Assembly: GCA_003614735.1 (NCBI GenBank) | Contig: KZ992447.1 | Span: 1-59,354, forward strand | Source: Thamnocephalis sphaerospora | Lineage: Eukaryota; Zoopagomycota; Zoopagomycetes; Zoopagales; Sigmoideomycetaceae | Length of the DNA stretch: 59,354 bases | Reading direction: 5' to 3' | Shown here: positions 1 to 59,354 of the stretch, one piece after another | How positions within the stretch are numbered: position 1 is the stretch's first letter | How the letters are laid out: each line of letters opens with the position of its first letter | Notes under the pieces: generated by a model | Told to the model about the DNA's origin: nothing | Database searches by the model: none | The model's input: the letters and a program-made list of their open reading frames with translations, nothing else | Made by a program: the position numbers and the translations under genes

Positions 1-555
1 TCATAGCATATTACGCAGATGCGGTAACACAAGCAGCGAAGAGCACAAATCAGCAACCTTGCCGTTGGCTTATTGAAGGTAATAATAAAATTCAACACCA
101 ACCAGTAGCGCTAGCGCCAGCTTGTATCCGCCTTTGAGGCGTTGCAAAGTCAGCTGATTGGTGCCATCTCGAGTGCAACACCACAATGCACGGGAGCAAT
201 ACTACTGTCAAGTTGCGTGGTCATGACGGCCATCGCGCCCATAAGCTATGCTGTTTGCAAATTTGCCAGCATAGCCTGTTTGATGGTCTTTGTGCATTGC
301 CGATTTAGTCAGTGTTGCGTGTTACAACTGGATGCACAACAGAACGTATCAATGACGATACTCGCGACAGCCAAGGAATGCAATGTGCAAGAGCATTAGA
401 TGGCGCTGTGCAGTGTACTTGGCGCAGACAAGTTCATTGAACGCGCTCAAGAGATTGAGACACAGTCGCTTTTCAACCAGGTTAGCAGCATATGAATAGA
501 AACGGCGACTACAAGATGTGGAGCATACAAGTGTGGCATGCTCGCGAAAAATGGC

Positions 556-1278
556 TTATTGCTTTGTCCGGTTCCATTGTGCAAGCACACGCTCGCCATC
601 GGCAGAAACATGTGCAACGTAGTGGTTGACGCCCAACGGTGCCTCAATTTGCCAAGCGGCTTCAAGCGTGCCGTCTTCCATCTGCAGATACGTACGCTCT
701 GCCGTTACTTTCTGGTGTGCCGGAGCAATTCCGTCAAGGATGTACAGCTTGCGGTTCTTTTCTGTATCTTCTTGTATCCGCTGGGTAATTTGATTGGCGT
801 TCACCGACAGACGGAGGTGATCGGCCAGTCGTAGAAAGGCACTGCGTGCGTCCACATCACGGCTGCCTGCCGACTCGTCCCACAAATGCATCTTGGAGGC
901 TTCGGTGCTGCGGTAGGCCGAGTCGCTATACGACACGATGCGTCCGCTCCGATCCACATGCACCGCGATCTCGCCGTTGCTGACTTTGATGCCGTCTACG
1001 ACAGGCTGGAAATACACGTGCGTCAAGCCTATGCTACTGTCGGTGTACATGTTGCTCTTGACGCACCGGTCATCGCTGATATGAAGCGCATTGCGTACAA
1101 AGCTGCGTGCTATCTCTTCCGGGCTGCCGCTGTGAGAACCCGCGTTGTACTGTTTCAAGAAGGCCGAGTTTACCGACGTCTCAAACTTGCTTGGCACCCG
1201 CGGTCCAAAGTCCTTTGGGCCCTGCGGTAGAAGGTCGCGGCGCGTGTTGATGCAGGTAGGAGGAAGGAATGAGGACAT
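556..1278 (-). pseudogene. Orphan fungalysin (M36) propeptide
   Basis: A 240-codon reading frame matches the N-terminal FTP/PepSY propeptide of secreted M36 metalloproteases (fungalysins), which folds and inhibits the catalytic domain. Visible hallmarks are the TRRDLLPQGPKDFGPRVP segment, the THVYFQPVVDGIKVSNGEIAV core and the closing HVSADGERVLAQWN strand. A complete fungalysin is about 600 residues with a zinc HEXXH helix. Here the frame stops straight after the propeptide, and I find no HEXXH or other M36 catalytic sequence in the 555 bases that remain to the window edge. The frame opens at an ATG but without an obvious signal peptide; a hydrophobic stretch in another frame just upstream (about 1333-1280) could be a lost or spliced signal exon. 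I read it as a truncated gene or relic; a propeptide-only inhibitor is possible but unproven. Confidence 0.6.
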
Positions 1279-1643
1279 GTTAGTTGGTTGCTTGGCAATG
1301 AGACGGCAAGGAGGAAGAGAGGCGAGTGCTGCATGCCTTCAGACGGTGGTGACGTGCGTCGCAGCAAGTGGATGTGCCGCTGTTCTAAGGGGTCAGCACT
1401 GAAACCGGTTCTGACCGTCAGTGAGCCAGCAAGCGCCAGTGCAAGTTACCATGCTACTACGACAAGCAAAACCACTAGCAATAGGACACTCTGTTATAAT
1501 GACGCTGGTGCAAATCAGTATTATTACTTTATTAGCACCTTTATTCGCTGTGCAGTCTGTGCGTCGGCAGAGAACGCCACTTTGTTGCAGCAATATCATC
1601 CAAGACTGCTTTGGTGGATACACCATAGCTCCTGGCACACAGC

Positions 1644-2848
1644 CTAGTACTCGTAAAAGCCACGACCCGTCTTCTTGCCGAGCCAGCCTGCATCCACGTA
1701 CTTTTGCAGTAGCACTGCGGGACGATACTTTGTGTCGCCCAGCTGAGTGTGCAGCACGCGCATGATCGCCAGGCAGGTGTCGAGGCCGATAAAGTCAGCC
1801 AGCGTAAGCGGACCCATGGGCACATTAGTACCAAGACGCATGGTCGTGTCAATGTCCTCGCGCGTAGCGATGCCCTGAAAAGTGATGGCAATCAAGGTTA
1901 GCGGTATGAGCCCAGTCAGCTTGGGAAACGCCAAAACACCTGCCTCCTGCAGCGCAAACACCGCTTCGTTGATGTACGGCATCAGCAGACGGTTGGCGAT
2001 AAAGCCCGGAACGTCCTGGCTAAGCGTGGTGGTCTTGCCCATGGCATGCGAGACGGCCAGTGTCGTGTCTATCGTCTGCTGCGAGGTGGCCAGGCCAGGA
2101 ATCACCTCGACCAGCTTCATGACCGGCACCGGATTCATAAAGTGCATGCCAATCACGCGTTCTGGATGCAGAGAAGCACCGGCAATTTTGGTGATGCTAA
2201 TGCTGGAGGTATTGGACGCGAGAATGGTGTTGGGCGCCGTGGCCTCCGACAAGTCGCGAAACAGCGACAGCTTGAGGTCAACACGCTCCGAAACAGCTTC
2301 GACGATCAGATCGGCCGGGGATGCGGTGCTGGCCAGCTCATCCACCGAGCGCACCACCGACACGCGCGACTGGACCTGCTGCTTTTCCTCTGCTGTCAGC
2401 CGACCGCGCTGCACATCCTTTTCCAGCAGCTTATCTGCGCTTTCGACATTAACAAACGCTTGTTCAGCAGGTTTGCCATCGCTATCCTGTTCTCACCCAT
2501 GAAGCGCAGACCCTTGTCCAGCTGATCCTGGCTCACGTCCATCAAACGGACGGGCAGCTGGGCAACGCGTGCACCGACCAGAGCAATACCGAGGCCCATT
2601 TGGCCGGCGCCAATGACGCCCAGCGACTGCACACCGTGCGGCTTGCTCGTCGCGTCGTTGGAGGCATAGCGACGCGTCGGCATACGCACAGTAGCCTGGT
2701 CAGGATGCAGCGCAATGCAAACGTATAGCTCAGTACTAATGGCGACGAGTCGTATGTGCGCGTCGCAAGAACCTACCAAGAGAGCGCGGCTGGCCGTGTG
2801 GGTGCTAGCGGTGTGCACGCGGAATGCACTGCGTGTAAACAGGCTCAT
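1644..2848 (-). CDS. HADH: 3-hydroxyacyl-CoA dehydrogenase, mitochondrial
   Basis: Exons run 2848..2777, 2695..2497, 2434..1938 and 1874..1644 on the minus strand and give 332 residues. The enzyme oxidises L-3-hydroxyacyl-CoA with NAD+ in beta-oxidation, or reduces acetoacetyl-CoA in bacterial-type relatives. The N-terminus is Ser/Arg-rich without acidic residues and ends near PTRRYAS, a typical mitochondrial presequence. The Rossmann motif GVIGAGQMG follows, then SNTSSISI, the catalytic-His segment HFMNPVPVMKLVEV, DVPGFIANRLL, and the C-terminal GPLTLADFIGLD with GWLGKKTGRGFYEY at the very end. Splicing is supported at each junction by restored family sequence (GLRFM-DKLLEKDVQRG; EAG-GIATREDID). 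Two introns (2696..2776 and 1875..1937) are in frame and lack stops, so retained forms would still be translated. Length is normal for the family. Confidence 0.93.
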
Positions 2849-3361
2849 GTTTCTACGTCGGCAGGACAGACAGACCGGTGATGCAAGTCGGGCAACGGGA
2901 GCAGTAGCGACGAGGAAAGGACGAGGCGCGGGAAAGTCGGCTGCGCAACCGTGCTTCTCATCAAAGCCGGTTTGGCTCCGCTGGCGGCGATTGCATTGGC
3001 TACGGCGTGTAACGCAAGCATATCACACAAACAGCTTGACCACAGTGGACTAGTCGCGGCAATGCTCAGCCATTTGCACGCGTTTCAGCCCAGTGGCTCA
3101 AAGACAGTCGACGATGCCTGCCTATTGCTTCTGCGCCAAAGCAAACACAGCCCATGCCATGTAGGCCGTCGCTCCAACAATTGGTGAACAGGCGCGTGGC
3201 GGATTTAATAGTATTGCGGAAACTAAAAGTTGACGTTATCAAGAGACATGATAGAACGATGCGGAAATTGCGTAAACAGTGGTGATGCGGAGCGGTGTCC
3301 ACAGAGAGTATGCACAACGGGCGAGTGGCGGTATCTGCCGCTCCAGGCGGCCCGTCGAAGT

Positions 3362-5457
3362 TCAGAAACGCGCGTTCTTGTACGAGGCGCGGGCAGTTGC
3401 CAGTGGAAACTCGTCCACCTCCTTGAATTTCGGCGCGCCTAAAACGTACGCAGCATGTGGATAAGCAACGTGCAGTGCTATAATCGTCCACGCTGCCACT
3501 TACCACTGCGCTCCTTGTACACATGGTGCAGCGCCTTCAGAAATTGTTGGCGCCACTCGCTAAAATGATATACATTGTCGAATCCAAGGACTACACCGTG
3601 GCTGCCGGTGCGCACAAGAATCTGGTTTGCATGTGCGCCAGTTGTCTCGCGGCCCGCGTAAATGGACGCATGGTCAAGCAGGAATGTAGTCTGTTGAGAG
3701 TGCAGCGAGCGGTACAGTGAGCAAAGTGCACAAGAATGCGCTCATCGCCATCGCCATAGCACATGCCAACACTGACCTTGAACTGGTAATGACGATCGCC
3801 ACGACTCTTGGCCAGAACCAGTCGGTCGGCAAAGAGCCACACGCGGATGGGCTGCATTGTTTGTGAGGAAGAGCTTTCCTCGCGATATTGGATGGCACCT
3901 TCTACAAACAGCCGCTGGTTGTGCGACAACAGAGGAATTGGCATGCCGGCGATGCGCGACTGCAGCAGAGCAAGCTGCTCCACCTGTTCGATGGGCTTGA
4001 GCCATTCGTTCACCTGCTGCGCAATCTTTTCGATTTGCTGCATGCACTGTTCAAAGGCCTTCATGTCCCGGGTATTCTCCTCGGCGATGCACCGACTGCG
4101 CACAGTGTCCAGCACGTCCAAATAGTAGCTCAGGCGATTGCGCGGTCGCATCAGCAGATCGCGAATCCGAAGTCCGTCGGCAGCTTCGGTGCATTCCTAG
4201 ATGCCACACACGTCAAAGGTTAGCTGGCGACAACGACAGCGGCGATCACTTTGGCGGCAAGCTACATACGTCCAGTGCGCGACGGAACCGAGTGTCGGTG
4301 TACAGTAGATTCTCAAAATCAGCCAAAGCAGTGACATAGTCGCGGTTGATGACGCCAGAGTAAACCTTGAAGCGGGTAATCTGCGCCAGAACAAAGAAAA
4401 CGAAGCGCAGCCAGGTGAGGATGCTGGCGTGCATGCCTGGCAGCCACTGCTGACCAAGCGTGTGCACTTACTAAGCCCTGGAAAATAGCCAACAAACCGC
4501 GTACAGAGGGGCGTTCGTTCAACCTGAAGCAGTAGCATGCAGCACCAATCAGCGCATGTGCATACAAACAAGCACGCAGACTGCACGTAGACACCTACAT
4601 GGTTTTGAGTAAATCTAAAATACCGGTATGAAGCTCAATCAGCGTCGGCAGATAGAAGAACATACGCTCAAGAACGTCCAGCGGGTCGGAGGGCGCTGCG
4701 CATTGGTTCGCTTCCTTGGAATAAAGGCTATCGACCTTTGCACCGGAAGAGCTGGTATCAAGGTTGAAGCTGACCGAGCTGGTGAGCAGTGGCGGCGGCT
4801 CTACCGTGCAGACCGACGGCAGCGTGGTGCTGGACGACGACAACTGGCTCAGCGCACCGCGCAGCCCCGTAAGCGACGACGTGGATGCGCTCGCCGCGGT
4901 GCTGCTGCTACTGCTGCTGCCGCTAAGGTTAAGACTGCTGAACCAACGCCGGTGACCCTTGAGCCGCTTGCGTATGTACACCTGCTCCATTGGCAGCCAG
5001 AAGCGCTTGCTCAGTGTGCCCAGCGCGCGCACATAAATGGTCTCATCGCTAGCCAGACGCCGTAGCACAATCACAAAGCGAGTGTGCAACTCTGCGCGAT
5101 ATAAGCACCATTGGTTAGCAACCGGTTCGCCGTTGCACGCCTGGCCGCTCACTTGCCATCATCCATCTCATCTGTATAGGTGTCCAGCTGCGGATGCACT
5201 CGGCACGTCTCGCGGTGAGGCTCGGTGACGGCACTGACCACGGCCAAGGCCGCCTGCGCTACTTGCGATGCGCGCACGCGCGCCGTTGCACTTTCCATCG
5301 CCTTCTTGTGCAGATGCGTGTGCGCCACCGACTGTGCGCGCCGCTGCGATGGCGGCCTGCGCTTCTCCGCCTCCTGCAGATGCATGTAGTTTTGCAGCGC
5401 CAAACTCAGCGGCGAGCTAGACTGAGGCGGTGCTGACGGCGGTATCATAGAAGCCAT
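3362..5457 (-). CDS. DH-PH Rho guanine-nucleotide exchange factor
   Basis: The model has exons 5457..5157, 5091..4599, 4523..4472, 4446..4270, 4196..3777, 3690..3504 and 3438..3362 and gives 568 residues. Dbl-homology (DH) helices are recognisable: ASDETIYVRALGTL, LPTLIELHTGILDLLKTMLNE, ITRFKVYSGVINRDYVTAL, and RIRDLLMRPRNRLSYY with the alpha-6 DVLDTV. A PH domain follows (IRVWLFADRLVLAKS ... FSEWRQQFLKALHHVYKE). It should activate a Rho/Cdc42-type GTPase at the cell cortex. The first 115 residues are short and Ala/Gln-rich; no further domain is seen, and Ser runs interrupt the DH. The first intron (5092..5156) must use a GC donor (G/GCAAGT) to keep frame. The third junction (4447..4471) implies a 25-nt intron and is doubtful. 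The start is the first in-frame ATG (5457). Confidence 0.85.
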
Positions 5458-8400
5458 TGACAGATTATCGTAAACAAAATGCAGCCTAGCGTAGACGGCG
5501 TCCACGGCGTATAAGAGCGTTGTGTGTGCGTGTGTGTGCAGGCGCTCAGCGCTCGTTGAGATGAATTAGACGGTGGGCTGTGGTTCAAAGTGGCAGGCAA
5601 ACCGTGGCGTGCAATTCAAGCTTGGCGCGGTGGCCGATACTGAGCCAGCAGTACACGGCGTACAGTAGATGAGGTAGCAATGCAGAATGAATCAGGTGAA
5701 CAGCAGCGAGATTCGGGCGGCCGTAGACGGAGGAGGCGTTTTATTGCGGCTACGCACAAGGTGTCCTGCGGTCGTGTTTTCCTCAGAGATGGCTCCGTGT
5801 GTTTCACAGCTATTCCCGTCTATCCCAATATGGCAGCAGCTTGGTACCCACCGGTTTGGTCGTCGCGCACAGTACCATGTCTGTCGTCCGGTCGAGGATT
5901 GCCGCTGCAGAAGAGGCAGCGGCTATTCAGGTGCGCCGTAGCCCCAGTAGCCTGCAGTTTTGGCGGCATGGGCGCTCAAGACGCTGCCGTAGCCGCTGGC
6001 ATGAGCATGCCAGTCCGTGGCCACACCTGCGACACTGTCGCAGACGAGATTGAGTGCCAGCATGGAAGCGCTTCGGCGTCGTTTCGATTTGGCCGTGTAA
6101 GCATGACAAAGCGGGGGCGCATTCGCGGTAGGAGGAAGGGTAGCCGGCGTATGCCGACGTATTCCGGTGCAGTCTCTCGGCGCGAGTTGGCTGCGTGGCC
6201 TGTTATTTCGGTTTGCGCATTCGGGCGGTATCAAGCCATGCTTAGCCGCCATTGCTGCGACATTGCATAGCAAGAGTAACCGAGAGGTACTACGGTAGGT
6301 TTCAGCTAGAATGATGCGCCTATAGCGTGTAACTAGGTCAAGCAAGCTAGTCGCGTACCGCGCTGTCGTACGGCCGCCTGTGACCGATGCCTTGTGTTGG
6401 CTGGTGTGCAGCACACCCTGGCTACGCGCGGATGACCGGTCTGGCGATCGCCGCAGCAAGTCGGCTACAGTCAGTGCAAGGTATGAAGGAGTGCCGGTGT
6501 CAATCGGCCATCGGTTACGCTATCCATCGCGCACGGAGCAACGCTTCAGATACGCAGATGCAAAGATAGAAACTGCACAAGAAGTCTGACACGCCATCTG
6601 CGACTGTCGCTGGTGCAGATGCCCTAGCGTGTGTGCGTTGGGCATGCTGGCAGTCGAGCGTCTTCAATGTGCTGTCGCACGCGCGGGTGACCGGCGCCAG
6701 AGACCCGACGCGTACCTTGTCTGCATGTAACAGTGCAAGTGCTGCGCCGGGTCACCGGCGGGCAAGTATGCCATTCACCAATGACCATGGCACTGCGGTT
6801 ACATCATTTGTCGCTGTTCAGAGCAGGTAGCATTACATCTTTTGTACCTAAAAACACCTATAAATGGTCGGAAAAGCGTGATGGGCAGTGGCCACCGTCT
6901 ATTATTACGAGAAACAGCTGCAGCACATTGCCTGGGGGTGTACTACGCGGTGCGTACAGCCAATGTATAGCCGCCAGATTGCCTCAATAAGCTGTGGTAC
7001 TTGAAGTTGCCGTAAAGAGAGGCTGCTACAGAGCGGCTTTGGACTACCGTCACGCTTGAACATTACAAAAAGAGTACGGGTGTGTCAGAAGCAATGGGCG
7101 GAATCAATCCTGGCTATGTCGCACTAGGTAGCCTGTGAGTCGCCTTGTGGACTCTGGCGCAAAAGGGCGCACCGCAAAATGGCAGTCCTGTATGTTGTGA
7201 CATGGTTGCTCAGGTTGCATCCGCTCGTGGCCCGGGGGTTAAGAGCAGGCTTTCACGGCAGCACAACTGTACAATGCCTAGGGTCACTTCCATCAAATCA
7301 GCAGGCACCAGTGGAGTAGCTAAGAAAGCACTGATCTAGGGCACTGTGCGCCTGTACCCTTGTTGCAAGACAAATGTACCCAGTCCGGTGTCGGCGGCCG
7401 GGGTGGAGTCACGAACGGTGCAGAAATGGCTTGTGAAGATGAAGCGAGGCAAACAAACGATGTAACAGTTGATGATTTATTTCTCTCGAAAAGCATACTC
7501 TTGCGTTTTACGTGGTGGCGCATGAGCGCGATATGTAAAAGTTTTGCGCATGGCAGATGCGTGATGGTGCCTGAAGCTGCGTCTATCACATGTGAAGCCA
7601 ATATACGGGCGACGGCGGATGCTGGATATCCTCGTGCTGCAATGTGGGTGGCGAAGCTTGAATATCCTTGTGATACAACAGGCAGCAATCGGCTGCGCTC
7701 ATCCATGCCCAGGTTTATTTAAACTGTGAGTGCGGCAAAAGGCCGTGGCGCCAAAGTCCTACTTTGCCGATGGGTTGCCATTTAGCGTGGCAGTATAGCA
7801 TCTATTTTTATCGACACCGCATTGCTATGCCGAGCATAAAACGGCGCCGGTGTACCAGAGAAGCGGCACACGGATGATCAGCTGACAACCGATCGGGCTC
7901 CACGAGGTGGATTTGAGATGGGTCTAGGCGATGCCAGCGCTTCCGCAGCACTTGCATCCGATATCTGGAGCGCGATAGGCGAAATAGCATGCAAGTCTGT
8001 ACTGGCTGTGCTTGGCCACCGGGTTTGGCAAATGCAACGCCCTCAGACAAAAGACAGCACTGAAGGCCTCGCCGATGAAGGTGTAGACATGTTTTGAAAA
8101 CCCGCGCATACCAGCGTATGTTGGCGGTACTCTGGCAAAGGCCGCTACGCATATGCACTGTCCAACCTAATGTTGTGGCAGTTACGCGGCAACGCGCGCG
8201 CAAACTGACGCTCTAGGTGCCACAAAGGCAGTGTAAGCCTGTGCACACGGCACTGCCGCTGACTATTTAGCGCGGCTATGCACAGACATAATATTCCGCA
8301 AATTCTACTCGCGCATCTTGTAGCGTTAAGCACACATACTCTCATCGTCTGTGCAGTCTGTAGTATACTTGTGCAGCACTATCCTACCGTCATTTGTAAG

Positions 8401-8691
8401 AAGAGCCCCGCGTCTTGTGCAATTCTAACGGCTGCAGTGTCGCCACTCGTCAGCACGCATTAGCACACTTTGCTGTATATTGCCGTACCATACCGCCGAC
8501 ACTATCTGGCAATTGCAACACAGAGAGCGTTCAGCAGGTTATAACCGCCCGTGCCTGGTTTGCGCACTAGTCGCTCGCATCAAGTCAACGCCCGTTGATT
8601 ACAAGCAGTCTTTAGCGAATCTCGCTGTCCAAGTCTACACTTTCGCCGCTTGTCTTTACCGCTACACTATCGTCCGCGCCACCTGCTCGTT
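5458..8691. other. Gene-poor spacer, 3.2 kb
   Basis: Open frames here (longest about 196 codons) are Arg/Cys-rich, show no family resemblance and no phase-consistent splice pattern, so I call no gene. A CCTATAAATGG TATA-like element lies at about 6856-6866 without a recognisable transcript downstream. I found no tRNA-like cloverleaf and no transposase remnant by eye. The last 200 bases are probably the leader of the gene that starts at 8692. Confidence 0.5.
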
Positions 8692-10258
8692 ATGAGCGAT
8701 TATCTACCTGATTTTGACGATGAGGACTTGGATCGGCACGGCGGTGCACCGCAATTGCCACCATTCGCCTTTGAACTGCAAGCGGGTGGATTCGCTGCCA
8801 GCTTTATGGAGAATGCCAATAGTTAGTATACTGAATGATATACGCAGACATGTCATTCATCTCATCGCGCTTCTATATCCTCTTCCCATCCCTACAGATC
8901 CTTACGCGATTCCCTTCCAGAGTCAGCTTACGCAGCAGTCTGATGATCAAGTCGTCCCTGAACCTGTCATGCAGGACAATAGTCGGGACAACTTGGCGAT
9001 GGAAGAGGCAGAGCAAGAGGAGCCGCCTGCAAATCTGACTTGGCCGTTGATTCTGGATCCAGAGCTACAATCTCTTTTGTCGTCTGCGGTCGCCAACAAC
9101 GACTTGAATACTGTCCATGATATCATGGAAGAGCTCGCTGCAGATGGCGTAGAATACCCATCTCCTATGCTTCCCCAAGCGTCTTCCTTCCAGCTCGATC
9201 CAATCACCCATCCATTGCAGAGGTATAACGAGGGTTATGGATGCACTCGGTGGTGCTGTTGCGCTGACACTTTACGCCACACGAATACCACCTCTATTGA
9301 GCGCAGTTACTCTGTCGCCCACACACAAACGCCCATCACAGCCCGTGATAGCGTTTCACCGCCACCGGAATCACGCAGAAGACAGCGTGACAGCGCATCG
9401 CCAGAGCTGAGATCATACCGAAGGCGAGTTAGCACCATGGGAGATATCGCTGAAAACGAAGAAGACGAGGCGTCTACACTTTCCAGAGTGCCTTGCATGG
9501 AACTCGATCCGGTCATCCCACCGATGCCAAGGTATAGCAAAAGTTTCAAAGGCATTCCGCGCAGCAGAAAGTGCCATTGCAACCGTACCGCTGATATCGC
9601 ATGTTTTAGGCACGAGCTCTACGATTTCCACATACGAAGCCCTAGTACATGCTGTGACAGCGCATCGTCACCGCCAGCATCACTTGGAAAGCAAGCCGGC
9701 AATTACTCAAACGCCAGCTCATCCAGCCACATGCCTACGTCAATGGACGCGTCATACTCGTGGCCTTCAACGGCATTCTCGTCTAGAGTCTGTTCTCGGA
9801 GACACTCGCCACCGTTGCAGCCAGACCAAGCTTCAACGCCAACGCAGGCCACGCCGATGCTGTCGGAAACGCACATGAGCCAAACGCTACAGCAGATAGC
9901 AAACCACTGGTCAGCTCATGTCGGAGAGCAGGCGCCAAATCCAGTGCCAGATGGCACGCCACCAGCCATTTTACCGGCAACTCGGCGCGCTGCAGCGCCA
10001 CGCAGGAGCTTGTTGCGTAGCATAGTGCACCGAGTGGTTGCCGCCCTTAAACGTCGTCGCCGTCGCCGAGAACCCGAGTACAGTCAACCCAACACGGGCA
10101 ACTCATCCGCAGGCAGCAGCCTCCGTAACCCTGACGAAATCATCTTGCAAGGCATGGTGCGCTCCATGTCGATTACACGGCAGCCACTGGAATCCATCAG
10201 CTTACCGGCACGGGCAACTTCTGCACCCTTGATCGTTCGGTCAATGGACACGACCTAG
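8692..10258 (+). CDS. Unrecognised disordered protein with an internal repeat
   Basis: Exons 8692..8821 and 8898..10258 give 496 residues; the 76-nt intron (GTTAGT...CTACAG) joins a short acidic N-terminus (MSDYLPDFDDEDLD) to the long exon in phase. I recognise no family. The protein is low-complexity, Ser/Pro-rich, with an acidic stretch near residues 79-85 and a basic tail (ALKRRRRRRE) near the C-terminus. Two segments starting LDP at residues 143 and 246 look like copies of one unit of about 103 residues: LDP(I/V)..P..RY, then a Cys-rich patch, then DS(V/A)S.PP, with the DS exactly 51 residues after the L in both. A regulator or scaffold is possible, but that is only inferred from composition. 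Coding potential is supported by the single long frame and the clean intron. Confidence 0.6.
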
Positions 10259-12257
10259 CCGTTGGCGTGGTGCATCGACACGCACAGTTGCAGCCGATGA
10301 CAGCCGCTTTCTTACCGGATCCTTGCTGTTGTACGTCAACGCAAGTGTATCCGATCGTCTACGTTTGTGTCTCTATTCCCGGCGTGCAAGCAACGTGGGC
10401 ATTGTCATTGGCAACAGCCACGTTGTGTGCACGCCGTGCGTTCTATCTTGCTAATACAGTCTCATCTGACCCACTTGACTTTGCGGTGCTATCTATAGTG
10501 GGTGGTGGTACCGACGTTGCCGATGGGTCATGCTGCTTCCTGTTGCGTCGCAGATGCCGACAGCGCATACACACACTGCGCGTGTCACACGGGCCTCCGA
10601 GGCCGCAATTCTTGGCGCTGCAGCCTTGTCGTGTATAGTCTTCTAGCGCACGAATGACATGCCGTGCACCACTGCATCGGTGACTGGGTGTAAATCACCG
10701 CCAGGCAACGGTCACGTTGGCGGCCGTTCAAAGGTGGCTGCCATCGAACACGATGGCGTTGCGTGTGTGGGTGTGTGGGTGCGGAGAGAGAGTGGGGACA
10801 AAGGGGGTGAACGTGACTGGCTGTGTGTCGGTCCGACATCGATAAACGATGACTAACCTTGAGATGCCACTGTGCTGGCCTTGTCTTTTTACTGCTGCAT
10901 GGTGCGCCTTTGCCACCGTCTACATCACCACCGCGGCTGTGCTTGCTGTTCACCGCTACGCTTTATCCTCGTTCTCTTCTTTGCCATTCCTGCCAACCGA
11001 TTCTCTGTTTCACGCTTCAAGACCGCCGATCAGTCTTTCGGTGTCGGTCGTCTTCGCCCTGAACCTGTTCTACCCTCACACACGTGTGCTTGTGCTGTGG
11101 TGCTGACCCGGCAAAGCTGTGCTGCCCACCGAGTCCCTATTTATCCACGCTCCTTCACGCAGCGTCCCACTCCCACTTCTACTCTTTTTCAGTAAGCTCT
11201 TGTCGCCACCTACAGCCTTTGCCGCTGCTACCTGCCGACTATTCTGCCTGTTCTGCTTGGTACCTCTTTATTGCCGTGCAACTTTGCTTTCATTCTCTGT
11301 TTGTCTATTTGCCTGGTTCGTTTGGCCTTTGCGTCTACCGCTGCGTGTTTGCCCTTGCCGACTCGAGCAAGAGCGCAGAAAGCGACCAGTAGACGTCTAC
11401 GCCTGCGCCGTTCTTTCGTTTGCTACTCGGCTAGACAGCGTTTGGCGTCCTGCCGACGGCTGGCTTGTACGTTCATTGCTTCGCAGCGCGCGTTAGCAAC
11501 AGTGCTTTTGTCGCCTCACACGTGCGAGAGTGTGTGTGCCTGGCTGCGTTTCCTGCCCACATTGCGAGCCAACGTGCCCGGAGCGGCTCTCAACGTCCAG
11601 CTTTCCTGCCCTGAAGCAGCGGTCTTTCAGTCGGCCAGCATTCCTACCAACCACGCAACCGTGTGCCCGCTTGCTGTCGGTGGACGAGTTGGTGCAGCCC
11701 AGGCCTACCAACTCGGCCAGCACCTGTTAGTCTGCCTGTGTCGTCTCCCAGCACTTTCTCGCCGGCGTCAAACTGTCGCGACTCGCCGTGCGTCCTCAAC
11801 CATCGCGCAACCACACTTGCTACTCTGCCGTGTAGTAGTCCAGCCGTTGCTGTTGTCACCCCACCGCTGTTGGCATAGAGCTGCTGCTGTTGTCGACGAC
11901 GACGACGACGACGACGACGTACCCACCATAGTTGCTGCAGCCATCCCATCAACGGCTGCATCTGCCCGTCTGCAAGCGTCCTGCCATCCGGGCTAGACCG
12001 CGCTGCAGCCATCTGCCCGTCGGTCGTATCAACGGACCGGCATAGTATCCTCGCCGAACACTGCAGCTGCCGCGCCATCGCAGCTTGATTCGCTCACTGC
12101 AAACGACTCGTGCCGCTGACTGAACACACGCACATTGCTCACGTCACGCACGTGCACTGGCCACTACCACGCTCCACCCATCGTGCTGTCACCGCAGCCA
12201 CCCACCATCATTCTGTCGTTTCAGCTACCACCCGTGCTGGCTAGTCACACTATCGTC
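10259..12257. other. Pyrimidine-rich spacer / probable long leader
   Basis: No family-like frame is present in these 2 kb. From about 10860 to the ATG at 12258 the plus strand is strongly C/T-rich with repeated CACC, CTTT and CCGCC words. This is typical of a promoter plus long 5' untranslated region of a regulatory gene, though I cannot place the transcription start. A (GAC)n run sits at 11894-11919. Confidence 0.4.
11894..11919 (+). repeat. (GAC)n trinucleotide repeat
   Basis: About eight GAC units in the non-coding stretch upstream of the gene at 12258. It reads as a poly-Asp run in one frame, but that frame has no other support. Confidence 0.8.
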
Positions 12258-13825
12258 ATGCCGCTCCTTGCCGATCAGGACTTTTTCGAGCCCAGTTTAG
12301 ACGAGGCTCTGTTCCCGGAGGAGATGGACGACCTTTTCCCGACTGCAGACGATAGCATGCCTCTGTTCCCGAGCCTGCCGGAGGAGCCACAGCCGGCCAT
12401 GGCGTCGGGTGGCCTAGCGCTGGAGTTTGTGGCGGCCGCAGCTGTCGTTGACATGCCTCTGTTCCAACCGCTGACGCCCGGCTCCGAAGGTGGCGATGAG
12501 CTGTCGTCCTATTTCTCGCCCATGATGCCAGCGACGGTGCAGACACCGGCAGTGCCGCAGGGCATCGCCCAACTATCGCCAGCCAACTCGATGGTGTCGC
12601 TGGGGGAGGGTGAAGAAGAAGAAGAAGAAGGTATGTTTTTTGCTTCATTTACGGCTGGTGGTCAGCAGCAGCAGCAGCAGCAGCAGCAGACACAGATGCA
12701 TGCCGCAGATACCACGCAGCTACTGGCTGGCAACGCAGCCGCTATTGTAGCCGCTACGTTCCAGAACCAACTTCAGCAGCATCTTAGTAGTCAATCGCTA
12801 GGAGCAGGCGGTGCCAGTACGACAGGAGAGCTGCTACCGGATGCATACGGCCTGTATGGTAGTGGTGCATCATCATCACCTTCACTTCCCGATCTCTCGT
12901 GGTCACCCGAGGCGCCAGACTCACCGGTGGAAGGTGCGTTGACATGGAGTTTGCGCGTGAAGTGTGTTGGATGCTCTGCCACGACGCATGCGTTTTCGGT
13001 GCTCTGAAGATGATGCTTGAGGAAAATACTGCGCAGCGCTCATTTGTTTGCCGCCCGTCGCATACTAACGCTGTGTTTGCCATCTTTCTCAACTCTGTAG
13101 ACATTGTCTTGCTTGATGAAATACCAGGCAACCCAATAGCCGAATCACTGGCCTGGTCGCAGCTACCGGCCGCCATCAGTCCTGTCAATACGGCAGTCGC
13201 ACTACAAACTGGCGGCATGCTGGAAGACGGTCCGATGAATCAATCTTTGCCACAGTTGGAGGCGTTAGCGCAACCACTGTCGGTCTCTCATGTTGCTGCG
13301 GCAAATGTCACCACTATAGCGGATGACTTTAGTGATGATGACGACGATGATGGTGATGGTGATGATGGCGGCGCTCATCACACCAATCATCACACCCAAT
13401 CTGAAGTGACGCCCTTGTCGACGTATACCACAATTCAAAATACTGCCACACCGGACGCTGGTGCATGGGCAGGCTATCAACCTATCGATGCCGCATCGCC
13501 GGTGGAGCATCAACCATCTATGCTACGACCACGACCACGACCGCAACCGCAAATCCGCTCACAGTCGCTAAATCTAGAACGGCGCCGGAATGTCAACGCA
13601 CCTGTCGTTGCCCGCACCGCTTCTACTTTACTCATGCCCAAACTCGACATCACTGCTGCACCTATGGACACCGCCTTTAACGTGAGCATGATCGGCACGA
13701 TACAACGCAAGATTTCTGCTGCACTCGTAGCCAGCCCATTGTCTGGTTGTCAGCAAGAGCTTCCGTCACTCGGCTCTGCCATCTTCACCAACGAAGCGGC
13801 AAACATCAGCCGGGTCTATCTCTAG
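12258..13825 (+). CDS. Unrecognised acidic, Gln- and Asp-rich protein
   Basis: Exons 12258..12933 and 13101..13825 give 466 residues. The 167-nt intron (G/GTGCGT...CTGTAG) restores the frame across VE-DIVLLDEI. The protein has an acidic/hydrophobic N-terminus (FFEPSLDEALFPEEMDDLF), two MPLFP/MPLFQP echoes, a Glu run, nine glutamines near residue 135, an Asp/Gly run and an Arg-Pro patch (RPRPRPQPQ). It has no DNA-binding or enzyme motif that I can see. Acidic residues mixed with bulky hydrophobics plus polyQ resemble transcriptional activation regions, which is a compositional inference only. The ATG at 12258 was chosen because the long pyrimidine-rich leader ends there. Upstream in-frame sequence lacks similar composition. 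Confidence 0.6.
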
Positions 13826-16678
13826 TCGATATTGCCATTGCAGTTTTTTCAAGAGCCGCGGCGATTATTCTCTTTGTTTACAGGGCCGTCGCGGCACTAT
13901 TGCCATCGCTCCTCAGCATACAATCGATACCCGCATGAGTGCACCAAGCGCTGGCAGCTGCTGCTTTCATGCTATTTTCTTGTTGACGAAACTCCTTTTA
14001 TCTTCTTTTTTGCTTCTTGGTTTGAGCTCTGGCTCGCCACGGATACTATCTTGTAACTGCTTTCTTTGTCCATCAGCACCTGCACCAAACGCACCTGCGC
14101 ATCCTTTGCTGCCGGCTATAGCTGTCTTTTATACACAAAATCCCAGCACGCATGTATGCTTTTTCTCTTTCTCTCTCGCACCTTCCATCGTACACTGGTG
14201 CTGTTGCCAATTTTCCCACTGGTCTTGACTCAATGAACTATACCAGTCAATGCTTTCTTGCTCTACAAACGGGTCCATCATGGTGTGCGGCATGTGAGCC
14301 GTGCATGTGTCCATGGCTACGCTTGCGACACGGAAACGATGACGTGTATCGGTCGCGTGCTTTTGTGCCGTCTATCTTGCATGAAAACACTCCTGAACAA
14401 GCACAAGTGGTGTTGCTATTTTCACTCTTGTTGCACCATGTCGCTTGGGCAGTAGCACAGACGACGCGTATCCGGACTCTCGTGCATGCCTCTTGGCATT
14501 TTTACCTGCAGAAAGCGGCCAACGTTGGCTGTCGTCATCTGATCAAGTTGCCCGCCGTTCTTGACTCGGTGCTAAATACACGCAATATCTAATGTTGGTG
14601 TAGTACGGTGTATGTATGTATGTGTATTTGTGTGTGTGTGTGTGTGTATTCTTGGCGCGCATCAATAGTGCACATCCATGTCGCACAGGTCAGACGGATT
14701 GCGTATATTGGTCTATACTCTGATGTGTGTACGCTACAGCTTCTCTGCGTTCTTGGTACACGTTGCGCTGCTGATGCATTATCGCCTACGTCATTTCTGC
14801 GCGCCAGGGCAGTCGCGGCGGCCGCAGTCATGCTTGGCACATTGACCCTTCGCCGAACGCCTGACATCTGCTTTTCAGCCGGTTGGCACATGTCACACAG
14901 CTGGCGCGTGAACGACCTGGCAAACGCACGGCGTACAGTCCCCAAGGCTTCGCCTGTCGCTGCGCCCTTGTGTCCGGACATTATGCCAGCGCCGGATGCA
15001 ATCGTGCGTGTCCTCATCTAACGTACGGCTTGGACAGAGCACATGAAGGCGATTGCAGCCGCTTCATCGCAGGCACAGGGTCGTTCCACCGCGACCGAGG
15101 CCTTGCCACGGCTCCAGCTGATCGTGGCGCTATCAAGACGCATTAATGCGCAAGGTAGCGGCTTTTTGCCTTTGGCAATCTGTGCGATGTGAGCATGACT
15201 ACAATTAGCCATTGTTCCGCTTATCGGTGCTATTTTTGGCAAGCCACCAGCTGTCGTGATCCAAGGCGCTCGGTGGTGCGAAGGATCAGGCATCACAAAA
15301 GCGGTTTCGCTACGAAAAAAAAGTGCGTATTACTGGGCCAGAACCTAGCGCTGCGCGCAGAACCGATAGCTACGCGCCGCCTCGCCGTTGCGAAACGCAC
15401 GTCCGTAGTACACAGCGGTTGGTAAACAGGACCATTGGCTAAAGAACAAAGAACTAGAGCATAGGAGAGGGCGCCACATGCCTGAGCTGATAGGTGGCTG
15501 CAAAATGCGTAACTGGTGCAACCGCGGACGCCGCGGCCTGTCGCAGGTAGACGCGCAAAGATGTTTGCCCGATCGTTGGATCCCGTAGGTGAAGGTGCGC
15601 CGTGCACTTGGCGGTGTGCGGTGTCCTGGGCAGACTCCGCCAACGCTCCAGGCCCGGGTCTAGACTGGCCAGCTTTCCCTTCCCGTGCGCACTGATGCAA
15701 ACGGACGGCCAGCAGGTCGCGCAAAGGTGGCGCCATACCTCACTGCGTAGCATGCGTTCATTGCAAGCGTGGTGTCATTGCTGATGCGGCAGCTGGCAGC
15801 GCCTTGCTGCGTACCCCGCGTGCTCCTACTGCCGCATGTTTCTGCCGGTCTGTTTCGCGTCTTTGTTCCTATGGTTCATTGTCTGTCTCAGGCGGACACG
15901 TGCAAAATGCTCGGGGCCGACGGTTAAGATGCGTACACAGGCAATGCTATACTGATGGCGTGCATTTGGGCCGCTGGCTTGGTGCTGTCGCCGTCACAGG
16001 ATGCCGCACTGGCGCAATTGGAAGGAGAGAGCGAGGCAAGAACGGCATGGCTGGAACCTCATGTCTTGTGTAGCTTTTGCCAGCAAGCCCGTCGAGAGAA
16101 CAAAGAAATAAAACGAAAGATGGAGCATGATAGTATCGACCGAGCCACAAAAGAGGTGGCCTGCACAGCTGCTCGTGACAGGGCTTGCCATTAACAGGTC
16201 GTGCACACCTCTGTTGGGTGACTCAAGCCGGCGGCCACTGGGGGGCTAGCGAGAACCAGACGGATCGAGTTAGAGGACGGCGGTGGCGGTGGCGCAGAGG
16301 CGAGCGCCAGCAGGAGCCACCAAGAGCGGTCGGCTACAAAAACAGCGCGCATTGACCATGCGTCGACAACTTTGCTAGCCACTTCACCAAAAACAGCCTT
16401 CCCTCACGATACCGCGCAGCTTTGCCTACCTGCTTTCTCGCCAGCCAATACTGCCGCTAACGTCTTTACGCAGACCGTAGACTGGCGCGCCCTTCCGCAC
16501 CCCCATTAACGACCTTTTTTTTTGCTAACGATCTACACGTCCCGTATCTGCGCCCTGCGTGGGGGTGTTAATTGCTGTCGCGTACACGTCTCCATTTATC
16601 ACGAGGCACCGCCGCTCCCACCTACCCACCCACCCACCTTTCCGTCTCCGCATCCAGGTTATCCCTTGCGGACCACCC
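13826..16678. other. Gene-poor spacer, 2.9 kb
   Basis: No supported gene. The first 500 bases are T/C-rich and probably the 3' region of the preceding gene; a TG repeat lies near 14611-14648. A frame at 15955-16194 with a charged C-terminal half has no family match or splice partners. The last 300 bases are pyrimidine-rich again (CCCACCCACC...) and probably form the leader of the next gene. Confidence 0.45.
14611..14648. repeat. TATG/TG microsatellite
   Basis: A short TATG run merges into a (TG)n dinucleotide run in non-coding sequence. Confidence 0.85.
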
Positions 16679-18238
16679 ATGGACGCATCTCCGTTTGCCG
16701 AGCCAGTGCGCTACTGCGGCCGCTGCATGCGTGTTCTGCCGCTAGCCTGCTTTGCCAAGGGCAGCACCGTGCGCAAGTCCTGCGGCAGCTGCCGTGAGCG
16801 AAATCGACAGCGGTTTGCCCAACAAAAGGCGGAGCGTAGCGTGGCAGCTAGCGATGTCTCTATTCCACTGGCCAGTCTCGCGGGCTATGTGCGCGAACAG
16901 TTTGCCAAGGCGTCGCGTTCAGCTACCCCAACTGCCTCCGCCACCGGCGCGCGCACGTCCCCAGCCACGTCCGAAATCGACTACACGATGCTGGTCAAAG
17001 TGATGCTTCCGCAGAACATCCCCACCCAAGATGGCACCAGGACGCCACGTGCCGTAGCCGATTTGGTGGCTGAGCGCGTGGGAGATGGTGATGGCTACGT
17101 CTGGCTAGCAGGTGCCTCCTATCTACTCTCGGATCAGCCGGTGTCGCATACTTTTCACTATCGCTGCTCGTTGCGCACAGACCCAGCCAAGCGCCGCTGC
17201 AGCAGTCTGGGCCTACCCACCGATGGCTGCCCGGACACGCCAAATGCCAGCGACGGCGGTTGGCAGTTTCTCGACTGCTACAACTGCACTGGCCTGGTAA
17301 AGATCTCGGTGGCCGCCAACTTTTCCTATGTGGTGGTCTCCGCAGAGCACCGGCTGCTGCATCGACGCCCCGCTGAAATTGTCCAGCCCGAGCGCATTGC
17401 ACTCCTCGGCAAGCGGTCCGCCAGCGTGGCTCTGCCCACCAGCGAGAGCGCCCAGAAGCGTCGATTCGGCAGCGACAGCAGGAGCGATAGCACAGCAAGT
17501 CCCGAGCTGCTGTCGGACACCACATTGGCTTCTTCCTCACCGGCCGGCAGCCTACCTTATGCGCTACCGCTATCCTTTGCGCCGTTGTCGTCGTCGTCGT
17601 CGTTGTCACCGTCGCCGCCACCACCGCCATCGCTACAGTTTCCCACTGTCAGCACAACGCCACTGCAGTCGTTCTATCTCAGTCTGCAGACGCCCATCTC
17701 GCCCACTGCTTCGACACCGACGATGCTCGGCGGCGCTGGCGCCGTGGAATTTCCGCTGTCCCCCAGTCTATCGCTCAACAGTCCACTTGGTACGCCTGAT
17801 GTTGTTCAGCAGCCTTCGCCCACCAACGAATGTGCTGCCGTCACAGCCGCCACCTGGCAGCAGCTGATGGCAAGCTTCACACCTTCCATGCCTGCTCTGT
17901 CGCCCACGGCGCCCATGTCGACGGTGGCCACACCCACAGCCATCACCGGTCTTCCTGCCACATCCGTTTCGCCTGCTTTTCCATTTCCGTTGATGTCGTC
18001 CAACACGACGAGTCCGGTGCCGGGCTATGCCGCAGCTAAAGCGCAGACTTTGTCTACGTCAATCAACACGGCCGACGTGAACGCCACTCTGGCCGTCATG
18101 CTGGCTACCGGCATGATGAAGGAGACGGCCACGCCGGCCCTGGCTCCGTCGCTGGACAGCTACGAGCTGCTACGTCAACTAGCATGCACACCAAACACAC
18201 TGGGTCTCGGCGGTATTGCGCCTGCAGCGTACAGGTAG
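16679..18238 (+). CDS. Unrecognised protein with two Cys-rich zinc-like modules
   Basis: A single exon of 519 residues from the ATG at 16679 (upstream in-frame sequence lacks an ATG). Module 1 is C13-x2-C16-x18-C35-x2-C38, followed by a basic helix (RERNRQRF), like a treble-clef or zinc-ribbon cofactor binder. Module 2 spans about residues 155-230: FHYRC163, a basic Cys-containing loop, GWQFLDC200YNC203 GLVKI and then SAEHRLLH, with H224 and H228. That order (Cys, Cys, beta strands, H-x3-H) recalls the FLYWCH/FAR1/WRKY-GCM1 class of DNA-binding zinc folds found in transposases and derived regulators. The remaining 290 residues are Ser/Pro/Thr-rich. I infer a nuclear DNA-binding protein; the family assignment is tentative and no enzyme motif is seen. 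Confidence 0.65.
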   Translation: MDASPFAEPVRYCGRCMRVLPLACFAKGSTVRKSCGSCRERNRQRFAQQKAERSVAASDVSIPLASLAGYVREQFAKASRSATPTASATGARTSPATSEIDYTMLVKVMLPQNIPTQDGTRTPRAVADLVAERVGDGDGYVWLAGASYLLSDQPVSHTFHYRCSLRTDPAKRRCSSLGLPTDGCPDTPNASDGGWQFLDCYNCTGLVKISVAANFSYVVVSAEHRLLHRRPAEIVQPERIALLGKRSASVALPTSESAQKRRFGSDSRSDSTASPELLSDTTLASSSPAGSLPYALPLSFAPLSSSSSLSPSPPPPPSLQFPTVSTTPLQSFYLSLQTPISPTASTPTMLGGAGAVEFPLSPSLSLNSPLGTPDVVQQPSPTNECAAVTAATWQQLMASFTPSMPALSPTAPMSTVATPTAITGLPATSVSPAFPFPLMSSNTTSPVPGYAAAKAQTLSTSINTADVNATLAVMLATGMMKETATPALAPSLDSYELLRQLACTPNTLGLGGIAPAAYR

Positions 18239-18823
18239 TAGCGGTTGCTGTCGTCGTGCCCGCCGCTCTACCCATGCGCTGGCTCGTCGGCCGTGCCAGA
18301 GTGCACCATGCTCTCTCTGGCCACCGTGCCCTGTGGCTTTGCAGGCTAGCTCAGCCAGGCCCTTGTTTGTTTGCTCGCCATCTGTGCTGTATTTGCTCTG
18401 TTTTCGTTCCTGCTGTTACGCGCCGCCTTTGGCCGCGTCCGTTTTTGCTTGCTCGATCGGCTACCACTTGGTGTCGTTTTGTTCCTACCTTTGTTGCGAT
18501 GTTCTACTCATCTCGCCAGCCTCTCGTCGCTGCTCTGCCGTTCACCTGAAGCATGCTGGTGCGCGCCGTTTGGCTCGCCTGCGTGTGTGTGCAGCGCGCG
18601 ATGCGACCCACTGCATTTACATTACTCTGCCCAATGAAATGATATTTGAACGAAACGCCAGTGAGCCAGTGTATTATTGCAAGCACTTGAGCCATCGAAC
18701 CACCAATGCTGTACCACGTACGCCATCGGTACAACCACCGTAGCCGATATAAAGGCGGTTTGAACGTTGACGACAACACTCTGGCAACCGTATAGCTATG
18801 CAGCGACACTAGACCCGTGACGT
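18239..18823. other. Convergent intergenic region
   Basis: 585 bases between two convergent genes. T/C-rich sequence on the plus side is consistent with a 3' untranslated region; I see no gene. Confidence 0.5.
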
Positions 18824-20297
18824 TTACTGCGACTTGGCCGCCCGTGCTTGCTTGGCCAGCGCGCGCTTGCGGATGTTCACCTGCATGCCTAGCGTACGCG
18901 CCAAAAAAGTCAGCATGAGCACGCAGCAAGCAGAATCTATCCAGCCTCTCGCAGTGTGATGCATTCATGCTCATCCTTCTTGCATGTCAGTACTTACTGT
19001 GGTTATAGTCCAGCACCAGCTTACGCGGCAGCAAACGCTCCACCGCCCAGCTGATGATCGCGTGAGGCAGATAGGGCGAACTTGCATAGGGCACACCGGC
19101 ACCGCCCAAAAGACCAATGCGCTTCAGCACCTGCTTCACGTAGGTGTCGGCCGTCGGGATCATGTAGGAGGCGCGGCGGACCTTGGACATGTTGGAGACG
19201 ATAAAGTAGGCATCCAGGCACTCTACCACGATGCCCTGACCGGCAAGCTCCGCACCCAGAGCCTGCGACCAGCTACGCACAAAGGCCTTGGTGCCAGAGT
19301 AGATGGAGAGAAGCGGCGTAGGGCTCACGCCGGCCATCGAGCCCAGGTTGATGATCAGACCGTTCTTGCTGTTGCACATCCGCGCCAGTCTTAGTCAGCG
19401 TGCCCAGGTATGTCTGCGTCGACGCAGTACCTACCGAGACGCCATCTGCGAGACTACCATCTTGGTGATGCGCACTTGGGCCAGCACGTTAACCTCCACA
19501 ATGTTCTCCAGCACCGAATCCTCTTCGTCCTGGAAGCGAATTGGGAATTCGTGATTGGTGCCAACGTTGTTAACTGTGCAGGTATGCAGTTTAGCATGCT
19601 AGCTTGCATCGCAAGATTACGCCAAAGCCACCTACTTAGAGCGCCAACCTGCACGCTATCCACAACCTCACGAAGACGCTCATAGTCAGCCGGCTGTGCA
19701 CGCGTAAAGTCGATGGCCACCACCTTGGTCTCGACATTGTACTTTGCCGCTGCATTCAGAGGTATCGCGATAAGCATGCAGCCAGCGTGCCTTTTGCCCA
19801 CCATGCTACCCACCGATTTCTTCGGAAAGCGCGTCAAGCTTGCTCTGGGTACGTGAGACGAGGACAATGTTGAAGCCAGCCTTGGCAAGCTGCTGTGCAA
19901 ACGCCTTGCCAATGCCATCCGTGCAGCCGGTAACGACTGCCATCGACAATGTATGCACTGTGAGCATATAGCCACACCACGCCAGCTCGACTGCCTCTTA
20001 CCCGCCCAAGCACCGCGCTTTGCGCCAAACTTGTTCAGGCTGATACCACTGCGGATGGTGGTATCCAGCACCGTACGCAGCAGAGACAGGCCATAGTAGG
20101 CAAACGTGAGTAGACCGACAAACGCGAGTCCATACAGCGCGGTCTTTGTACAGCCTAGTGGTCGCGTAGCAGTCAGCTGGTGCAGCGTGTGGATGGCAGG
20201 GCAGTCCTTGCAAGCACGTGCCGACGTGTCCTAGACCAGCGCAGTGTCCTAGGCCGGTGGCAGCAGCCAATCCGGAGAATGGACAGGTGGAAGCCAT
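18824..20297 (-). CDS. IFA38: Very-long-chain 3-oxoacyl-CoA reductase
   Basis: Seven exons (20297..20237, 20154..20002, 19936..19814, 19749..19636, 19573..19435, 19389..18998, 18888..18824) give 348 residues. This ER-membrane short-chain dehydrogenase does the first reduction in each round of very-long-chain fatty-acid elongation, as in yeast Ifa38 and human HSD17B12. Seen: an N-terminal hydrophobic segment ([21 protein letters not shown]), the NADPH motif [20 protein letters not shown], a catalytic Ser in INLGSMAG, the Y-x3-K pair in IYSGTKAF, and a C-terminal hydrophobic helix ending in a lysine/arginine-rich tail ([19 protein letters not shown]). Every junction restores family sequence. 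One intron is only 45 nt (19390..19434). The C-terminal basic tail fits an ER retention signal. It lies in the same orientation as IBA57 upstream. Confidence 0.93.
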
Positions 20298-20877
20298 GGC
20301 AATGTGCTGGTGTCCGTAGAAGCAGCAGAAGGAGAAATAGTGAGAAACGTGTGTGTGTGTGTGTGCGGGTGGAACAGTGCAGCCGCTGCTTTTCTATCTG
20401 AGCGGAGACAAGTTGCCGTGTGGTTGGGGTTGAGTGGGAACGTCACTGAGATGCTCCGTGCATTTGGTCGAGCCACCACCACGCATCAACCACTCCCGAG
20501 TATGTCTGCCAACAGCTTATCATCCTCCCAACTAAGCAGCCAGCATCACGGTTGGGGCTATTGCAGCAGCACATCGGATGCTAGCTTACCGAAGCAGCAG
20601 CAGCAGCAGCAGCACACTCCGCCAACCAAACCATGGCGTAGAATGTGGGGTAATGTCGCAACCGTAGCTGCATCGGCATGTTGGCCTGTTGATGCTGAGC
20701 ATGTACATCAGTGATAGCACACATTGTATGATTGGAGCTGAAGGTCTAGGAGAAAATGAGAGCAGGCGCTGTCTGTGGCTCAGCCACCGCACAGGTCATT
20801 GGCCAGCGGCGTTTTATGTGGATACGGCGCGGAGCAAACATGCACAGCGACACGATTGGCACGCGATAACTAAGCCA
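20298..20877. other. Intergenic region with GT and CAG repeats
   Basis: No gene seen. A GT-rich run sits near 20349-20366 and a CAG run near 20595-20613. It should contain the promoter of the minus-strand reductase and the 3' end of IBA57. Confidence 0.5.
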
Positions 20878-22418
20878 TTACGCCGATGGCGTGTCCGCTG
20901 TCGGAGTTGCATCCGTGCCAGTGGCCTCTGCGGCGCGTTCGGTACTTGGCCACCAACGCGGTATCCACGGCCGCGCCAGCCAGCTACCCTGCGACGATGC
21001 TACGCGAAACACGCGGCCTTCCTGAACATGCTCCAGACGCACCAAGGCCAACGCTGCATTGGCACCAGGCGCGACCGAGCACAGTTTGGCTGGAGCACGG
21101 CGAGGCCGCGCACTACTTCCGGCAGATGGTGCTGCATCAGCAAACTGCATATCCGTACCCGGCACAGGCAGGTCCGAGCACGCTGCAAACGGCGTAGACC
21201 AGGGCTGTGCCGGTGTTCCCACGGCTTCGGCCGACTCGGGCAGCAGCTGCACAGGCACCAGCCGCTTGCGCACCACGCCCGTATGGTAGGTGCGAATCGT
21301 TAGTTCCTGGCCAATGTAGCATCCCTTGCGAAAGTCCACTGCATGTTTGCAATCGTGTCACAGCGCGTTAGCCATTAGGCGCATTACACCGCTGCGACAG
21401 CATAGCTACTTGCCACCGCCCATATAGTCCAGGTTGCATTCCAGCGGCAGTGACTGTTCAGGCACAAAATCGTGCTCGCCCTCAGCGACGCCCTTGAGGA
21501 TGCGCAGCGTAGTGTAGTCGTCGGCAGAGAGTTCCGTAAACGACGCAGGCAAATTCACTGCGCACAGAAAAAAGTAGGTGAGCACGCCAGTCGTCGCTGC
21601 TCTACGCCGCATGGACATCCATCCCGGCGCGTTTCCACGTACAGCACTCCTCCTCTCGCGTTACAGCGCGGAACGCAGAGCCGCCAGCCCGTGTGTCGGC
21701 CATGCCAATGTCGGCAAATCCGACCCCATCTCGCTTTACCAGCTTGCCCTGCGGCAGACGCGCAGCAGCAGTCGCGTTGATTTGATGTCGCCACCACAGC
21801 TGCTCTGTACCGGCGCCCCAGATGGACCAGACACGGTAGGCATCCGTGGGCTGTACATCGATCTTGGCACGCAGCCGGTACTTGCGCAGATGCATGAGCA
21901 GCATCTTTTGCGCACTGGCCGGACAGTCCAGCAGAAAGGCCGGGCGCGGAAACGACTGGCCTTCGTTGCGCGGATAGACGAAAACGTCCGCCATAGCACG
22001 GCCCTACGCGTCGCCACATGGTCAGCGTCGGTGCAACAGCATTGTACACGGTATGCTGCGTCCAGCCGCTCACCTGTGGCGTCAGAAAGGCAGCCCAGAA
22101 TCCCTCTCCGCCGCTGGAGATTCGCGGCATGTGGTTCGTAATGAGGCCTTGCAGAAAGTTGGCCGCGTCTGCGCCAGCCAATTCGATGAGCGCGCGGTCT
22201 GGCACGGGCGCATAGTGGTCTCCCAGCAAACGCGTAGGCAGCGACGGTACGTTCGGAGCCAGCACGCTTTGGTCTGCCGTTGAGTTTGCGCCTGCCGGTC
22301 GTGCCGACGATTGCGGCAGGCTAGACCGTTCTGCGCTAGTGCTGAGGAAGCGCAATGCCGCACTCTGGCGGGCGATGCTGCCTGGCTGCAGCGTACGCGC
22401 AAGTCGACCGGCGAGCAT
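20878..22418 (-). CDS. IBA57: IBA57-type Fe-S assembly protein, mitochondrial
   Basis: Exons 22418..22074, 22003..21643, 21557..21414 and 21338..20878 give 436 residues. IBA57 is a GcvT/YgfZ-fold protein that works with ISCA proteins in mitochondrial [4Fe-4S] maturation. Seen: a mitochondrial presequence ([20 protein letters not shown]), [58 protein letters not shown] with LPLECNLD, the family signature [26 protein letters not shown], and a final FR.A ... WWPS. The intron 21339..21413 must be GC-AG (G/GCAAGT) to join [10 protein letters not shown]; no GT donor gives the right frame. The insertion between [11 protein letters not shown] and [12 protein letters not shown] is Pro/Ala-rich and longer than I expect. 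Only 173 bp separate it from the divergent helicase A start. Confidence 0.93.
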
Positions 22419-22591
22419 GGTCAGGACCGATTGTGTTGGACAGCAGTGTAGGTTTCGTTTTATTCGCTCACGCAGGTCCGCGTGGCACGGGCCTTTGAAT
22501 GGTCCATTCAGCTAGGACTAGATAACGAGTACGCAATGCACTGCGCACGGGCTCTGGATCGGCACTTGCCCTTGCTATCGCCTCAACCAGT

Positions 22592-25500
22592 ATGCAACGC
22601 TTCATCACGCACGCTAGCACCGCTTCTACGCTTCGTACGGCCACGCATTGGCAGCGCCCTGCAGCGGTGCTCGTGCGGCAGAGTATGTCGCTGCGATCAA
22701 CCATATCGCATGGCGTTCAACATGCGCATGCCTGGCACTTTGGCGTCGTGGCTTGGCCGCGCTACTTGCCAACCACCAGGCGCCTGTTGCATCACCACTC
22801 ACTGCTACAGGATGCCAGCACTGCTGTCTCTCTAAAAATCAGCAAAGACAGTACTGTTGACCCTGCAAACGACACCGGCAACGGCAAGCAAGATGGCGAA
22901 GATATTGTCGAAGAGGATATTATCAAAGACCCAAAATATACTTACACCTACCCTACTGTAAAGGCCTACGTGAAAAAGTACGTGCGCTATGGTTTCGAGT
23001 GCGCCGCAAACCATCCGTACGCGCCAGTACATACCGCTTATATCGTGTGCACATAGGTTTAGCAAGCTTATCGAGATGGAGCGAGAAGAGGAGCGACGCA
23101 CTGCGGAAAAGCAGCTGCACAAAATTCCTTTGAGCCGACTAATCAAGCACGGCCTAGTACTACAGCAAATGAAGGGTCAAAGGTTTGGCGAACATTTTGA
23201 TAGATTCAAACTGTCGTTTCAGACGGAAGAAGGCAAAAAACTGCCGCATTGCACGTTTGCGCAAGGCGATGCAGTGGTACTTAGCCGCGATGGCCCTTTG
23301 GGGGAGGACACACACGAAGCTGTAGTGTTCAATCGGACGAAAAAGAGAATAGTTTTGACGGTAAGAGATTTGCCACCCGAGTTGGATTCTGGCGTTTGGC
23401 GTCTGGATCAGGGTAGTTCTGCTGTGTCCTATGAAAGGTAAGCAAGTAAGATGACGCCAAGTATGGTGCAATCTGCTAATGTATATACAATGATACGACG
23501 CAACATGTAGAATGAAGGATACACTTGTGCGAATTCATGAGTCTACACTCAAAAAGATAAAGAACCAGTCAAACACATTGCTTCGAGATGTTCTTGTTGG
23601 CCAGCAATCAAAGAAGCAAGCAGGTAAGCGCCATGCTAATGGCAAGTAATGCATTCGTGACACTCACCCGCACATGTAGAGAAGCCGTCGCCGTTGCTTT
23701 CCGCATATCCTAAAGTGCGCCAATGGATAGACAATGAAGTTGAGCTACCAGGCGTTCCTACCAATGATAGGCCCAATACGTCACAGCTGGATGCCATCAA
23801 GCATGCACTGACCCACCGCTTCACAATCATTCGAGGCGTAAGTGCCAATCGATGAGGCACCAGAATTGTAGCCGATGGAATGTCTAACACACATCATAGC
23901 CACCGGGTACAGGAAAAACGATGGTGCGCCGTAAACAGTCCAGGCCAGCGCCAGCGCTACCGCCATGTTGCTGACTCCCAGCTGCCTATGTGATAGACTA
24001 CCGTGCATTTGGCTCGCATCATACACCAGCTTACGGAAAAAAGACTTCGAATCCTGGTCTGTGCCTGCACCAACGGCTCTGCAGACAACTGTAAGTGAAG
24101 CGATTGCATCTGTACGCAACTTTGCTCACTTTTCAGCGCACGACAGTGCTTAAGCGTCTGGCAGATCAAGGCCTAGACACTGTACGGATTGGAATGCCTA
24201 CACGAGTTTGTGCAGATTTACGCAACCAAACACTAGATGCACGCGTGGAAGCGCATAAAAGGTATCCAGAGTTGCGTAAGCTACGTAGTAAGATTGCCGA
24301 TTTGGATCAGAAAATGTACGACACACAAATCAAACATCGCGTTGACGGTAAGCAAGCTTTATCTAGTTTCGCTACTCGAGCGCTTAAACATAGCATGCGG
24401 GTCTGCTAGAAAACAAACTTCAGGAACTACGTCGCAATGCTGAAATACTACGCAGAGATATTGTAAATCAGATTCTTGATGATGCTGATGTTATATGCGG
24501 CACCTGTATTAGTGTCGGCTCGGATGAATTGAAAGTGAGCCAACCTAGCCGAGTAAATGCTGTCACCAACTTGACTGACGTTTGCCGACTAGCACATGTC
24601 CTTTCCACTGGTTATCATCGATGAGGGCTCTCAGTCCACGGAGCCGCAGTGCTTGGTGCCTTTGGCAAAGGGTGCTGAACACGCCATTATAGTTGGCGAT
24701 CACAAACAGCTACCGCCGTTTGTTCTCCATCAGGACGCCCGGGACGAAGGCCTTGGCCTCAGTCTTTTAGAGCGAATGCTTCATGCGGGTGAGTAATAGC
24801 CACCTCGGATTGATGCTGTTCGCCGTTGATGCGTGCATTTTGTAGAGGTGCCCAGCGCAGACTTGCGTATACAGCACCGAATGCATCCTGCTATCTGCGC
24901 CTTTCCAAGCATGCATTTTTACCAGAATCGCTTGATGAGCAGTAGCGCTGTGGCCGAACATCAAGCACCAAAGCTGTTTCGGACTAGCCCTGAAGGAGCG
25001 AAACAAGCCAAACCACACCCATCGCTGGTGTTTATTGACTTGGAGTCAGGCGGCGAAAGGCGCGTCAACAAGTCTCGCATTAACCATGGCGAAATCAAGG
25101 CACTGTCTAGAGTGCTGCGCCTACTCAAGCAGCAGAATCCAGAGCTGCGTGCTCAAGACATTGGCATCATAACGCCTTATCAAGGGCAGTACCGAAAACT
25201 GCTTAGCGCAATTGAATCGTCGCCCTTTGCCAAAGATACAAAAGCAGAAGGTAAAAAGCAGAAAGATGACGAGGAAGATTCGGTGCCGGACGCGCGGCTA
25301 TTGCCCGAGGTAAAGACCATCGACGGCTTCCAAGGCTGCGAAAAGAACGTGATACTGTTCAGCACGGTGCGTGCCAACAGCAAGGGCACCATTGGCTTTC
25401 TGAAAGAGCAGCGCCGGATGAATGTGGCCTTGACACGCGCTCGCAACCTACTAGTGGTGTTTGGCCGCGCCAAAACGCTAAGCAGAGATGAAAACTGGAA

Positions 25501-25618
25501 CAAGTGGATATGCTGGCTACGCAGCGGCGAGGGAGGATCGGCTGTCCAGCATGTTACAACCGCCGGACTTCGTAGCCATCTGCAGCGATTTGGTATTATC
25601 AAGCCCAAGAGCCGTTAA
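22592..25618 (+). CDS. IGHMBP2/Hcs1-type SF1 helicase, copy A
   Basis: Ten exons (22592..22977, 23057..23437, 23511..23623, 23680..23837, 23900..23923, 23997..24090, 24147..24347, 24410..24534, 24593..24788, 24846..25618) give 816 residues. Upf1-like 5'-3' helicases of this branch unwind RNA or DNA; yeast Hcs1 and human IGHMBP2 are relatives. The N-terminus (MQRFITHASTASTLRTATHW...) is Arg/Ser/His-rich without acids for about 70 residues, a mitochondrial-type presequence. Then come the 1B/stalk region and the motifs GPPGTGKT (I), ACTNGSADNL (Ia, degenerate), DEGSQ (II), GDHKQLPP (III), QHRMHPAI (IV region), TPYQGQ, DGFQGCEKNV (V; Cys replaces the usual Arg/Lys) and NVALTRAR (VI). The P-loop lies in a 24-nt exon. 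It is first in a head-to-tail trio with 372 bp to copy B. Confidence 0.9.
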
Positions 25619-25989
25619 ACCGCGTGTCGCTTATCTTCAGCCGCCATTGACCTTGTTTGTGTGACGGTGCATGGGCCATGATTGGTGATGTGACCCTCAA
25701 TAAACGCGGTGATGCGAACAATGGCAGTCGGTCGACGCAAACACCCTTTGCCACAAGTCGACATCAGCCACACGTGTTGTATCTGGCAGGGTAAAGGCGT
25801 CGGAAGGAAAAGTGCTGTTTGATAGGCGTGCTACCAAACGGTCAGAATGAAGCACAGATTGGCGAACGAGTGTAATGAATTGGACAGTAGTGCTTTCCGC
25901 CGCCTGATGCTCGTCGAGATCAAGCAACGCGGTTGGCAGCTGGCCGCCACTCTGGCGCGGCGCTTCCCTTTGTTACTCTTTCATTCAGC

Positions 25990-28900
25990 ATGAAGCGCCT
26001 CATTACACATTCCAGTGCTGTCTCTGCGCCCTGCGTGCCCACATACCAACGACATGCTGCGGCGGCGTTTGTACGGCAGAGCATACTGTCGCGGTCGGCC
26101 ATATCGTTCCACGCTCGATATATACCCACTTTATCCTCGGTTACAGTAACTTGGTCGGGCTGTCAGCCGGATACAAGGCGCCTTTTCCATTGCTGCATAC
26201 CACGGTAGGATGCTGGTACCGCGCTCACTAATAAGAGCGACAGCAGATAGGACTAATGCTGCCTTTACACTAGTAGTGCTAGCGTGCAAAAGAGCCGGTG
26301 TCTTGAAGGAGAGCATATGCGCAAAGGTCTAGGCTACACCTATGCGTATCCGACCGCAAGCGCTTACGTGGAAAAGTATGTTTGCTAGCATGGGGACGCC
26401 ATCAGCTTCGATTAGTGTTTGGCGCATGTATGCTGACGCTGGGGTTGGCAGGTTTAGCGCGCTTATTGAGCTAGAGGAAAAGGAGGAACGTCGCATTGTC
26501 AACGAGCGGCTAAACACATGGCCAATGAAGCGTTTAGCGGATGCCGGCTTGCTGCTACAGCACATGAAGGCCCGAAACTCTGGCAAGTATCTTGGCATGT
26601 CCAAGCTGGAATTTTACCTGGAGCAAAACAAGGAACTGCCGCGTCACACATTTATGCAGGGCGACATGGTGATGATTAGCCGCAAGCATCCGCTAAAGGG
26701 AACAGCCTACGAGGCGGTGGTGCTCGGTCGAACGCGCAGCAAGCTTGTTCTGATGTCGAATAATGTACCGGACGACTTATCCCACGGTCTATGGCGTCTA
26801 GACCGAGGTAATTCCACTATTGCATACGAAAGGTGTGTGGCCGGTCTGCGCGCCAAAGCATGCCCGACTTACCGAGCGGTGTGGTGCGGTGTAATGCGGT
26901 CTAAAGGATGAAACGCGCGCTTGATCTGCTGCACAAGCCAACCAGCACGTTTGATGGCAGTAACATTGCGGGCGATACCAGCACGGATTATAGCAAGAGT
27001 AACAAAGCAATAGGCACCCAGCTCTACGACGTTCTTGTTGGCGATCAGCCAGGAAAGCAAGCAGGTATGGCGCCACATTAGCCACGAGTAGACACCGCTC
27101 ACACGCTATTACACAGCAAAACCGTCACCGCTATTCTCCATGTATCCGTCGGTGCGCAGATGGCTGGATGGCAAACTTGTATTAGATAATGCTCCGGCTG
27201 AAAGGGAGCTGAATCCATCGCAGCTGGCAGCCATTAGACAAGCGTTTCTGCATCGCTTTTCGGTGATTCATGGCGTGAGTAGCAAAACGTAGCAGGTCAT
27301 AGCGCGCAAGGCGGTAGCTGATGGGTGTATTAGCCACCGGGTACAGGAAAAACAATGGTACGCTGTAGAAACCGAAGCTCGTAGCAATGTGTTTGCTTTA
27401 CTCACGGCGGCTAACATGTCTGCCTGTGCTGTAGACGGTTGCAAGCTTCGCCCGACTCGCGCGCCGATTCGTCGGTAACGCATTCCCTATTCTCGTGTGT
27501 GCCTACACCAATACCGCTGCAGACCACTGTATGTACTGCTCTTTTGCACGCATCCGACGTAGCTTACACTGCGTGCGGAGCAGTGCTTGATAGCCTGTTG
27601 GAGCAGGGCCTGGATGCGGTCCGAATAGGCATACCCGCACGCACTCGCACCAATTTGCAGCGCTTCACACTGGATGCGCGTGTGGAAGCACATCCAGACT
27701 ATCCCAAGCTACAGAAATTGTACAAGAAAATTGAAACGCTGGAGCATGGACTAGAGTTGCTGGATGGCTGGGACCGAGGCATATGTAAGTGCCGACTGCT
27801 TGTATCATCTGCGACTATGCAGCCAACCGACAGCGCCTTTAGGCTTTCAGGCCATCGTTAAAGGGCGGGAGGAAGCCAAAGGACTCCATCAACGCATTCG
27901 AACAAGCATCATAGAAGAGGCTGACGTTCTATGCACCACTTGTATCGGCGCCGGTTCAGAGGACCTGAGGGTGCGCTGTTGCGGTTGTCGAGCAAATACT
28001 TCCGCAAGCTAGACTGACGGCCTTTTCCTTGTAGAGCGTGTCCCTTCCGCTGGTCATCATTGACGAAGGCTCTCAGTGCACCGAACCACAGTGTCTGGTG
28101 CCCCTGACCAAGGGTGCCAAGCACGCTGTCATTATTGGCGACCACAAGCAGCTGCCGCCGCTCATACTGGATGCCGAGGCACAAAAGGGCGGTCTTGGCC
28201 TAAGTCTCCTGGAGAGAATGACCTATGCGGGTAGGAAGTACCACATTGCGCTGGAGATGTTTACGGCTAATGCCGCGTTTGCACAGGCGCGCCTAGCACG
28301 ATGCTCAACACGCAATACCGGATGCACCCGGCCATCTGCGCGTTTCCCAGCACGTACTTTTACCTGGGCCAGCTGGCCAACGGCGATGCCACGGCTGAGC
28401 AGCAGGCACCGCGGCTGCTCCTCTCTGGCTCGCAGGACACAACAAACGCGCTATCCTGCCCATCACTGATATTTATTGACTTGGAGACCGGCATAGAACA
28501 CCGCGGTACTGGCATGTCATTAGCAAATGCTGAAGAAGTGCAGGCAACCATTGGCGTACTGCGCTTACTGCAATACCATAACCCACAGCTGCTTGCGCGA
28601 GATGTAGGCATCATCACGCCCTACCAGGAGCAGCACCGGTACCTGCAGAGCGCCATCAGATTGGCGCCATTCACGAGCGGCCGCGACCTTGTCTGCCAAG
28701 ACCACAGCAGCGAAAATAAGGAGGTTGATGCGCTGGTGCTACCCGAGGTGCAGACCATTGACGGTTTCCAGGGCCGCGAAAAGAACGTGATCCTGTTTAG
28801 CGCCGTACGCGCCAATCGTGGCGGCATGGTCGGCTTTCTGGGCGATCAGCGCCGGATGAATGTGGCCCTAACACGCGCTCGTCATCTGCTCGTGGTGATT

Positions 28901-29077
28901 GGTCATGGCAACACGCTCAGTGCTGACCGACACTGGCGCGAATGGATGTGCTGGTTACGCAGTGGCGAAGCAGGGCCTGCTGCCCAGTACATTGCCGCTT
29001 CCGAGTACCAGAAGCAGCTACAGTGCTTGAGTGTACACGGGCTTTGCCACCGCCAAGCAGGCGGCTATTCTTTCTAG
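25990..29077 (+). CDS. IGHMBP2/Hcs1-type SF1 helicase, copy B
   Basis: Eleven exons (25990..26204, 26274..26375, 26452..26832, 26907..27064, 27117..27274, 27334..27357, 27435..27528, 27584..27784, 27843..27970, 28035..28230, 28287..29077) give 815 residues. It is a paralogue of copy A: five internal exons have exactly the same lengths (381, 24, 94, 201, 196 nt), and the extra exon comes from an intron in the presequence region. The N-terminus (MKRLITHSSAVSAP...) resembles that of A and looks mitochondrial. Motifs: GPPGTGKT, AYTNTAADHL (Ia, degenerate), DEGSQ, GDHKQLPP, QYRMHPAI, TPYQEQ, DGFQGREKNV, NVALTRAR. All ATPase motifs other than Ia look intact, so I expect an active enzyme. The start codon is the first ATG of the frame; the paralogue A start aligns with it. 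Confidence 0.9.
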
Positions 29078-29269
29078 TAAACCGCCGCCTGTTCATGTGC
29101 GCCAGTGCACACGTCACTTCTTTCCTTCGTCTGTGCGGCCCAACCAACGCGTGCTCTTGCCGCCACCCACTCGTCCTCCCCGTAAAGCACTGTGGCGGCG
29201 CAGATCGAAACGGTTGCTGGCCATTCTCACCTTACAAACCTACCCTTATCCTCTTCTATCAAAGACGCC

Positions 29270-32200
29270 ATGAGTCGCCACGATGGACGTGGCCGTGGCC
29301 GTGGCCGTGGGCGCGGACGTGGACGTGGACGTGAGCAAGCTTCATATGACGGCTGGGGCTCAGACTTGCGAGCAGCACCAGAGGAAGCCACGTGCGATTT
29401 TGACCTTGGCAGCAATCCCTGGGACACACCAAGCAATCCGCAAGCGGAGAACAACGATGACGATGGCGGCTGGGGTAACGTAACAGCCAGCATGAAGAAG
29501 GCGTGGGGAGAGCCTGCATCGCCACCAAAGTCCTGGGACGCTGCTGTGGACAACTCGCATACAGAGAGCGAAACTCTTTGTGACCAAGACTCTTACAAAG
29601 ATAGCCACGATTTAGACCGACGCAGCAACTATAGCGGGAACAGCGGCTGGCGCGGCGGTTCGTACGGCAATGGCAACGGTCCAGACCCTGCGCAATTCGA
29701 GCAGCGCACCCGCGGCAGCAAAGGCGGGCGTGGTGGCAATCGAGGTGGGCGCTTCAACAACATGGACGACCAGAGGAGCAGCATGCAACCGTCATCGCCA
29801 CTACATGGCGAGAGTACAAGGAGTCGAGGCTCCTCCAACAATGAACGCCATAACCAAGGATCCTATGGCTCGCAACAAGGCCGCAACCCGTACCGTTCCG
29901 TAGATCGTCATAGCAACGAGTCGTACGACCATGCGGCTGGTCAAAGAAACGGGTCTAGGTATGGCAAGCCAAGTGACGTTGAATACAACTGGAACAATGC
30001 AGCAGGCAACAGCGGGCCGACCGCTGGCAACATCATTGTCCAGGAGCCCGAGGAGGATGATCGTCCAGACAGGGGAAATTTCAGCCGATCGCGTCAGTCC
30101 GATTATGATCGTCGCAGCCACGAATCTCGCAGCCACGAATCTCGCAGCCAGCGGGATCAAAGTGTGTACAGTCATTCTGATAGCCAGGAAAGTCACGAGC
30201 AGAGCAGCACGGAATGGGATGCCCGGAATCGGGCTCCCGCTGACAGAGGGCACCAGTCAGGGCGCAGCGCACCGCAACAGCAGGTGCACGACAGCTGGCA
30301 AAACCCGCAAGATGGTAGTCCCTCGGGAAGAGCAAACTACGGGAGTAATACCCAAGAGAGGTATGGACAACAGGAGTGGCAGCATCAAGATCAATACGGC
30401 CAGGCAGGGCACAGTGCTCAGGGCCGCGAATCAGCTCGCCCAGAATACAATGAGCGGTCGGCTTCAACATGGGATAGACGGGAGGAGCACACCAATGCGC
30501 CAATCGCCAACCGCCAGGGAGCCGCTGAGCAAGATGTAGCGCAGTCGCCCATTACACCGAGTGCTGTAGCAGACTACGTTTACCAGTAGGTTGCGCGGGT
30601 TACAATCACGCGGCTAAATGGAATGCATCGAAAAGATGCGTTCATGGTATGTTTGCATGTGCTAACGCTTCTATAACGACAGTTTCCTCAAGATGATCAA
30701 CTTTGAACTTACGGAGGAAGAAGACAACCTGCATGATCGTATCAATGAATGGCCGCTTGAGCGTTTGGTGGGTGAGGGTGCCGTGCTGCTGGATATGGCT
30801 GGCGATATGACAGATCCCTACTACAGCATGTTCCAGTATATCTTTAAGCCCGAAAATGGAGGTCGCATGCCTTATTGCACCTTTTCGGAAGGCGACATGC
30901 TCTTCCTCAGTCGTCGGCATCCCATCTGGGGCAATGTCTACGAAATGACAGTGCTGGAAAAGACACCTTCACAGATCGTAGTCATCTCGCGTGCCATACC
31001 CGAAGAACTACGCGAGGGGGTTTGGCGACTGGATCAGGCCACAACAACAACGCCGTTTCTTCGGTAGGTTACGTGTGAACGGAACAAGAGAAGGGCTCGT
31101 TAGCTGGCTACTCTTGCCGTAGCAGTGATGGTTGGCACGGATTAGTTTAGCACTGTGTCTAACGGTATACTGCGGACGATAGAATGGAGCGTGCACTGCT
31201 CTCTCTTTGCCAGACAGGAGAAGGGGATAAAGCGATGGTGTCGGAAATGAAACGCATCAAGGCCAGTAGGTTTGGCAGCGATAAAGACGACGACAATTAT
31301 CACGAGGGGGATGATGACGACGATGACGAAGAGAATGATGACGACAACGCGGAGAACGATAATCCCGACTTTGTGGGCACAGTGTTGCGCGATGTAATCC
31401 TATCGACCGATCCAAGAAAGACAGCATGTAGGTTGGTCAGGTGCACGGCTTGCTGATCTATTTATACTAAGCCTTGTGCGTGTACCTGGGATCTGCCTAG
31501 TTCTGCCGTCCGGATTGTTTGACGAGTATCCCGACTTGATTGACTGGCTGAAAGGCTCTGCCGATGAGACGGCGGTTCTGGGGAAACAGGAGCGCGGCCT
31601 AAATCGATCGCAGCTGATAGCCGTAAAGCAGGCGCTCTTGCATCGCTTTTCTCTCATTCTTGGTGTGAGTCAAAGGGGAGCACGCATGGCACGGCATATT
31701 ACCAAGTCAAAATGTCTAACAGCACCTCTGATCAATAGCCACCGGGTACCGGCAAAACCACCGTATGTATCTACCACAGTATGGTGCTTCTCTGCTGCAC
31801 TAACAGGCACCGCGTTATTCCAACAGACCACAATTCAAATGGTGCGAGTTGTACTCGAGCTCACGCAACGCAACATTCCCATTCTACTCTGCGCCAAAAC
31901 CAACGTGGCCGTGGACAATTGTGCGTGGCCGCGGTGGGCACATGGCTGATACTACTGTGACTTACGTGTCTACATTGCGCCCATTTGCAGTACTGAGTGG
32001 ACTGATTGATGCAGGTGTAAAGGCTCTACGAATTGGCATGACGGCTCGCGTGCGCGAGGATTTGCGCGAGTACACGCTGGACCACAAGATTGAGAATCAT
32101 CCCAAAATAGATCAGCTAAAGAAATCCAGAGAGAAGATAGGCGCCCTAAAAAGGCAAAGTCAGCGTGGGCGCGGACGCGGACGCGGTCGTGGTCGTGGCA

Positions 32201-33548
32201 GGGGCAGAGGCAATGATGGCCCTTCCAGGAGTTGCGAGGTTGGTGAAGGTATGTAGGGCATCGTCGCACACACAAGCACTCATGGGCTGACAGACTCGGA
32301 CGCCACCTGCGTGTTTGCACAGCCGGAGAAATAGCGGCCAAGCAAAAGGAGGCTCGTGATTTGATGGACGCCATCATCCAGGATGAAATCAGCGGTGCCG
32401 ATGTGATTTGCGCCACAAGCATTGGTGCCGGATCACCCCATCTGAAGGTGCGCAAAGACGTAGCAGACAGATTGCGTTCATTGTTGACGCGTAGTACGAC
32501 AGAGGTTCGCCTTTCCGCTGGTCATCATCGATGAAGGCACTCAGTGCACAGAGCCAGAATGTCTGATTCCGCTTGCCAAGGGCGCAAAGCACGCTATTAT
32601 CGTGGGCGACCATCGACAGCTGCAGCCCACCATCATGAGTCGCGATGCCAAGTTATCTGGACTAAGTACCAGCATGTTTGAGCGGCTGATGCACTTTGGT
32701 GAGTGTTGCGCGCGATCCTGTAATATAGGTGGTCGTCTTACTCAACGCTGGCGACTGTACCAGGTATACCGAGCACGATGCTGGACATACAATATCGCAT
32801 GCATCCCACCATTAGCGACATTTCGAGTCGCATGTTTTACGAAGGCCGTATCAAGAACGGCATTAAGGCAGAGCAGCGCCCGGTGCCGTATCTAGCTAAA
32901 CTAGAGCGCGAGCTGCAGCAACATGACACGGTCAATCCGCCGCTTATTCTAATCGATCTGCAAGATAGTATCGAGCGACGCAGTGCAAGTGGCTCCGTGC
33001 GCAACGAAGAGGAAGTGGGGGTGGTGCTGGAGCTGTTGGACGACTTGTTTGCGAGTAACCGGGATCTCAAGCCGTGCAATATCGGTATAATCACACCATA
33101 TGCAGAGCAGCGCCGCATGCTACGTGATCGCACCCAGGATAACGACCAGTTCCAAGTGGAGATTGATGGCATCATCCAATATTCCAACTATGGCGACGGC
33201 GACGATGATAGCGGCGAAGTCGACCGTGAAAAGATGCTGGAGGTGCACACCGTCGACGGCTTCCAGGGTCGAGAAAAGGACGTGATCATTATGAGTACGG
33301 TACGCACCAATGTAAGCGGCAGCAGCATTGGCTTCCTCTCCGACTGGCGGCGGCTGAATGTGGCAGCAACGCGTGCACGCCGGCTACTCGTCTTTGTCGG
33401 CAACCTCGACACGCTGAAACAGGATGACCACTGGTGGCAGCTTATCAACTCGGCCAAAGAAAGTCTGGATGCTGCCATCGTCTCAGCGCAAGCATATCTG
33501 CCCCAGGGATACAAGCCAACCTTTTCGGGCACCCGCCATTACTACTAG
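29270..33548 (+). CDS. IGHMBP2/Hcs1-type SF1 helicase, copy C, with RG-rich N-terminus
   Basis: Ten exons (29270..30585, 30683..31063, 31183..31427, 31501..31664, 31739..31762, 31827..31920, 31991..32248, 32323..32447, 32503..32698, 32764..33548) give 1195 residues. The first 438 residues are low-complexity: an (RG)n start after MSRHDG, scattered WG/RGG motifs, then Ser/Arg/Gln/His-rich repeats. This composition is typical of RNA-granule and RNA-binding proteins. The helicase body follows with GPPGTGKT, AKTNVAVDNL (canonical Ia), DEGTQ, GDHRQLQP (usually QLPP), QYRMHPTI, TPYAEQ, DGFQGREKDV and NVAATRAR. It differs from A and B by an acidic insertion in the third exon (Asp/Glu/Asn run) and an RG run (about 32162-32208) in the exon just after motif Ia. 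It lacks a mitochondrial presequence. It is convergent with U2AF35, 215 bp away. Confidence 0.9.
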
Positions 33549-33763
33549 AGGCGTGGTAGCGCCATTGGCTCGCATTTGTGCTCATATGAGCAATTACAGC
33601 GCTTTGCATGTCAGCTGTTGGCCAGTCTTTTATTCCTCGCTGGCGTTGTTCGCAAGGAGTGCACATAAACATGTTTTTCTCTGCCCACAGCTGGTCATCG
33701 AAAAAGACGCTGCTGATAGCGCAAGGCAGCACAGCGCAAACATGCACAGTTGGCAACAGGTAA

Positions 33764-34732
33764 TCACCGCCGGTCATCACCGCGACGCGGCGACCGAGAG
33801 CGTGAACGCGACCGGTGTCGCCGGCTCTCGCGCCCATGGCGATCACGCTCGCGCTCGCGCTCACGTTCGCGGTCCCGGTCCCGATCGCGGTCGCGATCAC
33901 GATTGCGCTCCCGATCCCGGTCACGGTCTCGATCCTCGCGGTCGCCACGATCGCGCGAGCTGCGTCGACCGCTCTTCTCACGCAAGCTCAGTCGCTGTGC
34001 ATCTTCCAGCTCGCGCTTCAAAGCGCGCGTCGGATGCCGTAGATGCATAAAGTTGCAGAAGCCGCCACGATCGCACTCGCCGTTTTCATACTGCCGACAG
34101 CACGCCTCTGCAAAGTCCGTCACTGGTGAAAGCTCCACAAACAGCGGACGTCCTACGCAGTAGATGACGACCATCGCGCAACGTTAATCCACGGATCGAC
34201 CTTCACTCGTCAGCACTGTTACCCTACTCACCTGCGTAGAAGCGCTTGTTCAGCTCGTCCTTGGCACGCTGCGCATCCTCCTCGAGGGAAAAGCGCACGT
34301 ACACATTGCCAACCAGATGGTCGGCGACGTTGTTGCACACACGGATGTCCTCCACCTGGCCGTACTTGCAGAATTCCATGTAGATATCCTCAAAGAACAG
34401 GTCGAAATGCGCCTGCAGCTGCTCCTTGTCCAGCTTACACTCGGGATCCAGTTCGGGATTCTGGTAAAAGTTGGCAATCATAATTGTCTGCGAAAAGTTG
34501 GGCTTCACATGCTTGCGCGAACAACGCTCGCCATGGCGGCACGCGCCAATCTTGAAGTAGAAGGAACAGTTGACCCTGTACACAGCGATGACCGTACAGA
34601 CAACGAAAGCAGCGCCCGAGCATCAGCCACCAAATCGTCGAGAACGCGCCGATCGCGTCCAGCCACTACCACCACTACCACCACCTACTTGTCCTTCTCC
34701 GTGCCATAGATCGAAGCGAGATGCTCAGCCAT
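33764..34732 (-). CDS. U2AF1: Splicing factor U2AF small subunit (U2AF35)
   Basis: Exons 34732..34689, 34575..34232 and 34152..33764 give 258 residues. U2AF35 recognises the 3' splice-site AG as part of the U2AF heterodimer. The short first exon encodes MAEHLASIYGTEKDK, nearly the same as other U2AF35 proteins. Then come zinc finger 1 (CSFYFKIGACRHGERCSRKH), the U2AF-homology RRM (RVCNNVADHLVGNVYVRF, AGRPLFVELSPVTDF) and zinc finger 2 (CCRQYENGECDRGGFCNFMH). The C-terminus is a long Arg-Asp/Arg-Glu/Arg-Ser tail (about 70 residues) instead of a Gly-rich RS tail. The gene is complete. It lies 168 bp downstream of CET1 on the same strand. Confidence 0.97.
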
Positions 34733-34900
34733 GGTGTACACACACGACGTGCCAGCGACGACGACGGCAACGACGGCGACGCGCAGAAACAGACCGACGA
34801 GGATAGCGGCGGCAGAAGAGATGCGATCGTGTGCGTGTGTGTGCCGATTTGTTGTTGTGACGACAGCTGGTGCTATCTTTAATAGACTGGTGAAATAGCA

Positions 34901-36432
34901 TCACGGAAGACGCGCCAGCACGCGCGCATTATCAAGAAAAACGCGCACTAGTTCAGCAAACGAGTTGCGCTCCTTGCGCAGATGCCGTCCATGCTCACGC
35001 TTGAGCGCAGCCACATCCCACAGCTCCAATTCCAGCTCATGCGTCGTGTTGGCAACATCCTAACGATGCATGTAAGCGTACAACGATAAAGGCAGCATTC
35101 CTGACAGCAGACACCACCACCCACCTGGCTGGTGACCAGCGTAAGGTCTACCTTGCAGTGCTGGTGCTTGTAGGTGGCGCGGTTCTTTTTGCGCTCATGT
35201 GTCCATTGACTGCTCGGCATCGACGCTAGCGCACCATTCATGTCATGAGCCTACCAAACGATGGCACAGCACGGATGTACCTTACTCACCAGGCTCTTCC
35301 GTATTGATGGATATTCGAAAATCAAACGGACACATGGGCAAATGCATGTTCAAGTCAGCCAGGCGCTCCTTCCACATAATGCCGCCGGGCACTATGTTGT
35401 TGCCATCCCAGTCAAAGGTTACGCGTGTCCGTACGCCGTCCTCCTGGTAGAAGCGATCACGCTCGAGCACCCGCTTAAAACCAACGCGGTGGCCCTGAAC
35501 AAACGGCGTTAGGCCAGCGCCTCCACGTGTGTCGCCCAACAACGCATGTCGCCTACCTTGTGATTCGGCTTTTGCGTCTCTTCGACGCGCTTGTTTAGCC
35601 GCTCGTTGATGCGCTTGTGCCATTCCTGCCACGGTCACCGGATGCACGTCAGCGTCCGCGTTAGACTGTCCCGACTATGTGTGCCAACTTACAGCAGGCA
35701 TATTCGACTCGAAGCGCATCCATGAGGCGTCGCTGGGAGAGATGACTGGCAACCAGCGCCGCGCATGAGTGCGCGTATGCTACTGCCACTACGCCATCCT
35801 ATTGCCTCTCACCGGTTTCCGAGACGACCGGCAAGCGTATCCGCTGTCCCGTCTGCTTATCCAACAGTAGACCAAACTTTGCCTCAATCTAATCCATCGC
35901 GCATTGTCCATCTGACATTAGCTTTCAGGGTTAGCGGCCCCTGCCCACCACGTGTGCCCACCTCTAGGTTTGACTGGTTGATATAGCGCAGAATGAGGTC
36001 GGTAACGATGCGCAACGCGTCGTCTACGTTGCAGTTGCCAAACAGCGTGGGCTCCAGGCCGCTGGCAGCCGAGAACGCTGTGATGCTATGTGTAAGGGCA
36101 TGCGACTGCATCTGAACAGCGCCTAGCGTGGGCACTGACGCCTGGCTCGCACTCAGTGGAGGGAAGGAAGAAGCTGGCGGCGCTGCACCGCCTGCCCCAG
36201 GCGCGGCCGACAGCGGAGCAAGCGTGGGCACGACGCTGCCTTGCGCGGCGGCCACCACAGTCGCGCCGTTGGTCCGGTTGCCCTCATCACTCTCGCCATT
36301 ATCGTCGGAATCGGTGCGTACGCGTTTACGCGGATTCTCCTTGAGATCAGCCTGCTCGGCCACCGCGGTCACTTTGGCAGCGACCGGCGGTACCGCCAGC
36401 GCCGACTGTGTCGAGGGCGGTAAATCAGCCAT
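34901..36432 (-). CDS. CET1: mRNA-capping enzyme subunit beta (polynucleotide 5'-triphosphatase)
   Basis: Seven exons (36432..35962, 35888..35813, 35745..35693, 35625..35557, 35494..35290, 35225..35125, 35059..34901) give 377 residues. The enzyme removes the gamma phosphate from nascent mRNA before guanylylation, in the fungal metal-dependent tunnel class. Motif A is NLEIEAKFG, restored only after splicing; MRFESNMPAEWHKRINERL follows. The tunnel strands are RTRVTFDW ... MCPFDFRISINTE and RKKNRATYKHQHCKVDLTLV, and motif C is THELELELWD. The first 130 residues are Ala/Pro-rich and disordered, with a basic patch (PRKRVRTD) that could be a nuclear signal. The start is the ATG at 36432; a longer frame upstream opens only with GTG. 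It sits between DUS3 (107 bp upstream) and U2AF35. Confidence 0.93.
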
Positions 36433-36539
36433 GGCGTGGATGTATGAGGGACAAGTCGGTGCCAGCAAAGCCACTCGCCCTTTTAATGCCCATCACAGTG
36501 AAACGTGACCCATGAGAAGAAAACACCACCACCGCATCA

Positions 36540-38899
36540 TCAGCCTTCGATGTTGTTGTCGTACGCGTTGGCCTTGTGCTTTGGAATAAAGCTAAAGTCG
36601 TCCGGAGCAGGACCAAGCAGCATCTCGCTGATGCGCACCCAGTCGCTGGCGCGCGGACTGGCCAGCAGCGTTTCCAGCTCATCACGGCCGCGGAAGGCAG
36701 GCGGGCGCTCGTTGATCCGCTGCGGCAGCACCTCAAGCAGACCTACCGGGATATACCGATGCAGGAATGACTGCCACTCGCACAGGAAGCGGCGTGTCTG
36801 ATTGACGCCCTGCGTGTCCGAGCCCCAGTGCTCAAGGCCGTAGTCGCAAAACTCCTTCATGACGTCCAGACGCTCACGTGACGAAATGTCCCAATGCCGG
36901 CGCTCCTTGATTTCCTGGAAGATCCACGGCTTGATGAGCGCACCGCGGCCAATCATCAGTCCGTCCACGCCGTCCTGCTCCAGGTGGCGGTAGTACTCTT
37001 CGTAGGAAAGCACGTCGCCGTTGCCAAAGAACGGCATGGTCGTGCATAGCTGCTTGCATTCGCGCGTGTACTCCCAGTCGGCCAAGCGCGTGTACCGCTG
37101 CTGGCGCGATCGACCATGCAGCGTGCCGAGCGCAGCGCCCCAAGATTCAAATCGCGGCACCAACTTGTGTGCCAGCGGCTTGTTGTCGGCCACTCCCATG
37201 CGGAACTTGACCGTAAGCGGGCAGCTCAGTACCTGAAGATATCCAAACGCAATTGGATCCATGGCATCGGTGCGTCAGCAATTGGATAGCCATTGCTATA
37301 GCATAGAGCATTACCTGGTTCATGCCACGAACAATGCGGCCCAGCTTGCCCGGTGTCTCCATCAAGCCGCTGCCGGAGCCCTGGTAGCAGAGGATGGACC
37401 CATTTAGCTCAAGTCGTTGCACGCTGCTTTGCTACAATAGCTTATATATCACCCACCTGCTTGTACACCATCTCCATGGGACAGCCCAGGTTGATGTCGA
37501 CAAAGTCGACGTCCAGCTGGTTTTCAATCACCTCGGCAAGGCGAACAAGCGGTTCGGGTCGGTTGCCGCACACCTGGACGCCAAAGATATCCTCACATGC
37601 GTGCCGCTTTGTAAGTGCCCACTCGGTGCGCTGGCCCTGTAGCAGATTGGTGGCCATGGCCATTTCGCCGCAGGTAATGTCTACGCCGAATCGCTTGCAC
37701 ACGCGACGGAAAGGCAGATTGCCAACCGTCGTCAGCGGGGCCAGATAAGTTTTGCCGCGGAAATCAATGTGGCGCTTCTCGGCCACGCGCAGCGGCACAT
37801 CCGGACTGGCATCAAACTCTGTCTCTGCAGCTTCGCTCGCAGCCATCTGACGTGCCTGCTCGGCCAGCACTGCCTCCGAGTTGGGCAGCTTGTACTAGTG
37901 CGCGACAGAACGCATGAGTATCTACCAGGCTCGACAGCTGCAGCGCAACCATGATGCCCCAATACTCACTGTGTGTGTGCGCAGCTGCTTCATCGTCTCG
38001 AAACCAACTCCGTTCTTGAGCGGTGGCGGCGGATTGGCAAGTCTCTGTTAATATTGCCCAGCGCAATATTAACGCATGCTTCTATCATCAACATCGCTCT
38101 TGCCAACCCCGCCTACCTCTTCGTTTACGAGCTGGTTGCCATCGGCATCTGTGTGCGCCTGAGCAAATCGGCAGCGCACGCCAAAGCGGCACCTAGGCGC
38201 AAACGGCCAATTTAGTTACCATCGACGGCAGCAGCTGGCCACGATTGCCGCAGACACTCACTTGCCAAACACCTCATAGTTTACGCAGCGATCGCCAATA
38301 TCTGGGGTTTTGTTGGCCAAATACTGCTTGATGTCGTGAGAGAATTTACACCTATATCACAGCGATGCGTCCTTGTTAATGCAAACGTTCTCGACAACGG
38401 CTTATGACATTGTGGCTTACTTGTCGCCGGCACCGCAGCCGCGCTCGCTCGTCAAATATTTGCAAAGCTGCCACCATTGTAGACCGTCAGTTCGGCCGTG
38501 TAGCCCGAATGCTCGCTCTCCAAGTCACAACACACCTGGAAAGCATCATTACTGTGCGATTTGGCGCGACTCTTGTTCTGACCGCGCTCACGCTTGCGCT
38601 TCTTGGCCGCAGGCTCCGACAGCGCCTCGTCTGCTGCAGCGGTGCTCTCATCGGCCGCTCCAGCCAACTTTTCTGCCCCGGCTTCCGAAGCGTCTACCGC
38701 GATCTGAGGAGCAGCAGGCACAGTGCCCACCTCGGCGCGTGTCTCGTCCACAAGGAATCTAGTCGTGCGTTAGTCGGTGCAAAAGTCATCGCAACCGCTC
38801 TCCGTGAACACACTCTTGTTTAATAGGTGCGATTCCTCGGTTGCGCGCCGGCAGCCGCTCAGCCGCTGGCGGTGCCGTAGTTTCTGGGGCAGGTTCCAT
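36540..38899 (-). CDS. DUS3: tRNA-dihydrouridine(47) synthase
   Basis: Nine exons (38899..38814, 38758..38536, 38467..38421, 38351..38262, 38192..38117, 38044..37970, 37894..37457, 37380..37315, 37232..36540) give 597 residues. Dus3 reduces U47 of tRNAs, and certain mRNA uridines, using FMN and NADPH. The N-terminus ends in [13 protein letters not shown]; an Ala-rich stretch with KKRKRERGQ follows. Two CCCH zinc fingers are assembled by splicing: [20 protein letters not shown] and an incomplete second one, [15 protein letters not shown]. The catalytic barrel has [21 protein letters not shown], the active-site [64 protein letters not shown] and the C-terminal helical domain. All junctions are in phase. 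Confidence 0.95.
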
Positions 38900-39209
38900 T
38901 GCACTAAATGGTTTGACGTGGGCAGTACAAGCAATCGTGTCAAGAAAAAAAAAGAAAGATGATGTTTGCAATCCACTCGCCACGTGACTGCATTAGATGA
39001 GCCTGAGTTACTGCGCAGCTCGATTTCCAGACACTATGTCTCCGACAGCACATGACGAACCCACATGCTTGCTCGATAGCAGAAACTGTAACTCTATTGT
39101 AAAATGGCCCTTGAGGCAGACTGAATAGCGGTGGACCCGACACCTTGCATCCTGCACCGCTTTTACAAGCGTGCTACTGTAACGCGACGCCTGATTGCCG
39201 ACACGCTCA
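38900..39209. other. Intergenic region
   Basis: 310 bases between the DUS3 start and the 3' end of the small secreted-protein gene. It is A-rich around 38943-38960 and should hold the DUS3 promoter. No gene or RNA element is seen. Confidence 0.5.
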
Positions 39210-39491
39210 TCATGGTTTGTCCGCGGTATTACCCGTCGGTGGATCGGCGGCTTTGGCTACCATTTTGCTGGCACGCAAACTATTGCTCTTCTTTGCAGGC
39301 GGCCACGGCTCAGACAGCTGAAGGCGCTCTTTCTTTTTCTTGAGCCGACCATCGGAAATCACACCATAGCGCAGCGCAAGTAGTGCCCAGTCACTGCCGT
39401 CAAAAGGGACAGCCTCAGCAGATCGAATGCTCCGACTTGCAACGCCGGCGATGGCCAATAGGGCCGCAATAAGGCAGAGCTTTGTGTTCAT
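39210..39491 (-). CDS. Small predicted secreted protein, 93 aa
   Basis: From the ATG at 39491, the protein opens with a clear signal peptide (MNTKLCLIAALLAIAGVASRS). A short mature region follows: AVPFDGSDWALLALRYGV, a lysine run (KKKKER), a Pro/Lys segment and a polar tail. No conserved family or cysteine pairs are visible, so a disulfide-rich effector is unlikely. A TATA-like CTATTTAA on the minus strand about 95 bases upstream supports transcription. The upstream extension of the frame lacks a better ATG. Function unknown. Confidence 0.5.
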   Translation of the reverse strand: MNTKLCLIAALLAIAGVASRSIRSAEAVPFDGSDWALLALRYGVISDGRLKKKKERLQLSEPWPPAKKSNSLRASKMVAKAADPPTGNTADKP

Positions 39492-39580
39492 GCTGGTGTT
39501 GATAGTAGAGGTGTCGATTGCACAGCTATGCCAAGTTGATTGGTTGTGTCGATGGTCAGCGGACGTCTGCAAAAAGGCGT

Positions 39581-39588
39581 TTAAATAG
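39581..39588 (-). promoter_or_regulatory. TATA-like element of the 93-aa secreted-protein gene
   Basis: The minus strand reads CTATTTAA, about 90-97 bases before the ATG at 39491; this is a plausible spacing for a short leader. Confidence 0.4.
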
Positions 39589-40819
39589 TGTAAGGCTGGT
39601 AACCCAGTGCAGCGTTTTGGCTGGCAATGGTCTGGTGCGGGGGATAGGCACGATATTCGACTGACCGCTCCGCTAAAACATATAGCCACGTGCGTCCATA
39701 TGGCTGGTAGTAGGCGAGTAAACTGAGGGCATGCGCGAAGACAACGAAAGGTCTGTGCGCATAAGACACGTGGAGTCAACCTGAGCAGTAGAAACATGTG
39801 TTGCAAGATGTAAAAACGTCATGTAGCGACAAGACAACCTCGTGCCACCCGGTGGATTACTAAAAGCTGCAGTGAATAGTGTCAATGGCCACCATTCACG
39901 TTTGTGTCTTTTGCTTTACAACAACACCTGCGCTGTTAAAAATCTGCAACACGGGGATCTGTGCACGCAATGCTCCTCGTGCTGCGCAATGATACGGCGG
40001 CAATGTTTAGCGTGGCTAGCCAGGGTGAACGCACAATAGGAGAATCGCCATCAGGATATGACAGAGGGCTAGCTCACGTATGGCTACAGCGTTGTTGTAC
40101 AATGTGTGTATCTTTGGCGGTACATCAGCGCACATCGCTAGTGGTGCATTAGTGCTGTAACTCTGTGACGCCCTGGCATCAGTGTGGTAATGCTGCCTGT
40201 CTTAGATGTCCGAGTGTGCTGAGTACGAGAGCAGGAATTGCTCATCGGCTGCATCCTGTTGCACCAGAGCAAGTAGCTTGCACAGTTTGTTGGCCCAATT
40301 TTTGGCAAGTTGGTACAGCTCGGTGAGAGTCCAATGCGACAAGCATAATCAAGTGGGCTTCCCTGAGTGGCAAGCGCGCTGGACACTCAAAATAGAAGCA
40401 TCAGACGCGCAGCATGATGCGGAACGAGTGCCGCCGACAATGCAACGAATCATCATACTGCATGTGTACCGAAAGGCAAACAGAAATCGCAAACGACACA
40501 TGGCGCTTTTGGTGCAGCAATAGTAGACTCAAGTAATTTAATAGACCGAATTCTATCGTAAACTCATGCCAGACCCGCTTGCAAGGTCACGATCGTTATG
40601 CGGCCTGATTCGCACAGCCTTGATGCCCGGGAATAACTTGCAGTTTTTGTGGTGTACAGCGTCACATCATTCTTGGAAACCCTGATTTCAGGTCTATTCT
40701 TGGAGGTCTTGGTAGCAACGGTCTGTGTGCCAATTGGTACCTTGTAACGGATATCCAGGTGAGACCGGTACATATTGTATACGGTTAGCCTTCTACGCTA
40801 TCTACCCAGCCGTCTATGC
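39589..40819. other. Intergenic region, 1.2 kb
   Basis: No supported gene. A minus-strand frame at 40564-40773 reads like coding sequence over about 40 residues (IRYKVPIGTQTVATKTSK) but has no family match and no clear splice link to the gene upstream. Confidence 0.4.
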
Positions 40820-40990
40820 TTATAGATCCGGGGCTGGAGCTGGAGCTGGAGCTGGAGCTGGAGCTGGATCCCCAGCCGGAATCGAGGTAGAGCTGTCTGA
40901 CACACTCGGTGTAGCGCTAGCGAATGAGCCCATGAGGGCGATGCCAGCCAGGACAGTGACAGCGGCGTCAATCAGAGAAGTGAAGCGCAT
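40820..40990 (-). CDS. Small predicted secreted protein with Pro-Ala repeat, 56 aa
   Basis: The ATG at 40990 gives MRFTSLIDAAVTVLAGIALMGSFASA, a signal peptide with an A-S-A type cleavage end. The mature part is only about 30 residues: Ser/Thr-rich, then (AP)n and a DL terminus. The AP run comes from an almost perfect GCTGGA hexamer repeat. A minus-strand TATATA lies about 135 bases upstream. It could be a cell-wall or secreted peptide; no family is recognised, and the size leaves real doubt that it is translated. Confidence 0.45.
   Translation of the reverse strand: MRFTSLIDAAVTVLAGIALMGSFASATPSVSDSSTSIPAGDPAPAPAPAPAPAPDL
40832..40867. repeat. GCTGGA hexanucleotide repeat
   Basis: About six near-perfect units inside the small secreted-protein frame, encoding alternating Pro-Ala on the minus strand. 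Confidence 0.9.
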
Positions 40991-41120
40991 GTTGTCTATT
41001 TTGATGCTGTGAAAGTTTGCCAAAACCCGTGAAATGGTTGTCGTGCGTTGTGTGGCTGTTGTGGGTGAACTGAATGTAGAGAGAGGTGCAGAACAAGCAA
41101 GGCTAGCAGAAATACGATGC

Positions 41121-41130
41121 CCATATATAG
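41121..41130 (-). promoter_or_regulatory. TATA box of the 56-aa secreted-protein gene
   Basis: The minus strand reads CTATATATGG, about 135 bases before the ATG at 40990. Confidence 0.45.
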
Positions 41131-42658
41131 CGGCTCGAATATGCGTCGGTCGGCAGTACCCCGTGGCATCAACTTCAACGGCATGTGTGGATTCGGGGGT
41201 GACGCGATGCCTTCCAGCCCATCTGTTTCGGTTACAGTGTTATTTAACTGAACCCAGCTGAGCCATCGTGTATCTGGCGCACGCCAATCATTCGCTCATA
41301 TTCGCATATGGCATCAAAACTGTTACGCGTCTCCCCTTCTACTGTCCACGTTAGGTTACTTGGGGTCTGAACATGGCACTTGGCCACAGTTCAATAAGCT
41401 GTGTGTCTCCAATGGCGCGTATTTTGCCCAAATTAGAGTGGCGGCTGTTGTAGGGGAGTATCGTGTCGATAAAAATGTGCACAGTGCAAGTGCGATCTTG
41501 TAAGAAGGCCATGTGGCGCAAGTATGCTGAGCTATCGCTGGTTCAAAGAATGGCAGCATGGCGAATTCGTCGAGGTTTGAAGTGGAGTGGCGCCCGCCAG
41601 TAGATGAGCTGAAACGATAAGCGGAATGTCTTTGCACAATGCAGTGCTAGTCAGCACAGACGAATAAGCCGACGTCAACAGCGTGGGGGGCGACAGCACA
41701 GCTGCTCCTCTCGAGCGTGGTGCTCGGTGGAGCAACATGACTGCATGGCTTATTCGGCAAGTCGACAATTATGATCATACTCGGATGCCGTCGAGCTCTA
41801 TCGTGCGTGATTTCAAATATTTCAGATGATTTTGAGCCCTCAATTGTCATATTGGCGACAGCCTAATTTCCAGCAGTCTTTTCGGTGTTTAGCGGCAATG
41901 ATGCTGTATACTGTGCGCTGTTGCATTGCGAGCAATTGTTCTGCAAGAGAGTGTTTTTCCGATGGAGCTGCTTGACAGACGTGATGCAGCGCGTTGCGGT
42001 CAACCCAAATGGACCAACCAAAAAAGCACAGCGGGCGTAATAGCACGACGTTCGGGTAACTAAGCGGTCGTGCGTGTTTTGACAATGTACCGGTAATATT
42101 CTGGTAGTGATGACAAAAAGGCTACTACACTGCCAGGCACTGGTAAATGATGGCTATCTAGTATGGCTCGCTTTAGGAGGTGAATACCGAAGCCCCAAGA
42201 GAAAGCTAAATGTGCACACAGTAAATGTTGATTTGTTACTGGTTGCCACACTGGCTGATAGGACAACGGCGTCCACGAGCTTGCATGTTGCTACAAAATC
42301 TGAGAATACCAAAGCGATCACTTTACAGGATACGGATACCGTCCAACAGGTTTGTATGCGCAAATACAGGCAGAGCAGCTACGTAGCTGGTGGTTTATTT
42401 GCTCATGTGGACCGCTCCATAAGGCGTAATGTGATGGCGAATGTCACGGTAAGCACGTTTATGCTTAGACCAATAAAACGCACCGGCTGCCATCACAACA
42501 AAGCACATCCATTAGCTTACCTTCGCTGTGCACCGTCGCGTCTGGGAGGCGAGTCAAGAAGGCGACACGCCGTGGGCGGATCTCAGCGGACGCGACGCTT
42601 TGTTTCCCTCACAGCAATCCCTCCTTTACCTGCGTGTCCAAGCGCCATCTAGCCACGC
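41131..42658. other. Intergenic region, 1.5 kb
   Basis: No supported gene. A plus-strand frame at 42107-42652 (181 codons) has no recognisable motif, and its end overlaps what should be the INO80 leader. The INO80 promoter must lie here. Confidence 0.4.
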
Positions 42659-47560
<4,902 letters not shown>

Positions 47561-47784
47561 CCTGCATGGCACCACGCAATAGCTGTTGCGCGTGTTGCAA
47601 CTGCATAAAGAGCGCAAATTTGTTGTACATTTGGGACGCAGCGCAGCGTTGTGCGTGGTCAAAGTGCATCCCTTGCGTCTCACCGTGTCGTGCTGGCCTT
47701 GTGGCGGAGGTGCGAGTCACAGCACGCGGGTCTTGGGCCAACAGACGCCATGTAAACATCACCGCTTGTTTTCCCCACGCCACC

Positions 47785-48825
47785 ATGTCTCCTCGCCGCC
47801 GGTCCCGGAGCAGATCTAGATCTCCTGCACGGCGCAGCACGCGTGAGGCAGGCCGCAGCGAACGAAGGCAACGCTCGCGCTCTCCAGCGCGCTCATATGC
47901 AGAGGACAGGCGACGGCCGCGTGAGCGTCGTCGCAGTCGCAGTCCCAGCCGTAGCCGCAGTCGCCATCGCAGTCGGAGTCGTGATCGCAGTCGATCGCAC
48001 CGTAGTGACCGGGCACGCAGCCGGAGCACGAGTCGGGAGTATCGTCGGGATGTAACACGGACTGGTGAGCAGCGCTGCTGTGCAGTATAGGCGTCATGGC
48101 TAGCACCTAACGAGCTTACCTGCTGGACGCGTGCCGCTTTCAAACAATGGACGCGTCCGCAACGCACCACCGTTTGGCGACTGGATACGCCACGGGCACC
48201 ACATTGCCGTACTGGTTGCCGCATCGCTGGTGAATCATGCTTGCTGCAACAACGTCGATGATGCGCCCGCCAATCATCAGACAGCCATGTTCGTGATCGG
48301 CGCCGTAGCCGCGACCTGGAGCGCAGCCGCGATCGCAGCCGTAGTCTCAGCCGTGACCGTAGCAGAAGTCGCAGTCGCAGCCGTGACCACAGTAGAGATC
48401 GAGATCGCAAGCGGCGTGGTAGGGATTACAAAAAGACGGCAAGTGTTACGGCGGGCACTCTTGGTGGCAGATGCGTAGCTTACCAGCCTGTATGTTGGCG
48501 ATCCAGAGTAAAAAGAAGCGCAAGACGAAAAAGGCCAAGCGCGACGTCTCATCCAGTTCAGTAAGTGTATGCATCGACTATGGAGCGCAAGATGCTTGCC
48601 AATGCAAAGCTGTCTACCGTAGAGCTCTGATTCGGATCCGGATGCGCCGCGCAGTGCCATTACCGGCAAGAAGGTAAGCGCATACACTGTCCTCAGCGAT
48701 ATTGCCATCGTCCAACCGAGCACGTGGTCTAGATCAAGCTCAAGGTCCGCAAGACGCTGGACGACAAGAATCGTGACCAGAACCGCGACGAGCTTTTGCA
48801 GTTCCTCAACTCTGCGTACAGTTAG
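47785..48825 (+). CDS. RS-rich protein with conserved-looking C-terminus
   Basis: Exons 47785..48064, 48281..48444, 48507..48560, 48623..48673 and 48733..48825 give 213 residues. The first two-thirds are Arg-Ser/Arg-Asp repeats (SPRRRSRSRSRSP ... RDHSRDRDRKRR), as in splicing-associated SR proteins, but no RRM is present. The C-terminus changes character: KKKRKTKKAKRD, a Ser/Asp acidic patch, ITGKKIKLKVRKTLDDKN and a final DELLQFLNSAYS helix. The last three introns are clean and in phase. The first (216 nt) is longer than usual and could hide an exon; the second donor (GTTACG) is weak. Probably nuclear and linked to pre-mRNA processing, by composition only. I do not recognise the family with certainty. 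Confidence 0.65.
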
Positions 48826-49065
48826 TGATCTTGCCTTGTTCAGTAAAGCGCAGCTGCAGGGTTGCACAGACTACCATGACCACGATGACGCGGCGCTCCG
48901 CAAGTGGGTCCACCACATCTTGCTGAGCCCTCGCCGCTTGTTCTGACCGCGCATAGATTCACCACTGTTGTTCAATCTATACTGGTTGACGTTCACGCAA
49001 CACGTCTGCTCTTCCATCGGTGGCGTTGTTTTCCATCTCCTATCCGTCTGCCACGCTCTGTCCTC

Positions 49066-49467
49066 ATGGATTTGATTAGGCTGCTACCATTCCCGCTGCC
49101 GCCAGCTGCGGAACAGCTGCTCGTCGAGTACCTGCCCGCCGAGTATCTGCCGCGCCTGCCCACGCTCACCGACACGCTGACCGTGGTGTTTGAGCGCGTA
49201 CCTCTGTTTGAAAATCAGTTGATGTTTTATTTGCTCCTTGGCATTCTCATCTATGTCGTGGTGAGCATGGTTCTCAGCACCATGCGCTGGATGCTAAATC
49301 TCTTTACGTTTGCCATCAAGGCCGCTGTTGTTGTCGCCATCGGGCTGTACCTGTATCAAGCAAGCCAGGGTGGTGAAGGCCAGCAGCATGCGCAGCTTTC
49401 GGGTCTACTTTCGCTAAAGGGCACCGCTACGGCTGGCGGCGCACTGCCGACTGGAACCGCCACGTAG
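49066..49467 (+). CDS. Apq12-like small membrane protein
   Basis: A single exon of 133 residues from the ATG at 49066. An amphipathic N-terminus (MDLIRLLPFPLPPAAEQLL), a loop, then two adjacent hydrophobic segments (LMFYLLLGILIYVVVSMVL and FAIKAAVVVAIGLYLYQ) separated by a short RWMLNLF linker. The tail is Gly/Ala/Thr-rich. Size and the paired transmembrane layout match Apq12, a nuclear-envelope/ER protein linked to pore biogenesis and lipid homeostasis. The sequence signal is weak, so this is a topology-based suggestion. Convergent with RACK1, 217 bp away. Confidence 0.5.
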   Translation: MDLIRLLPFPLPPAAEQLLVEYLPAEYLPRLPTLTDTLTVVFERVPLFENQLMFYLLLGILIYVVVSMVLSTMRWMLNLFTFAIKAAVVVAIGLYLYQASQGGEGQQHAQLSGLLSLKGTATAGGALPTGTAT

Positions 49468-49684
49468 TAGAGATAGCGGCGGTAGATGGTCATTTTTGCC
49501 AGTGCTGCGCTTGTTTTGTTGTCTAGTCATTGCAATGCGCGTCTATATACAGTAAACTACGCGTGCTGCAGTCTGACGGATAGCTAGTGCAAAGAAGCTC
49601 GGACAAACGGGTGTTGCCAAGCAATCTTTATTTGCGCGACAACAGCGAGGCCACCGACAGCCGGGTAGAAACGAGCTTGAAGGC

Positions 49685-51785
49685 TTAGTCGCGGATGACT
49701 GTGCGAGTGATTCAGATGGTTAGACGCGCCGCTACAATGATAGAGACGCTGCGCTGCCTGGTACATACCCTGCCAGACACGGATGACACCATCGGAGAAG
49801 CCACCGTACAGGACGTTGCCATCAGCAGACCAGGCCAGAGAGGTGCAGGTAAGCAGGCTCTTGCTGGAGCTGACGACATCCTCCGGGATGATCTCGTCGA
49901 CGATCGACTTGCTCTCGAGGTCCTGCAGTACACGCCAGCCGCCATGCGCGCATAAGTATACGTTGTCCAGTGTCCCCTGCAGACCCCAACTCGCTGCCGC
50001 TACGTACCCAGATCTTGATGGACGAGCCAGTGGCAGCGCACAGCCAGTAGCGGCTCGGGCTGAAGACCAGAGCGTGGATCTCCTCACCAGCCTCCAGGCT
50101 GTACAGGTGCTTGCCCTCGTTCAGGTCCCACAGCATGGTGATGGCGTCCTTGCCACCCGAGGCGCACAGGGAACCATCCGGAGAGACGGTGACGGTGTTG
50201 ATGTAGCCCTTGTGGCCGATGTGGTTGGTGCGGAGCGTGCACTTGGACAGCTCCCAGACCTAGTCAACGACGCACATGCCCGTGTGTTAGCAGCGTAAAG
50301 CGCGAAATACAAAGCCAGAGCCTGCCAAAGCAACCGGCACATGCTCGCGTGGATCATCAGTTAGGGTATGCTGGTCTCATCGAGGCAAGCCCCGGTCCGA
50401 TGTAGCGAATATTCAAGATAATGAGCATCATCTGATCCACGCGGCATGCGCCAGTTGCCAGCACGATCGCAGTGTAGCGCCGTTGCTTTGGACTGGCGGG
50501 TAGAGCGCGTCCGCCCACACAGTCGTCTGCCCACCTTGACCAGCTTATCCCAGCCAGCGGACACGATCACCGGGTTGCTCGGGTTCGGCGAGAAGCGCAC
50601 GCACGAGACCCAGTCGGTGTGACCCTTCTCCTGGATGGTGAACTTGCACTCGCCCAGGGTGTTCCACAGCTTGATGGTCTTGTCGCGGGAGCCGGACACG
50701 ATCTGGCGGTTGTCAGAGGAGAACGAGACCGAGAGGACATCCTGTATGGCACAAAAAGCACACGGTTAGTACCATCAATATCACCGTCCGCCCATGCTGA
50801 TTCCGCCCCCCATATCACGCTCATCGCCCGCACACACACACCTTCTCGTGACCAATGAACTGGCGGGTGGTGAGGCCGGTCTTCAGGTCCCACAGACGCA
50901 GGGTCTTGTCCCAGGAGGCGGACAGAGCAAACTGGCCATCCGAGGAGATGACGACGTCCTGGACAAAGTGGTTGTGACTATACACACGCACATTCGTCGC
51001 ATGTTGGTTGGTTAACACCGTGACCGCTATCCACGCCATGCGTTCCAGCGTTGCGCTGCATTGAGAGCGCAAACATACCCAGTCAGGGCCTTGCGCGGGA
51101 CACCGTAGTTGATGTCGTTGCGAACCAAGTTCCAGACAATGATGGTCTTGTCTGTACAGCATTGGCGCAGACCGCCGTCAGCAAGTTGCACCTAGCCGAC
51201 GGCATTCCATCCAGCTCTCCTACTGCTACTATTACTTACCGCGCGAGGCAGACAGGACCTGGTTCTGGTCCTCGGAGGAGGCAGCGATGGCCGTAACCCA
51301 GCCGTTGTGGCCTGGTGAAGGAATCCGCCCGTGTTAGCACTTTTGCCGCGTGAATGCCCGCGGCTCGCCAAACATCTCATTCCGCCTGCAGCTGGCGTAT
51401 GCGTGCCAAGCATGTTGCCAGTCGTTGCGCCACATACGCAGCCGCGGCAGCACCCCGCGTTGTCATTGCTGTTGATGGTGGCGGCAGCAGTTGACTCCAC
51501 TGGTCTCCGGTCAACACTGCGTCCACCACCAATACACGCGCGTATCCATCCATCAATCCATCCGCGCATGTCGTGGCTGTGCATGCGTCGTCGGATGCTA
51601 GCATAGCTCGTAGACCGATATTCGTTTGCAATCCTCCATCCGTCCGTCCATCCGTCCGTCCGTCCATCCATCCATCCATCCATCCGCTCGCCCATTGTCT
51701 CTCCAGACTAGCGTGCAGCCATGCGTCGCATCCGCATGCTCCAATACGCACCCTTGAGCGTGCCGCGGAAGATCAGGTGGTCCAT
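49685..51785 (-). CDS. RACK1: RACK1/Asc1, small-ribosomal-subunit WD40 protein
   Basis: Eight exons (51785..51752, 51311..51240, 51151..51079, 50977..50842, 50741..50535, 50259..50008, 49922..49769, 49698..49685) give 313 residues, the normal length. RACK1 is a seven-blade WD40 propeller on the 40S head that links signalling and ribosome quality control. Seen: [111 protein letters not shown] and [20 protein letters not shown]. The last exon encodes only the final codons (VIRD). The first intron (440 nt, 51312..51751) holds a tetranucleotide repeat; the fifth (275 nt, 50260..50534) holds a C/D snoRNA. Codon choice (CTG, CTC, AAG, ATC, TCC) is visibly more biased than in neighbours, as expected for high expression. 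Confidence 0.97.
50347..50442 (-). ncRNA. Intronic C/D-box snoRNA, U24/snR24-like
   Basis: It lies inside RACK1 intron 5 on the coding strand. The ends pair perfectly over ten bases: GCGTGGATCA (50442-50433) with TGATCCACGC (50356-50347). Next to the stem are a box C (ATGATGC, 50431-50425, one mismatch to RTGATGA) and box D CTGA (50360-50357). Inside are a C'-like CGATGAG (50382-50376) and a D'-like CGGA (50399-50396). Upstream of D' is the guide TGAATATTCGCTAC (50415-50402). From memory, this is complementary to the conserved LSU rRNA segment GUAGCAAAUAUUCA with one C-A mismatch. The fifth base upstream of D' would select the A of GUAGC, equivalent to yeast A1449, a known snR24 target. Yeast snR24 also sits in the intron of the RACK1 orthologue ASC1. 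The second guide (before box D) does not match the snR24 one I remember. Confidence 0.8.
51634..51685. repeat. TCCA/TCCG tetranucleotide repeat
   Basis: Tandem TCCG and TCCA units in the long first intron of RACK1. A smaller TCCA cluster lies at about 51545-51562. Confidence 0.9.
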
Positions 51786-51994
51786 GCTTGCTGTTGGATG
51801 CGCTTAAGGCTATGAACGTGCCGTCTGCGTAAGAGGAGGGCGACAGTGCGTCGGCGGCGGAGGCAGCTCACCCAAGTCGACGCGTTGACAGTTTCCCAGT
51901 CACCAAACAACATCCACACCCACACCACCGCCAATCAGTAAACTGTCACCCCAGCCACAGAGTATCATGATGTACATTAAACAGGCACAGCCGC

Positions 51995-54900
51995 TCAGCA
52001 TTGGGAAAGCAGGCGCTCAGGGTCCATGTCAAGCGCCTCGCAAGCAGCACGATACGCCAGATGCACGGCCTTTCGCGCCTTGCTCTTGGACTTTCTAAAG
52101 TCGCGCAGCCGCAAAAGTCGCAGCTCCTGTCCATCGTCCTGGCCAAACGGCAAGATTGACTCGGAGGCCAGCCATTGCCTGCGTGTGTCAAGACCGACAT
52201 GGAAATGCAAGCGTTAGGGAAAGAGTAGAATATGCCAAACTCGGCGTGATCCTACCATGAACGCCGCTGCATATTACGATCGAAAAAGCACACTAGCCAG
52301 TCTTTACCCGGCTCGCGGTGACTCGCCACCCCCGGAGGTATCTCGCCTGCCGGGTCCACAACTTCAGCTGGAAACCAGGGGAAACCGACCATCTTGGCCC
52401 AGACCACGTCTCCCAGCTTTGGCGGCTGCGACGAGGGCACGAGTGCAGGAGCAACACGTATCGATGGTATCTGCTTGGGTTTTGTCTGTACCGCTACATT
52501 AGTCAACAAGTAGTGCAGCACAGCGGGCTATCGCGTACCTTGGCGCGCTTAGACAAAGTGCGATTTCGATCTGACCCTGGTGGCTTTTCTGCTAGTGCCG
52601 GTTCGGGCTGTGCATCTTCCGCCAACCCGTGTCGGCGCAAACTCCTCGTCGCACGTGAAGATACGGCATCCTCGGTCGGCTCCGACTTGAGCGTGAGTTC
52701 AGGCGTTGATGCTCGAGACGAGCGGACCGAAGACGCAGCGGACCGGCCGCTACGAGTACGCGTCATACGTGGCGGTGGCGCAGATGTGACCGACATTGTT
52801 GGTGCCGACACCTCGCTACTGGTAGTAGTAGCGCCAGCGCGTGAGCGCAGCTGTCGCCTATCCCGCGATACATGGAACATCGCATCTGTCTCTTTCCTTT
52901 CCTCTCCTGCTTCGCTACGGTTGGTGTCTGTACCCGGCAGAGCCGCGGTAGGCTCACCCCCTATTTGCGCAATGTCCTCGGCAGCGGCAGCCGTGCCAGG
53001 CAAATGATGGTCATGGCGGAGAATCTCGTCAAAGGGCGGTGGTGCATACAGATCTTCGGCCACAGGTCGGTCCAGTACATCGCCCACACGCGTCATGCCA
53101 AGGGCAGCAGCACGCTCCCTCAGCTCCCTCAGCAGCGGCGTGCTTGCATACTGCAGTCGCTTAGCTAGTTTGTAGTAGTATGTGTCTGGCTTGTTGTATT
53201 TTGCCGCATTGGTGTAGACCAGCAGCACATCATGCTATCATCGTGCGGTTGCGGCATTAGCAATTCGCCCGCCATGTCTACAGTCTAGCGTCTGTTCATG
53301 TGCTACTCGCCTCAAACTCATCCAAAGTGGTGTATTGTGCCGTATCGACCTTTTTCTGGATAGTACTGAAATCCATGGGATGCTGAATGACATCCAAGTA
53401 GTCTGGCACCTCCTCCACCAGCACCGGCTGTGTAAAAATGCCATGCACGTCGCGTCTGCAAACAGCACTTGTCAGAATCCAGACTGCACATGTAACAATC
53501 CGCTACAACTCACTTTGCCAGAATATTGATGACATCGTGCATGAGTGCTTGAAGCGGGAATGCAACAATTTGGAAATATTGCTGACGCAGCTGGGCCACG
53601 CGTAGTTTCTCTTTTTCTCGGCGGCGAATCATCTCCGTAAGCAATCGCACCTTTTCCAAGTCCGCTCGTAGTCCCACCAAAGCCTAGCGAGCACACCATG
53701 TTAGCAGTGCAGATCCATTGAATCGACGGCTACACGCACACGCGCACACCTACCATGTACTTTTCCGAGCGTTCCTTCTCCGACTCGGTTTGTGTGTTGG
53801 CGTAGGCTGTCCACGGCTGTTTGGCAAAAGATGAGCAAGTGCATATAGGACGCTAGATCCGTCTGACCTTACTTCAAGGTGAAGGCGCTTTAGCAACGGC
53901 GCACCTCGTCGTGATTCCCGCTTCAGTGCCCAGTAGCGACATGCTTGCACGACAAACTGGTGGCGCTGGCCAATCTGCTTGGCCAGCTGGTGCATAACGC
54001 GGCTGGCAATGTAGGCCGATACGATGGGTGCTCGTGTCAAAAAGTGGTGACTTTGTATGCGCAGTGCCCGAAGTGCATCCGGCTCGGGCAAAGCTGCCTC
54101 CTCCTGTCCTCCTGTAGACGACTTTCGCTTCCGACTGACGGCAGGCGCAATCGTCTCCGTTGTATCGCTCAGCGCGCTATGATCGTGCAGTGTCGCATCG
54201 CCGTTGCTCTCCTCGTTCGTGCTATCAATTTCCATCTCGGACGTGGTCCGGCTCATGCTAACGGAGGTGATGATGTCGGCCCTGCCCTGATCATCGCTTC
54301 GTTCGCCAGGCACTTCACGCGCATTCCGCTAGTATAAAGCAATAGGTTTGGGTTGGTGGCGGCTCAAGACGGTTAGATACACACTTCTGCGGATCGTGCA
54401 CGTGTAAAGAAAGAGGCGATGCGTGGGACGTACCGGCCGGTGACGCGAGCAATAAACACGCATATCATCTACGCTCAGTAGACCCTTCATCTTCATGTAG
54501 AGGCCAGCCTTGCGCGCACAGGTAACGTGAAAGGCAGCAAAGCAGTGCTTGCTACTGCACTGGATACATGCTCCTTTGCGCTCGCGGCAGAGCGAGCAGG
54601 ACTGTAAGGCGCTCCTGTCAGCAACATCCTGCGACAATGCCAGCATGACACATCACGCACCAATTTCCAGCGACTCTTGGGAATCCTCTCTACACCTTCA
54701 ATCGGCTCCATGTACACCGGATTAACCACCTGCACTTCCGGGATCCAGAGCGCACACAGCAAATGAGCCCACTTGTTGTAGTTGGTCTGCTTGAATGCGC
54801 CGCCTTCGTTGGGGCAGAATATGCACGACTGTTGCGCATTGTTAGCCCTGCAGATCCCAATGCACTCGACAACGCCTGGCACTCCCTACCACAGCTTGTT

Positions 54901-55661
54901 CGGGCGACAGCATACACTTGCGGCAAAGCCACTGCCCTTCAGGAATGTACGGAATACCGTAGCAATCTGTGCAGCGCCGTAAGCGCTCTGCCGCTGACCC
55001 ATGCGCCATATTACATCCAACCTGCCTTGATGCACGGCTAGATTGCAGCCATCGCAGAACACGATCGCGTTGGTGTTGTCGCACTCTGCATCCAGGCAAA
55101 TGTTACACGGCTGGTCGTCGGCCGGCAGGCCGGCCTGGGCCGGGTCTTGCTTTGGGATGTCCTTGGTCTGGCATTGCCATCCCGCGTGCCGTCGCACGGC
55201 GATCAGCGACGCACCAGGCATGCTGGCCGCTACGCGCTACCCACCAGCTCGAACCACTCCTTCTCCAGCCGGTCCATGACAAACTCAAAGGTCTCCATGC
55301 TGATCTGCTTCACCTTTTCCTTGCTCCGATCCCGATTAATCGACTCGAGCCAGAGCTTATCTGTCGTGACGTGTGTGTATGTGTATATGCGTGAACATGC
55401 GCCAAAGTCAGCGGTACATGCCTGTACGCACCTTGCTCGTCCATGTCATACTCGACAAGCTCGTCTAGCTCGCTCTCCGTCAACTCTGCAGGAATGGCGC
55501 AGCCACCGTGAGCGTCAAGTCTGGGCCACGCCGGCCGCACAAGACGGCCACGCGGTGAGACAGAGATCGGCCGCCCACCCACCGACATGGCGAATATAGT
55601 GACCAGTGGGCCGCTTGAATGACTCCACAGCCGACGCGGCTGGCGTTGCGGTGGTGGCCAT
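51995..55661 (-). CDS. NTO1: NTO1/BRPF-type PHD-bromodomain-PWWP chromatin protein
   Basis: 14 exons (55661..55583, 55485..55432, 55360..55245, 55167..55026, 54966..54890, 54828..54661, 54601..54434, 54328..53873, 53816..53754, 53683..53514, 53455..53311, 53234..52539, 52485..52256, 52178..51995) give 915 residues. BRPF proteins are scaffolds of MYST histone acetyltransferases (NuA3 in yeast). Domains in order: an EPL1-like segment ([13 protein letters not shown] ... [11 protein letters not shown]); PHD1 ([21 protein letters not shown] ... GQWLCRKC); a zinc knuckle and PHD2 ([14 protein letters not shown] ... [23 protein letters not shown]); a helical middle; a bromodomain ([51 protein letters not shown]); a disordered linker; and a C-terminal PWWP ([19 protein letters not shown]), which yeast NTO1 lacks but animal BRPFs have. 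Two introns (54967..55025 and 53235..53310) need GC donors. Confidence 0.95.
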
Positions 55662-56013
55662 GCTGTCTGCGCACGCCCAGACGCCCGAGCGATGGATGCT
55701 TGGAATGGTAATTCAACGTGGCGGTTACAGTGGGCGTATCAAGGCGGGCGCCTTCGCCACCAAAGAATAACACGGCGACACTCTGCTTGTTTATAGCCCC
55801 ACTACGACCACCACACTACTACCACTGCACTGCACTACACTACACTACACTGCTATCCCACCCATCGCTTACTGCCGCCTGCCTTTTTTCGCTGTCAAGC
55901 ACAGCACCGGTACAGTCACGCGTGCACAGAATCTGCGCTGGTCCGGCGACGACTGGGCCTAGACACATTGCCAAGCCCAGGCAGACACCAGAGCAAGCTA
56001 TCAGACACGCCTC
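55662..56013. promoter_or_regulatory. Divergent promoter region, NTO1 / ADIP-like
   Basis: 352 bases between two divergently oriented starts. It contains a cluster of CACTAC/CACTACA repeats at about 55801-55851. No TATA box is obvious. Confidence 0.45.
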
Positions 56014-58475
56014 ATGTCGGACGACGGGCAGCTGTGGAGTCAAAACTATTATGCAGCGTCGACGCCGTTCCAAAATAATGGACACGCGTCCAGGCCGTCA
56101 ACAAGCTATGGCGAACAAAGGTACACAATAAGGGGGGACTATGCTTGACCTTGCGGAGATGTGGGGTCATCTCGTGGCGCTCAGGTGGCCAGCGAGTAGC
56201 CATGCACTTTGTCGTGCTTACGTGTGCGCACATGCAACTGGGCCGGTAGAATGAATGGCGTCGGCGACATTGGATATGCAGAGCGCCCTGATACGATGCT
56301 CGACTATGATCAGGAGGATGATCCGGGCATGTATAACGGCGAAGGCCATGTCGACCCGCAGGCTGAGCTCGCCAAGTTTGAAAGCATGATGCAAGATCTG
56401 ATGCAAGCACGGCAGCAGACACAGGTTGTTTAGCCTTCGAGAGCGTGCGCGCGGCAGGCGGTACGGCTAACATGTCTTTGCAGGATGACTCGGAGTATCG
56501 TGATGAGATGGAGGATTGGTATCGACGCTTGAATTCGGATAACGATATGCTGGTAACGCAAATGGTAGGTTGCCAATGTGCGACTGCTGAGCAGCAAACA
56601 CTAACACTGGGCGTGTGTTTTATACTAGTCCAAATGGAAACATCAGGTGGAGAGTGCTGAGCGCGAGACGGGCCAGCTGCGTGCTCGTCTAGAGTAGGTT
56701 TGCGCGTGTGCTAAGCGTTCATAATGGTGCTGGCTGATTGTGCTCCTTGGCGTGCAGCTCGATGGAGTCTAATTGGCGGACCGAGATGGAGAAGCACAAA
56801 AACACAAAAGAAGAGCTCAAGACGATCAAGATCAGCCTGCAACAGGCACGATCGCAGTACACGGTAGGCATCGGATAGGCAAGCGTGTTAGCATCCACGC
56901 TGCAAGGCTAACCTAGGCCTTGACTAGTACGAAGTACGTAAGCGCGACTTGGAAATGGGCAAGCTCAAGGAGAAAACCCAAAAGTACATCACCGACCGTC
57001 ACAAGGCGGGTAAGGTCGGCCTCAAGCTCCTTAATCAGCTAGGAGAAACCCAGCGGCCAGGAGCTACCACGTCGCGGTCTAGCGCAACAAAGACCGTAAG
57101 TGCCTGGGTTTACTGAGACATGATGCATCTACAGCAGCAGCACGGTAACCGACTGTTTGTGGATTTGTAGCAGGACGACGAGTTTTTCAAGAACCTGCTG
57201 CAAGCATCGCGGGAGAAAGAGAGCGAATTTTCGCGAGAGAACGAAAATCTACGTGCCGTACTCCGTGCCCTCTATGAGGAAGTGGCCTCGCTGCTGGTGA
57301 CTTCGGCCGCCGCTGCGGACAACACCATGGACGAGGATGCCATGGTGGATGATTCGGCCAGCAACAGCGGTGTCTCGATTGCTGGCGAGTCGGTGCTGAC
57401 GGTGAGCTGGCCAGAGAACCGTGGCAGGTGTCTAGCACGCTTGCCTCTGTGCTAATCCTGCATCTTGTAGACGGGGACGGCCATGCGCACCGCAGAGCAG
57501 CTAGCACGTGTTGACCTACCATCGGCGATTATCGGTGGTGCCGTGGAGCGCGATGTGCGGGAAATGGTAGCACGGCTGCGCCAGCAATGGGCAGGCATGA
57601 CATCGCAAGCGCTGGCGCCCATCGACGCCGAAGTGCTGGCTAGCAAGGAGCAGGCGCTAGAAGATCGCGACATGACCATCATTGCTCTGCGCAAACAGCT
57701 CGGTATGTCAATAACGAAACATAGTGGATATCATTTGGTCTAACATACGCATGTACACTTTGCTAGATGAGCACAAGTATGTCATCAAGGAGCAGGAAAA
57801 GTTGATGGAAATGGCGCTTTCGCCAGATGTGATGGGCGGTGGCGATATCAGCGCAATGATGGGCCATAGCAGCATGTAGGTGCTGCGGCGGAGCGGCCGT
57901 CTGCGCTGTACACGCTACTTATATTCGATGCGTTTGCAGGCATGACGTTACCGAAACGGAGCTCAATGAGCGCTACCAGTCGCTTCAGCGGCAGCAGACA
58001 GAGCTGGAGGAAGAGCGGCGCAAGTTCACCGAGGCGGCCGTCAAGCTGGGCCATGATCGTGAACAGCTGCGGGTATGTCTAGCGATAGCCATGCATTGCA
58101 TTGTGGCAAGTTACTTTGCTAAATCAATGCGGCATACCTATACTGCACTTTTTAGCGTGAACGCGACGCATTTGAAGAAGAAAAGCGCGCAGCAGAAATG
58201 GCAAACATTCTGGACGACATACCAACACCACAGTAAGTGCGCCAGTTAGATGGCATTGTTGCCGTATATCTGACGCCTTTGCCGGTCACAGGTGGCTCAA
58301 GGATACGCCGGCACGCCAGGCGCACGGTCTTCGGTCGCGCCATGCACTCGACACGCCCGTTCGGCCCAGCGGACTAAGCAAGAACGCATTTCTGTACGAC
58401 GACGACGACGACGACCAGCCAGTAGGTAATGCCAAGCTGAACATTGAAGAGATACTTAGGGACGCCGAGGAGTAG
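56014..58475 (+). CDS. ADIP/SSX2IP-like coiled-coil protein
   Basis: Twelve exons (56014..56120, 56250..56424, 56484..56564, 56629..56693, 56758..56863, 56928..57095, 57171..57401, 57471..57702, 57767..57875, 57940..58072, 58156..58232, 58292..58475) give 555 residues. Layout: an acidic N-terminus, a long heptad-rich coiled coil (YRDEMEDWYRRLNSDNDML, NWRTEMEKHKNTKEELKTIK, EFSRENENLRAVLRALYEEV), a Ser/Ala loop, a second coiled coil (ELNERYQSLQRQQTELEEER, KFTEAAVKLGHDREQLRRER) and a tail with six aspartates. The pattern and the FTEAAVKLG..R..L segment match the afadin/alpha-actinin-binding (ADIP) family, which in animals acts at junctions and centriolar satellites. In fungi a role at spindle poles or septa is plausible but inferred. 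All splice junctions are in phase with standard sites. Confidence 0.75.
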
Positions 58476-58724
58476 GTAATTTGCACGCGATCGTAATACA
58501 TCCATTATCGCCAAAAGTAAAGAGCAAGCAGGCATTTGGCTATTATGAGAAAATCGCGCACACTCAACGAGAAGCAAGCGCGTGTGTGTAGCGACAGCTT
58601 AAAGAAACGACAAAGACAATGGAATGTGCGGATGTACAAACTCCCGCTGACGCGCAAAACGACCCGCGACAGCGATGCAGACTGGCGGCCGGACAAGAAA
58701 ATGCCGCCTCTATCGTGAGCAGGC

Positions 58725-59354
58725 TCAGACCCGCAGCATGTACGGACGGTTCGGCGTCTCCACAGTGTCCAGCTCGTCCAGCATCTTGTCAACGTCTAGC
58801 ACACCGCTGCTCTCGTGCAGCTCTGGAATATGCTCCTCCAGCACCGACAGGTTATCGGGCGTGATCACCGAATCCTCGCTAATGGTCGTGCCGTCTGAAC
58901 CGTGCGTGATGGAGGACAGCGTGTGCTGTCCAACGCTGAGTGAGACAGACACGGTGGATGCGGTGGATGCACTGGCCATGTGGCCACGACGCAGGCCGGA
59001 AAACAGCTGGAAGCCTCGGCTGTAGGATGGCGACGACGACGAGGGCGAGGCTGTGACGTACGGCGATGGAGGTGGCGAATGTGGCACGGCCACTGGCGTT
59101 GCCCGGCTGCTGACACTGAAGCTGGAACCGCGTGCGCGGTTTCCGCCGACGCCTGCTTGCTCCCTGGCAAACAGACCGGCGGCATGGCGACGAGCGTTAC
59201 CAGCGCCAAGATCCGCCACGCTGCTGATGGAGCGCTGGCGACCACCCTTGCGCGCATTGCTCTGGACGCTCGGTGCGTTGCCTACGCGGAGCTCGGGGAA
59301 TGCTTCTACGCCCTGGCTTTGCTCGTCATCGCTGTCGTTCAGATCCACGTCCAC
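58725..59354 (-). CDS. C-terminal part of an unrecognised Ser-rich protein (cut by the window edge)
   Basis: 210 codons are open from the right edge to the stop at 58725. The visible part is disordered: an acidic start (DVDLNDSDDEQSQG), an Arg/Ser patch with a possible phosphorylation site (RQRSISSVADL), Ser/Pro-rich stretches and an acidic end (LDVDKMLDELDTVETPNRPYM). No domain is recognised, so the function must come from the missing N-terminal part. Convergent with the ADIP-like gene, 249 bp away. Confidence 0.65.
   Translation of the reverse strand: MDVDLNDSDDEQSQGVEAFPELRVGNAPSVQSNARKGGRQRSISSVADLGAGNARRHAAGLFAREQAGVGGNRARGSSFSVSSRATPVAVPHSPPPSPYVTASPSSSSPSYSRGFQLFSGLRRGHMASASTASTVSVSLSVGQHTLSSITHGSDGTTISEDSVITPDNLSVLEEHIPELHESSGVLDVDKMLDELDTVETPNRPYMLRV

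What the first reader, a model, noticed from the sequence alone, without database searches (positions are those of the whole stretch)
22592..33548. Tandem trio of Hcs1/IGHMBP2-type helicases that diverged by N-terminal replacement
Three head-to-tail paralogues share exon skeleton and motifs. Copies A and B begin with related, acid-free, Arg/Ser/His-rich presequences typical of mitochondrial import. Copy C has none and instead starts with a 438-residue RG/RGG low-complexity region. Most fungi I know of keep a single Hcs1-like gene. A duplicated, compartment-split set of SF1 helicases, one of them granule-like, may be an undescribed division of labour in nucleic-acid maintenance.
Basis: partly seen in the sequence, partly recalled or inferred. 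Interest (0 to 1): 0.8.

Follow-up and report, generated by a model that had tools for sequence, protein, structure and literature searches.

The report
Tandem trio of fungal UPF1-like helicases
Three neighbouring helicase genes in a small fungal genome arose by duplication of a little-known helicase family related to UPF1; two copies may be mitochondrial and one has instead an arginine-glycine-containing tail, so they are not the Hcs1 genes they were first taken for.

Summary
In detail: three head-to-tail spliced SF1 helicase genes at 22592-25618 (A), 25990-29077 (B) and 29270-33548 (C), sharing nine introns; A and B share an acid-free N-terminus that C lacks. The label Hcs1/IGHMBP2-type does not hold. 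The genome has a separate Hcs1/IGHMBP2 gene on contig C328 that groups with human IGHMBP2 (100/99), and trio+Hcs1 as one clade is rejected (AU p = 9e-70). The trio is one clade (100/99), sister to basidiomycete proteins (99/96; 96/95 on a reduced set), although archaeal proteins are nearer by score and path length. The basidiomycete proteins are probably the uncharacterised "putative basidiomycete-specific" UPF1-like helicase (UMAG_10130) of a 2025 Ustilago maydis survey. This host's UPF1 groups with Syncephalis (Zoopagales), so the family is not confined to basidiomycetes. Deeper branching is unresolved. Inferred: A and B are mitochondrial; C lost that signal and gained an RG-containing tail and an internal RG run. 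A has two substitutions at otherwise conserved motif positions. Transcripts, localisation and substrates are untested.

The parts
22592..25618 (+). Gene A, 10 exons, 816 aa: presequence-like N-terminus (residues 1-73 acid-free), linker, helix + 1B exon, RecA1/1C, RecA2
   Evidence: Hand-spliced model with a single open frame; AAA_11 and AAA_12; PDB best matches NAM7/UPF1. Motif IV QHRMHP and motif V QGCEK depart from consensus
22592..22810 (+). Acid-free N-terminus of A (residues 1-73)
25990..29077 (+). Gene B, 11 exons, 815 aa: N-terminus homologous to A's, one extra intron (26205-26273, or to 26282 with the other acceptor)
   Evidence: AAA_11 and AAA_12
25990..26169 (+). Acid-free N-terminus of B (residues 1-60)
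29270..33548 (+). Gene C, 10 exons, 1195 aa: long low-complexity N-terminal tail, then the same helicase core
   Evidence: AAA_11 and AAA_12 in the core; no Pfam match in residues 1-448; PDB best match UPF1
29270..30585 (+). Exon 1 of C: S/G/R/D/Q/N-rich tail, 14 RG in residues 1-426, with a GRGRGRGRGRGRGRGR run at residues 6-21; tandem hexanucleotide at 29284-29333
31991..32248 (+). Exon 7 of C: carries a second (RG)8 run, residues 800-815, in a linker region (exon 57 nt longer than in A and B)
23057..23437 (+). Exon coding the 1B region of A (381 nt in all three copies)
   Evidence: weak PF21138 match, below cut-off
26452..26832 (+). Exon coding the 1B region of B (381 nt)
   Evidence: the three genome places listed as matching it are all in the trio
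30683..31063 (+). Exon coding the 1B region of C (381 nt)
20878..22418 (-). Neighbour, bounds approximate: probable IBA57/CAF17-like gene, transcribed away from A; start codons 173 bp apart
   Evidence: CAF17 C-terminal barrel PF25455 in 20881-21357; the upstream piece 21744-22418 had no Pfam match. The name IBA57 is recalled. Context only

Best explanation
The trio is a local expansion of a fungal family of UPF1-like SF1B helicases that is neither Hcs1/IGHMBP2 nor UPF1 itself. Supported by the tree and gene structure: one ancestral gene with nine introns was duplicated twice in tandem; C split off first and A and B separated later; the sister group in the best tree is basidiomycete. Inferred: the ancestor was a mitochondrial enzyme; A and B are imported into mitochondria and, like the family's solved relatives, move 5' to 3' along single-stranded nucleic acid using ATP, most likely remodelling mitochondrial RNA or RNP. 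C lost the presequence and gained an RG-containing tail plus an internal RG run, which should keep it in the cytosol or nucleus and add RNA grip to a core whose own grip loop is not UPF1-like. A, with two altered conserved motif positions, may be a slower or regulatory copy.
Against: By score and by path length in both trees archaeal rows are nearer to the trio than the basidiomycete rows, so the sister grouping rests on topology alone. In the reduced tree a 59/10 branch puts the fungal clade on the IGHMBP2/Hcs1 side. No TargetP/MitoFates run was possible. The hydrophobic moment does not discriminate: A 0.53, B 0.31, but archaeal P0001 0.50 and P0065 0.64, C 0.30. B has an internal acid-free run of 59 residues, nearly as long as its N-terminal 60. 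Only 2-3 of the 12 fungal relatives examined have an obvious presequence (P0247, P0254, perhaps P0253); several models look truncated. A just passes the NCBIfam IGHMBP2 cut-off (358.0 against 348.9), as does archaeal P0065 (426.6); C (346.5) and B (331.9) do not. A's match to SMUBP-2 in the PDB is longer (residues 123-677) though lower-scoring than that to UPF1. No transcript, protein or activity data; RNA as substrate is assumed.
Confidence: 0.5

Rival explanations
1. The trio are Hcs1/IGHMBP2 orthologues.
For: A reaches NCBIfam TIGR00376 just over its cut-off; weak PF21138 match in A; IGHMBP2-like grip loop in A and B.
Against: Separate Hcs1/IGHMBP2 gene at C328 scoring 565 bits on TIGR00376 against 332-358 for the trio and over the PF21138 cut-off; AU test rejects; motif II is DEG(S/T)Q(S/C)TEP rather than DE(A/C)AQALEA.
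Confidence: 0.03
2. A gene acquired from a marine Poseidoniales-type archaeon, later duplicated and given introns.
For: The 120 listed matches to B are 35-39% identical over 90-96% of the region, 437 bits at best; the 9 of 120 that carry an organism name are all archaeal. Archaeal rows are nearest to the trio by path. Fungal + archaeal as one clade is not rejected (p = 0.136).
Against: The best tree does not join them; trio + archaeal without basidiomycetes p = 0.037. Branching among fungal, archaeal and UPF1 clades is weak (59/10), and fungal+UPF1 is not rejected either (p = 0.111). With an archaeal query the ten best prokaryotic loci are 50-70% identical and the next about 36%, and the fungal rows are also 33-36%, so no special closeness is shown. 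If basidiomycetes share the family, any transfer is old.
Confidence: 0.15
3. All three act in the same compartment; the N-termini of A and B are merely basic low-complexity sequence and the three copies are dosage or divergence duplicates.
For: No localisation data; the hydrophobic moment is uninformative and B has an internal acid-free run of similar length.
Against: Conserved acid-free N-termini in two copies that are otherwise 47% identical; clean absence in C.
Confidence: 0.27
4. One or more copies are decaying pseudogenes or gene-model artefacts.
For: A has QHRMHP and QGCEK at conserved sites; models are hand-made.
Against: Three full-length frames with consensus splice sites, shared phases and excess third-position change.
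Confidence: 0.05

Closest known systems
Uncharacterised 'putative basidiomycete-specific' UPF1-like helicase family (UMAG_10130 of Ustilago maydis; PMC12511879, passages seen)
   Same: SF1 UPF1-like, separate from Upf1, Hcs1 and Sen1, present in Cryptococcus and other basidiomycetes; the trio is sister to basidiomycete proteins found here
   Different: One U. maydis gene in that survey, in a clade with three other basidiomycetes only; here three tandem copies in a genome whose UPF1 groups with Syncephalis. UMAG_10130's own sequence was not seen, so the match is inferred from the described distribution
Hcs1 / IGHMBP2 (SMUBP-2)
   Same: SF1B fold with 1B and 1C insertions (in the sister P0248 model), N-terminal helix, IGHMBP2-like grip loop in A and B
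   Different: Different clade; the genome has its own Hcs1/IGHMBP2 gene; no R3H or AN1 domain listed
UPF1 / NAM7
   Same: First in PDB sequence searches of all three copies
   Different: No CH zinc domain listed; own UPF1 is elsewhere (C135) and in a separate 100/100 clade; a sister relation is not excluded
Poseidoniales-type archaeal helicases, about 671 aa (some annotated 'regulator of nonsense transcripts 1')
   Same: Alignable over 90-96% of B's core including the N-terminal helix and 1B region
   Different: No long RG tail or acid-free presequence in the six sequences viewed; relation unresolved

Membership tests
Hcs1/IGHMBP2 | Phylogenetic grouping with known IGHMBP2/Hcs1 | tested here: not met
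   the known reference in the tree is human IGHMBP2 only, yeast Hcs1 was not included
Hcs1/IGHMBP2 | SMUBP-2_HCS1_1B domain (PF21138) at cut-off | tested here: not met
   A 19.7 and 22.7 bits against cut-off 27; B and C not listed; own C328 gene 36.3 bits
Hcs1/IGHMBP2 | NCBIfam TIGR00376 at cut-off (348.9) | tested here: inconclusive
   A 358.0 over; C core 346.5 and B 331.9 under
Hcs1/IGHMBP2 | R3H / AN1 zinc-finger C-terminus (animal IGHMBP2; recalled) | tested here: not met
   None among Pfam matches; Hcs1 itself lacks it (recalled), so not decisive
UPF1 | CH zinc-binding domain PF09416 | tested here: not met
   Not among Pfam matches of A, B, the C core or C residues 1-448; listed UPF1 relatives carry it
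UPF1 | Falls within the UPF1 clade | tested here: not met
   UPF1 is its own 100/100 clade; fungal+UPF1 as sisters is not rejected, p = 0.111
UPF1-like SF1B helicases | AAA_11 + AAA_12 with motifs I, II, III, V, VI | tested here: met
   departures: A has R to C in motif V and Y to H in motif IV, C has LQP for LPP in motif III
UPF1-like SF1B helicases | 1B and 1C insertions in RecA1 | tested here: inconclusive
   Seen in the model of the sister P0248; the spliced window proteins were not folded
UPF1-like SF1B helicases | 5' to 3' ATP-dependent unwinding | not testable with these tools
   needs biochemistry
UMAG_10130-type fungal family | Clade with basidiomycete members outside Upf1/Hcs1 | tested here: met
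   99/96 and 96/95; sister group, not nested; UMAG_10130 itself and Sen1 not in the tree
Mitochondrial matrix proteins | Cleavable presequence | tested here: inconclusive
   Acid-free, basic, homologous N-termini in A and B; no predictor available

The most novel reading that the evidence does not exclude
Fungi possess a third, undescribed organellar branch of UPF1-like helicases acting on mitochondrial RNA, and in this Zoopagales-related fungus it has split by compartment: two mitochondrial copies (one possibly regulatory) and one relocated to nuclear or cytosolic RNPs by exchanging its presequence for RG arrays.
Probability: 0.33. Interest if true: 0.65.

Novelty: new variant of a known kind. 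Interest (0 to 1): 0.45.

Why it matters
It extends a helicase family that the 2025 survey PMC12511879 called putatively basidiomycete-specific to a genome whose UPF1 groups with Zoopagales. It supplies a natural set in which N-terminus, RG tail and motif residues vary on one core, so localisation and grip can be tested by swapping N-termini. It also offers a different hypothesis for UMAG_10130-type proteins (mitochondrial) from the NMD-like role suggested in print.

Tried and rejected
UPF1 R843C idea: A's motif V Cys looked like the known UPF1 R843C mutant (PMC5789848, passages, which pairs it with yeast R779C). Counting along NAM7 in the alignment puts R779 11 residues downstream (VRAN), which is intact in A; dropped.

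Replacement of standard mitochondrial helicases: a SUV3_C match over its cut-off and PIF1-domain matches on three contigs exist, so nothing suggests that the trio stands in for them; whether those genes serve mitochondria was not tested.

Neighbourhood: 8 flanking ORF pieces were scanned; no mobile-element family was listed among them. Not a systematic search.

Literature: the listings showed no description of this trio; UMAG_10130 occurs in one held paper. Passages of PMC5031192 and PMC6784888 were seen and not used.

rRNA identification of the host was not obtained (search unanswered six times). The AAA_12 search listed no Sen1 or Dna2 that I recognised; they were not sought separately.

Full report
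WHAT IS THERE. The window is contig C24 of a 14.46 Mb genome in 594 contigs. Three spliced genes read on the + strand: A 22592-25618 (816 aa), B 25990-29077 (815 aa), C 29270-33548 (1195 aa), separated by 371 and 192 bp. Each model is one open frame with GT..AG introns of 52-119 bp. Splice sites were chosen by hand with the homology of the copies in view. Nine introns are shared in order and phase, eight of them in identical alignment columns, and four internal exons have identical lengths in all three copies. B has one extra intron whose acceptor is uncertain (26274 or 26283 as exon start). Third codon positions differ most between copies. A genome search with B's 1B exon lists only these three places.

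N-TERMINI. A and B begin with acid-free stretches of 73 and 60 residues. With the acid content of the rest of each protein the chance is 8e-5 and 2e-3. Two controls weaken this: B has an internal acid-free run of 59 residues (317-375), and the hydrophobic moment does not separate A (0.53) and B (0.31) from archaeal relatives (0.50, 0.64) or C (0.30). The A and B N-termini are homologous (z = 16.6; 0 of 1000 shuffles as good), while C's matches neither. C's exon 1 (438 residues) is S/G/R/D/Q/N-rich, has an eight-fold GR run at residues 6-21 and 14 RG and 3 RGG in residues 1-426; no Pfam family matches residues 1-448. A second eight-fold RG run sits at residues 800-815. Mitochondrial import is therefore suggested, not shown; no predictor was available. 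The gene divergent from A is probably CAF17/IBA57-like, mitochondrial by recalled function, which is weak context.

NOT HCS1. Pfam gives AAA_11 and AAA_12; the SMUBP-2_HCS1_1B model is matched only by A and below its cut-off. In the whole genome that model is over its cut-off once, on C328. The gene there, joined from exons, has motif II DEAAQALEAECW, like human DECAQALEASCW. On NCBIfam TIGR00376 (cut-off 348.9) this gene scores 565, a Methanococci protein 920, archaeal P0065 427, A 358.0, C core 346.5, B 331.9, two UPF1 proteins 264 and 322, and four basidiomycete relatives 310-339: the trio stands at the edge of that model. PDB sequence searches rank UPF1/NAM7 first for all three: B 228 against 174 bits for SMUBP-2, C 255 against 170, A 223 against 199, where the SMUBP-2 match is the longer one.

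PHYLOGENY. I put 66 rows in a tree: the trio, own Hcs1 and human IGHMBP2, own UPF1 and ten others, ten named basidiomycete rows plus the unnamed P0250, sixteen archaeal-type rows (two of them named as archaea), two algal, two unassigned and nineteen prokaryotic IGHMBP2-family rows (one of which, P0273, fell with the algae). One basidiomycete hit (P0255) was left out because its C-terminus looked mis-modelled. The trio is one clade (100/99) with A+B inside it (100/99), and joins the basidiomycete rows at 99/96. After dropping six long or odd rows, with stricter columns, the values are 100/99 and 96/95 (60 rows). Against this, the rows nearest to the trio by path length are archaeal, not basidiomycete, in both trees, and archaeal rows top the profile search. 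Own Hcs1 and human IGHMBP2 join at 100/99 inside a 100/100 clade with prokaryotic IGHMBP2-family rows. AU tests reject trio+Hcs1 (delta lnL 98.5, p = 9e-70) and fungal clade+Hcs1 (p = 6e-8); fungal+archaeal (p = 0.136) and fungal+UPF1 (p = 0.111) are not rejected; trio+archaeal without the basidiomycetes is marginal (p = 0.037; named after the tree was seen). The order among the deep clades is unresolved: in the reduced tree a 59/10 branch puts the fungal clade on the IGHMBP2/Hcs1 side.

RELATIVES. A protein search with B listed 120 of 2541 matches; 9 of the 120 carry an organism name, all archaeal (Thalassarchaeaceae, Poseidoniales, Euryarchaeota, Thermoplasmatota, Methanobacteriota). A profile search with all three copies listed 120 of 1159, including eleven named basidiomycetes (Armillaria, Cryptococcus, Wallemia, Mycena, a Tremellales, Calocera, Chiua, Sphaerobolus, Candolleomyces, Serendipita, Agrocybe; that these are basidiomycetes is recalled), Aureoumbra and one EukProt entry taken as algal from its N-terminus. 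The database holds Mucoromycota, chytrid and Syncephalis proteins, but in those 120 the only chytrid entries carry UPF1 domains and no Mucoromycota or Syncephalis protein is named; both searches scored only about 8000 candidates. The host's UPF1 groups with that of Syncephalis fuscata (71% over 98%; 100/100), a Zoopagales species. rRNA identification was not obtained.

HOW IT MAY WORK. Motifs I, II, III and VI are recognisable in all three copies (C has LQP for LPP in motif III). A loop that sets nucleic-acid grip is AKSR in yeast UPF1 and HPAR in IGHMBP2, and mutating it lowers UPF1 grip and processivity (PMC6138625, passages). A has MPTR, B IPAR and C MTAR, so weaker grip than UPF1 is predicted, most clearly for A and B. 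In the same paper IGHMBP2 needs its C-terminal domain for unwinding. By analogy C's RG tail may supply grip outside mitochondria. A has His for Tyr in QYRMHP and Cys for Arg in QGREK; that both lie at the ATP site is recalled. Of 353 proteins, 349 matched the motif V pattern and 344 of those have Arg; 339 matched the looser motif IV pattern, 288 with Tyr and none with His. A could be slow or regulatory. Beyond the motifs this paragraph is inference.

WHAT IS KNOWN. A 2025 survey of Ustilago maydis RNA helicases (PMC12511879; passages) finds UMAG_10130 in a clade with S. reilianum, U. hordei and C. neoformans only, calls it putatively basidiomycete-specific, and suggests an NMD-like role from STRING. 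I take the basidiomycete rows here to be that family, though UMAG_10130's sequence was not seen. If so, the family also occurs outside Basidiomycota, and a mitochondrial role is an alternative worth testing. Only 2-3 of 12 fungal relatives show a clear presequence at their annotated start, so this is not settled.

VERDICT. A real and well-described array, mis-assigned to Hcs1. It is a new variant of a known but uncharacterised family, with moderate interest because the three N-termini make localisation and grip directly testable.

Noticed in passing
G000:C328 about 15436-17783 (L009 about 3437-5784): Hcs1/IGHMBP2 gene of the same genome, with about four short introns in my hand model, near the contig end
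   Followed up: yes
window 24865-25400 (gene A): Two departures from otherwise conserved helicase motifs in A only: QHRMHP and QGCEK; the second codon differs from B's by one base, so a sequencing error is possible
   Followed up: partly
window 20878-22418 (-), bounds approximate: Probable CAF17/IBA57-like gene with its own presequence-like start, divergent from A across 173 bp
   Followed up: partly
window 33764-34622 (-): Two neighbouring ORFs with CCCH zinc fingers and an RRM, U2AF35-like by recall, with a long RD/RE repeat over imperfect 6-18 bp tandem repeats
   Followed up: no
window 35282-35674 (-): Match to the mRNA capping triphosphatase beta chain (PF02940), near the U2AF35-like gene
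   Followed up: no
fungal relatives P0245, P0247, P0251, P0252, P0254, P0269: A shared DWR-containing stretch, roughly DWRxxAxSR in most, upstream of the core in 6 of 12 fungal relatives; DWR does not occur in A or B and in C only within the helicase core
   Followed up: no
P0260 and P0276 (algal relatives): Both begin with hydrophobic signal-like and then basic, acid-poor sequence, which might be plastid targeting
   Followed up: no
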